A stretch of DNA of 64,000 nucleotides, taken from Cymbidium sinense (lineage: Eukaryota; Streptophyta; Magnoliopsida; Asparagales; Orchidaceae). Position 1 is the stretch's first letter; every line of letters begins with the position of its first letter. The position numbers and the translations under genes were made by a program. The DNA lies in the NCBI GenBank assembly GCA_021442155.1, contig CM038216.1, positions 87,206,945-87,270,944 of the forward strand, read 5' to 3'. Of this stretch, positions 1 to 64,000 are shown one piece after another. Under the pieces are notes generated by a model, which saw only the letters and a program-made list of their open reading frames with translations, searched no databases and was not told where the DNA came from.

Positions 1-3000
1 GAGGGTTTTATAATTTTAAAAAATTAATTAAGAGGGTAATTAATGAATTTTCCATTAATTAAGAGAAGATTAAGAGAGAAAAGGGGGTTTAGGGAATAGC
101 TTAGGGGAAATGCCCCAAACTTATTCCCTAAACCTCCTATTCACTGAATCAGACCTTAATCAACTTCAATGAGGGATTAAAACATTAATCAAACCCTTAA
201 TTATCCTTAATTACATAAAGGGGTAATTAGGAAATGAGTTAGAAAATCCCCAATTGAGCCACCAATAAATCCCAAAAAACTTAAGGGAGGCAGAAGTCAT
301 CCCCCAAAATATACTCAAGAAGTTTGAGATTAATAAGTAGATTAATTAAGGAGTAATTAAAAAATTAAGATTTCTAATAAAATCTAAAATTAGAGAAATA
401 TATAATTCAAAATCTATTAAAACCAATTTTACAATATTCTAGATTGAATTATCTTTTAGTGGCAATTTACCTTATTATTGTTTAATTTTTCTTTAGAGAG
501 ATATGACTTTTTGAAGTTTATAGGATTAATTAGAATTAAATAAACACTAATTAATCCCTTAATCCATTCAAAGTGCCACGCAACAGCTAACTCGGATGCG
601 CTTTCCATGCATCGAGCGCTGGTGGTAACTTAAACGTCACATCATAGCGCCGTGTCATGGCGGCGGTACGCGCTTTTGTATCCGTCGTTCGATCAAGGTT
701 TGAAAAACTAGGATTTAATCTGAGGTCTTAAAGGATAAAATCTGATATAAAACATGTGTTTAATCTCGGTCGTCCATCCAAAATGTGTGGATGTATGGCC
801 AGAGAATTATCCCTGCCAAAGCCTGTGATCCATGGGGACCATCCATGTTCTAGGCTTTGATCTGAGCTCGATTGAGTTCAGATTGGTATGAATCTTTGTA
901 CACACCATCTAACCTTAATGGTAATCACATCTAATGGTTGAAATATCATGCCATTAAAATTTATTTCACAAAGGACCAACACACATTGAGTTTGTGATTG
1001 AAAAATGTCTAACCTCGCCGAAGGTGATCACTGAGGCTAGATTCCCTTGGAGGATCTTCTTCTGGTTGAGATGAAGCTATGGTAAAAGTTTTAGCTCTTA
1101 ATGTTAAGTGGATAGCTCTATGGACCAACCCCTCCTTAGCTTCCCTGTAGCTTTGATGGAATTAGATGTCCCCTTGCCTTTGGAACTTGAGAGAGAGCTT
1201 GGGCAAGCTCAACTTGGCCCTCTGGTGGAGTGTGCAAAGAGAATTTTGTTGAATTGGAGTGTAGTAGAAGTTTTCAAATCAATGGAGCTCCCCTATTTTC
1301 ACTTGAGGAAAACTGAGAATGGAAAATTCAAATTCCTTTTAGAGAGCATAAGATCACTCAAGAATGGTTCCTATGACTCTCTAACATTCAATCGAATTAG
1401 CCTTTATTAGAATTAGAGTGGATTAGGGGGAGTATAACTCCCCCTTAAGCAATTGGATAACCAAAGCTCTACTTATGGTTTTGATCCAGTTGACCTTAGG
1501 CATTAGGTTGTTTGGTCTGTTAGAAGCTTGCACATGGTCAGTTTGGGCTAGGAAGTGGAGTGGTAACCTCCCATGTGCTTCAAATTAAGTGGGAACATGA
1601 TTCCCATATGGAAAATTTGAGCCATGTGCTCGATTTTGGCCTTGGGTCAATTTGGGCTGACCTAAACCCATTGGGTTGGTGCACCACTGTCCATAGGGTC
1701 TACTTGATCTATTAGGAAAGTATTAAGTAGGTATGAAGAGGAATTGACCAAATTCCCCATTTGTTCTATGGACTAGGGGTAGAATGGTCATTTGGATGAT
1801 TTTTGAATTTGGATATGTTGGGCATGTTGAGAAAATAGGTTTGGACAAGTTTCATTATATTTGGAGTTCATTAGGTATGGTTTGGCTTATGTTGGCACAT
1901 TTAGGTCAAAATGGGTCAACTTGGGTCAAGTTGACCAATTGGTCAAACTGGGTCAAACTAAAGGTTGAGTGTTCATATGACCATTTAAAATGTTTTGGTG
2001 GCTTTGGTTTGATACAATTTGGTTTATGTTTGAATTTGGTTCATATGACTTCATTTAGGTCAAATCGATCAAGTTGACCAATTTGACCCATTTGACCCAT
2101 TTGACCTACTTGAGCTAGGTCATGGGTAGGTTTAGGTTTGGTCAGTCATATGAAGTGGATTGGTATCTTTCTTTCTAATTAATATTGGTTAAGTTTGAAT
2201 TTGGCTCAACATGACCCTTTAGGTCAAGTTGGGTTCAAGGTCAATTGGTAGGTCTAGTTGACCATTGAGGCTTTGGTCAAGTTCAATAAGTGATTTGGAA
2301 TGAACTTGACCCATTGGTTTCAATCAATTTGGCTTAGATCAAGTTTTGACACATTTTGACATTTTAGGTTAAGTTGGGTCAACTTGGGTCAAGTGGCCAA
2401 TCGAGCTAGGTTAGGCTCAAATGTTGACTTGGTCAAGTTCAAACATTGGTCAGGAATGAACTTAGATCAATGGTTTCAATCAATTTAACCTATGGTGGAT
2501 TTTGGCTATATTAGGTTTCATTTTGGCTAAGTGTTGACTTGGTTAGCCCTTAAGTTTGACTTAATTTGACTCAATTTGGGTGATTGATCATCTCATGATG
2601 ATTGTTGATCATGATGAGAGGCATAGGTGAGTTTGATTCTATCCAATTTGGTTTGGACTAGAATTTGACTCATAAGGGTACTTTAGGTCACTTTGGGTCA
2701 AGTGAGACTAAGTGGGTCAAATGGCTTGATCAAAGCTTTATTTGAGTTTGATTGAACTTGTATATGGACTTATGATTGAAAAATAAATCCATTTGCAAGT
2801 GGTTTGAAGTCAAATGGGTTTTGATTCATTTGACAATTTCATATTCAAAGGAAGAATATGAATGGACTTGGCTTGATTTTTGAATTGAGTTTCAATTTAG
2901 TGATTGAAGTTTGTATTTATATTTGGATTCATGATTGTAATATTAATTGAATCATGATGGAAGATCAAGAGTTTGGCTTGATTTGAAATTGATTTTGGAT

Positions 3001-3930
3001 AAGTCCTTTAAGAGGGAATTTAAAGGACTTAGGAAATTTTGGAGTAGGTATTTGAATTTTGGATGTAGATTTGATTGATTTATATTTATATTTTCTTTAT
3101 ATATGTGAATATAAATGAGGATATTAATGAGTTATGAGAAAATTTCAAAGATTTGATTTGATTTGATCATGATTTAGGCTAAGTCTTTAAGAAGAAGTTT
3201 AAAGGACTTACAAAATTTTGGAGTTGTGGATTTGATTTTTTTTAGTTTAATTTGATTGATTTATATTTATATTTCATTTATATATGTGAATATAAATGAG
3301 AATATAAATGAGTTGTGAGAAAATTTCATGAGTTTGAATTGATTTGATCATGATTTTGGATAAGTCTTTTAAGAGGGAATTTAAAGGACTTAAGGAAATT
3401 TTGGAGTAGGGATTTGAATTTTGGATTTAGATTTGATTGGTTTATATTTATATTTCATTTATATATGTGAATATATGTAAAAATTTCATGAATTTGGAAT
3501 GATTTGATCATGATCTAGGCTAAGCCTTTTAAGAGGGATTTAAAGACCTAGAAGATTTTTGGAGTTTGAAATTTCATTCATGGGTTTCAATCATGGATTT
3601 CAATTATGGACTTCAATCAGGGATTTCAATAATGGATTTCAATCATGTTGCATTGATTTAAGTTTCGAGAAAATCGAATGAGATTGATTTGGAGTTTGAC
3701 TTGAAGAAAGGAGGGTGAGGAGTGGTTCAAGTTAGGGGTAGGCAAATTTTCCTAACACCCCTAAAGCATGACCTTTTCCTATAGCTAACTCTTCTAAGTC
3801 TCTAGGGCTAGGTTGAGTGTCCACCTATTCACTAGATGTATCTTAAGACTAAGGAACTCTTAAAGTCTAAGAGAAGCCCTATGTATAAGATGGAAGGGTT
3901 GAGAGCTCATTCTAAAAATGAGGTCAACAA
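1..3930 (-). mobile_element. Truncated LTR fragment of the Tat-like Ty3/gypsy family (minus orientation)
   Basis: This stretch is collinear with 36200-39170 and 57110-60060 and, on the opposite strand, with about 16450-20340. Shared landmarks in order are a TTAATTA-rich block, a GC-rich block at about 570-700, a patch dense in GGTCAA (TTGACC on the minus strand) at about 1880-2720, and AT-rich tandem repeats at about 2990-3500. The GGTCAA patch is long, as in the 16145-24236 LTR and unlike the two LTRs of the 28 kb element, so it belongs to the long-patch subtype. The outermost few hundred bases of the LTR seen in other copies are absent: similarity stops at about 3930, just after a shared GAGGTCAACAA. 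The left end is cut by the window edge. The open frames at 1108-1410 and 1784-2077 lie inside this LTR and are not credible genes. Confidence 0.8.
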
Positions 3931-5300
3931 TAGTTTATATAATTGTTTGATGTTATGTTTACATTGAGCATTAGTACATCATGCTTTTCATAGTTTTTTA
4001 AATGATTGATGCTTTAATGTGTGGCTTAGATATGATTAGGCTCTTAAAATAAAAATAACTTTTCTACCCAACTAATCACTCATAACTAAATTTTAAACAA
4101 CTCATAACTTCATCATAAAGCCTAAGGCATAAATAACATAATTAAAAGATTTAGCAACCCCTTAGCTCTATGGTTGTATGTTTCACATCATGCATGTATA
4201 TTCTTTCTCTCTTGAACATGAAGGATCTCCATCTTTGCACGATAAAGGAATGCTTAATCTATGAGGCATCCCTTGTGGTGGAGAACACCTTCTTCTAGCT
4301 GATTTGACCCATAACCTATTTCATCATTCATTTAGGCATAAGAAATCCTAAAGCCTCTATCAAAATGGTCTGTCTAAAATGAAATAAAATTTGAAAAGAT
4401 TTTGCATCTATATATTAAGTCATATACTCATACCACTCACGCTCTAGTCTCTTAGGTAGTATGTTTAGGACTTTAGTCTCTTTCTAATTAAATAACTATC
4501 CTAGCTATCTTGCAATTCATAAGACCGGACTACATGATTTTAAAGTCGTAGGAGTTTGTTGATGGCCACTCCAGGTGATTATAAGTCTAGAAGTCAGACA
4601 ATTTATTCTCTTTTATGGTGGTAAACCCTTATGTCTACCTGTCACTTAGATTAAGGTCATGCTTTAGCTCATATTAAACCTCCATAGATTTAGAATCCGA
4701 GGATGCTATTTTCTTTGGGCTATGAGAATAAATCCTCACCTCTTGGGCATTCCCCTAACCTTGTGTTGGTGGATTATAAGCCTTAGTAATCTAATTAAAT
4801 TTCAACTCAAAACATATAATTCTCCTCAGCTTTAAAATTATAAAGCTCAACTATAGGATAGATTGGAATGCTCACTATGCTTCCTAGTATCATTAACATT
4901 TCATACTTATTTCATTTGGATTCCAAAATAAGTCTTCTCCTTGAACTTTCCCAATTGAATTTTCAATTACAACCAATCTTTTGATAGTCTAACCTTGAAA
5001 TCTTTGGAGATGATAATTATCTACTTTAATCGAGAGTATTCTTAAGAAACTTCATTTCCAAAAATGTAATTAACTTTGAAGGCTTGCCTCCATAGGAAAC
5101 TTAAGAACCTGGTTTAATAGAAACCCTGCTTTATTCAATAATATAAAGCAGAAAAAAAATCTCTCATACATTTGAAGACCCATCATGCCTTAGGAGTCTT
5201 TATTATGTGATTAGGTTCATTGTAGGGTGATGCCTCTATCTTTTGAGAAAGTATATCATACTTCAATGTTGTACCTGATCACCTAAAAAAGTACCCCGCC
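3931..5300 (+). mobile_element. LTR 3' segment of the same family, inverted relative to 1-3930
   Basis: This region aligns by eye with about 22780-24140 of the plus-strand LTR. Shared items include the 'GGCTTAGATATGATTAGGC'-like segment, the 'CTATCTTGCA...CATAAGACC' segment, 'AATCGAGAGTATTC', 'CATGCCTTAGGAGTC' and the terminal 'GATCACCTAAA' block. Its orientation is opposite to the LTR fragment on its left, so the two pieces form a head-to-head junction at about 3930. The right boundary is near 5300, where minus-strand protease coding sequence begins. No gene is supported here. Confidence 0.7.
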
Positions 5301-7478
5301 CCCTATACATCCAAAAATAAATACCATAAGGCCCTCTCACTTTGTTTATTGAATCCTCTCAGCATCATCCTTTCATTTTGGAGTTTGAAGATGTCGATCC
5401 TCAAGCAGGTAAAGGTTCTTAGACTCATAATGTTGACTAATACACCTTGGTTAACCAGAACTCTAGATAGCTTATATCAACCAACATCCACTGTAATGTA
5501 AAGAGGTAGTTGTGCTCAGTCATCCCTAGGTGTAAGTCTTCATCACTGAATGTAACTCCTAAGATGTCTTTTGAGTGGCATGCCTCCTCTTTAGTAGCGG
5601 TCAGTTGAGCTAAGCATATCTCTAGATCAAGTAAAGCCTTAATTAAAGATTCCCTCATCTCTTTGGATAAGGCAAGGGCATCGTATATGCTTAACTTAGC
5701 TTCAAACTTTCTAAGGTGAGCTAGGACATTGTAATCAAATCTGGCTTGGTCCTCCACAAGCATGTCCATGGGTGGAGCATCCTATGGAGGGGCTATCTGC
5801 TCACTAAAACCAATGACTTGCTTATCCTTATCCTGAAGTGCTACCCTAGGTGGTAGAACTTTGCCACTGCCTAGGTTGACTTCAGTGACTCCTTGGAATG
5901 ATGAGCTTGTGGAAAGTTCTATCTTCTCATCTGCCATACCTACATCTTCTCCTATGGGAACCTCAAAGTCAGTTGACTCCAAGTCAATCTCAAGAGGTGA
6001 ACTAGATTGATTCAGAGAAGGATAGTCTGACTCTGAATCAGAAAAGAAAGGATCGGAACTACTAGAGCAATTATTTTTATTTAGATTCAGAGAGCTTTCA
6101 ATTGGAATAAAGTTAAGACCACCAGAAGTAGACAATATATAAGTAGAATCAGCTTTCTTTATTAATTTCTTTTCGGGTGGAGGTACATGATAAAAATCAA
6201 GTAAAGTAAGCGGATTAAGGGATTTAGTGCCTTTATCTGTAGATACAACACCCCTGTCAGTAGAAGAGGAGCTAGAAGAAGAGGTCGTAGCTCCAATAGT
6301 GGAGGGAGTATTGGACTTCGACTGTGGCTACACTAGTGAACTCTCCTGGGCAAGTATGGTGAGCTACTGTTACTGCTGGGCTGTCACCCTCCCTGAGTTA
6401 TCCTTTGCAACTAGCAAACCTTCTTTGGTGTTGGAGATTTGAGCTACTTCAAGCACCTGAAAGGAAAGCTTCTTGATCTTAGAAATGATCTTGGTAGAGG
6501 TTTGAGATAGGGAGATATCCTAACCTTCTTTGGTCTTAAGAGGATCGCAAGTATCCCCAAAGATTACTCTAACAGAATTGGATGGTTGTTCTAATAAGTA
6601 TTCCTTAGGGATAACTATGTATCTCAACTTGTAGCTAGACTTAAGCTAATCCTTAAAAGTTATACAATCCTCTAAGACATGATCTAGCATGCGATGGTAG
6701 GGGCATAGCTACGATCATCACTCTTGCCCACTTCCCCTAGCCTTTTAGGCTTTGGTAACTGAATGTTAGGTTGCTTTAAGATATTCTTAAAGATTTTCCT
6801 AGCTACCTCCCTCTTGAATGAATATGGCTTATTCAATCTATCGGCAAGAGTAGGTAGAAAGTAGCTACCTGGTGATGGATAAGCATATCACTATTAGGTA
6901 GGTTGCTGAGGTGGTGGAAATGGTCATTATGGCTCAAGCAAGTGGTGATGATGGTGGCGGTAGAAGAGTGATAAAACATTTTCAATTGATTGGCCTGTGA
7001 AAGCGGAAGCAACTATTTGGCTTCCTCTTGTAGGCTAGCCTCCTTGTTGATTAATTTTTTGAATATTTTGATGGTAATGCCCTTAATCATGAAGGCGGCT
7101 GGGCCATGGATATTCTTGAGAAGAATCTTAATGTCATGTTATTGGGACAGTTGTGGTTCACATTTCATGCTCAGGTTGCGCCACTTGAGAATGTAATCAA
7201 CAAGGGACTCGTTGAGTTTATGTTTCTCTACAATGAGGTCGCTTACAATCACCCTCTGTTGAGCTCCAACAAAGCTCTTGATGAAGAGGGGCTCCAACTC
7301 AGGAAAAGACTTCACCAAAGCATATGTCAACATCAAAAGCAACACCTATTATCATGCTAACGAAAAAGGGTAGAAGGAGTGTGTTGTCGCCTTGTACAGT
7401 AATAGCTGATCTAAAGTTTGCAATGTGTTATCATGGGTTTCCACAGCCATCAAAGATCTTAAAGGATGGTGGAACAAA
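5300..7478 (-). pseudogene. Broken gag-protease fragment of a Tat-like retrotransposon
   Basis: Read on the minus strand, this is collinear with 46490-48660 of the 28 kb element. Residues near 7139-7345 (FIKSFVGAQQRV, then VDYILKWRNLSMKCEPQL) are retrotransposon gag. A zinc-knuckle remnant (MLDHVLEDC) sits near 6680. An acidic serine-rich linker lies at 5782-6135. The segment at 5437-5769 (SIYDALALSKEMRESLIKALLDLE) leads into protease. The protease active site near 5450 reads VNQG, where the plus-strand copy has IDQG, so the catalytic Asp is replaced by Asn; the frame is also broken just there. The fragment stops at about 5300 inside protease and at 7478 inside gag, where the telomere-like satellite starts. 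It is a dead remnant whose ends are both rearrangement junctions. Confidence 0.8.
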
Positions 7479-10400
7479 ACCTAAATAAAATTAAAAACTA
7501 AATAAAAACCTAAACCTAAAAAATAAACCTAAAAATAAAACCTAAACCTAAAATAAACGAAATAAAAAAAGCATAAACCTAAACTAAAATAAACTAAACT
7601 AAAATAAATAAAACCTAAACCTAAGCCTAAACCCTAAACTAAATAAAATTAAATTAACTAAAGAAAAACCTAAACCTAAACTAAAAATAAAAACTTAAAA
7701 ATAAACTTAAAATAAAAACCTAAATCCTTAACCTAAAAAAATAAAATAAAAACCTAAACCTAAACCTAAAAATAAAAAATGAAATTTAAACCTAAAAAAG
7801 AAAAATAAAACTAAACTAAAAAATAAACATAAACCTAAACATAAACCTAAAAAATAAACTAAAATTAAAAACCTAAACAAAAATAAAAAAACCTAAAATA
7901 AATAAACTAAACAATATAAAAATAAAAATTAAACCTAAATAAAAAAAATAAACTAAAATAAATAATAAATAAACTTAATTTACCTAAACCTATTGGTTTA
8001 CTTAATTTTGAAAAAAGAACCCTTAAACCCTATACCCTAAACCTAAATCCTAAACCCTAAACCCTACAACTAACCCTAAACCCTAAACCCTAAACCCTAA
8101 ACCCTAAACCCTAAACCATAAACTCTAACCCTAAACCCTACCCAAAAATCCTAAAATTTAAAACCCTAAACCCTAAACCCTAAGAACCTAAAACCTAAAC
8201 CTAAACTAAAAAAAACCTAAAAATAAAACAAATAAAAAATAAACATTAATAAATTAAAAAATAAAATAAAATAAAAACCTAAACTAAAACCTAAAAATAA
8301 AATAAAATAAACTAATAAAAATAAATTAAAATAACATAAATAATAACCTAAACTAAACTTAAAAAATAAAATAAACCTAAGATTAAAAAACCAAAATAAA
8401 ATTAACCTAAAATAAACCTAAAATAAAATAAAATAAATACTAAATAAAAACATAATCTTAAAAAACAAACCTAAAAAATAAAACCTGAAAATAAATAAAA
8501 AATAAATCTTAAACCCTAAACTAAAAAAAAATATAAACCTAAAATAAAAGTAAAATAAATAAAATAAAATAAACGTAAACCTAAAGTAAAATTAACTAAA
8601 CTAAAATCAATAAAACCTAAACCTATACTTAAAATAAACTAATTATAAACCTAAACCTAAACTAAATAAAATAAAATAAACCTAAACCTAAACTAAAAAT
8701 AAAACCTAAAAATAAAACCAAAAATCAAAACCTAAAACCTAAACCTAAAAACAAAATAAAAGCATAAACCTAAACCTAAAAATAAAAATTAAAACTTAAA
8801 CCTAAAAAATAAAATAAAAATAAAACTAAACTAAAAGAATAAACATAAACTAAAACCTAAACCTAATAAATAAACTAAAATAAATAAACCTAAACTAAAA
8901 TAAATATACCTAAAATAAATAAACTAAACAAATAAAAATAAAAAAAAAACTTAATTAAAAATAAAAGATAAAATAAACTAAAATAAATAATAAATAAACT
9001 AAGTAAACCAAAATCTATCGGTTTAGTTAATTAAAAATACCTTAAACCCTAAATCCTAAACCCTATACCCTAAACCCTAAAACTAACCTAAAACCCTAAA
9101 CCTTCAACGCTAAACCTACAACCCTAAACCCTAAACCCTAAACCCTAAAAAACACTAAACCCTAAACCCTAAGCCCTAAACCCTAACCATAGACTTTAAA
9201 ACTTAAAAGGATAAACCCTAAAACCTTAAACCCTAAACCCTAAACCCTAAACCTTAAACACTAAACCCTAAACCCTAAACTCTAAACCCTAACCTTAAAC
9301 CCTAAACCCTAAACCCCAAACCCTAAACCTAAGCAAAAAGTAACTAAATAAATTAAAAAAGAAACCTAAACCCTAAGACCTAATAAACCTAAACCTAAAC
9401 CAAAGCCCCAAGAATGGGCAAAACCTTGATGACAGGAACATCACCATTAACTAGGCTCTATCTAGATGGAGTCAAGGAGTGGGCAATCCATTGTGGTGGT
9501 GGGGATCTGAGCCGTGGATATGGAGGTGGTGAGTTTGGTGGTTATGGAGATGAGGACCGAGGTTACAAACTGGTGGTGGAGGGAGAAATCGGGGATATGA
9601 TGTTCGATCACACTACTCGAGAGGCCATGGTGGTTCTGATGTGAACTTAAGAAACTGAAGAACGGTTGATCCGATCTGGTGCTTATGGAATTGTGTCTTT
9701 ATAGTAGAGACAGTTTTAGTTATCTAGGATTTTTGATTTGCTCTGTGCGTGCTATTTTTTAATCTATGTCATCGTTTGTGTCTTAAAAAACTTGGGGTGT
9801 TACTTGGTTAATGAAATCAAAAAGAAGAAATATTGAATCTAAATCTGAGCACAGTTAAAAAAAATCAAAAAACCTAAACCATAAACTAAAACCTAAACAC
9901 TAAACCCTAAAAATAAAAAATAAAAAAAATCCCTTACCCTAAAACCAAAAACTAACCCGAAACCCAAAACCTACAATCCTAAACCCTAAACCCTAAATCC
10001 TAAAACCCTAATACCCTAAACTCTAAACCCTAAACCCTAAACTCCTAAACCCTAAACCCTAAACCCTAAACCCCAAACCCTAAACCCTTAATCGTAAACC
10101 CTACATCCTTAAACCCTTAACCCTAAACCCTAAACCCTAAACATTAATCCCTAAACCCTAAAAACCTAAAAACCTAAACCTAAACTAAATAAAACCTAAA
10201 AATAAATTAAATAAAAAACCTAAACCTAAATAAAATAAAATAAAAGCCTAAACTAAAACTTAAACCTAAACCTATAAATAAAATAAAATAAAAACTAAAA
10301 ATAAAACTAAACTAAAATAAATAAATACCTAAACTAAACTAAAAATAAAAATCCTAAATAAAATAAAAACTAATAATTAAACATAAACCTAAACCTTCCA

Positions 10401-12190
10401 AAAAAAACCTAAACCTAAAATAAACAAAATAAAATAAACCTAAACCTAAACTAAAATAAATAAAACCTAAACCTAAACTTTAAACTAAATAAAATAAAAT
10501 AAACTAAAAACAAACCTAAACCTAAACTTAAAAATAAAACCTAAAATTAAACCAAAAATAAAAACCTAAAACCTAAACCTAAGAAAATAAAATAAAAACG
10601 TAAACCAAAACTTAAAAATAAAAAAAAAAATAAAACCTAAACCCAAAAAAATAAAATAAAAATAAAACTAAATTTAAAAATAAACATAAACCTAAACCTA
10701 ATACTAAAAATATAAACTAAAATAAAAAACCTAAACTAAAATAAATAAACCTAAAATAAATAAAATAAACAAAATAAAATAAAAAATAAACCTAAATAAA
10801 AATATATAAAAAAAATAACTTAAACCTACCTGTTTACTTAATTTAAAACTAAACCTAAACTAAAACTTGAACCCTGAACCTAAAACTTAAACCCTAAACC
10901 CTAAACCCTAAACCCAAAATCCTAAAAATAAAAAAAAAATAAAATAATTGTAAAAAAAAACCCTAGCCCTAAACCCTAAACCATAAAAACTAACCCTAAA
11001 TCCTAAACCTACAGCCCTACACCCTAAACCCTAAACCCTAAAACCCTAAACCCCAAATCCAAAACCCAAATCCCAAAATACTAAATCAAAAACCCTAAAC
11101 CCCTAAATCCTAAACCCTAAACCATAAACTCTAAACGATAAAATCTTAAATCCTAAACCCTAAAACATAAACCCTAAACCCTAAACCCTAAACTATAAAA
11201 CCTACATCTCTAAACCCTAAACCCTAAACCTTAAAACCTACATCCTTAAGCCATAAACACTAAACCCCAAACCCTAAACCCTAAACCCTGAGCCTAAAAC
11301 CCAAAATTAAATAAACTAAATAAACCTAAACCTAAAGTAAACCTAAAAACCTAAAATAAACTAAAATAAACTTAAACCTAAATTAAACCTAAATAAATTG
11401 AAACTAAAACCTAAACCTAAACCTAAAACCTAAATAAACCTAAACTAAAACCTAAATAAAATAAACCTAAACTAAATAAATAAACCTATACCTAAACCTA
11501 AATAAACTAAAATCTAAACTAAATAAACTAAACCTAAACTTAAACCTAAATAAACCTAAACCTAAAACTAAACCTAAAACCTAAACCTAAACCTAAACTT
11601 AAACCTAAAATTAAACCTAAAGCAAAAACCTAAACCTAAACTAAACCTAAACTAAATAAAACCTAAACCTAAACCAAAACCTAAAATAAAAAAAATCTAA
11701 AACTAAACTAAACTAAACCTAAATGTAAACTAAATAAACCTAAATTAACCTAAACTAAATAAACTTAAACTAAAATGAACTAAACTAAACCTAAAAACCT
11801 AAATAAAACCTAAACCTAAACTAAATAAAAATAAACCCAAAAAACCTAAACCTAAACCTAAACTAAAAAACTTAAATAAATTAAAACCTAAACTAAACCT
11901 AAAATAAATAAACTAAATCCTAAACCTAAAACCTAAACTAAAAAATAAACCCAAATAAAATCTAAAGTAAACCTAAACCTAAATAAACCTAGATAAACCT
12001 AAATAAAAATAAACCTAAACCTAAAAACCTAAAACCTATAGAAAATAAACCTAAACCTAAACCTAGAACCTAAACTAAACCTAAACCTAAAAACCTAAAC
12101 CTAAACTTATACCTAAAATAAGATAAACTTAAAAAACCTAAACCAAACTAAAACTCCTAAACCGTAAACCATAAATCATAACCCTAAACA
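7478..12190 (+). repeat. Interstitial telomere-like satellite with higher-order structure
   Basis: The tract alternates between arrays of the plant telomere heptamer CCCTAAA (about 8030-8200, 9030-9330, 9980-10160, 10860-11300) and longer A-rich stretches of degenerate CCTAAA, CTAAA and AAATAAA units (about 7480-7990, 8200-9000, 10160-10820, 11300-12170). The A-rich stretches are not random decay: those ending at 7990, 9015 and 10826 align with each other over several hundred bases. Each ends with the same landmark, CTATYGGTTTASTTAATT or a close variant, followed directly by a heptamer array. The C-rich strand is the plus strand, as at a left-hand chromosome end, yet 7.4 kb of transposon sequence lies to the left. 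The tract is interrupted once, at 9405-9835. Ends abut a gag fragment (7478) and a LINE (about 12190). Confidence 0.9.
9405..9835 (+). pseudogene. Captured 3' end of a glycine/arginine-rich protein gene or transcript
   Basis: This is an island of ordinary-complexity sequence inside the telomere-like satellite. The frame at 9414-9644 contains SRGYGGGEFGGYGDEDRGYK. After that point a +1 shift gives a better continuation (TGGGGRNRGYDVRSHYSRGHGG, ending in VNLRN and a stop at about 9648). Together this looks like the C-terminal Gly/Arg/Tyr-rich tail of an RNA-binding-type protein followed by a U-rich plant 3' UTR (about 9650-9830). Just before the satellite resumes there is an AATGAAATC element that could be a polyadenylation-type signal. 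No RRM or other folded domain is visible, so the family is not identified. A retrocopy, or a fragment inserted during break repair, would fit. I infer capture from context; an old satellite-embedded gene fragment is the alternative. Confidence 0.45.
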
Positions 12191-12229
12191 ATAAAAAAAC
12201 CTCCTCTCCTGGGTGCTCAAGATTTCATT

Positions 12230-13145
12230 TTCCCTTCATCTACTCGCCTTTGCATTTTGGTGGTTTCTTCATCATTCTTGATCGATTTTTGGAGTTTTTT
12301 CAATCTCTGGCTGCTCGCGTGATGTGCCTCTTATGAATATGACTACGATAATCTTGAACTTGTGGCTTACATCTCTCATTTTGGATGATCGAGCTAAGGC
12401 ATATGATTTTGTGGGGATTCATTAATCCAATGCCATTCCAGCTATTAAATCCTTTAAGGATGTACTTTCTGGTAAGAGCTCTACATCTTCTGAGTCGGTG
12501 AAACTAATTTTGACTTCTTTTTAAGGTATGTCTACGATCGTGTGTTCGGATCTTGATGTCGAAAAGCTTGCAAAACTTTTTAAATTTACTTTGATTTGCA
12601 AATCTACTCTATGACAACCAAATTTGGACAAGATCTGAGCTTTCTTCATAACCTTGAACTTTTGGATGCTTTCTCTATTGGCTTGATCGATCCAAGACAT
12701 ACTTTGATTCAACTTACAAGCAATTTTGATTATTCACGGGGTTTCTCGTGTCGATCTTAATTTATCTTTAATTGTAAAATGGGTTTGTTGAAGTGGTATC
12801 CCCTTTTTGATATAAAAGAGGAATCACCTATTATTTATGTGTGGTTAGCTCTTCCAAATATGAGAATCCATTATGTTACTGACTAGGTTTTATTGGTTGT
12901 CAAGCTCTTTGTAACTCTAATTCGATCAAAGCACCGTGAGATCTACTTATTGCTCATATATTGGTTGAACTTGACATATAAAAAACATCCTAAGGATGTT
13001 TGGATTGGATCTAAAAAGTTTGGCTATTTAGAAAAGGTAAAATTTAAAAATTTTCTAGTTTTCTACTCCCATTGTAAATACATGGTCATGATAATTCAGA
13101 GTGTTTTGTTCTACACACACATCTTAAAAAGAAAATTTTGAACGA
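12230..13145 (+). pseudogene. LINE ORF1 remnant (DUF4283-like domain and degenerate zinc knuckle)
   Basis: Translating across stops and frameshifts gives DLDVEKLAKLFKFTLICKST, PNLDKI.AFF, then SIQDIL, KW..LFDIKEESPIIYVWLALPNM, KHPKDVWIG and finally YSHCKYM. These are in the order expected for plant LINE ORF1 proteins: a DUF4283 domain, the 'EESPI..VW..LPN' strand, the 'DVWIG' block and a CCHC-type knuckle. The knuckle here has lost most Cys/His. The open frame at 12893-13141 covers only the last third, and there are stops at about 12520, 12613 and 12884. ORF1 proteins bind the element's RNA; this copy cannot encode one. The 12521-12712 minus frame is its antisense shadow. Confidence 0.7.
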
Positions 13146-13421
13146 TCCTAACTCTAAAGTAGCTCGATAAAGTTAAAAAACTATTTTGTGCCTAAAAATA
13201 ACTTAAATGTTTTATTAGGTCGATTTTTGGAATCTTCGATGTTCCTAATATTGTTAATTCTGCTTCTCATTCTGATCTTGGCAAGGTACTACTAATGTTG
13301 AAAAAGATGTTTTGCCCAACAACCTTTCTTTACATGAGAACAAGCCAATTTTGTCTAATTCCAAATTCAAAGAGGCTGAAAAAATGATGATTCACTCTCT
13401 AATGAGTCTATCCTTGCTTCT

Positions 13422-15535
13422 TTGCCAACACTAATTGATGAGAAAGAGGATTTAAATGATAACTTGAATGTGGCTGCAATTCTTGAGCAAAACACTAATT
13501 CTGACATTGGTATTTATGCTTTGAATTATATAACTTTTTTGTTTAGTTTAGATGATTTATTCAATAACAATCCTAACATGTACTTTAGAACTCTTGGTGG
13601 TATCCCTATTTCTCATCTTAGCTTTGCTGATGATTTCATTATCTTTTGTAATGCTTCCTTTCATCATATCAAAAGACTTACAAAATTTTTAAATATTTTT
13701 GGTAGAGAAAGTGGTCTTTCTATTAATGAAAGCAAGAGTTGCTTCATTACATCCTCTAAAATTTTTAATAATAAAATCAATCATATCTTAAGAATCATTA
13801 ATTTTAAACACCAATAACTCCCTCTTAAATATCTAGGTGCACCTCTTTTTAAAAGTAAAAAAAGATCCCATCTTTTTGACGAGCTTATTAAAAAAATGTT
13901 TAATAAAATTTCAGTGTCGGAATTTCACTTACTTTCTTTTGGTGGCAGGCTCACTTTGCTTAAGAGTACTCTTAATTTGATGCCTTTATATCATATTCAA
14001 ACCATTATCACTACTAATTCTATCTTAAATAGAATTGATCATCTCCTTAATAAATTTTTCTAGGGCTCTAATAATTCAGTTAAAAGGATGCATTGGTCTT
14101 CTTGGCATAAATGATGTGGTCCCCTGGGTGAAGGTGGGCTTGGCTGCAATCTATTCATGAAGCTATTATTGCCATCTCACATAAACTCTAGTGGAAATTT
14201 AGAAACAAAGATAGCCTCTAGGCTAATTTTATGACTGCTAAATATTGCCAGGGTAAGCACCCTCTTATCTATTCTTATAAAATGGGTGACTCCCCAGTTT
14301 GGAAAAGGCTTTTCTCCATTAAATGGGAGGCTAAATCCTTAATATCTTTGGGTATAAATTTGGGATCTTCTTTCTTTTGGAAAGATAATTGGATTGGTGG
14401 TGGTTCTATTGATTCTTTCTTAGCTACGCATTCTACTGCTGCTACAAAAATTAACTCATTTTGGCTTAATAATAAGTGGAATTCTAGTAAACTTACCAAA
14501 TTTATTCCTATCTCTCTTTTGGATAAATTTAGTGATATTCCTATCCTTTTCAACAAGCCAGATCAAATTCTTTTAAAGATATCTTATAATGGAGATTTTA
14601 TTCTTAAAGAGGTTTGAATTGTATTAGAGAAGCTCATACTTCTAATGTATTTATTAAACTTTGGAATAATATCATCCCTATCTTTTATTCTATCCTTACT
14701 TGGATAATTCTGAAAAACATCATTCTTGTTGATTCTTTGCTCTGGAATAAAGGTTTTCATTTGCTTTCCAAATGTTATTATTTTTTTCATATCGAAAATG
14801 TTAATCATGTTTTTGTCAATGGTATTATGGTTTTGGTATGATGATCTTTTTTCATACTAACCATTTCCATGGTTGTCTTTCTTTATATCAAGTTCTTGAA
14901 GCATGTTTCCAAAAAATTATGAAAGGTCATATCAAAGTTTTAATTGCCATTACCCTTATTTGGTCCATATGGATGGATAGAAATGATGCTAAATATCGTG
15001 GTATTCCTATAAATCATAAAAGGATTATTTCGAGAACCAAAGAAAAAATTCATGCATTATTTAACGCTAATTTAATTAGTAACACACAATTTAGTGGTTG
15101 CAAATTTGTGGCCAAAAAATTGGGTCTTTACTTGCCTGAGATCTCCTTCTGTATAAAAAAATAGATTATATATTGGATAAAATTTTATAACAATATTATT
15201 AAAAGTAAAACCAATGGCTCTATCTCTCATAATACATTTGGTTGTGGTGGTATTTTTAGGGATTTTAGAGGTAATGTCATTTGTGCTTTTGCTTATCCTC
15301 TTAAAACTTGTTATGTAATCTATGCTGAATTAATGGTTGTAAACAAAGCTATTAACATTTGTTTGCAAAAAGGTTTCTTCAATATTTGGATTGAAGTTGA
15401 TGCTCTCTTACTCATTGACATCCTGACTTCCACTAAGATGGGGAATGCAGATTTATTCTATCTTCTTAATCATACTAGAGCTCTCCTCTCTCAAGTATGC
15501 TTTAATATTTCTCACATTTGGTGTGAAGGAAATGC
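13422..15535 (+). pseudogene. LINE reverse transcriptase C-terminal half, zf-RVT and RNase H remnant
   Basis: The open frame at 13422-13817 begins with an acidic tail and runs in frame into RT sequence. It has the catalytic box FADDFIIF at 13623-13646 and the SGLSINESKS motif. After a stop at 13817 the thumb region continues (PLKYLGAPLF, then FGGRLTLLKSTLNLMPLYH) to about 14140. Residues of a zf-RVT-type segment follow at 14231-14617 (SPVWKRLFSIKWEAK, FFWKDNWIGGG). A ribonuclease H remnant lies at about 15180-15530 (GCGGIFRDFRGNVICAF, YAELMVVNKAI, WIEVDALLLI, SHIWCEGN). In intact elements this protein reverse-transcribes the LINE RNA at a nicked target. Multiple stops make this copy inactive, but the FADD box itself is intact. 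Confidence 0.85.
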
Positions 15536-16144
15536 CAAGGTCGGGTTCGATTTGTTGCCCAAAGCAATCAATCACCCCAGTGGTTCCTTGTTGTGGAAGA
15601 TGTGAGTCCTCACACTTTCTTCCTAACTTGGCCATTGTATATCGAAAGGCACCCCTTTGGTTGGATAGTCCTACCTTGTGGTTGGTAGACTACTCCCTTT
15701 GGATTGGTAAATCTGAGTTATGTTCAAGCCTCCATGGCCCCTACTCAGTGCAGTTCATCACAAACTTATGGGATCCATCATAATCAAAATAAACAAATCT
15801 AAAAAATGAAATTAGTCTTGACTATCTTTAAGTTAATCTAAGTCCCCTAGCAGCATTCACTCAATGTTCAACCCTAGGTTGGGCTCTATCTATTGTCTTG
15901 CCAATAGATTACCCCAGCAATTGGTCTCTACTTTGGAGGATGTAAGTTTACTATGCTTTCTTCCTAGTATAGCTACTGCATAACCGAAAGGCATCCTTTT
16001 TATCGGCTAGTCCTACTATGTGTTTAGTAGACTACCCCATTGGGTTGGTAAATATGAGTTAGGTCTAAGCCTCTATGGCTCTTACTTAGTGCTGTCCATC
16101 GTAAACCAACAGGGTTCATCTCAAACATCAAACCTAACAAAAAT
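15535..16144 (+). mobile_element. 3'-region remnant of a Tat-like element upstream of the plus-strand LTR
   Basis: This segment aligns, inverted, with about 39492-40400, the tandem-repeat 3' region that follows integrase in the 28 kb element. Shared landmarks are the 'GTGAGTCCTCACACTTTCTTCC' type motif (15602 and 15945), the 'ACTACCCCTTTGGATTGGTAA' type motif (15689 and 16029) and the terminal 'CAAACCTAACAAAAATTG' just before the LTR. A 3' region placed upstream of an LTR that is itself followed by leader and gag is the order expected in a tandem array sharing LTRs. It could also mean that the true LTR begins further out than 16145. The left end is the LINE junction. Confidence 0.7.
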
Positions 16145-19100
16145 TGAAACAAATTCAACCCTCTCCATGAGTGGAGATTTCTCCTTAGTGAGACTCAATT
16201 CAAATAAAACCTCTCATCCCCATATGGATGACTTGAACCTGCTTCCCTAGTGAAAGGTTCACACTCTATCCCTTAGTAGATTTCTTCCCACTCTCTCTTA
16301 TGTCTTGGACATAAGTAGAGCTACATTTCACTAAGCTCTAGATTTTTTTTGTACACCTTGGGTTAAGGATAGATTGTTTTTGTTAGTGCTTGTGATCTTT
16401 TGGCGTTGTTGATCATTTTGGTCAACACCAATACGTGTGGTGTTCTTTGTTAGTCACACCACACCTATTTGGTGCCCTTTGTTGACCTCATTTCTAGAAT
16501 GAATGCTCAACACTTCCATCTTAGACATAGGACTTCTCTTAGACTTTAAGAGTTTCTTAGCCTTAAGACACATTTGGTGATTAGGAATAGGTTATGCCTT
16601 AGGGGTGTTAGAAAAGTTTTCCTAGCCTTAGCTTGAACCATTCCTCACCTTCCTTCCTTGAAGTCAAACTCGAAATCAATCTTATTTGATTTTCTCCAAA
16701 CTCAAATCAACTTCATGATTGAAATCCATGACTAAAATCCATGATTGAAATCCAAGATTGAAATCCATGATTAAAACCCATACATGAAATCCCTCCAAAT
16801 CATTCTTAAATACTTAGCCAAAATCATGATCAACACCAAATCAAATACTTGAGATCTTCTAACTCATTTATATTCTGATTTATATTCACATATATAAATG
16901 AAATATAAATACAAATCAAACAAATCAAATCCTCAAATGAAATTGCAAATCTAAAATTTTCCCAAGTCCTTTAAGTCTTCCTTCATGGACTTAGCCAAAT
17001 TTATGATCAATCCAAATCAAACTCATGAGATTTTCTCATAATTCATTTATATTCTCATTTATATTCAAATTTATAAATGAAATATAAATATATATCAATC
17101 AAACCAAATTCAAAAATTCAAGCTTCAAACTCAAAATATTTTCTAAGTCCTTTAAAATTTCCTTTTAATGGACTTAGCCTAAATCATGATCAAGTCACTT
17201 CAAATCCTTAAAATTTTCTCATGTTCAATTTATATTCTCATTTATATTCACATATATAAGTGAAATATAAATTCAAAAAATCAAAACCAAATCCAAAAAT
17301 TAAATTCAAATCCACTCAAAATCTAACCTAAGCCTTTCAAGTCAAAATCTTGAACTTAGCCAAATCAAATTCAAATCAAGCCAAACTCTTGATTTTCCTT
17401 CATGATTCAATCAACCCTACAATTATGAATCCAAAAATAAATACAAACTTCAATGACTTAATCAAAATCCAATTCAAAAATCATCCATTCATATTCTTCC
17501 TTTGAATATGAAATTGTCAAATGAATCAAAACCCATTTCACTTCAAACCACTTGCAAATGGATTTATATTTCAATCATAAGTCCTTTTATAAGTTCAATC
17601 AAACTCAAATCAAGCTTTGACCAAGCCATTTGACCCACTTAGGCTCACATGACCCAAAGTGACCTAAAGTACCCTTATGAGCTAAATTCTAATCCAAACC
17701 AAATTGGATTAGATCAAACTCACCTATGCCTCTCATCATGGGATGATCAATTAACCAAATTGGGTCAAACCAAGTCAAACATAAGGGTTGACCAAGTCAA
17801 ACATAAGGGTTGACCAAGTCAACACTTAGCCAAAATGAAACCTAACATAGATAAAATCCACCATAGGCTGATGGTTGAAATGATCAAATTTCATTCATGA
17901 CCTATGTTTAAACTTGATCAAGTCAACATTTGAGCCTAACCTAGCCCAATGAGCCACTTGACCCAAGTTGACCCAACTTGACCTAGAAAGTCAAAATGTG
18001 TCAAAACTTGATCTAAGCAAAATTGATTGAAACCAATGGGCCATGTTCATTCCAAATCACTTGTGGAACTTGACCAAAGCCTCAATTGACCAACTAGACC
18101 TAACCTAGCGCAATTGACCTTAAACCCAACTTGACATAAATGGGTCATGTTGAGCCAAATTCGAACATAACCAAAATTGATTGAAAACAAAGATACCAAT
18201 CCACTCCATATGACTAACCAAACCTAAGCCTACCCCTGACCTAGCTCAAATAGCTCAAATGGGTCATTGATCAACTTGACCCATTTGATCTAAATGAAGT
18301 CATATGAGTCAAATTCAAAACTAAACCAAATTGAAACAAACCAAAAGCCACCAAAACATATGAAATGGTCATATGAACTTGATCCAACTCTTGGTTTGAC
18401 CCAATTTGACCAATTGGTCAACTTGACCTAAGTTGACCCATTTTGACCTAAATGGGTCAACTTGAGCCAAACCTTATCAAATGAACTCCAAATCTCATGA
18501 AACTTGGCCAAACCTAGTTTCTCCACATACCCAACATATCCAAATTGAAAAATTAGCAAAATGACCATTTTACCCTTAGTCCATAGAACAAATTTTGGTC
18601 TAAACCATGGGTAATTTGGTTAAGCCCTCTTTATATCAACTAGATACCTTCCTAATAGCTCAAGTGGACTCAATGAAGAGTGGTGCACCCAACCCAATGT
18701 GTTTGGGTCAGCCCAAATGGACCCAAAGCCAAACCCACCCCTAGCTCAAATTGGCTCATTCAAAATACTCCCTCCACTTGATTTGAAGCACATGGGAGGT
18801 TACCAATCCACTCAAGACCTCAAATCGATCATGTGAAAAGATCTAATAGCCTAAACAACCCCTCCCATATGGTCAATTAGATCAAAATGACAACTCATGG
18901 TTTGGCCATCTGATTGCCATAGGGGGAGATATACTCCCCCTAATTCAATTTGAATTGATGATCCTCACATTTGATTGAGCACTAGAGAGAGTTAGGATCC
19001 ATTAGAGAGCATTACTAAGCTTTCTAAGAGGGATTTGGATCTTAGTTTTCTCAATTTTCTTCCTTAGAAAATAAGGGAGCTCATATCAATCCTCAACTTC

Positions 19101-22100
19101 CTCCTCACTCAAAACTACTCCAATTCCCTTTGCACACTCCCTCAGGGGAACAAGTTGAGTGCACCTAAGCATTCCCTCAAGTTCCCAGAGCAAGGAGAGG
19201 TTTAATTAGATCAAAGCTGTAAAGAGAAGCAAGTGGTGTGTGTCCATAGAGAGATCTACTCAACCCCAATGCTTGAAACTTTCAACAAAGCTTCATCTCC
19301 ACTAGAAAAAGATACCTCATCGAGCTCGAGCGTCGGTGATCACCTCCATTGAGGTATGGAATTTTTTGACCACTTAGCTTAGGAGGTGTTGGTCCTTTGT
19401 GAACGAAATTGTTATGACATGTGAAATCCACCATTGGATAGGCTTGTCTTTAGTGCTAGATGGTGAGGGTACAATCTCATTCCAATCGGAGCTCAATCCT
19501 GAACAGTCTCCATTAATCCTCAGGGAAGAACTAGGAGAGTCTTGGTCATCCATTCGCACATTTTGGATGGACGGCCTAGATTAATCGGACATTTTAGAAA
19601 TGATTTATCCCTTTAGAAACTACGGGATGATCCCTGGCCGTCATATCCTTAATTGAATGACAGGGATCGAACCGCATCCTGTCGCCACGCCGCCTTCTTA
19701 ACACAACATTTAAGTGATTATCTCATGGTGTGACGCATGTAAAGCGCTCTGACCACTACCGCTGTGTGTCACCCTGTAAGCTAAAGGGATTAGTTAGGGA
19801 TTTAATTAATTTTAATTAATCTCCTAACCTTCAAAAATTCATATCTCCCTTAATAAAATTCACAAAAATATGAGGTAAATTTATATGGAAAAATAATTCG
19901 ACCTAGAATAAATTTAAAATAATTTCAATGGATTTTGAGTTATAATTTCCTCTAATTTTGGGTTTTCATGGAAATCTTATTTTTCTAATTACTTCTTAAT
20001 TAATCATCTGATTAATCCTAAACTTCTTGGGTATGTTTTAGGGGATGACCTCTGCATCCCCTAATTTTCTAGTGATTTATTTAAGGATTAATTTTGGGAA
20101 TTGCAAATTTGTTTCCTAATTACTCTCTTAATGTAATTAAGGATAATTAAGATTTTGATTAGTGTTTTAATCCCTCATTAGAGTTGATTAAGGTTAAATC
20201 CAATGAATAGGAGGCTTGAGAAATAATTTTGGGGTATTTCCCCTAAGATATTTCATAAACCCCATTTTCTTTCCTTAATCCTCTCTTAATTAAGCGTTAA
20301 TTCATTAATTATTCTCTTAATTAATTTTTAAAAAATTTAAAAACTTCCAAAACTTAATTAATCTACTTTGGGTTGATGCTTAGGTGTTGAATATCCTAAG
20401 TTCAATTTAGGAAATCAAAACCCAACTTGCATGTGTGAGGGGTGTTTAAAACTTACTTAAGTTAAACCCCCTAGCCTAATTAATTATTAATCATGAGCCA
20501 AATTGCATTAAACCCATTTCTTCCTAGGTGCACCACAAGTTTAAATTCCTTGTGAGTTTTTTTGTCATCTCATTGGCTCATAATTACTTGATTAACTATG
20601 CTAAGGTAGTGTAGATAAGAGTTAATTAATTTGTTTTAATTCATACCCTAACCTAATCAAAATCTAAAATGAATCTAATCATTTAAAAATTAAACAAAAA
20701 TATAAAACACATGTGGGAATGGGTTAGGAATAGTAAACTCAACTCACATTTTCAAAATTAAATCAAACAAAAATCTTCTTAAATACACTTTGATTTACTA
20801 TAAGCTTTCTTATTTCATAAGAATGTCTTTAGAATTTAATTAAAGTGAATGTGTTTACATACTTTCATAGCTTTAGTTCTTTCCCCAACATGTTAAATGT
20901 GCATGTCATATGGTTTCATGCGTCCATATTTTTCAAAATCAAATTCAAAAAGGAATTGTCTACTTTATGTCAAATTTGTATGAGTTGGTAAAGTAGAAAT
21001 ATGAGTGACTATTATCACTATTAAATTCAAATTATTTTCAAAAATATATGAATTAATCATCAATTCTAAAAGTGTGTTACTTATATTTTAATTATAAGCT
21101 TTCATGTGAGTAAGATATAAAGATGTGTTTAGTGTAGGTCTTCCTTCTCTTTTCTTTTAATATAATTTTGAATAGGATTTGTTCAGATGTATGGTTCATT
21201 TGAAAAGAACCTAACACTTACCTAATCCCATATCCTATTCATTCCTATACTAATACTTAACAAGGGTTACCAATGCTTGCACACATAAATTGCATAAACA
21301 AAAATGAATCAACTAATACAACTTTTGCATTTCTTCTTTTCCATTTCATTTCTTTTGTATTTAAGGAAAGTGGAATATTAGTCTAGAAAATCTTGAGGTT
21401 TGAGGCTTTAAGTACCCCTAAGTAGGTCTTGTACCTTACACCTCTAGTTAACAATGGCGCTGTACTCACTTATGCCTTTCTTACTTTCAGGTGTGCATGT
21501 GAAAATTGAATAAGAAATCCCTTTCTACTTAATGAAAATCATGCATCTTAAACTCCCAAATTTCCTTAAATGAATTACTTAGCATGCATCATAAAGTGTG
21601 TTAAACATTCTCATTTTGTATGTATAGATATGCTTAGGACTCATTCATAAGCATGTTATACATGTTGGGAAATAAATGAAGTGATGTGTGTTTTGTAAAT
21701 TTGGTTCATTTTATTTAATCTTAAAATGCCTTTTTTTAAATGGGTTTGTTTAGAGTTCATCTAAACTTAGAATTAATTAAAACACTTAATCAAAATATTC
21801 ACTAAACAAAACTAAAATATGAATCTACTTTAGAAATTAGTTAGGTTAGGGAAGGAAAGAGAAGTTCACTTCTCTTTCCCTCTCTTTATAACTTACTAAT
21901 TAATTGTAAGATTCACTTGAACCAAATAAAAACATGAAATAAAATCAACCCAAAATAACTAAACAACTTAAATGAAACCCTCCTCTAAGTTGAACATGCT
22001 TCACACTTATAAAATTTTAACTTAAATCCATAGCTAAGCATACTACACAAACCTTTAAAGCACACACATTAGCCTAAGTCATGACTTCTAGCTTTAGGTT

Positions 22101-24236
22101 AGGGTGGTGCATGGTTTGATGCTTGTTTAGTTTTGTGATATATGTTTTAGACTGGATGTTAAGATGTATGCTTGTAGAATGAATAGTAGGGTGATATTAG
22201 TCTAACCATTATTTTCTGCAGGGGATTGTGCTTAAAGGGCACTATAATAAAAAATATAAATGTTTTTGCTTGCAGGTGCTTATACCCCTAAGCATAATCC
22301 AATAGGCCAGGTGAACTTAGTCACCCTTGTGTGGGGTGATATGTCCATTATACATGCTTGGGATTTGGTGGTTTGTTTAGCTAACCTTTGTTTTGTAGGT
22401 GTTAGCTAGATTTACTTTTCCTTTTTATGTAAATTTGGGAAATTAGGATTTTGGAATGATTGTTATGGGGATTTGGATGAGCATTGATCATAAGATCCTA
22501 TCTTATGCCCCATGTGAAGCCCTTGGAGCATCCACCTTCTAACCATCCAAAAGAAGGAACCAAAGAAGAAAGAAGAAAAGAAGAAGAAAGATGAAAAGAA
22601 GAATGAAGAAATGAAGCTTGAAGACCCCCATAACAATCAATTCCTTGCTTAATTGTAATTTAATTCATTTATAATCTAGGTTCTATAAGAGTAGAGATCG
22701 GCTACCCAATTTGTTATTTTCGGGTTTGTGTGGTAGTGCCCGACACAACGACCTCTTATTCTTTTTTACGATTAGCTTTATAAATTGATTGATGATTTGT
22801 TTAGCATTTGCATTAAGTTGCATCTTTTCCTAGTTTCTTCCTTTCTTTATGTATGGCCTGGATGTGGATTAGGCTCTTAGATAAAAATAATTCATTTACC
22901 AAATCTAACAACTCAAAACTAAAAATAAAGAATTCATAACATCACCTAAAGCTTAGGTTTAAAATCAAAACAAAAGAATTAGCAACTCGTTAGCTAGATG
23001 AGTATTTATTTTACAATATCATGCACAAATACATCTATTTGTACTCTTGATTGGAGGGCTTCCACCTTTTCCAGAGAAACTTGGCTTGACTTTTGAGAGC
23101 CATGGTGGAAACACACCTCCTCCCTTCTTGCTGATTTTTGCCAATAACTTTATTTCTCATGAATTAGGCATATGAATCCTTTAAGCCTGAGTCAAAATAA
23201 TTGTCCAAAAATAAAAATAAAAATAAAATATGAATTGCATTAGAATTAGATTATTTGAAGCATATCCTTACATGATCTAGTCTCTTTAGAGAGTGAGTTT
23301 AATGACTTAGTCTCTTTCTAAATAAATAATAGTCTAGCTATCTTGCATAAGCATATGACTTGCCTACATGTATTTAAAATCATAGGAGGAGTTAGTTGGC
23401 AGCCACCCCCTTGCAGTTGTAAGTCCAAGCAATCATGTGGTTTATCTTCTCTTATGGAGGCAAACCAAATGCCCATCTTCATCTTAGATTTAGGTTGTGC
23501 TATCGGCACTCGCCAAAGCTCCCTAGATTTAGGTTCTAAGGTTGCTTCTCCCCTTTGTGGGCCATAAGCATAATTCCTCACCTCTTAGGCATTTCCTTAA
23601 TCTTGTGTTAAGGAATAATAATTCCTAAATTTCTAATGAAAAATGCAAATGAAACAAATTAAATCAATTTTAAAAATGTAAATCCCAAGCATAGGATAGC
23701 TTGAGATGCTCGCTAGGTTTCCCAGCATTGTGGGCATCTCCTACTTATCTTTCTTTTGGCTTCGATAATAACTCACTCTCTTTGATCAATCCCATTTGAT
23801 CTTCAAAATAAACTAATTGATTGATAGTCTTTTTCTATTTAAATTTATTGAAATCTTTGAAGAAAATGATCATTTACCTTAATCGAGAGTTTTCCGAAGG
23901 GATCTCATCCCTTAGGATGTAATTAATTATGGGGGCTTGCCTCTAGAACTTAATTAATTTAAAATAAACCCGCTTTACTTTTCCATGTAAAGTAGGGAAG
24001 AATCTCTGGTACATATGTAGACTCATCATCTTTAGAGTCCTTATTGAGGTGATTAGGTCCATTAAAGGGTAGTGACTTCTGTCTTTCAAGATATTACACT
24101 ATTCCTTGATGACGTACCCGATCACCTAAATAAGCAGATCTGCGGATTAGCATGGTATCCTAAAAAGCTGAATTTTTATATTTTTGCATCTTTTATCACA
24201 GATTTAAAGGCGACCATATAGAAATTTTTCTACCCA
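16145..24236 (+). mobile_element. 5' LTR of the outer plus-strand Tat-like element (about 8 kb)
   Basis: This is the inverted counterpart of the LTRs at 32350-39491 and 53143-60391. The proposed termini are TGAAACAAATTC at 16145 and GAAATTTTTCTACCC ending at about 24236. Landmarks in order are: 170-200 bp AT-rich tandem repeats (about 16780-17330); a long TTGACC-rich patch (17600-18740); a GC-rich block (19620-19770); TTAATTA-rich sequence (19790-20350); a purine tract (22550-22615); and the terminal domain (22700-24236). It is about 900 bp longer than the other two LTRs, largely because the TTGACC patch is longer. The boundaries are inferred by comparing copies. The open frames at 19374-19584 and 23318-23581 lie within it and are not credible genes. 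Confidence 0.75.
17600..18740 (+). promoter_or_regulatory. TTGACC/T (W-box-like) cluster in the LTR
   Basis: About twenty TTGACC or TTGACT cores, mostly on the LTR sense strand, are packed into roughly 1 kb, often as 'TTGACCCAAGTTGACC' type doublets. The cluster recurs at 1880-2720, about 38090-38350 and about 59010-59290 in the sense orientation of each LTR. TTGAC[C/T] is the core bound by WRKY transcription factors. The motifs are arranged as a degenerate tandem repeat, so their number may reflect repeat expansion rather than selection for binding. Confidence 0.4.
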
Positions 24237-25060
24237 TAACTTGCCTACATGAATTTAAAATCGTAAGAGAAGTTAGTTGGCAGTCGTCCCTAGGCGGCTA
24301 TAAGTCCAAGCAATTGGGTGGTTTGTTCTCTCTTATAGAGGCAAAATAAATGCCCATTTTTTCCTTAGATTTAGGTTGTTCTTTCGGTCCTCACCAAAGC
24401 TCCTTAGATTTAGGTTCTACGATTGCTTCTCCCCTTTGTGGGCCATTAGCATAAATCCTTACCTTTTAGGCATTTTCATAATCTTGTGTTGTAGAATCAT
24501 AAGCCCTAAATTTCTAATGAAAAATTCAACTAAAATAAATTAAATCAATTTCAAAAAAGTATAGCCCAACCATAGGATAGTTTGAGATGCTCGCTAGGTT
24601 TCCTAGCATCGTGGGCATCTCCTACTTATCTTTCTTTGGTTTCAATAATAACTTCCTCTCTTTGATCAATCCCATTTAATCTTCCAAAATAAACTAATTA
24701 ATTGATAGTCCTACCTATTGAATTCTTTGGAGACAATGATATTTTAATTAATCAAGAGTATTCCTAAGGGATCTCATTCCTTAGGATGTAATTAACTATG
24801 GGGGCTAGCCGCTGTAGAGAACTTAACAAACCAGTTTAAAATAAACCTTACTTTACTTTTTCATGGAAAGTAGAGGAAGAATATTTGATACATATGCAAA
24901 CCCATTGTCTTAAGGAGTCCTTGAGGTGATTAGGTCTATTATAGGGTGAATTCTATATTTTGAGATAGTACACCTATCCTCAATGTCATACCCGATCACC
25001 CTCAATAAGAATATTTGCAGATCTACGTGGTGTCCCAACTAAAGGCATATATTCCTATTT
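24237..25060 (+). repeat. Tandem duplication of the LTR 3' end
   Basis: From 24237 the sequence repeats about 23356-24160: CTTGCCTACATG, AGTTAGTTGGCAG, AAGTCCAAGCAAT, GGATGTAATTAACTATGGGGGC, and the terminal GTACCCGATCACC-like block with 'GATCTACGTGGTGTCC'. The two copies differ by many substitutions and small gaps, so the duplication is not recent. It places a second LTR end next to the leader. The antiparallel element has only one copy at the equivalent place. Confidence 0.75.
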
Positions 25061-25099
25061 TCATTTATCCTCTCCTAGAAAGAATAGATGAAGGCCAGA

Positions 25100-26230
25100 A
25101 TATTTCACCATAATACCAAAATTTGTTAAATGGAAATATCTCTTTTCAAAGTCAATCAAAAATAATAAAATTCAAAATATATTTGGAACTTCATTCTAGC
25201 ACATCCCATTTGCTAAAATGAAGTCTCCCTTTTCTAAAAAAAAAAAATTTGAAACACCTTTGGAATTTCATTTAGCATACTCAAATTTGCTAAGTGAAAT
25301 TTCCATTTCACAAAATGTTTTCAAAATATTTGAACTTCATTTTAGCATACCATATTTGCTAAAGTGAAGTCTCCACTTTCAATCAAAAAATAAATCAAAA
25401 CCAAAAAGAAACACATTAAGATTCCCTTAGCTTACTTAAATTTGCTAAGGATCCTATTTTTCAAAAACAAATCAAACAAAAAAAAAGAAAAAACAATAAG
25501 ATTCCCTTAGCATTCTTAAACTTGCTAAGGATCCTACATTTTAAAAACAAATTAAAACCAAAAGAAACACATTAGGATTTCTTTAGCATACTCAAATTTG
25601 CTAAGGATCCTACTTTTCAAATATCAAAATTTTCAAAAAGAAACACAATAGGATTTTCTTAGCATACCCAAATTTGCTAAGGATCCTATTTTTCAAATTG
25701 AAAATATCCAAAACAAATGAAACACTTTAGGATTTTCTTAGCATACTCAAATTTTCTACGAATCCTATTTTCAAAAATATTCCAAATAAACAAAACACAC
25801 TTGGGTTCTTCATTTAGCATACCAAAACTTGCTAAGTGGGAATTCCAATTTTCAAAATCATCAAAGATTCACAAAGCAAACATAAGAAAAAAACAATTAT
25901 TTTTGAAAACCTCACTTAGCATGCCCAAATTTACTAAGTGAGTGAATTCCAAAATATCAAATCAAAAACAAAACCAATTGAACCTTTGCTTTAACATACT
26001 CAAATTTGTTAAAGGAAAGGGTCCTCAAATCAAAATCTAATTTCAAACATGAACCTATGGAAGCATCTTTCTAAAAATATTTGAACCCATTTTCAACATA
26101 TCCAAATTTGTTGAAATTGGATTCATATCTAAAAATTTCTCTTTCCAATCAAATCTAAAATTCTTCTCTAAATACATTTGAACCCAACTTAACACTTCCA
26201 AGATGTTGGATGTGGGTTCAAATTTTAAAT
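25100..26230 (+). repeat. Hairpin array in the leader between LTR and gag (about 14 units)
   Basis: Every 70-95 bp there is a short inverted repeat. Clear examples are 25188-25224, 25266-25299, 25334-25370, 25425-25450, 25505-25530, 25581-25606, 25649-25688, 25911-25942 and about 26170-26218. The inner stem is TTAGCA/TGCTAA (or TTAACA/TGTTAA) around a conserved 9-11 base loop, TACYCAAATT. The outer stem varies by unit: ACTTCA/TGAAGT, TAGGAT/ATCCTA, CTCACTTAG/CTAAGTGAG, TTTGAACCCA/TGGGTTCAAA. The best stems reach 13-14 bp with few mismatches, and one unit (25728-25767) has decayed on its right arm. The same array, inverted, is in the other element. The frame at 25717-25941 is an artefact of the repeats. 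Confidence 0.85.
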
Positions 26231-26299
26231 TCAAATTTAGAAGTCAATAAAATATAAATCTGATCCAAGTTTATTTCCAGCATTCTCAAAGATCGCCCC

Positions 26300-28150
26300 G
26301 CCAGCTACAATTTTAAAATTTTCAGTTGACTATAATGACAGCATCACAGAAGTATGTCTTTACTTTCTCCTATGGTATGGCCAAAGACTTGGCCTTAGAT
26401 TAGCCAATCGATCACACCACCCATCATTAGAGAGGTTTTGAGGAGGAAGCCAGTTTCATCATTGCCATCAAGACTGATATCCCCTCACTAAAGAGGAAGT
26501 GATAGTTTCCGCCAGTGTGACATGTGCTTGTAGTGTGGTCATTTCCCATGTTGCCCTAGTGAGGGCTAGCACCCACTCATTAGCACCCTCGAAGGGTAAG
26601 GCTCCTCTGATTCTAGAGATTGTCTCCTCAGCTTTTGAGGTTGGGTCTAGCTCTTACTCCACTCACCCTACCAGGACTCAGGGGAGGAACAAAAACTGCT
26701 TGATTAAGTGGTACTATACACACATCGCTAGGGAGATGGAGGCTGTTACATGGTTAATTATGGAGGAGTTGCCCACTCTGATTTCCTCAGTGGTTATAGT
26801 GAACCCATTTCATCCTCTATCTGGGTCTAACAGAGAGTTTGCTAGGAGGATCCCTACTTCACCTCCACTCAGCGCACTGCCCATAGTTAGCCGTGAGTAT
26901 GAGGTGGTCCACCATTCTATGCTAGCTGGGAGCTTACAATGTTAGTCCGGAGCTCAATTTGACTTGAGATCTGTTATCCCCCGCTGCATGGGGAAACATC
27001 TACAGTGGGAGAGGACCAGGGAGGTTTACACTATAGTTCAGATCACTTGTCGAGAGAGGCGGAGGTTTCGTCTATAGTCAATAGCCTCTACACTCATTGA
27101 AGTTTCTAATTGGCGCTACCCGTGCCCATTACACAGACAATATTCTGTTTACAAGGATGACCCATCATAAGAGAAGGGTCCCAATTCTGAGAGAGTCAGT
27201 AGTGTCTCCACCACATCACTCTAACCCCTGTCCACCATCACATGTTCATGTCGCAGCGTCTCCAGTTTCATCGAAGGCCATGAAGGCCACATCCGGGGAG
27301 AAGCATACCCCATTGGTGATCCGACTACGACCAAAGGATCCCATTCCATCTACACCACCTACTCTGGCGAGGCTGAGCTCTCCCACTCAACCTTCTATCC
27401 TAGTTATTGTACGGAAGGAATGGCGACCCCGAAGCATAGTGGTCATCCCAACACCACTAGTTCAGTAGAACATAGAGATGGTTGCAGCTATTGTAGAGAG
27501 AGCAAATGGCAGCCTAGTTACACCCATGATCATAGAACCTCCTAAGAGTGTCACCCTTTTTAGAGTCAGTGATAGTTAGGAGTGTGTCTCTTCTAGTGAG
27601 TACAATCCTCATAGGATTGATTCTCCAATAGGAGGGGAGGTCCAGTGCCTCTGAGTACATGACAGTGATCACACTGGTTAGCCAAAATCATTCGCACTGG
27701 ATTGATCATTCTTAGGACACATAGTGGTACACATTATCTTATCTTATGGAAAAGAAAGAAATTTTGGGATAATTTGTCTGATGAGGAGAGAAGCTTTGAT
27801 CCCAATGAAGATGATTTATTAAGAGACTCAGCAGGGGCTTGCATGGTAGATACTAGGGGATCCCTCCTTAGAGAGCAGCAGGCTATGGAAGGTGATGAGG
27901 TCGAGCAAAAAGACACAACCCACTCACATCAACACCTCCTAGCATAAATAAAGTAGAAAGATGAAAAGATAAATAGGATGGAATGTAGCTTGAGGACTTG
28001 TTAGCAGTTGTCTCAATACTTCAAAAACAAGCACCAGTAGTTCATCCTACCACATCTAAGACCAGTCAGCCATAGTTATTTCATGTGTTGGACCCAGCCA
28101 AGACTTTACCTCTTGTAGAGTAAGGTAGCACTAACATGTATAGGAAGGTA
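26300..28150 (+). pseudogene. Upstream gag region or ORF1-like extension of the outer element (broken)
   Basis: Two fair-sized frames (26499-26945 and 27097-27468) and a shorter acidic one (27702-27947) are collinear with 49100-50650 on the minus strand. Conservation of the segment in both copies shows it belongs to the element. Composition is Ser/Pro/Thr-rich, with basic clusters (HHKRRVP, PRSIVVI) and a Glu/Asp-rich end (DEERSFDPNEDDLL). I recognise no domain. Tat/Ogre-type elements often carry extra coding sequence upstream of gag, so this could be the equivalent of that ORF or simply the N-terminal part of gag. Frameshifts and stops separate the pieces, so no start codon can be chosen with confidence. 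Confidence 0.5.
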
Positions 28151-28189
28151 GTGAAAAGTACCTCCATATAAGAAAAAGATATAAAGTCC

Positions 28190-29330
28190 ATGGTTGAGCA
28201 GCAGGTGAAGGAAGCATTGGCTCAAGCCCGGGGAGGATCATTAGTTCCAAAGGGTACACCCTACCCGGAGGAATTTGATGCATTCCAATATCCCAAGGGT
28301 TTCATGCCACCTTCTTTCAAGAGTTTTGATGGCGGGAAACTGAGGCACATCGCCCATTTCAGAGCTAGTTGTTGCAACGCCGGTGGCAGTGACACTTTGC
28401 TTTTTTGAATCTTTGTTAGTAGCCTAACAGGGATAGCTTTTGACTAGTATACAGAACTTCTCAATGGTTCAATGAAGACATTTGCTGAGTTGGAGCAATT
28501 CTTTATCAAGAGGTTTACTGGAGCTCAGCAAAGGGTTACTGTGGGCTATCTCATTGTAGCACAACAACACTTATGTGAGTCCCTTGTTGACTACATTCTC
28601 AGATGGAGTAACCTGAGTATGAAATGCGAGCCGCAGCTATCTAAACAACATTCCATTGAGATTCTTCTAAAGAATATCCATAGCCCGATCACCTTTATGC
28701 TTAAGGGCTTCACTATCAAAACTTTTGAGAAGCTAATAAACAAGGTGGGTAGTCTATAAGGAGAGGCCAAACAGTTGCATTTTCAAGATCAGTTGCCTAA
28801 TAAAAAGTCACAGAAGGTGTATGAGAAGAAGTCGAGAACAATGACAGCAGTAGATAAGGGGAAGCAACCAGCAAGAGATCAGTCCGAGAGACCATGACCT
28901 TAGTAGCCTTTGCTTCAACCTCTTCTACCATCACTGAGGTATCCCTACCGTCCACCACAATAGCCTTCATGGCCTACACCACCGCCTCCTCAACCATATC
29001 ATCAGCAGTAGCGACACACATAGTTACCGTCAAGTAGCTATGGTCCACCTACTCTTTTAGATAAGCTTAATAAGCCTTATTCATATAAGAGGGAGGTAGT
29101 CAGGAAGATCGTTAATAACCCCTTAAAGAAGCCTGATTTTCAGCTACCCAAACCTAGGAGACCAGAGGAAGTAGGAAAAAGCCATGATCATAACTTTTGT
29201 CCCTACCACTGTATGCTAGGCCATATTTTGTAAGATTGCTTCACCTTCAAGGACTAGCTTGAACATAGCTTCAAGACCGGTGCTATAGTTATCCCAAAGG
29301 AATACCTTGTGAAATAATCATCTAGTTCCA
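28190..29330 (+). pseudogene. gag (nucleocapsid/capsid) of the outer Tat-like element, broken
   Basis: The frames at 28190-28408 and 28472-28759 read through the retrotransposon gag domain: FDAFQYPKGFMPPSFKSFDG, ASCCNAGGSDTLLF, then FAELEQFFIKRFTGAQQRV, VDYILRWSNLSMKCEPQL and FMLKGFTIKTFEKLINKVGSL. A Lys/Gln-rich tail follows (KKSQKVYEKKS), then a modified zinc knuckle near 29200 (CPYH, MLGHIL.DC). Gag forms the particle in which reverse transcription occurs. In-frame stops at 28406 (TGA, where the other copy has an Arg codon) and at about 28444 (TAG for Trp) are single C-to-T or G-to-A transitions. Confidence 0.85.
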
Positions 29331-29339
29331 TTAGGGTAA

Positions 29340-30060
29340 TCCTTGGGAATACTTGTGATCTCTTCAAAACCAAAGAAGGTTAAGATATCTCCTTATCCAG
29401 AACCTCTAAAAAGATTGTTCAGAAGATCAAGAAACTTTCCTTGTAGGTTATTGAGTCAGCTCAAACCTCCAACATCAAAGAAAATTTGCAAGTTGCCAAT
29501 ACCAACTCAGGGAAAGGGGGAGCTCAACAGCAGCAGTAGCCTATGCTAGCCTGAGATAGTCCAGTAGCCAACCACCAACTAAGTCCAGCCTCCAATCTAC
29601 CACTGTAGCTACCACATCAGAGACTTCTCCTAGTTCAGCTAGCCCTTCTTCTTCTATTAGTAGAACTCTTGTATCAGTGGATAAGAGCATCAAATCTCTT
29701 ACCCCTCTTACTTTACTTGACTTCTACTTTGTACCTCCTATCAAATCCAAGAAATTGAAGAATAAAGCTAGCTTGAATTACATCTGTGTCACTTTAGATG
29801 GGTTATCTTCTTTTATTCCTAATGATAACTCTTCAAGTTAAAATAACTATAACAATTCTGATCTCCCTCTTTCTGATTTAGGTTTCCTACTCTAAACACT
29901 ACAGGTTCACCTCTTGAGATAGACTTGGAATCATCCAATTCTGAGGGTCCCATAGGAGAAGTAGGTGAGCACGCGTGTAGAACCTTCCATTACTCACAAG
30001 AGATCGTCAATCTCTCAGTGTGGCAAGGTTCTACCTCCTAGGGTAGCACCTCAAGATAGA
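29340..30060 (+). pseudogene. gag-protease linker of the outer element
   Basis: Pieces of a Ser/Thr/Asp-rich linker are visible: SLTPLTLLDFYF near 29700, KLKNKASLNYI, LGSIPNDNSS-like sequence near 29815, and the acidic stretch LEIDLESSNSEGPIGE near 29915-29960. The same block occurs on the minus strand at 46962-47360 (LTLLDFYFIPP, LEIDLESSDSEGPIGE) and at 5782-6135. It has no recognisable catalytic motif and joins the nucleocapsid to protease. Stops are present (for example at 29839). Confidence 0.65.
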
Positions 30061-30830
30061 TGGAAATAAGTCATTGGTATAGAGGATCAAGAAGCCCCTT
30101 CATACAATTCTACACCCTTGGATATACTTATGGAGAATCAGTGCAATGTGGACTACAATGTCCTCTCTCATCTAAGGAAGTTGCCATATATGATGCCCTC
30201 GTCTTATCCGAAGAGATGAGGGAGTCATTAATCAAGGCTCTCCTTGATCCTGAAATGTTTTTAGGTCAACTGACCACTATTGGTGAAGTGTCACATTATG
30301 AAAAAGAAGCCCAGGGGATCACTTTCACAGATGAAGACCTTCTTCTAGAGGATTTGGAGCAAAACTGTCCCCTCTACATCACAGTTGACATGAGAAGATT
30401 CATACTTGCTAGAGTTCTCATCGATCAAGGTGCATCAGTGAACATTATGAGTCTAAAGACTCTTTCCTATTTGATGATCGACATCTCCACACTCTGAGGA
30501 GATCAGATGATGCTGACAGAATTCAATGAACAAGGCGAGAGGGCATTAGGTTCCATAGTGTTACCCTTGGAGATAGGTGTCTTATAGAGTGAAGATAAAT
30601 TTTACAAAATTGATTCGAATACTTCATTCATAGCTTTGCTTGGTAAGCCTTGGATACATTAAAACAAGATGATTCCATCCTCCCTCCATCAGTGCATCAA
30701 ATTCAAAAATGATGGGATTGAATACCATGTCAATGGAGATGAAAAGCCATTTTCAGTCAGAGAAGTTGAGATTTATGAGGACGCAACCAACTATTTTCCC
30801 CAAAACACCCTTCACATGGACTTGGACAAA
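30060..30830 (+). pseudogene. Aspartic protease of the outer element
   Basis: The frame at 30060-30497 has the conserved lead-in (IYDALVLSEEMRESLIKALLD, ITFTDEDLLLEDLEQNCPLY, VDMRRFILARV) and then the active-site segment LIDQGASVNIMSLKTL at about 30418-30465. After a stop at about 30497 the flap and C-terminal part continues: FNEQGERALGSIVLPLE, then FIALLGKPWIH and SSLHQCIKF to about 30830. The motif D-Q-G-A replaces the more common D-T/S-G-A; D-Q-G and D-N-G variants are frequent in Tat-type plant elements. Retropepsin cleaves Gag-Pol into mature parts. Here the stops make it non-functional. Confidence 0.8.
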
Positions 30831-30834
30831 ATTT

Positions 30835-31790
30835 AAATGAAAATAAAAAAGAAATAGAAGCAAAAAAAAAAAAGAAAAAGAAAAAGAAAAGAAAAATAAA
30901 AATTCAAGTGAACAAGAAAGGGGAATTGAAGAGAAAAATAGATCAGCATATCACATTCCACCCACATTTCATTCCATTATATGGACATGTGAGTAGGATG
31001 ACTCAACCTCCACTAGGCAGAGGTAAAGGAAGAAATGAAGGCAATTCCAGAGGTGGAAGACCCCTTGGTTGGCCATCAGCCAAAAATGGTTATGTTCCAG
31101 TTCATAGGAGTACCTCTACTATTCACATAGACTTAGAATCTAGCTCAAAGGATGAGTCTAATATGATTAGCATACCAACCAACTCCTCTTAGTGGGTTCC
31201 ATTAGAGGTGACTTTTGATCTAGATATCGATAAAGATCGAGCCTCCAAATAAAGCAAAGTATTCGAATTAGGTTTATGTGAGACTATTAGGCAGCAGCTG
31301 GAAATCTTAGCTCTAATCACACTTTCATCTCAAAAAGTTGAAGGTTTAGTAGTTAATGAAGCCCCTAAGTCTTCTAAAGATATGAAGCAAGAGATTTTTT
31401 GGGATCATCATCATCAAGTCCCAAGTGTAGAACTTGGAAGATTCATTTAAGAATTAATAGAATTACCACTTGACTTTTACTCGCCTTATGTTCATAATCT
31501 TATACAAAAAGATTTGATTCCTCACAAATGGTCCAGGCATAGATCAAAGTATTTTGAAAAGCTATGGAATAATATAGGAAGGGAAGCACAATCAAGTGCA
31601 GGGCTAGAATTCAATACAGTGGGTCCAGTCGATGACGATAATTATTGTTTAGTTGTTACCAATCATTTAGAGTATGATAGATTCTTTTCACACAACACCA
31701 ACTCTTATGAGAATGTGTGTTTAAAAATCTCAGATGATCCAGATGATCTCCAAATCAAAGATGTACCTTCATAATTTGATGAGGAGATTC
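30835..31790 (+). pseudogene. Protease-RT linker of the outer element
   Basis: An adenine-rich Lys-coding tract (about 30840-30950) is followed by a basic Gly/Arg-rich segment (30980-31060: PPLGRGKGRNEGNSRGG) and an acidic segment (IHIDLESSSKDESN). The frame 31514-31774 (RSKYFEKLWNNIGREAQ, FNTVGPVDDDNYCLVV, HNTNSYENVCLKI) leads into RT. The minus-strand copy has the same order at 45162-46257. No enzymatic motif is seen. The GRGKGR stretch resembles a nucleic-acid-binding linker, but that is inference. Confidence 0.6.
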
Positions 31791-32349
31791 ATTCAATAAT
31801 ACATAAGCTTAAAGAAATCAACCTCGGGACAGAAGAAAGTCCACGCCCGACTTACATCAGTTCATTGCTGAATGAAGAAGAAACCAATGACTTAGTTAGG
31901 TTATTGATTGAGCTTAAAGATTGCTTCGCAAGAAGTTATGTATAGATGCCTGGATTATCTCCTGACGTAGCAGTCCACAAGATAGCAATAGATCCTAACC
32001 CTATCCCTATCAAGCAAGCTCCTAGACGCATGCGATTAGAAATCGAACAATAGGTCATTTATGAAGTCAAGAAACTGATCGATCTTGGTTTAATTAGGAA
32101 AAAAAATTACCCTACCTGGTTAGTCAATGTCATACCAGTTAAGAAGAAGAATGACCAAATTTGCATTTGCGTTGATTTCAGGGGCTTAAACAAGGCGTGT
32201 CCTAAGGATGAGTTCCTCTTCCTATACCAAAGTTAATGGTGGACATTGCCTCATCTCATGTAATATTTTCTTTCATGGATGGGTCATCTAGTTACAACCA
32301 AATCAAGATGTCTCCTGATGATGAAAGAAACACTGCTTTTTGAACCCTA
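31790..32349 (+). pseudogene. Reverse transcriptase N-terminal half of the outer element, cut by the nested insertion
   Basis: The RT finger and palm start is recognisable: ISSLLNEEETNDLVRLL, MPGLSPDVAVHKIAIDP, PIKQAPRRMR, VKKLIDLGLIRK, then PTWLVNVIPVKKKN, ICVDFRGLNKACPKDEF. A frameshift follows at about 32217, then FMDGSSGYNQIKMSPDDERNTAF. Sequence stops at the equivalent of TAFRTL (32349). The catalytic YVDD-type box lies in the missing part. Stops at about 31945 (Trp to TAG), 32052 (Gln to TAG) and 32341 (Arg to TGA) are C-to-T type. The frame resumes at 60392 only at the start of RNase H, so roughly 560 bp of RT is absent, judged against 44140-44700 of the other copy. Confidence 0.85.
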
Positions 32350-35300
32350 TGGAAAAAATTTTCTATAGGGAGTTGCCTTCAAATCAGTGGGGAGAAAGGA
32401 AAGGCAAGGCACTATAAAAATTCATCTTGATAATATTCCATGTAGATCTACAAATGTACATATTCTGGTGATCGGGTACATCATCAAGGAAAAGTGTACT
32501 ATCTTGAAAGACAGAAGTCACTACCCTTTAATGGAACCAATCACCTCAATAAGGACTTCTAAGGATGATGGTTCTGCATATGTACAAGAGATTCTTCTCC
32601 TACTTTACATGAAAATGTAAAGCAAAGTTTATTTTAAATCAGGTTCATTAAGTTCCCTAAAGAGGCAAGCCCCCATAGTTAATTACATCCTAAGGGACGG
32701 GATCCCTTAGAAAAACTCTCGATTAAGGTAAATGATCATTGTCTTTGAAGATTTCAATAGGAAAGGACTATCAATTGATTAGTTTATGTTTTTGAAGATC
32801 AAATAGTATTGATCAAAAGAGGGTGTTATTATCGAAGCCAAAATGGAAGATAAGTAGGAGATGCCCATGATGCTAGGAAACCTAGTGAGCATCTCAGCCT
32901 ATCCTATAGTTGGGCTTTACATTTTTGAAATTGATTTAGTTTGTTGAATTTTTTTCATTAGAATTTTAGACTTAAGATTCCTTAACACAAGATTAAAGAA
33001 ATGCCTGTGAGGTGAGGAATTATGCTTATGGCCCATAAAGGGGAGAAGCAACCTGTAACCTAAATCTAGGAGTTTTTGGAGGGCTGACAACCTAAATCTA
33101 AGGAAAAAAATGGGTAATTGTTTTACCTCCACAAGAGATGAGAAACCACCTGACAGCTTGGACTTACAACTGCCTGGGGGTGGTCGCCAACTTACTCCTC
33201 CTACAATTTAAAATACATGTAGGCAAGCCTTTATGCATATGCAAGATAGCTAGGTTATTTTTATTTAGAAAGAGACTAAGTCCTTAAACTCACTCCCTAA
33301 AGAGACTAGATCATGTAAAGGGACATGCTCTAAATGACCTAAATCTAATGCAATTCAAATTTCATTTTATTTTCATTTTGGGACAATCATTTTTGACTCA
33401 GGCCAATAAGATTTTTATGACCAATGCATGAGAAAGAAGGTTATTGACCAAAATCAATGAGAAGGGAGGAGGTGAGTTTCCACCACAGCCCTCAAAGGTC
33501 AATCCAAGTTCTCTGGCAAAGGTGGAAGCCCTCCAATCAGGAGTGAAATAAGATGCATTTGTGCATGATATTATAAATAAATACTAATCTAGCTAAGGGG
33601 TTGCTAATACTTTTATCTTGATTTTAAACCTAGGCTTTAAGTGAGGTTATGAGTTATTTAACTTTAATTTGAATTATTAAGTTGGGTAAAAGATTTATTT
33701 TTCCCTAAAGAGATTAATCCACATCCAGGCCATACATAAAGCAAGGCAAAACTAGGAAAATCATGTCACTTAATGCAAAAGCTAAACAAATCATCAATCA
33801 ATTTATAAAGCTAATCGCAAAAAGAATAAATGGTCGTTTATGGTTGGGCACCACCGCACAAACCCAAAAATATCAAATTGGGTATCCAAGCTCTACCCAT
33901 ATACAACCCATATTACAAATGAATTAAATTACAATTTAAGCAAAGGAATTCATTGTATGGGGGTCTTCAAGCTTTATTTCTTCTTTCTTCTTTCTTCTTT
34001 TCTTATTTTGGCTCATTCCTTTAGATGGTTGGATGGTAGATGCTCCAAGGCTTCACATGGTGCATAGGATGGGATCTTATGACCAATGTTCATCCTAATA
34101 CCCATAACAATCATTCCAAAATTGTAATTATACAAATTTTTACATGTAAAGGAAAAGTGAAAATCTAACTAACACCTGCAAAATAAAGGTTAGCTAAATC
34201 ACACCACACAAATCCCAAGCATGTATATTGGACTTATCACCCACACATGGGTGACTAAGTCCACCAAGCCTATGGATTATTCTTAGGGGTATAAAGCACC
34301 TGCAAGCAAAAGCATTTATATTTTTATTTATGATAGCACCGCTTAAGCACAATCCCCTGCATTAAAGAATAGTTAGATAAAGTATGTCTTACCAATCATT
34401 CTATGAGCATACACCCTAACATCCAGTCTAAAACATATATAATAAATGAAAACAAATATCAAACCATGCATCGACCTAACCTAAGGCTAGAAGTGGTGAC
34501 TTAGGCTAATGTTTGAAGGTTTGTGTGGTATGCTATTATATTTATGTTTAAATTTTCTAAGTATGAAGAAAATGTTAAACTTATAGGAGGGTTTCATTTA
34601 AGTTGTTTAAGTTTTTTGGGTTGGTTTTATTTCATGTTTTAATTTGGTTTAAGTTAAACCTATAAATAATTACTATGTTATGAAGAGATGGAATGAGCAA
34701 AGAACTTCTCTTTCTTTCCCTAACCTTAAGTAATTTTCTAAAGTAGGTTCATATTTTAGTTTCATTTAGGTGAATGTTTTGATTAAACCTTTTAATTAAT
34801 CCTAAGTTTAGATAAACTCTAATCAAACCTATCCAAAAAGAAAGACATTTTAAGATTAAATAAAATGAATCACATAACACGCATTATTTCATTTCTTTCC
34901 CCAACATATATAACATGCATATGGATAGACCCTAAGCATATGTATACATAAAAATGAGTATATTTAACACACTTTATGATGCATGCTAAGTAATCCATTT
35001 AGGAAAATTTAGAAGTTGAATATGCATGATTTTTTTTTCTTAAGTAGAAAAGGTTTTCCTCATCTAAATTTTCACATACATACATGAAAGTAAGAAAGGC
35101 ATAAGTGAGTACAACGCCATTGTTAACTAGAGGTGTAAGCTATAAGACCTACTTAGGGCTACTTAAAGCCTCGCAATCTCGGGGTTGTCCAGACTAATAT
35201 ATCACTTTCCTTAAGTACAAACATGTATATAAAGAAATGAAATAGAAAAGGAATATGCAAAAGTTGTTTAGTGGATTCATTTTATTTTTATGCAATTTAT

Positions 35301-38300
35301 GTATGTAAGTGTAGGTAACCCTTCTTAGATGGTAGGGATGAAAAGGATATGAAATTAGGTGAGCATTAGGTCTTTTTCAAATGAACCTTATATCTCACCA
35401 AATTCCTATTCAAAACTATACCAATATAGGAAAGAATGGAAACCTATACTAAGCATACCTTTATAATATTTCACATGCAAGATTAGAATTAAAGTATAAG
35501 TAGCACACTTTCATATTTGGCATTTGATTTATGTATTTTTGAAAATAATTTGGATTTAGTAGTGATAATAACCACTCACATTTGACATAAAATAAACAAT
35601 TTCATTTTAAAATTTAAAATATGAAAATTATGAATGCATGAAATCACATGGCACACAACTTAGCATGTTGGAAAAAAATCCAAATCAATGAAAGCATGTA
35701 AACAAACTCACTTCACTTAAATCCTAAAGACATTCTTATAGAATAAGAAAATTTAGAATAAATCAAAGTGAATTTCAAAGTTATTTTGTTTAGTTTGAAG
35801 TTTGATTTAATTTTAAAAAGGTGAGATGAGTTTGCTATTCTAACCCATTCCACATGTGTTTTGTATTTTTGTTTAATTTTTAGACAATAATTAGATCCAT
35901 TTTTTATGTGTTGATTAGGTTAAGGTATGAATTAAGTAGCTTAATTAACCCTTACCTACACCACCTTAGAAGAATTAACTAAGTAATTATGAGCCAATGA
36001 GATGATATAAAACCCATAAGGAATTTAAATTTGCAATGCACCTAATAATGAAAAGGCCTAATGCAATTTGGCTCACAATTAAAAGTTAATTAAGCAAAGG
36101 GGTTTAGTACTTTCAAAACACCTTTCACACATGTGAATTGGGTTTAATTTCTTAATTAAACTTAGGCTATTAAACCTAAGCATCTACCCAAGGTAGATTA
36201 ATTAAGTTCTGGAACAGAATTTTTTTTTTTAGAAAGTTGATTAAGGGATAATTAATGAATTAACCCTTAAGAGGATTAAAGGAGAAAAGAGGGGTTTAGG
36301 GAATAGCTTAGGGAAATGCCCCAAAATTATTCCATGAACCTCCTACTTAGATCTACCTTAATCAACCCTAATCGAGGGGTAAAACCACTAATCATACCCT
36401 AATTATGCTTAATTACATGAGAAGGGTAATTAAAGAAATCATTTGCAATTACTCTAATCCATCCTTCCATAAATCTCAAAAAAATTAAGGTTGGGAGAAG
36501 TTATCCCATAAAACTTACCCAAGAAATTTGGGGTTAATCAGAGGTATAATTAAAGAGTAATTAGCAAAATAAAATTTATAATAAAATAAAAATTCAAAGA
36601 AAATCATAATTCGAAACTCATCAAAATTAATTTTAAAATGTTCTAGGTTTAATTATCTATCCATAGGTTTTAATTTCATAATTTTTTGATTTTTCTATGA
36701 AGATTTATGCATTTTTGAAGTTCCATGGATTAATTAGGAATTAATTAATATACTTAACTAATCCCTAGTTAATACCTAGATCACGATGTGGCATGTCGCA
36801 ACGATGATCAGCACACTTTACACACGTCACACCATGAGGGGACAACTTAAGTTATCACCTCATAAAGGCGGTGGCGGCACACGCGCTTATATTCTCGACC
36901 CTCTGATCAAAGATTAGACGGCTTAGGTTTTCCCCACGATTTATAAAGTAGATAAATAGATTTCTAAACATGTTAAATATTCTCAATCATCCATCTAAAA
37001 TGAACGGATGGACGGCTGAAATGAGCCAAGTTTTCTCTTTGATCAATAGAGACCGTCCATGATCAAGGGGAAGATCCAAGCTCAATCTAGCATGAAATCA
37101 CACAAAATTTAACCCACACCATTTAGAGAAATAGAGCGGCAAATCCAATGGTCAAAATTTGATGAGGTGAAAATTTCTTTTACAAAGCTCCACACCACAT
37201 TGAGTTTAGTGATTAGAAAATTCCATACCTCGCCGGAGATGATCACCGGTGCTCGAGATTGCTGAGGTAGCTTCGTCATGTGGAGATGAAGCCCTATTGA
37301 AATTCCTAGGCCTTGGGATTTTGTGGATCAATGGATAGACCAACTCCTCCTTGCTTGGGCTTCGGCTTTGATTGAATTTGATCCTTCCTATGGAACCCAA
37401 TAGCTTAGCAAGCTTGGCTTAGCTCCTAGATGAAGTGTACAAGAGCAATTGGGAAGAAATCAAGTGTGGAAGAAATTCACTAATGGATTAAGCTCCCCTA
37501 TTTTTGTATTGTGCAAAACCAAGAAATAGGGAATTCAAATCCTCTCTGAGAAACTTGGGAGTGCCCTTGATGATTGCGGGTTCCTAAGCTTCAATAAAGG
37601 GTAAGTTAAAATTTCATGAATTATGGGGAGTATATCTCCCCCTATGGCAATTGGATGATCGAACCATGAGTTTCCATTTTGATCGACCATATGGGAGGGG
37701 TTGCTTAGGCTATTAGATCTTTGTGCTTGGTCGATTTGAGGCATTGAGTGGATTGCCAACCTCCCAAGTGCATCAAATTAGGTTTAGGAGGGACTTTGAA
37801 AATTCAATTTTAGGCTAGGTGGTCGAGTTAGGTCTAGGGACCAAATGGGCTGACCCAAACCCATTGGGTTGGCTGTATCACTCATCACTAAGTCCCTTTG
37901 AACTTTTAGGAAAGCCTCAAGTGATTGTGAAGTGGGTATGACCAAAATACCCATGGGCTAGGCAAAAAATTGTTCTATGGCCTAGGGGTACTATGGTCAT
38001 TTTACTATTTTCCACTTTGGATACATTAGGTATGTGGAGAAACTAGGTTTGGCGAAGTTTCATTTTATTTGGAATCCATTTGATAGGGTTTGGCTAATGT
38101 TAACCCATTTAGGTCAAAACGGGTTAACTTGGGTCAAGTTGACTAATTGGTCAAATTGGGTCAAACCAAGGGTTGGGTCAAGTGAGCCAATTGGGCTAGG
38201 TTAGGCTCAAATGTTGGCTTGGTCAAGTTGAAACATAGGTCATGAGTGAACTTAGGTCAATAGTTTCGATCAATTTGGCCAATGGTGGAATTTGGCTATG

Positions 38301-39491
38301 TAAGGTTTCATTTTATGTTAAGTGTTGACTTGGTCAACCCTTAGGTTTGACTTAGTTTGGTTGATTGATCATCCCATAAATTTGAATAGGTTTGATCAAG
38401 GTTTAGGTTAAATCCATTAATGGAAAATTATTGGATTTAAGAGAATTTTAAATTAGAATTTAATTTTTGCCTTTGATTGGATTGATTTATATTTATATTT
38501 CATTTAAACATAAAAATATAAATGAGAATATAAATAAGTTTTGAGAAAATCCCATGAATTTGAATAGGTTTGATCAAGTTTTAGGATTGATTTTGGTTAA
38601 GTCCTTGAATGGAAAATTAAAGGGATTAAGAAAATTTTCATGAATTGATTTGGAATTTTGAATTTAATTGGATTGATTTGAATTTATATTTCATTTATAT
38701 ATGTGAATATAAATGAGAATATAAATGGATTATGAGATTATCTCAAATATTTGAATAGGTTTGAATCATGACTTTGGCTAAGTCCTTAAGGGAGGCTTAA
38801 GTACATAGGAAAAATTTGGGACTTAGGAATTTTTGGTGGATTTTGATCATGGGTTTCAATCATGTATTTCAATCATATGGAGTTGATTTGATTTTGAAGA
38901 GAATCAAGTAGGATTGATTTGGAGTTTTACTTGAAGGAAGGAAGGTGAGGAATGGTTTAAGCTAAAGAGTAGGAATTTTTCCTAACACCCCTAAGGCATA
39001 ATCTATTCCTATGGCTAACTCTTCTAAGTCTCTAGGGCTAGGTTTGAGTATCCACCTAATCACTAGATGTGTCTTAAGACTAAGGAACTCTTAAAGTTTA
39101 AGAGAAGTCCTATGTCTAAGATGGAGGACTTGAGAGCTCATTCTAAAAATGAGGTCAACAAAGGGCGCCCAATAGGTGTGGTGTGATTGACAAGGAACAC
39201 CACATGTATTGGTGTTGACCGAAACGATCAACAACACCAAAAAATTACAAGCACTAATAGAAACAATCTATCCTTAACCCAAGGAATAGAAAGAATCTTG
39301 AGCTTTGTGCAATGTGGATCTACTTATGTCTAAGACATAAGAGAGAGGGAAAAATTCACTAAGGGGTAGAGTATGAACCTTCCACTAGGGAAGTAGGTTC
39401 AAGTCATCCACAAGGGGATGAGGGGGTTTGATTTGATTTGAATCTCACTAGGGAGAGATCTCCATTGGGGGAGAGGGTTGAATTTGTTTCA
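32350..39491 (-). mobile_element. 3' LTR of the nested element
   Basis: Reading on the minus strand, it starts at TGAAACAAATTC (39491) and ends CTATAGAAAATTTTTTCC(A) at 32350. Internal landmarks: AT-rich tandem repeats about 38390-38800; TTGACC-rich patch about 38090-38350 (short version); GC-rich block 36780-36900 with a near-perfect palindrome at 36834-36862; purine tract (CTT-rich on the plus strand) 33971-34010. It has the same content as 53143-60391. Frames at 32387-32620, 33840-34067, 37206-37400 and 37535-37759 lie within it without support as genes. Confidence 0.8.
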
Positions 39492-41830
39492 ATTTTGTTA
39501 GGTTTGAATTTTAAGATGGACCTTGTTGGTTTACAATTGGGTTGACCCATGGAGGCCAAGACCTAGCTCAGATTTACCAATCCAAAGGGGTAGTCTACTA
39601 AACACGTAGTAGGACTAGCCAACCAAAGGAATGCCTTTTGGTATGCAGCAACTGTACTAGGAAGAAAGCATAGTAGACTTACATCCTTCAAGTAAGGACC
39701 AATTGCTGGGGTAATCTATTAGTAAGGCAACAGATTGAACCTAACATAGGGCTGACTATTGAGTGAAAGCCACTACGGGACTTAAATTAACTTAGGGATA
39801 GTCAAGGTTGATTTCCTTTTTATAGATTTATTTATTTTGATTATGATGGATCCCATAAGTTTGTGATGAACCGACGGTAAAGCCAAGCCTAGACCTAACT
39901 CAGATTTATTAATTCAAAGGGAATAGTCAACTAATCATAAGGTAGAACTATCCAACAAAGGAGAAATGCTGTTTAGTATACAATGGTCAAGTCTTCAGAA
40001 GAAAGCACGGGGACTCACATCTTCTAGAGACAAGAAATCACTAGGGTGAGGGTTGCTTTAATACAAATCAAACCCAACCTAGGTCGACTATTGAGTGAAT
40101 GACCGGGGACTTAGATCAGCTCAAAGATAGTCAAGATTAATTTCATTTTAATTTATTTTATGGATTCATTGGTTTGTGATGGATCACACTGAGAAGGAGC
40201 TTATAGAAGCTGAACTTATCTGATTTACAAACAAAGGGAGTAGCTTCAACCGATGGGAGAACTATCACCAAAGGAGTGCCTTTTGATTTCAATTTAAGGG
40301 AAGAAAGCTCGGGGGCTCACATCTTCCACTAGAAAAGACCACTAGGTGATCGATTTCTTTGGGCAACAAATCAAACCCGACCTAGGGTAATCTGTCAGTT
40401 TGTGACAATCATGCTAGAAAGAATGCATCATGATCTCACATCTTTCAAAGCAGAATGACTGCCGAGGTAACCTACTTGTGGCAAAATAGATTAAACCCGA
40501 CCTGAGGGTGATAATGGAGTGAGTACCAACTTGGGGATTTATCTCAACTCAGGTGGTCAAGCAATTCTTATAAGGAGTTCTGCTGACACTGCCCTAAAGA
40601 TAGGATGCCTGCATGAGAGAAGGGTCCCTTTGGGGGCTTGAATTCCTAATCCATAAGAGAATTAATTTTTGCTCATTTATTTGTTTTTTTTATCATGAAC
40701 CCTATTAGTTTGTGATGTATCAAACTGAGAAGGAGCTTATATCAGCTTAAACTTATCTCAGATTTACTGAACCAAGGGAGAATCTCTGCATCTGCTAAAC
40801 AAATTTTCTAACCACAGGGGTGGATACTAGGAAAAGGGAATTGTCCAATCCAAAAGTAACCCGGGTAGTGTCTAAATGGGATCACAAAGGACTTGATCCA
40901 AATAAAGTGCCCATAGGGGATGGGGAAAATTAATCCAACACCTGAGAAGATGACATGGCTAGTCATATATTCAATAGGTATTGGTCCAACTCAAGAAAAA
41001 GCACGGGACTCACATCACAAGAGTGGTTTCAGGTGAGTCTCAGCATAAAGAACATCAACCAACCTATGCTGATTGGAAATAATCCTGTGAAGAAAGTTTC
41101 TGGGACTCATATCCTCTTATAGAGAATTTATTGACATTTCAAAAGTAGTTAAGAGGAAAGGAGCCTCTAGGAGACTTATCCTAAACCTCAAATATACTCA
41201 ACCTAGTCAGAACATGATGGCTAGTTCAAGAAGAAAGCATGGAGACTTATATCTTTTTAAAAAAAGTTAACATGAGGTAGCTTACTGGCTGGGCAGTGAA
41301 GCATACCATACTAACAAGGTGCTCATTGGTTTGAAATGGTCAAGTTAAGAAGAAAGCTTAAGGACTCACATCATCTAATAAATGACCACTAGGGTGACAT
41401 ACTAGCGAGGTAGCATGTAGACCCGACTTAAAGAAACTAATGAGTGAGTGCCACAGGGGGCTTGCTCCCATGTCAAATAGCTCGAGATAAAAGATTTATG
41501 TTTGTTGTTGTGTATGTGTTAAAAGGAATAGGATGCCTTTGGGGACTCTTACACCTACCTTAAAACATGCTTGGGGAATTATGAAATGATGCCATGGATG
41601 GCAACAAGGATTCCCACTAAGAAAGGATGCCACTGGGGGACACTTACACCTACCTTAGTTATGCTAATCAAAATAGGATGCCTCTCGGGTTCTCTTATAC
41701 CTACTCTAATAGCATCAGGAGATTATGTTTATGTTGTGAAAGATGTATATGATGCCACTAGGGGACTCTTACACCTATCCTAGATACATCACAGCTGATT
41801 CACAAGATAAGCAAATAACACTTCAAATGA
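39492..41830 (-). repeat. Tandem-repeat 3' region of the nested element
   Basis: Two kinds of diverged repeat lie between integrase and the LTR. The first, four units within 41525-41785, carries GGATGCC...GGGGACTCTTACACCTAC. The second, about 39560-41460, recurs as GAAGAAAGC..GGGACTCACATCTT (near 39671, 40011, 40313, 40433, 41010, 41101, 41247 and 41370), often followed by a 'CAAATCAAACCCGACCTAGGG' type segment. Unit spacing ranges from about 90 to 330 bp, with one wider interval, so the array is old or imperfect. A tandem-repeat 3' region after integrase is known for Tat/Ogre elements and can seed satellites. The same array occurs at 62770-63715 and partly at 15535-16144. The frame at 41571-41783 is repeat-derived. 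Confidence 0.75.
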
Positions 41831-41900
41831 AGAGAAGATTTGATGAATGGAATCAGATTTTATTCTTTTTATTAATGATTATTTTCAAACAAGTTTTATT

Positions 41901-43280
41901 TCATGGGTAATATGTCTTTAGATAGAGCCCATTGATTGGAAGCATCGGGTGTTCCCCTTTACAATCAATAAGCTGATAAGATACTCTTTGGTAGGCCTTC
42001 TCTATGACATAAGGGCCTTCCCAAATGGGTTCAAACTTGCATCCCATCTTTCGATGGGCAACAATTGGTCTCCTTAAGACTAACATAAGTTCTCCTACTC
42101 AGAAAGACCTTGGGTAGACCATCTTGTTATGATTTTGAATCATTTTGGCCTTGCACAACTCAAGATTTTGGCACGTCCGTAGGTGACTATACTCCAAACC
42201 TTTGAACTCTTCTAACCACAACTTTGCATTCTACTCTATTGTAACCTTGCTACCCAATGCTATCCTTAGTGATAGGAGTTGAACTTCTAAAGGAAGAACG
42301 GCTTCAGACCCATACACTAAGGAAAACTGGGTTGACTGAGTTGGAGTTTGGTATGTGGTGTGGTAGGCCTACAAGGCTTCAACCAACTGGTCGTTCCATT
42401 ATCATTTGTTATCATCAAGAGTCTTCTTTGGTATCTGGATGAGAGTTTTGTTAAATGCTTCTGCCAAGCCAATAGCTCTAGGGGAATAGATGGTGGAGTA
42501 TCTCCAATCTATACCGTGTCTTATGGCAAAGCTATTGATCTTCATACTTTTGAATGTAGTACCATTATCGGATATAATTCATCGAGGCACCCCGAACCTA
42601 TGTACGATATGGTTCCTAAAAAATTGAAGCACGTGGTGAGCTATGACCTCTCCCAGTGGGATGGCTTCCACTCACTTGGAAAAGTAGTCGGTGGCAGCTA
42701 AGATGAATCGATGCCCCTTGGAAGAAGGAGGATCCATCGAACCTACAATACAAGTACCCCAACACTCAAATGGCCATGAAGCCAATGTAGGGTGTAGAAT
42801 GTTTGGTGGTTGGTGGAGGACCACACCGTGCACACATTGATGGCATCTCTACTACGCCATGCAATCGTGATCATCAAGGCCAGTAATATCCAAGTCTTTT
42901 GATCTTCATCTTCATCTTTGGACTAGATTGATGTGCTCCACATAGACCTGAGTGAACCTTGGTTATAATGCCACAAGCTTCATATTTGTCTAAATAACAT
43001 AACCACATTTGGTCAAAGGATCGGTAGTACAGGGTGCCATCAACATGAGTGTGGGAGAGAGCTCTCTGTTTCACCTGATGGGCTTGTGATTTCTCTTGAG
43101 GTAGTTTATCGATGTTCAAGTAATCTATGAACAGTTTCCTTCAATCCAACTCCTTGTCCATTTTGGCAACGACAACCTCCCCTTCATAAGAAAGTCTCTC
43201 GATGAGTTCCGAATCAATAAGAGATAAGACTTATCTATTTTGGACCCTTATTGAAATGGACTCATTTTTCAGACATGCTA
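41901..43280 (-). pseudogene. Integrase of the nested element, broken
   Basis: The zinc-binding region lies at 42874-43119 (GTLYYRSFDQMWLCYLDK, HSGLCGAHQSSPKM). The core follows: FECWGTCIVGS near 42760, where the plus-strand copy has GTDIVGP, so the first catalytic Asp is lost; then ILAATDYFSK near 42690. The third acidic residue, in LAEAFNKTLIQ near 42450, is kept. The C-terminal part is 41901-42086 (LVLRRPIVAHRKMGCKFEP, WEGPYVIEKAYQ, ending in LKTYYP), typical of Tat-type elements. Integrase joins the DNA copy to the host chromosome. Several stops (for example at about 42690, 42405 and 42110) break it. The plus-strand frames at 42257-42701 are antisense shadows. Confidence 0.85.
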
Positions 43281-43740
43281 ACTCTTTGGCAAGTTTGGCA
43301 AAGGCATCTGCTACTGTGTTCTCTACTCGGGGAACCTTGTAGATGGTGACTTCGGGAATCTAGGCCAACAGCTTCATGGTATACTCATAGTAATGATGAA
43401 TCTTGGGTTTGAGAACCTGGTAGGACCTGACAATCTGGTTGATGGCCAACAAAGAATCCCCAAAGATATTGATGTTCTTGACACTGATAGTGATGGCTAA
43501 CTTTAGACTAGAAATCAAAGCCACATACTCAGCTTCATTGTTGGTATAGAGGTTGGAAAGATAGTATGAGAATCTCATCACATCACGATTTTGAGTTAGA
43601 AGAACTATTCCTACCCCTACCTTTCTTGGGAGAATACATCATCGTGCTTCACATTTAAGAAAATAAGCAGCACCATAAAAATACATCTCCCATCGGTGGT
43701 TGCCAGCCTCCCCTAAGTTCATGATTTGTTCATGAGGGAG
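43280..43740 (-). pseudogene. Second (archaeal-type) RNase H, aRNH, of the nested element
   Basis: The frame at 43360-43581 reads MRFSYYLSNLYTNNEAEY, LISSLKLAITISVKNINIFGDS and INQIVRSYQVLKPK. This matches the aRNH domain found between RNase H and integrase in Tat-lineage elements. The start (MYFYGAA, at about 43680) has Tyr where the plus-strand copy has Asp (MYFDGAT). The Glu of NNEAEY, the Asp of FGDS and the Asp of VADAFAKLA (near 43300) are retained. The domain is split by a stop and a frameshift near 43600. RNase H degrades the RNA strand of the replication hybrid; the special role of the second domain is not settled. Confidence 0.8.
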
Positions 43741-44160
43741 ATCATCACTAAGTGGAGAATTAGCAGGAAGTGGGTGTGCTGCTAAGAAATCCGCTAGTGC
43801 TTGACTTTTTAATGCATGGAGGGGAACAAATATGATATCAAACTGTGAGAGTATCATGGACCAATGAACCAAATGTCTGGAAAGCATTGGCCTATCATCA
43901 GGTACTAAAGTGGATTGGTTTGGGAGATCAAGTTCACCTTATGAGAAAGCATGTAGTGTCGTAGCTTCTGAGATGCAAAGATCAAAGCTAGGCAATATTT
44001 CTCAATGGATGGATAGTTTGCTTGAGGATCGAGATGACAGGTAGTAGAGTGTACTTTCCTTCTCTTCTTTATTGGCTTGGGATAATAGAATGCCATGAGA
44101 GTTGTCCAATGAAGCAGTGTAAGGGATCAAGGGCTTGCCCGAGATAGGGGTTGCTAGAAC
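43740..44160 (-). pseudogene. RNase H (first) of the nested element
   Basis: Frames at 43905-44096 and 43639-43887 give the pieces: PISGKPLIPYTASLDNS near 44140, then YPSIEKYCLALIFASQKLRHYMLSHKVNL, and HLVHWSMILSQFDIIFVPLHALKSQALADFLAAHPLP. This is the connection and RNase H region that follows RT in Ty3/gypsy Pol. It matches the plus-strand fragment at 60392-60850. It is divided by at least two frame breaks (near 44096 and 43900). Confidence 0.8.
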
Positions 44161-45180
44161 TGGTGGCTTCACCAACTATTCTTTGATGTCTTCGAATGCA
44201 TGCTGGCACTTATCATCCCACTTAAACTTGGCATCCTTTTTGACAAGTGCTGAGAATGGCCTACATCTCCCTAATAGGTTTGAGATAAAGCATCTTAGAT
44301 ATGCCATCCATCCTTGAAAGGATCTGAGTTGAGTTAAACTCTTAGAAGGTGGCATTTCTATGATAGCTTTAATCTTTTAAGGATCTATTTCTATTCCCTG
44401 ATGTCAAACAACAAACTCAAGGAATTTTGTTGAAGAAACTCTAAATGCACACTTCAGAGGATTCATCTTGAGGTAATATTATCTTAATCGTTCAAAAACT
44501 ACACTCAAGTCAAAGAGATGGTCTTCCATTTCTAAACTCTTAACTACTAGATCATCAACATGGCACTCAACCTAATGATGTATGAGTTCGTTGAAGATCT
44601 GAGTCATGGCCCATTGGTATGTAGCACCAGTATTTTTAAGGTCAAAAGGCATGATCCTATAACAGAAGATTCTGATCAGGGTTTGAAAAGTAGTGTTTCT
44701 TTCATCTTTAGAAGACATCTTGATTTGGTTATAGCCAGATGACCCATACATGAAAGAGAAGATAGCATGAGATGAGGTGATGTCCACCATTAATTTTTAT
44801 ATAAGAAGAGGAAACTCATCCTTAGGACATGCCTTGTTTAAGTCCCTAAAATTAACACAAAAGTGAATTTGGCCATTCTTCTTCTTAACTGGGATGACAG
44901 TAGCTAACCAGGTAGGATATTTTTCTTCCCTGATAAAACCAGATTGATCAATTTCTTGACTTCAGAAATGACCTGTTGTTCAATTTTTAATCACATGCAT
45001 CTAGGAGCTTGCTTAATAGGGGTAACATTAGGGTCTATTGCTAGCTTGTGGACTGCTACATCAAGAGATAATCCAAATATTTCTTCATAACTCCATGCGA
45101 AGTAATCTTTAAACTCAGTCAATAGCCTAACTAAGTCATTGGTTTCTTCTACATTCAGCAACTAACTGATATATGTTGGG
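44160..45180 (-). pseudogene. Reverse transcriptase of the nested element, broken
   Basis: The frame at 44572-44790 contains MVDITSSHAIFSFMYGSSGYNQIKMSSKDERN and CYRIMPFDLKNTGATYQWAM. The catalytic box follows at about 44540 as HVDDLVVKS, in which Tyr of the usual YVDD is His; both Asp residues are present. The thumb and connection continue (LKMNPLKCAF, then RSFQGWMAYLRCFISNL) to about 44160. The N-terminal fingers lie at 44800-45180. Stops, for example near 44460 and 44390, break the frame. The Asp of the upstream FMDG motif is Tyr here (FMYG), which alone would inactivate RT. Confidence 0.85.
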
Positions 45181-46280
45181 CAAGGATTTTCTTCTATCTT
45201 GAGGTTGATTTCTTTTAGCTTGTCGATTATTGAATGAATCTCCTCTTCAAACTTTGGCAGTGCCTCTTTAACTTGGAGATCATCTAGATCATGTGAAGTT
45301 TCTAAACACACATTCTCATAAGAGTTGGGGATGTGTGAGAAGAACCTATCAGACTCCAAATGGTTGGTAACAACTAGGCAATAATCTTCATCATCGACCG
45401 GACCCAATGTGCCGAATCCTAGTCTTTCTCTTGATTGTGCTTCCCTGCTTATATTGTTCTATAGCTTTTCAAAGTATTCTGACCTGTGCTTAGACCTAGT
45501 GTGAGGAACTAAACCTTTCTATATAATATTTTGAACACAAGGTGAGTAAAAGTCAAAAGATAATTCCATTAATTCTTTAAAAGTATCTTCCTCAAGTCCT
45601 ACGTCAATCTCTGGACTTGAGGATGATGAACCAAAAAGAACCATTTATGCTTCATGTCACTGAAAGACTTAGGAACTTCCTTAACTACTAAACCTTCAAC
45701 TTTCTGAGATGTAAGTGAGGTTAGATCTAAGGTACCCAACTACTGCCTAATAGTTTTACATAGACTAGATTTGAATACTTTGCTTTGCTTGGAGGCCTGG
45801 TCTTTATCTCTAGCTAGTGAAAAGTTACCTCGAATGGAACCTGCTGAGAGGGGTTGGTTGGTATATTAATCACATTGGACTCATCCTCCGAGTTGGATTC
45901 CAAGTCTATGTGAATAGTAGGGGTACTCCTATGAACTGGAACATGACCTCTATTGGTTAAAGGCCAACTAAAGGGTCTTCCACCTCTGGAACTGCCTTTG
46001 TTTTTGCCTCTACCTCTACCTGGTGGAGGTTGAGCCATTCTACCCACATGTCCATATGATGGAATGAACTATGGGTGGAATGTGATATGCTGATCTATCT
46101 CTTCTTCAATTCCCCTTTCTTGTGTACTTGGACTTTTATTTTTCTTTTCATTTTCTTTTATCTTTTCTTTTGCTTCAATTTCTTTTTGTTTTGTATTTGA
46201 ATTTGAATTTTGTCCAAGTTCACGAGAAAGGGTGTTTTGAGAAAGATAGTAGGTCACATCCTCATAAATCTCAACCTCTC
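45162..46280 (-). pseudogene. Protease-RT linker of the nested element
   Basis: Frames at 46069-46257 (Lys/Glu-rich), 45814-46047 (MAQPPPGRGRGKNKGSSRGG, then IHIDLESNSEDESN) and 45162-45407 (MGPVDDEDYCLVVTNHLESDRFFSH, then acidic sequence leading to RT) correspond in order to 30835-31790. The basic RG-rich block followed by an acidic block is a stable feature of the family. No catalytic motif is present. Confidence 0.6.
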
Positions 46281-46283
46281 TAA

Positions 46284-46770
46284 CTAAAAGTGGATTTTCA
46301 TCCCCGTTGACACAGTACCCAATTCCATCTTTTTAAACTTGATACACTGATGAAGGGAGGATGAAACAATCTTGTTCTGTTGTATGCAAGGCCTACCAAG
46401 CAAAGCAATGAACAAAGTATTCGAATCCAAGATGTAGAACTTGGCTTTAGTCTTCCAGTCATCGTTCTCCAATGGTAACACTATAGAACCTAAAGCCTGC
46501 TCACCTTGATCATTGAATCCTCTCAATATTACCCTATCTCCTCGGAGAGTAGAGATGTCGATTTTAAATAGGAAAGGGTCTTTAGATTTATAATGTTTAC
46601 TTATGCACTTGAATCCATGACAATCCTAACGAGTTTGAATCTGTCCATGTTGACTATAATGTAGAGGGGACGGTTATGCTCCAAGTCCCCCAGTAGAAGC
46701 TCTTCATTTGTTAAGGTAACCCCTTGGGCTTCTTTTGCATAATGTGCTTCCTCATCTATGCTGCTAAGCA
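46284..46770 (-). pseudogene. Aspartic protease of the nested element
   Basis: The C-terminal half is open at 46284-46526 (GFNDQGEQALGSIVLPLE, FIALLGRPCIQQNK, HQCIKFKKME). The active-site region just upstream on this strand (about 46590-46620) reads VMDSSA then a stop, then VNIINLKTL. The outer element has LIDQGASVNIMSLKTL at the same place. The catalytic Asp is kept but the following Gly is Ser, and the stop (TAA) lies in the active-site loop, so the enzyme is dead. Confidence 0.75.
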
Positions 46771-46774
46771 TATT

Positions 46775-47560
46775 TCAAGATCGAGAGCCTTGATTAATGA
46801 TTCTCATCTCTTTGGATAAGACAAGGGCATCATATATGCTTAACTTAGATGATTTTATTAAATGAAAGGACATTATAGTCCACCTTCGGTCTTCCACAAG
46901 CATATCCAAGGGTGGAGCATCCCATGGAAGGGCTTCTCGATCTTCTACAATGACTTGTTTCCTATGAGGTGCGCCTAGGTAGAACTTTGCCACTATGGAG
47001 GTTGACTTTGGTAATCTTTGGAGGGAAGATGGTGGAAGGATCTACCTGCACTTCAGGCTCACCTATAGCTTCTCCTATGGGACCCTCAGAATCGGATGAT
47101 TCTAAGTCTATCTCAAGAGGTGAACCCATAGTATTCAGATTTTGAAAGTCCAACTCTAAATAAGAAAGAGGAAGATCAAAATTATTATAGTTAATTAGAC
47201 TTGAAGAGTTATCATTAGGAATAGAAGAATACAACTCATCAGAAGAGACATAGATGTAATTAAAATTAGCTTTATTCTTCAATTTCTTGGATGTATTTGG
47301 GGGTATAAAGTAGAAATCAAGTAGAGTAAGTGGAGTAAGGAATTTAATGCCCTTATCCACTGATGCAAGAGTTCAGCTAGTAGAGGAAATAGAAGAGCTA
47401 GTTGAAATGGAAGAAGTCATCGGAAGTGCAACAAGGCTAGAGTCCGGACACATGACTGCTAAGGGCTATCCTGCCAACACATGTTGTTGCTACTGAACTC
47501 CCACTTTCCTAAATTTGGTACTAGCAATTTGCAAACCATCCTTGGTGTTGGAGGTTTGAG
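46775..47560 (-). pseudogene. gag-protease linker of the nested element
   Basis: The frame at 46962-47360 (KFLTPLTLLDFYFIPP, KLKNKANFNYIYVSSDELYS, LEIDLESSDSEGPIGE, ITKVNLHSGKVLP) and the following one at 46775-46993 (LPWDAPPLDMLVEDR, KLSIYDALVLSKEMR) match 29690-30250 in order. It is a Ser/Asp-rich spacer, with the 'IYDALVLSKEMR' helix leading into protease. A frame overlap at 46962-46993 marks a frameshift. Confidence 0.65.
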
Positions 47561-47564
47561 CTGA

Positions 47565-49020
47565 CTAAAGCACCCGCAAGGAAAGCTTCATGATCATTTG
47601 AATTATTTTATTAGAGGTTTTAGACAAAGAAATGTCCCAACCTTTTTTGGTTTTGGTAGGATCACTTGTATCCCCAAGGATTACCCTAATGAAACTGGAA
47701 TGTTGTTCCACAAGGTATTCCTTTGGGATAACTATAACACCAGTCTTGAAATTGTGTTCAAACCAGTCCTTGAATATGAAGCAATCCTCCAAAACATGGC
47801 CTAGCATACAATGATAAGGACAAAAGTGTGGATCATGAATTTTGCCTACTTCCTCCAGTCTCCCAGGGTTGGGTAGCTAAAAATCAAGTTTCTTTAAGAG
47901 ATTCTTAAAGATCTTCTTGATTACCCCCCTCTTAAAAAAATAAGGTTTGTTTAACTTACCTAAAAGAGTAAGTGGACCATAGCTACCTGGCGGTAGATAT
48001 GCATGCCGCTACTGGTGGTGGTATGCCTGAGGCGGTGGTTGTGCTTACCGTGGAGGCTGTGGTGGAGGCGGGTATGGCTACCTTAGTGGTGCAAAGGAAG
48101 TGGAGGCCGCTGAGGTTATGGTCGCTCGGACTGATCTCTAGCTGGCTGCTTCCCCTTATCAACCACTACTACTGCTCCAGATTTCTTCTCATAGACCTTT
48201 TGGGATTTCTGCTTGGGCAATTGATCTGGAAAAGGCAACAATTTGGCCTCTCCTTGTAGACTAGCTGCCTTGTTGATTAGCTTCTCAAATGTCTTTATGG
48301 TGAAGCCCTTAAGCATGAAGGGGACAGGGCCATGGATATTCTTCAAGAGAATCTCAATGGCATCTGATAGAGGATTCACACTTCATACTCAGGTTATGCC
48401 ATCGGAGAATATAATCAACAAGTGACTCACCGGAGTATTGTTGGGCTACAATGAGATCACCTATAGTAACCCTTTGCTGAGCTCCAACAAATCTCTTGAT
48501 GAAGAGCTGCTTCTAACTCAAAAAATGTCTTAACTGAACCATTGGGTAGTTCAGCATACCAATCAAAAGTGATTCCTACTAGGCTACTGATAAAGAGTCT
48601 AAAGAGTAAAGCATCGATGCCACCTGCATTGCAACAACTAGCCCTGAAGTGAGCTATATGTTGCCTCGGGTTCCCAGTGCCATCGAAGTTTTTGAAGGAA
48701 AGAAGCACGAAACCCTTGGGATACTGGATAACATCGAATTCCTCTGGGTAGGGTCTACCCTTTGGAACCGATGATCATCCCCGGGCTTGAGCCAAAGCTT
48801 CCTTCACCTACTGCTCAACCATAGATTTTAGATCTTTTTCATGTATGGAGGTACTTTCCACTACCTTCCTATACAGGCTAGTGCTACCTTGCTCATCGGG
48901 AGGTGGAGTATTAATTGGGTCTAAGACATGCACTAGCTCAGGCTGACTGGCATTGACTGTAATAGGATTAACTGGAGGGGCTTGTTTTTGAAGCACTGAC
49001 ACTGCTACTAACAAGCCCTA
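47565..49020 (-). pseudogene. gag (capsid/nucleocapsid) of the nested element, broken
   Basis: In order on the minus strand: 48808-49014 (N-terminal Pro-rich, ending SIHEKDLKSMVEQ), 48457-48708 (LLSFKNFDG, ASCCNAGGIDALLFRLFISSLVGITFDWYAELPNGS), 48116-48379 (AIEILLKNIHGPVPFMLKGFTIK, FEKLINKAASLQGEA) and 47565-47807 (MLGHVLEDCFIFKDWFEHNFKTG, the zinc knuckle and its tail). This copy keeps Arg and Trp codons where the outer copy has stops, so each copy helps read the other. It is broken by frameshifts between these pieces. Confidence 0.85.
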
Positions 49021-50650
49021 TAACTGATGTGCCATCCTATCAATCTGCTTGCCTTCTGCCTTAACTGAAGTTGGAGGTGTTGGGCTGATTCTATGATATT
49101 TTTTTCATCAACCTCATCACCTTCCATGGCCTGTTGCTCTTTAAGAAGAGATCCTCTAGTATCGACCATGCATACTCAAGCTGAATTCCCCGTCAAGTCA
49201 TCTTCATTGGGATCAAGTTGACTCTCTCTTCATGCCAGCACTAATATCTCCTTCTTCTCCATAAAATAGTATGCAACTATCTCATCTAAGGATTGATCTA
49301 ACTCAGCAGGTACAAACAATTTAGGCTGACCAGTGTGATCGATATCATGCACTGAGAGGCACTGGACCTCGCCTGTCACTGGGGAGTCAATCTTGTGTGG
49401 ACTGTACTCACTAGATGAATGATACTCCTGACTACTACTAGTGTAATAGGGGTGACAATCCTAAAATGATCCTCTACCACTACTCCAACCGAATCATCAT
49501 CCGAATATCAGATGACTCCACCATTTTGCATCCAGTATTGAGGTGAAGGAACAACCATGATGCTCCGGGGTCGCCACTCCTTCCACACCACCATTGGGTA
49601 GAAGGTCGAGCAAGAGAGCTTGGGCCTACCATAATGGGTGGTTTAGGAGGAGTAGGATCCCTTGGCCATAGCCGGATCACCAACGGGGTATGTTTTCCCC
49701 CGGATGCGGCCTTCATGGCCTTAGATGGAATGGGATATGCTGCAACCTATACTAGCAATGGCGGAGGAGGGGTAGAGCAGTGGGGTGGTGACACCACTGA
49801 CTCAGTGAACTACCCTCTTGTGGTGGGGTCCTGTGAGAGAATACTATCGATGCATGGTTGGGTGTGAGATGGAAAATTGACCAAAGAAGAAGCGACTGAC
49901 TGATAGTTGAATTCATCGCTCTCTGCTAGTAATGTGTGATGTATGGGCCTCACAAGCCCTCTCCTTATGAATATACCTCCCTACATGGGGATAATAGAAA
50001 GGTAAAACTGTTCGACTCGAGCATATGCTCCACCCATAGAATAGAGTGTCGACATGACCTCCTACTCTCTATAAGTGCACCACTGGAGGAGGTGATGAAT
50101 GGATCCTCCTGGCATCTTCTCTGTTTGATCTAGAGGGAAGATGAGACTGGTTTTCTATAACCAGTGGTGAAGTGATCATGGGAGACTCATCATATCGATC
50201 TGCTCGCCTCTCCTCATGCTATCCAGTGTGGAACCATTTGATCATACAATTTTTATTCCTACATTGAGTACGGGAAGGATGAAAAGTGTGCGAGCTAGAC
50301 CCATACTCAAATGTCAGGGAGGCAAGCCATGAAACCAGGGTCGCCTTACCTTTGGAGGGTACAAATGGTAGGGTGCTATCCTACACTGAGGCAACATGGG
50401 TGACTCTAGGATGAACTGCAACTGGAACCCATCTATGCTAGAACTATAATAGTGTCTATGGTACTACCATGATTTCCTCTTCGGAGGATACATCAATCAT
50501 GGTAAGTCTATCTTGATGACCGCCGCGGTCACCTTCTTCCTAACTGAGGGGAATGCCATCACAAGTGATCCTGGCCCCCTCAAATCCTTGGCCGATGTGG
50601 ATCAAGTGGGTATGGTCTAGACGGGGTAAGTCAGCCTGATCTAGAGCTAG
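49020..50650 (-). pseudogene. Upstream gag region or ORF1-like extension of the nested element
   Basis: This is collinear with 26300-28150. The only long open piece is 49480-49716 (AASGGKHTPLVIRLWPRDPTPPKPP), which matches the KATSGEKHTPLVIRLRPKDP segment of 27097-27468. The segment is conserved in both elements, so it is part of the family, but no domain is recognised. The plus-strand frames at 49634-50133 are antisense shadows. Confidence 0.5.
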
Positions 50651-50739
50651 ATCCATACCAAGGGGGAAAGTAAAGACAAATTTCTAGGAACCTGCCATTT
50701 GCACTGACTATAGTTAACTAACACTGAACTGTGCTACAC

Positions 50740-52790
50740 TAACTGAAAAGAATCTGCAATGAGAAATGAACTTGCATCAATTTTCTATCTCCATATATTT
50801 TGAATTTTTGAATTTTGAAAATTTGAACCCACATCCAGCAACTTGGAAGTGTTAAGTGGGGTTCAAATAAATTTGAGAAGATTGATTGAAAGATGAATTT
50901 GAAGATGAATCCAACATCAACAAATTTAGGCATGTTGAAATGTGGATTCAAAATTTTTGATAGGATGCTTCCATAGGTTCATTGTTGTTTTGAATTTGAA
51001 TTTTGTGATTTTGAGGACCCTTTCCATTAACAAATTTAGGTATGTTAAAGTATGGGTCAAATGATTTTGTTTTTTTATTATTTTGGAATTTTACTTAACA
51101 AATTTGGGTATTCTAAGTGAAGTAAAAGTGATTATTTCTTTTTGTGAATTTATTTTTATTTTGAAAATTTTGGAATTCTTAATTAACAAATTTAGGTATG
51201 CTAAGTAAAGAATCTAAGTGTGTTTTGTTTGATTGCTTGAAAATAGGATTCTTAGCAAATTTAAGTATGCTAACAAAATCCTAGGTGTTTCATTTATTTG
51301 GAATGTTTTGATTTTTGAAAAGGGTAGGACCCTTAGCAAATTTGGTATGCTAATGGGATCCTAAGTGTTTTGTTTTGTTTTTTGAAGTGTTTGAAAGTGG
51401 AGATTTTAACTTTAGCAAATTTGGTATGCTAAAGATGAAGTCCCACTTGGTTTTATGAAATGGAAATTTCACTTAGCAAATTTGAGTATGCTAAGTGAAA
51501 TTCCAAATGGTTTGTTTAAATTTTTGATTTAATTTTTGATTTTGAAAAATGGAAACTTTTCTTTAAAAATTTGGTATGCTAGGGGAAGAAGTTCCAAAAG
51601 GTGTTTGAAAATTTTGATTCTTGGATTCGAAAGCTTTACTTAACAAATTAGTGTATGTTAAGTGAGGTTCCAAATGTGCTTAAAAGATTTTAAAATATGG
51701 TTATTGATTTTGATTTTTGGACTTGGAAGCTTCACTTAACAACTTTGGGTATGTTAAATGAAATTACAAAATTTCATTTAAATTTTTTTAGGATTTCGGA
51801 TTTGGAGACTTTACTTAGCAAATTTGGGTATGTTACGTGATGTTCCAAAATATGTTTAGAAATTTTTTTGAAATATGATTGCTGATTTTGATTTTAGGTT
51901 TGGAAACTTTACTTAGAAAATTTGATTATGCTAAATGAAGTTCCAAATGTACGTTTCAAAAATTTTATTGAATCTTGAATTTGGGAGACTTCACTTAACA
52001 AATTTGGGTATGTTAAATGAAGTTCCAAAATGTGTTTAGAAAATTTTTGAAATGTGATTGTTGATTTTGATTTTTGAATTGGAAACTTCACTTAGCAAAT
52101 TTGATTATGCTAAATGAGGTTCCAAATATATGTTTAAAAATTTTTTTTGAAATATTATTGCTAAAGTTTTAGTGTTTTGAAAAGAGGACTTCCATTTAAC
52201 AAATTTAAGTATGTAGAATGGAGATCAATTTTATTTTTGAAATATAAAATTTTTGGTGTCTGATTGTTGCTTTTTGAAAGGGAGAAGTTTCCAACTTAAA
52301 ACATATGTGGGATATGTTTAAGTGGGATTTCCTAAATGATATTTTTTTTTTATTTTTTTTTTTAGTTGGGAGTGAAATCTTCATTTAATAAATTTAAGTA
52401 TATCAATGAAGGTGTTCATGTGTTCATTTTGAAAATTTTGATTTTGTTTACAAATGAACTGTTTATTTAATAAGTGTGAGTGTATTGAATAGAAAAATTA
52501 ATTTGTGCTTTTTGAAAATTTTGATTTTTGTTTATAAATGAACTTTCTATTCAATAGGTGTGAATAAATTGAATAGAAAAATACATATATGCTTTGGAAA
52601 ACTTTATGATTTTGATTGTGATTTTTGGAAAATATGATTGTTCATTTTATTTTGTAATTGAAATCTTAATCAAAGTGAATTGAAAGAAGATATTCATTTG
52701 TGCTTTTGGAAAATGTTGTTCAGTTTTATTTTTGAACATCCTACATGTAACAATTATGGGAATTGTTAAATGAAGGTGATAAAATTTTTT
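50740..52790 (-). repeat. Hairpin array in the leader of the nested element (about 21 units)
   Basis: This is the inverted counterpart of 25100-26230, but longer. Inverted repeats occur every 75-105 bp. Good examples are 50822-50867 (TTTGAACCCA/TGGGGTTCAAA), 50906-50950 (TGAATCCA/TGGATTCA), 51462-51504 (a 16 bp stem with one bulge) and 52544-52579 (TTTCTATTCAAT/ATTGAATAGAAA, 12 bp perfect). The inner TTAGCA/TGCTAA and the loop are conserved through the middle of the array. Outer stems differ between units but remain paired. Units near the LTR (52300-52780) are the most diverged in loop sequence. Confidence 0.85.
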
Positions 52791-53111
52791 GGAAAATATT
52801 TTATTAAGTGTAATTTTGAAAGGTACTTTTGAAAAAGCAGAGTTCCTTATGGAAAATTTATTATTTTTAGGATTAACCTTTCCTTATCATGAAAATAATA
52901 AGGAGGAAGTCTTTAAGATGTTTCTTTTTATTTTAGATATTTTCATTTTACCCATTGGAGAAACCAACAGGGGTTTTAAGACCAACAAGGAATGCAGTCC
53001 TAAAACTTAAAGAATGTTGAGCTAAAGAAGGATAATCTTGGATTCATACCAAAGTACAAACCCACTATCGATACTCAAAGACAACGATCATTTACCAAAG
53101 ATGGAGAGAGG

Positions 53112-53131
53112 CCATCCCCAGCACAGTTGGT
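53112..53131 (-). promoter_or_regulatory. Candidate primer-binding site of the nested element
   Basis: About ten bases inside the 5' LTR end, the minus strand reads ACCAACTGTGCTGGGGATGG. It resembles the Tat/Athila-type site 'GCCGTTGCCGGGGA' with C-to-T changes. In LTR elements a tRNA 3' end pairs here to start minus-strand DNA. The match is partial and lacks a clean initial TGG, so this is tentative. The outer element has no matching site, because the LTR end is duplicated there. Confidence 0.4.
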
Positions 53132-56100
53132 AGAAAAATCTGTGGAGAAAAATTTCTATAGGGAGTCTCCTTCAAATTTGTGGGGAGAAAAAAAGGAAAG
53201 ACACTATAAAAATTCATCTTGATAAGATGCCATGCAGATCTGTAGATGTACTTATTCAGGTGATCAGGTACATCATCAAGAAATAGTGTACTATCTCAAA
53301 AGACAGAAGTCACTACCCTTTAATGGAATCAATCACCTCAATAAGGACTTTAAGGATGATGAGTTTGCATATGTACCAGAGATTTTTCCCTTACTTTACA
53401 TGGAAAAGTAAAACAGGGTTTATTTTAAATTGATTTCATTAAGTTCCCTATAGGGGCAAGCCCCCATAGTTAATTACATCCTAAGGGATGGGATCCCTTA
53501 GGACAACTCTTGATTAAGGTAAATGGTCGCTGCCTTTGAATATTTCAATAGGAAAGGACTATCAATCGATTAGTTTATATTTTTGAAGATCAAATGGTAC
53601 TGATCAAAATTGGGAGTTATTATCGAAGCTAAAATAGAAGATAAGTAGGATATTCCCATGATGCTAGGAAATCTAGTGAGCATCTTAGACTATCCTATAG
53701 TTGGGCTTTACATTTTTGAAATTAATTTAGTTTATTTAAGTTGAATTTTTTATAAGAATTTTAGGACTTAAGATTCCTTAACACAAGATTAAGGAAATGC
53801 CTAGGAGGTGAGGAATTATGCTTATGGCCCACAAAGGGCAGAAGCAACCTCAGAACCTAAATCTAGGGAGCTTTCACGAGGACTGTAAGCACAACCTAAA
53901 TCTAAGGTGAAAATGGGTAATTGGTTTGCCCCACAAGAGAGGACAAACCACCTGATAGCTTGGACTTACAACCGTCTAGGGGTGACTGCCAACTAACTCC
54001 TCCTATAATTTTAAATATGTGCAGACAAGTCTTTATGCTTATGCAAGATAGCTAGGCTATTTTTATTTATAAAGAGACTAAGTCCTTAAACTCACTCCCT
54101 AAAGAGACTAGATCATGTAAAGGGACATGCTCCAAATGACCTAAATCTAATGCAATTCAAATTTCATTTTATTTTCATTTTTGGACAATTATTTTTGACT
54201 CAGGCTAATAGAATTTTTATGACTAATGAATGAGAAAGAAGTTTATTGGCCAAAATCAATGAGAAGGGAGGAGGTGAATTTCCACCATGGCCCTCAAAGG
54301 TCAAGCCGGGTTCTCTGGCAAAGGTGGAAGCCTTCTAATCAATAGTGAAATAACATGCATTTGTGCATGATATTATAACCAAATACTCATCCAACTAAGG
54401 GGTTGCTAGTTCTTTTATCTTAATTTTAAACCTAAGATTTTGGTGAGGATATGAGTTGTTTAATTTTAATTTGAATTATTAAGTTGGGTAAAAGATTTAT
54501 TTTTCCCTAAAGAGCCTAATCCTCATCCAGGCCGTACATAAAGCAAGGCCGAAACTAGGAAAATCATGCCACTTAATGCAAAAGCTAAACAAATCATCGA
54601 TCAATGTATAAAGCTAATCACAAAAAGAATAAATGACCATTTATGGTTGGGCACCACTGCAAAAATCCAAAAATATCAAATTGAGTAGCCAAGCTCTACC
54701 CATATACAACCCAGATTATAAATGAATTAAATTACAATTTAAGTAAAGGAATTCATTGTTATGGGGGTCTTCAAGCTTTATTTCTTCTTTCTTCTTTCTT
54801 CTTTCTGCTTTTCTTCTGTCTTCTTTTGGTTCCTTCTTTTGGATGGTTGAATTTTAGATGATCCAAGGCTTCACATGGTGCATAAGATGGGATCTTATGA
54901 CCAATGTTCATCCTAATCCCCATAATAATCATTCTAAAATCCTAATTATACAATTTTTTACATGAATAGGAAAAGTGGAAATCTAACTAACACCTATAAA
55001 ACAAAGGTTAGCTAAATCACACCACATATATCCCGAGCATCTATATTGGACTTATCACCCCACACATGGGTGACTAAGTCCACCTGGATTATGGATTATG
55101 CTTTGTGGTATAAAGCACCTGGAAGCAAAAATATTTATATTTTTATTTATGATAGCGCCCCTTAAGTACAATCCCTACAAAAAAGAATAGTTAGACTAAG
55201 CACATCCTACCATTCATTCTATGAGCATACACCCTAACATCTAGTCTAAAATATATATCAAAACAAAACAAACATCAAACCATGCACCGACCTAACCTAA
55301 GGTTAGAAGTGGTGACTTAGGCTAATGTGTGTGCTTTGAAGGTTTGTGTGGTATACTTAGCTATGGCTTTAGGTTTAAATTTTTTAAGTGTGAAGAACAT
55401 GTTCAACTTAGAGCAGGGTTTTATTTAAGTTGTTGAAGTGTTTTGGGTTAGTTTTATTTCATGTTTTAATTTGGTTTAAGTGAAACCTACAATTAATTAC
55501 TAAGTTATGAGGAGATGGAAAGAGAAGAGAACTTCTCTTTCTTTCCCTAGCCTTAACTAATTTTCTAAAGTAGGTTCATAATTTAGTTTTATTTATGTGA
55601 ATGTTTTGATTAAATATTTTAATTAATCCTAAGTTTAGATAAACTCTAAACAAATCTATCCAAAAAGAAAGGCATTTTAAGATTAAATAAAATGATTCAA
55701 AATTCACATAACACACATTATTTCATTTCTTTCCCCAACATATTTAACATGCATATGGATGGACCCTAAGCATATCTATACATTCAAATGAGAGTATTTA
55801 ACAAATTTTATGATGCATGCTAAGTAATCCATTTAAAAAAAATTAGAAGTTGAATATACATGATTTTTTTTTCTTAAGTAGAAAAGGTTTTCCTTAACTA
55901 AATTTTCACATACATACATGAAAGTAAGAAAGGCATAAGTAAGTACAACGCCATTCTTAACTAGAGGTGTAAGGTAGAAGACCTCCTTAGAACTACTTAA
56001 AGTCTCACAATCTTGGGGTTGTCTAGACTAATATACCACTTTTCTAATATACCACTTTTCTTAAGTACAAACATGTATATAAAAGAAATGAAATTGAAAA

Positions 56101-57727
56101 GGAATATGCAAAAGTTGTTTAGTGGATTCATTTTGTTTATGCAATTTATGTAAGTGTAGGTAACCCTTCTTAGATGGTAGAATAGGGATGAATAGGATAT
56201 GAAATTAGGTGAGCATTAGGTCCTTTTCAAATGAACCTTATATCTCACCAAATTCCTATTCAAAACTAAACCAACATAGGAGAAAAATGAAACCTATTCT
56301 AAGCATACCTTTATAATATTTCACATGCAAGCTTATAATTAAAGTATAAGTAGCACACTTTCAGATTTGGTAGTTTATTTATGTATTTTAAAAAATAATT
56401 TGGATTTAGTAGTGATAATAGCCACTCATATTTTACTTTAGCCAACACATGCACATTTGACATAAAGTAAACAATTTCATTTTAATATTTGAAATATGAA
56501 ATTATGAATGCATGAAATCACATGGCACACAACTTAGCATGTTGGGAAAGATCCAAAGCAATGAAAGCATGTAAACAAACTCACTTCACTTAAATCCTAA
56601 AGACATTCTTATAGAATAAGGAAATTTAGAATAAATCAAAGTGAATTTCAAAGTAGTTTTTATTTAGTTTGAAGTTTGATTTAATTTTAAAAAGGTGAGA
56701 TGAGTGTTCTATTCCTAACTCATTCCCATATGTATTTTGCATTTTGTTTAATTTTTAGACAATTAGATCCATTTTTATGTGTTGATTAGGTTAAGGTATG
56801 AATTAAGTAGCTTAATTAACCCTTACCTACACCACCTTAGAAGAATTAACTAAGTAATTATGAGCCAATGAGATGACATAAAACCCACTAGGAATTTAAA
56901 TTTACAATTCACCTAATAATGAAAAGTCCTAATGCAATTTGGCTCACAATTACAAGTTAATTAAGCAAAGGGGTTTAGCTTACGTACTTTCAAAACACCC
57001 TTTCACACATGTGAATTGAGTTTTAATTTCCTTAATTAAACTTAGTCTATTAAACACCTAACCATCTATCCAAGGTAGATTAATTAAGATATGGAACTTT
57101 TAAGACTTTTTTTAGAAATTTGATTAAGGGGATAATTAATGAATTAACTCTTAATTAAAAGGAGATTAAGGAGAGAAGAGGGTGTTTATGGAATAGCTTA
57201 GGGGAAATGCCCCAAAATTATTCCATGAACTTCTTACTTACTTGATCTGACCTTAATCAACCCTAACCAGAGGGTAAAACCACTAGTCATACCCTAATTA
57301 TGCTTAATTACATGAGAAGGGTAATTAACGAAACCATATACAACTGCTCTAATCCAGCATTTAATAAATCCCAAGAAAATTAGGTGAGGTAGAAGCCATC
57401 CGCTAAAACATACCCAAGAAATTTGGGATTAATCAAAGGTCTAATTAAAGAGTAATTTGCAAAATACAATTTCTAATAAAACCCAAATTCAGAGAAAATA
57501 ATAATTCAAAACTCATCAAGATTAATTTTAAAATGTTCTGAGTTTAACTATCTAACCATAGGTTTTATTTCAAATTTTTTTGATTTTTTATGAAGAGTTA
57601 TGCTTTCTTGAAGTTCCATGGATTAATTAGGAATTAATTAATACACTTAACTAATCCCTGGTTAATCCCTAGCTCATGACGTGACGCGTGGCAGCGGCGG
57701 TTAGCACACTTTAAACGCATCACATCA

Positions 57728-57755
57728 TGAGGGGACAACTTAAGTTGTCACCTCA
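57728..57755. repeat. Near-perfect palindrome in the LTR GC-rich block
   Basis: TGAGGGGACAAC followed by TTAAGTTGTCACCTCA forms a 28 bp palindrome with one mismatched pair. It also occurs at 36834-36862, and in decayed form at about 625-650 and 19698-19725. Surrounding sequence is the only GC-rich part of the LTR. Confidence 0.7.
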
Positions 57756-57832
57756 CAAAGGTGGCAGCGGTGCACGCGCTTATATTCTTGACCGTCTGAT
57801 CAAAGATCAGATGGCTAAGGATTCCCCCGCAG

Positions 57833-57838
57833 TTTATA
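57833..57838 (-). promoter_or_regulatory. Candidate TATA element in the nested 5' LTR
   Basis: TATAAA lies on the minus strand within GCTTTATAAACTGCGGGG, about 80 bp downstream of the conserved GC-rich palindrome block. The other LTR of this element has it too (36940-36945). It is degraded in the 16145-24236 LTR. Its position after the TTGACC-rich patch is reasonable for a U3 promoter, but no transcript start can be shown from sequence. Confidence 0.25.
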
Positions 57839-60391
57839 AAGCAGATAAATGGATTTCTAAATGTGTTAAATAATCTCAGATATCCATCTAAAACATGTGG
57901 ATGTATGGCTGAGATGAGCCAAGTTATTTCCCTTGATCAACAGAGACCATCCATATTCAAGGGGAAGATCCAAACTTGATCTAGCATGGAATCACACAAA
58001 ATTTAACCCACACCATCTAGAGAAATAGAGCGGCAAATCCAATGGTCAAAATTCAATGAGGTGAAAATTTCTTTCACAAAGATACAACCCACATTGAGTT
58101 TAGTGATTGAAAAATTCCATACCTCGCTGGAGGTGATCTCCGGCACTCGCGATCGATGAGGTAGCTTCATCTGGTGGAGAAGAAGCCCTGTTGAAATTCC
58201 TAGGCCTTGAGATTTTGTGGATCAATGGATAGACCAACTCCTCCTTGCTTGTGCTTCAGCTTTGATTGAATTTGATCCTTCCTTCCTATGGGAACTCCAA
58301 TATAAGCTTAGGCAAGCTCGACTTAGCTCTTAGATGAAGTGTACAAGAGCAATTGGGAAGAAATCAAGTGTGGAAGAAATTCACTAATGGATTGAGCTCC
58401 CATGTTTTTGCACTATGTAAAATTGAGAAATAGGGAATTCAAATCCTCTCTAAGAAACTTGGGAGTGCCCTCTACTGATTGCTCTGGGTTCCTAAGCTTC
58501 AATCAATAGAGGGTAAATTAAAATTTCATTGAATTAGAGGGAGTATATCTCCCTCTATGGCAATCGGGCAGCCCAACCTTGAGTTGCCATTTTGATCCAA
58601 TTGACCATATGGAAGGGGTTATTAGGCTATTATATTTTTACACATGGTCAGTTTGAGGCCTTGAGTGGATTGCCAACCTCCTATGTGCATCAAATTGGGT
58701 TTAGGAGGGACTTTGAAAATTCAATTTTAGACTAGGTGGTCAGGTTTGGTCTAGGGACCAAATGGGCTGACCCAAACCCATTAGGTTGGGTGCATCACTC
58801 ACCACTAAGTCCCCTTGAGCTTTTAGAAAAGCCTCAAGTGATTGTAAACAGGGTATGACCAAAATACTCATGGGCTTGGCCAAAATTTATTCTATTGCAT
58901 AGGGGTCAAATGGTTATTTTATTATTTTTCCACTTTGGATATGTTAAGTATGTGGAGAAACTAGGTTTGGCCAAGCTTCATTGGATTTGAAATCCATTTG
59001 ATAGGGTTTGGCTCATGTTGACCCATTTAGGTCAAAATGGGTCAATTTCGTCAATTCAAATTGGGTCAAATTGGGTCAAATAAGTGGGCCAATTGGGCTA
59101 AGTTAGGCTCAAATGTTGGCTTGGTCAAGTTCAAACATATGTCATGAATGAACTTAGGTTAATGGTTTCAATCAATTTGGCCTATGGTAGAATTTAGCTA
59201 TGTAAGGTTTCAGTTTAGGTTAAGTGTTGACTTGATCAACCCTTAGGTTTGACTTGGTTTGACCCAATTTGATTGATTGATCATCCCATGAATTTGAATA
59301 GGTTTGATCAAGGTTTAGGTTAAATCCATTAATGGAAAATTAAGGGATTTAAGGGAATTTTAAATTGTTATTTAATTTTTGCCTTTGATTGGATTGATTT
59401 ATATTTATATTTCATTTATATATGAGAATATAAATGATAATATAAATAAGTTTTGAGAAATTCTCATGAATTTGAATAGGTTTGATCAAGGTTTAGGATT
59501 GATTTTGGCTAGGTCCTTTAATGGAAAATTAAAGGGACTAAAGAAAATTTTCATGAATTGATTTGGAATTTTGAATTTAGTTGAATTTATATTTGATTTA
59601 TATATGTCAATATAAATGAGAATATAAATGGATTATGTGATTATCTTAAAGATTTGAATAGGTTTGAATCATGATTTTGGTTAAGTCCTTAAGGGAGGCC
59701 TAAGGACTTAGGCAAAATTTAGGATTTAGAAATTTTTGGTGGATTTTGATGATGGGTATCAATCATAGTTTTCAATCATATGGAGTTGATTTGAATTTGA
59801 AGAGAATGAAGTAGAATTGATTTGGAGTTTGACTTGAAGGAGGGAAGGTGAGGAATGGTTTAAACTAAAGGGTAGGAAATTTTCCTAACACCCTTAAGGC
59901 ATAACCTATTCCAATGGCTAACTCTTCTAAGTCTATAGGGCTAGGTTGAGTATCCACCTAATCACTAGATGTGTCTTAAGACTAAGGAACTCTTAAAGTC
60001 CAAGAGAAGTCCAATTTCTAAGATGGAGGGGTTGAGAGCTCATTCTAAAAATGAGGTCAACAAAGGGTGCCCAATAGGTGTGGTGTGACTGACAAGGAAC
60101 ATCACACATATTAGTGTTGACCAAAATGATCAACAACACCAGAAGATCACAAGCACTAACAGAAATAATCTATCCTTAACCCAAGGAATAGAAAGAATCC
60201 TGAGCTTAGTGTAATGTGGCTTTACTTATGTCTAAGACATAAGAGAGAGGGAAAAATCCACTAAGGGGTTGAGTTTGAACCTTCCATTAGTGAAGCAGGT
60301 TCAAGTCATCCACAAGGGGATGAGGGGGTTTGATTTGATTTGAATCTCACTAGGGAGAGATCTCCATTAGGGGAGAGGGTTGAATTTGTTT

Positions 60392-60850
60392 AGTAGTCCC
60401 TATCCTGGGGAAGCCACTCATCCTCTACACTTCTACATTGGATGACTCGCTCAGCACTTTGTTGGCCCAAGCCAATGATGAAGGAAAGGAGAGCACTCTC
60501 TACTACCTCAGCCATCGCCTGATCCCTGCTAAAGTGAACTATCCACCTATTAAGAAACATTGTCTGGCTTTGATCTTTGCTTCCCAAAATCTATGGCATT
60601 ATATGCTTTCTCATAAAGTAAACTTGATCTCCAAAACTAATCTACTGCAGTATCTCATGACATGGCCAACATTATCGGGACGATTGGCATGATGGTCCAT
60701 GATACTTTCACAGTTTGACATTACATTCATACCCTTCCGTGAGATAAAAGGATAGGTACTACAAAATTTCTTAGCAGCACACCCACTTCCTATTGATTCT
60801 CTGCTTAGTGATGATCTCTCTGATCAATAAATCATGAACTTAGGGGAGGC
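60392..60850 (+). pseudogene. RNase H of the outer element (continuation of pol)
   Basis: The reading frame starts abruptly inside pol with PILGKPLILYTSTLDDSLSTLL (from about 60398). The frame at 60438-60692 continues AQANDEGKESTLYYLSHRLI, YPPIKKHCLALIFASQNL and HYMLSHKVNL. After a stop the domain goes on to FLAAHPLPIDS near 60780. It matches 43740-44160. Its left edge is the LTR junction at 60391/60392, and everything from the RT palm to here is missing. The minus frame at 60390-60587 is an antisense shadow. Confidence 0.85.
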
Positions 60851-61275
60851 CGAGAATAGCCGATGGGGGATGTATTTTGATGGTGCAACTTCTTTTATTA
60901 GGGGAAGCACCACGATCTATTATCATAGGAAAGGGAGGGGTAGGAATAGTTCTTCTAACTCTAGACCATGATGTGATGAGATTTTTATACTATCTATCCA
61001 ACCTCTACACCAACAATGAAGCTGAGTATGATGCTTTGATTATCAGTCCGGAGTTAGCCATCACAATCAGTGTCAAGAGCATCAACATCTACGAGGATTC
61101 TCAGTTGGTCATCAACCAAATCGTCAGGTCTTACAAGGTTCTCAAACCCAAGCTTCATCATTACCAAGAATATACCATGAATCTGTTGGCCCAAATTCCT
61201 TAAGTCACCATCTACAAGGTCTCCCGAGCAAAGAATGTAGTAGCAGATGCTTTGGCCAAACTTGCCAAAGAATTG
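60850..61275 (+). pseudogene. Second RNase H (aRNH) of the outer element
   Basis: MYFDGAT lies at about 60866. After a frameshift, 60877-61203 continues with GVGIVLLTLDHDVMRF, YLSNLYTNNEAEY, INIYEDSQLVINQIV and KVLKPKLHHYQEY. VVADALAKLAKEL follows at about 61240-61275. All four acidic positions of an RNase H (Asp in FDGA, Glu in NNEAE, Asp in EDSQ, Asp in ADAL) are present, unlike the nested copy, where the first is Tyr. A stop at 61203 and a frameshift near 60880 break it. Confidence 0.85.
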
Positions 61276-62646
61276 GCATGTCTGAAAGATGAGTCCATAC
61301 TAATAAGGGTCCAAAATAGACAAGTCATGTCCCTTATTATTGTCAAACTCATTGAGAGACTTTCTCTTGAAGGGGAGGTTTCCATTGCCAAAATGATCAA
61401 GGAGATGGATTGGAGGCAACCATTCATAGACTATTTGAACACTGGCAAACTACCTCACGAAAAGTCACAAGCCCATCAGGTGAAATAGAGAGCTCTCTCC
61501 TACGCTCTCATTGATGACACCCTGTACCATCGGTTCTTTGACCAAATATGGTTAGGTTGTTTAGACAAAAATGAAGCCCATGGCATTATAATCGAGGTAC
61601 ATTCAAGTCTATGCAGAGTACATCAGTCTGGTCCAAAGATGAAGACAAAGATCAAGCGACTTGGATACTACTAAGCTTCGATGATTACAAACTGCATGAA
61701 TGTAGCTAGTTGATGCCCTCAGTGTTAGGTACACGGTGTGGTACTCCACCAACCACCCAAAATTCTACACCCTACAATGGCCTCATGACCATTTGAGTGT
61801 TGGGGTACCGACATTGTGGGTCCAATCAATCCTCCTTCTTCCAAGGGTAACCAGTTCATCTTAACTACCACCGACTACTTTTCCAAGTGGACAAAGGTAA
61901 TCCCACTCAGAGGTCATAGCTTAACATGTGCTTTAATTTTTCAGGAACCATATCATATATAGGTTCGGGGTGCCTCAATGAATTATATTCGATAATGATA
62001 GTGCATTCAAAAGCACAAAGATCAACAGCTTCGTTAGAAGACACGATATAGATTAGAGATACTCCACCATCTACCACCCCAGCTTAGCTAAATCATTCAA
62101 CAAAACTCTCATCCAAATATTAAAGAAGACTTTTGATGATAACAAGCAGTAGTGGAATGAGCAGTTGGTTGAAGCCTTGTGGGCCTACCACAGCACATAC
62201 TAAACTCCAACTCAATCTACCCCATTTTCCTTAGTGTATGGGTCTGAAGCCGTTCTACATTTAGAAGTTCAACTCCCATCACAAAGGATAGCATTGGGTA
62301 TCAAGATCATTACAGATTAGAATGCAAAGTTGCAGTTAGAAGAGCTCGAAGGTTTGGAGGAGAGTCACCTACGGGCAGGCTAGAACCTCGAGTTATATAA
62401 AGCCAAAATGATTCAAGCTCACAATAAGTTGGTCCAACCTAGGTCTTTCCAAGTAGGAGAACTTGTGTTAGTCCTAAGGAGACCAATTGTTGCCCGTCGA
62501 AAGATGGGAGGTAAGTTTGAACCACTTGGGAAGGCCCCTATGATATATAAAAGGCTTATCAAGGTGGATCATATCAGCTTATCGATTATAAAGGGGAACA
62601 CCTGATGCTTCCAATTAATGGGCTTTATCTAAAGAAATATTACCCA
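61275..62646 (+). pseudogene. Integrase of the outer element, broken
   Basis: The zinc-binding part lies at about 61480-61680 (HVNQ-type DDTLYHRFFDQIWLGCLDKNEA, CRVHQSGPKMK). The core has CWGTDIVGPINPP at about 61800, then TTTDYFSKW, FDNDSAFKS near 61990 and KSFNKTLIQILKKTF near 62090. The first two catalytic Asp are present. The Glu expected before FNKTL (AEAFNKTL in the nested copy) is lost here (AKSFNKTL). The C-terminal tail is 62408-62605 and beyond (LVLRRPIVARRKMGGKFEP, ending at the stop near 62646). Stops at about 62150 and 62201 are Gln codons changed to TAG and TAA. Confidence 0.85.
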
Positions 62647-62769
62647 TGAGATAAATTATGTTTAAAAATAATTATTAATAAAAAGAACAAAATCAAATTC
62701 CATTCATCAAATTTTGTCTTCTTTCTAAGCGTTGTTTGCTTGTCTTATGAATCTGCCATGACGTGTTTA

Positions 62770-63715
62770 AGGTAAGTGTAAGAGTCCCGCAGCAGCATCC
62801 TATCCCTCTTCCACATCACAAGCACAACCTCTCGATGTAATTAGAATAGGTGTGAAAGAACCCAAGAGACATCCTATTTTGATTAGCACAACTAAGTTAG
62901 GTATAAGAGACCCCGAGCAGCATCTTTTCTTGGTGGGAATTCTTGGTTGCCATCCGTGGCACCATTTCATCAAACTCACCAGTGTGTTTAGGATAGGTGT
63001 GAGAGAACCCAAGAGGCATCCTATTCCTTTTAAAACATGCACAAAAAACACATATCTTTTATCTCAAGCTATTTTGATGTGGGAGCAAGCCCCCTATGGC
63101 ACTCACTCATTAGTTGCTCTAGGTCAGGTTTACATGCTACCTTGCTAATATGTTACCCTAGTGGTCATTTGTTGGAGGATGTGAGTCCCTGTGCTTTCTT
63201 CCTAACTTGATCATTGCAAACCAATAAGTGCCTTGTTAGTATGGTAGATTTCACTGCCCAGCCAGTAAACTATCTCATGTTGATTTTGTTTAAGAAGATG
63301 TGAGTCCCAAGCTTTCTTCTTGAACTAATCATCATGATCTAACTAGGTCGAGTATATTTGAGGTTTAGGATAAGGCCCCTAGAGGCTCCTTTCCTATTGA
63401 CTATGTTTGAGTTGATATAAGTCCTCCAATGACATTCACTCATTAGTCTCCCTAGGTCGGCCAAAGATAGAATATCCCAGCAATCAATTCTACTATAGGA
63501 GGATGTGAGTCCTCGAGCTTTCTTCTTAGACTGATTACTACAAATTGACGGGCACTTTAGGTTAGTTGATGTTCGCTATGCTGACAGTGACTCACCCAGT
63601 GTTTACACAACTCTTGGTAGACACGAGTCCCCAAACTTTCTCTTTGAGTTGGACACCAAATACCTATTGGATATATTACTAGCCATGTCATCTTCTCAAG
63701 GGTGTTGGATTAAGT
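62770..63715 (+). repeat. Tandem-repeat 3' region of the outer element
   Basis: Four short units (near 62773, 62850, 62899 and 62995) carry GGTGTAAGAG.CCC..GAG.CATCC, the complement of the 41525-41785 repeats. Longer units follow with GGATGTGAGTCC and CTTTCTTCTTGA (near 63175, 63297 and 63500), then the 'CATGTCATCTTCTCAAGGGTGTTGG' type segment matching 40920-40970. Similarity to the other copy ends at about 63715. The frames at 62800-63051 and 62852-63148 are repeat-derived. Confidence 0.75.
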
Positions 63716-64000
63716 CCCTTAGTGGCCCCTCTCCCTGCGGGCATTCAATTGTGGGCTCTGTTGGCTTGGTGCCTTGGTGATTTTGGATTGGTATTGTTCT
63801 GGGCTCTATTGGCTTTGGCTTTGAGGGCTCTTTCTTTTTTTTGGGTTGTGAGCTGCTTTTCTCCCTCTTGTATAAGAGGTATTCATATTTTGTTTTGTTT
63901 GGATTGCCTTATTTTACTTCTATCTATTGGTCTTCTCTCTTTTTGTTTCATTAGCTTCACTTTTCCTTTGGCTGGGTGGCTATTATGATAGGTTTGTATT
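63716..64000 (+). other. Unplaced pyrimidine-rich segment, possibly a LINE 3' end
   Basis: The sequence changes character abruptly to T/G-rich DNA, with GTGGGCTCTGTTGGCTTGG, TCCCTCTTGTATAAG and long T runs. Composition and phrases resemble the 3' untranslated part of plant L1-type LINEs, but no protein motif or poly(A) tail is present before the window ends. The open frame at 63722-63988 is Leu/Ala/Trp-rich and simply reflects the base composition. It could equally be the flank of the outer element or part of its unseen 3' LTR. Confidence 0.25.

Follow-up and report, generated by a model that had tools for sequence, protein, structure and literature searches.

The 64-kb stretch of Cymbidium sinense DNA analysed here, referred to as the window, carries two homologous arrays of short hairpins. 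Both are located between LTR homology and the gag/coding part of giant Tat-type (Ogre/Retand-like) Ty3/gypsy elements, so that the position between LTR and gag given in the original prediction holds in both elements. These are probably hairpin arrays of sense RNA that were under past selection for fold and loop. As a tentative best explanation, the array may be a regular part of the 5' leader in a very abundant family of such elements and may act there as a multivalent packaging signal.

Nested elements and their arrays

Element B occupies ~28 kb (32347-60391), has LTRs of more than 7 kb, and is nested in antisense orientation within the related element A. The two elements comprise the following features:

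18377..24229, plus strand: 5' LTR (part) of element A, with 78% identity to the LTR of B
25097..26226, plus strand: array of 14 hairpins in element A, spaced 75-100 nt for the most part, with A-rich linkers
28448..28756, plus strand: remnant of gag in element A, matching Retrotrans_gag weakly (E 0.047, not reaching the Pfam cut-off)
32347..39489, minus strand: 3' LTR of element B, start possibly further out
42405..44796, minus strand: pol of element B, four Pfam matches
42405-42578, minus strand: rve of element B, below the Pfam cut-off
43363-43638, minus strand: RVT_3 (aRH) of element B, above the Pfam cut-off
43908-44126, minus strand: RT_RNaseH of element B, above the Pfam cut-off
44575-44796, minus strand: RVT_1 of element B, below the Pfam cut-off
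50815..52600, minus strand: hairpin array in element B, homologous to that of A, with 13 cores at ≤3 mismatches and ~18 hairpins by eye
53140..60391, minus strand: 5' LTR of element B, sharing 87.9% identity with the 3' LTR

The coding homology of element A stops at ~32,348 and restarts at ~60,398, with ~0.5 kb of B between these points being unmatched. The flanks of element B (AACCC/GTCCC) agree in three of five bases as a possible target-site duplication; where its LTR starts is uncertain, as the similarity between A and B extends past this point. In element A, the 3' end of the LTR is present once more (81%) at 24239-25030, between the LTR end and the array. This duplicate is also matched by the compared copies of the A subfamily, L002-L008 and L070.

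The pol domains of element B follow the order RVT_1, RT_RNaseH, RVT_3, and rve on the minus strand. A further RNase H domain (aRH), located between RH and integrase as in element B, is the hallmark of the Tat lineage, and the order RH-aRH-INT is given for angiosperm Ogre and Retand elements (PMC6317226, excerpt). A second RVT_3 match is present in element A (60844-61200). Element B thus resembles the Tat lineage (Ogre, Retand) in its RT-RH-aRH-INT order, very large size, and non-coding tandem arrays. With its ~28 kb and LTRs of more than 7 kb, it is larger than the plant LTR retrotransposons covered in the same excerpt, which reach roughly 24 kb with LTRs of up to about 5 kb (PMC6317226). A plant mobile domain, reported there from an extra ORF of 57% of Ogre elements (PMC6317226), gave no Pfam match in the two broken frames before gag. 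Neither the PBS nor the transcription start was located for the hairpin-bearing elements.

Several features distinguish the elements from Retand, whose LTRs average 635 bp (range 315-1,194 bp) and in which about half of the elements carry tandem arrays between pol and the 3' LTR (PMC11963269, excerpt). Unlike these, the array in the window stands before gag and consists of hairpin units, and the B LTRs measure ~7.1-7.25 kb. Short LTRs and an array between pol and the 3' LTR, which are typical of Retand without strictly defining it, were not found in element B: Tandem Repeats Finder detected no tandem array between 38,876 and 46,133.

Local folding of the element A array revealed 13 recognisable hairpins and one decayed hairpin at 25,097-26,226, in agreement with the about 14 that had been predicted at 25100..26230. 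All are on the plus strand:

25097..25144, plus strand: hairpin 1, decayed (dG -6.5)
25185..25227, plus strand: hairpin 2, ACTTCA/TGAAGT type
25262..25304, plus strand: hairpin 3
25332..25374, plus strand: hairpin 4
25417..25457, plus strand: hairpin 5, TAGGAT class, outer stem broken in the window copy
25497..25537, plus strand: hairpin 6, TAGGAT class, outer stem broken in the window copy
25573..25612, plus strand: hairpin 7, TAGGAT class
25648..25688, plus strand: hairpin 8, TAGGAT class
25728..25768, plus strand: hairpin 9, TAGGAT class, inner stem partly decayed
25801..25849, plus strand: hairpin 10
25907..25942, plus strand: hairpin 11, CTCACTTAG/CTAAGTGAG
25980..26024, plus strand: hairpin 12, TTAACA/TGTTAA core
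26077..26127, plus strand: hairpin 13, TCAACA/TGTTGA core
26174..26226, plus strand: hairpin 14, TTTGAACCCA/TGGGTTCAAA, loop differs

The four outer stems named in the original prediction (ACTTCA/TGAAGT, TAGGAT/ATCCTA, CTCACTTAG/CTAAGTGAG, and TTTGAACCCA/TGGGTTCAAA) were all present. The inner stem and the loop, both described there as fixed, are nearly so. The inner stem reads TCAACA/TGTTGA at 26,093 and is partly decayed at 25,728; the loop differs at 25,188 and at 26,174-26,226, and some loops are of 9 nt. Complementarity of the outer stems was seen in most units, the exceptions in the window copy being those at 25,417 and 25,497, where the inner stem folds but the outer stem does not. Nine of 40 aligned rows, including that of the window, have the pair-breaking base at 25,419.

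Every unit in the window is oriented toward gag. No further cores (≤3 mismatches) were detected on either strand of the 64-kb window outside the two arrays, and the search against Rfam 15 gave no match above the gathering score within the window.

Abundance of the array in the genome

The 22-nt core pattern has 61,259 exact matches (30,159 + 31,100) in the 3.53-Gb genome, while the reversed pattern has none in the whole of it; the occurrence of the core is therefore beyond chance. A search with the A array yielded 7,402 first-look candidates, and the 40 that were scored, the window itself included, are 82-100% identical. A set of 30 loci was compiled from the window (2), the A-array search (1), and the core pattern (27). 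At ≤5 mismatches, a threshold at which some matches are due to chance, 29 of these loci, some of the 30 being incomplete, contain 8-25 core matches each; the remaining one, L084, contains two. When each locus was turned by its majority strand, 333 cores (≤2 mismatches) pointed one way and none the other.

An array-blind sample was obtained by using as a query the sequence that directly follows the B array (41 matches, from the best 40 of 6,020 candidates), and the 951 bases upstream were examined in 20 of the 39 other copies. These copies are not a random sample, since they were drawn from the best-scoring 40 of 6,020 candidates. At least five cores (≤4 mismatches) were found in 18 of the 20, which bears out the expected presence of the array in other copies of the family. 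The two remaining copies have two cores and none, respectively, the latter containing 100 N (an assembly gap). Core spacing is similar among the array-blind copies, and no core was identified on the opposite strand in any of the 20 (≤4 mismatches).

One explanation of these arrays is that a single ancestral unit with a palindrome was duplicated in the leader, as happened in other Tat elements, and that its descendants owe their complementarity mostly to inheritance, are losing it by decay, and now serve no function. Tandem arrays are indeed common in Retand, though between pol and the 3' LTR (PMC11963269, excerpt). The occurrence of the array, with similar spacing, in 18 of 20 array-blind copies speaks against this explanation, which we regard as rather unlikely.

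In locus L028 (248-3022), a diverged array adjoins sequence that lies downstream of the gag-like region in A and B. Judged from this arrangement, L028 is possibly a gag-less derivative, in which the part between the array and the post-gag sequence would be missing.

Folding, loop conservation and pairing of the arms

Folding of the leader in silico, which had been suggested as a check, gave strong signals for the sense strand of both arrays (z = -14.1 for A and -11.9 for B, each against 40 dinucleotide shuffles). Antisense folding is weaker (-7.0 and -5.3, respectively), and the adjoining 1 kb downstream of the array folds in an ordinary way (z = -0.7). Individual units fold nearly equally on both strands (mean -12.59 vs -12.13); among 619 units, 346 fold better in the sense and 263 in the antisense direction.

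Hairpins picked from the 30 loci by stem pairing alone numbered 463, compared to 118 in mononucleotide shuffles of the same loci. A loop of 10 nt is by far the commonest (180 of 463), and the sequence TACYCAAATT is kept at 76-97% per position, the variable Y aside. Since these hairpins were selected by stem pairing only, the core filter does not account for the conservation of the loop. The 62 ten-nt loops from the 20 array-blind copies show 87-98% agreement at eight positions and have two variable pyrimidine positions.

The stem of the main-class consensus is ~20 bp long. This length and the huge copy number would suit hairpins that are cut by Dicer-like enzymes or that shield the RNA from silencing. 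The other folding class consensuses, however, have only 13-18 bp with bulges or internal loops, and selection for a fixed loop sequence would stay unexplained, which makes a small-RNA substrate or decoy very improbable.

Spacers of the A array consist of 52.4% A and 3.9% G. The A-rich, G-poor linkers and the location upstream of the coding region are compatible with translation control, in which hairpins and linkers would organise ribosome loading, shunting, or internal entry before the first ORF. Upstream ATGs (8 in A and 13 in B) would hinder plain scanning; their numbers are below the dinucleotide null (12.0 ± 2.8 and 18.8 ± 3.2, respectively). Pararetroviral shunt leaders are similar to the array region in being structured leaders before the first large ORF, but they are described as combining several short ORFs with a stable stem-loop and not with many small hairpins (PMC2241666). 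A conserved 10-nt loop also has no obvious role in a pure shunt, and we consider translation control improbable.

The 619 unique units were clustered into 12 classes, each with at least five units in at least three elements. Among the class consensuses, the 5' outer arm differs on average at 6.1 and the 3' outer arm at 6.3 of 10 positions, and the loop at only 1.2 of 10. Nevertheless, the summed outer-stem energy of the own arms is -160.2, compared to -94.4 ± 12.0 after permutation, a value reached in 0 of 20,000 permutations; this is not a pure probability, because the 12 classes are related and were treated as independent. In six of 12 classes, no other 3' arm pairs better than the own one, which ranks 2, 2, 2, 3, 5, and 6 in the others. 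For 339 unique units of the 30 loci, own pairing amounts to -12.44, swapped pairing to -8.89 (sd of permutation means 0.17), and shuffled arms to -3.48; the corresponding values for 105 array-blind units are -12.04 (own) and -7.23 (swapped). Swapping among units with the same or nearly the same 5' arms makes little or no difference. The arms thus changed together between unit classes. Passive descent of tandem repeats does not easily account for arms that differ at ~6 of 10 positions between classes and still pair better with one another than with those of other classes, with a loop that is near-constant.

Within classes, inheritance accounts for much of the pattern. Of the 61,259 cores, 54,494 have a concordant R-Y pair in the inner stem (G-C, 35,815; A-T, 18,679 by subtraction; G·U, 4,017; A·C, 2,748; odds ratio 60.6). 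This genome-wide table was dropped as independent evidence of covariation after a linkage control with the loop base. In the main class, the two bases of the inner pair are associated with each other (phi 0.82) about as strongly as one of them is with a loop base that does not pair (0.80), and the inner-stem switch is therefore mostly block inheritance, as expected from mere duplication of one founder unit. For all population units, the two values are 0.81 and 0.46. The claim that both arms change together is thus valid between classes and, within the main class, largely reflects common descent. A null based on a unit tree (100 simulations, 18 pairs), which was built from the same columns, left excess association for inner4 (z 7.0), inner2 (3.7), outer7 (3.1), and outer2 (2.6); outer8 (2.8) showed no gain in pairing, and the remaining pairs had little or no excess.

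Orthologous 3' hairpins were compared on a tree drawn from unpaired columns. An unconditioned tree null gave a large pairing excess and was rejected, as the structure had been drawn from majority bases. The conditioned null holds the majority base and frequency of each column (300 simulations). With 24 elements (six of 30 excluded), there is no excess of paired cells (Watson-Crick, 1723 vs 1716 ± 11), a result in line with passive inheritance of the repeats; A·C cells number 80 vs 90.1 ± 9.7, and compensated cells are borderline (23 vs 15.2 ± 4.0, 14 of 300 simulations as high). The larger test comprised 40 elements, eight of 48 having been dropped by alignment score and two further array-blind copies excluded beforehand. 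Here, Watson-Crick cells amount to 2892 vs 2859.9 ± 14.3 (5 of 300 as high) and compensated cells to 26 vs 15.9 ± 4.2 (7 of 300 as high); transversion mismatches number 162 vs 181.2 ± 15.2 (37 of 300 as low). A·C is depleted (91 vs 112.8 ± 11.1, 5 of 300 as low), but G·U is not (236 vs 227.1 ± 12.8, 77 of 300 as high), which is the pattern that selection on sense RNA would give. The excess of paired and compensated cells with 40 elements is modest, being small and one among several measures examined. Paired changes beyond descent, as originally proposed, are therefore absent or borderline with 24 elements and modestly in excess with 40. A small covariation effect is expected if most of the variation is decay after insertion.

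Another strand test, which compared G·U with A·C in the raw classes, was rejected as biased by bulge register and mixed by position. The raw class-stem counts (A·C, 413; G·U, 214) are against a sense-RNA reading, but bulge register inflates A·C. By position, outer1 and outer6 of the main class favour T·G, and outer3 and outer5 favour C·A.

The matching of arms might also be maintained without selection, if hairpin-driven template switching during reverse transcription copied one arm onto the other. The joint change of arms between classes and the few intermediates of the inner pair, with 54,494 of 61,259 cores concordant, agree with such upkeep. It is, however, at odds with the common mismatches that persist, T·G at outer1 in 96 and C·A at outer3 in 35 of the 141 main-class units, as well as with the asymmetric bulges retained in class consensuses. 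Depletion of A·C without that of G·U is likewise not expected of blind repair, and mutational upkeep appears quite improbable.

Among close copies (40 aligned rows), the evidence is weak, with no clear extra stem constraint, as would also be seen in repeats without present function. The ratios of shared to private variants in the A subfamily are 0.20 for stems, 0.28 for spacers, 0.29 for loops, and 0.24 for other unpaired positions, and the pair is kept in 14.7 of 37 shared stem variants vs 46 of 189 private ones. One pair of the A subfamily, 25263/25303 in hairpin 3, is clearly compensated (G-C, 22; A-T, 15; G-T, 2; G-A, 1); 26088/26119 is partly compensated (C-G, 30; T-G, 4; T-A, 3). Between A and the 29 other loci, a comparison that relies on loose local alignment, the contrast in identity is mild: 0.869 for the inner stem, 0.839 for the outer stem, 0.819 for the loop, and 0.809 for the spacer. 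Deletions are rarer in stems and loops (0.03-0.05) than in spacers (0.116).

Possible function and known counterparts

In the loop it is the sequence that is conserved, and in the stems chiefly the pairing, a pattern that hairpins displaying their loop to a protein would be expected to show. The single orientation, the G-poor linkers, and the regular presence before gag also fit an RNA of this kind. The leader RNA would be made and folded as a string of roughly 8-25 hairpins of 13-20 bp, each with the 10-nt loop UACYCAAAUU, joined by unstructured, A-rich, and G-poor linkers, and its pairing would be maintained by selection on the RNA. The likeliest partner of the loop would be the element's own Gag, which may bind many sites at once and thereby select, condense, or pair genomic RNA. 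A degenerate frame of element B (47,565-47,876, minus strand) encodes a CPYHCMLGHVLEDC stretch, which we take to resemble a zinc knuckle as present in Gags of this type; the Pfam search gave no zinc-knuckle match at this place.

The original prediction listed packaging, translation, and small-RNA pathways as roles that the array may have. A packaging role of the hairpins is a possibility that we hold with reservation; packaging, dimerisation, and particle nucleation would look alike at the level of sequence. It is more doubtful whether the array is a modular, expandable packaging or dimerisation signal, in which 8-25 hairpins would present the conserved 10-nt loop to Gag and stems would drift while pairing. 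Units would then be gained and lost by tandem duplication, and the valency of Gag binding may change quickly between subfamilies.

Several hairpins with a common loop motif and differing stems, as observed here, are one of two features expected of a multivalent loop-motif packaging signal; the other would be binding by the coat protein (Gag) of the element itself, on which packaging would depend. The dispersed, degenerate packaging signals of small RNA viruses such as satellite tobacco necrosis virus are similar in that several short stem-loops near the 5' end share a loop motif, AxxA; this motif comes from in vitro selection, and the in vivo data of the same source weigh against it (PMC6475782, excerpt). 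Unlike these, the orchid loop is longer and stricter, occurs in a spaced tandem array, and is a candidate for protein binding.

Retroviral 5' packaging and dimerisation stem-loops, which are recognised by Gag, are also located between LTR and gag, but they are few and dissimilar, while the array has many homologous hairpins. Among the papers listed by full-text searches of a library mostly without subscription papers, there was no LTR-retrotransposon leader with a hairpin array, in accordance with what had been stated beforehand. Packaging hairpins as such are already known; a tandem array of homologous hairpins of variable length in a retrotransposon leader is new as far as we have seen.

To our knowledge, the way in which plant LTR retrotransposons select RNA for their particles is poorly understood. 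The thousands of candidate copies, which vary in stem, loop, and unit number, would offer a ready-made mutagenesis library for the reading of the leader by Gag or ribosomes. Tandem repeats of Tat elements are often regarded as satellite seeds, and the array would show that they can be structured RNA.

Other repeats were noted in the window. Tandem duplications of ~180-190 bp occur within LTR copies at 2965-3475, 16812-17312, 38402-38764, and 59284-59680. A stretch of ~4.7 kb (7494-12189) is composed of degenerate telomere-like AAACCCT/AAACCT repeats, interspersed with AAAAT-rich repeats, and inverted LTR-like copies (76%) lie on both sides of it (6-3930 and 16479-20342). Similar sequence is also present in locus L084, near an isolated hairpin core.
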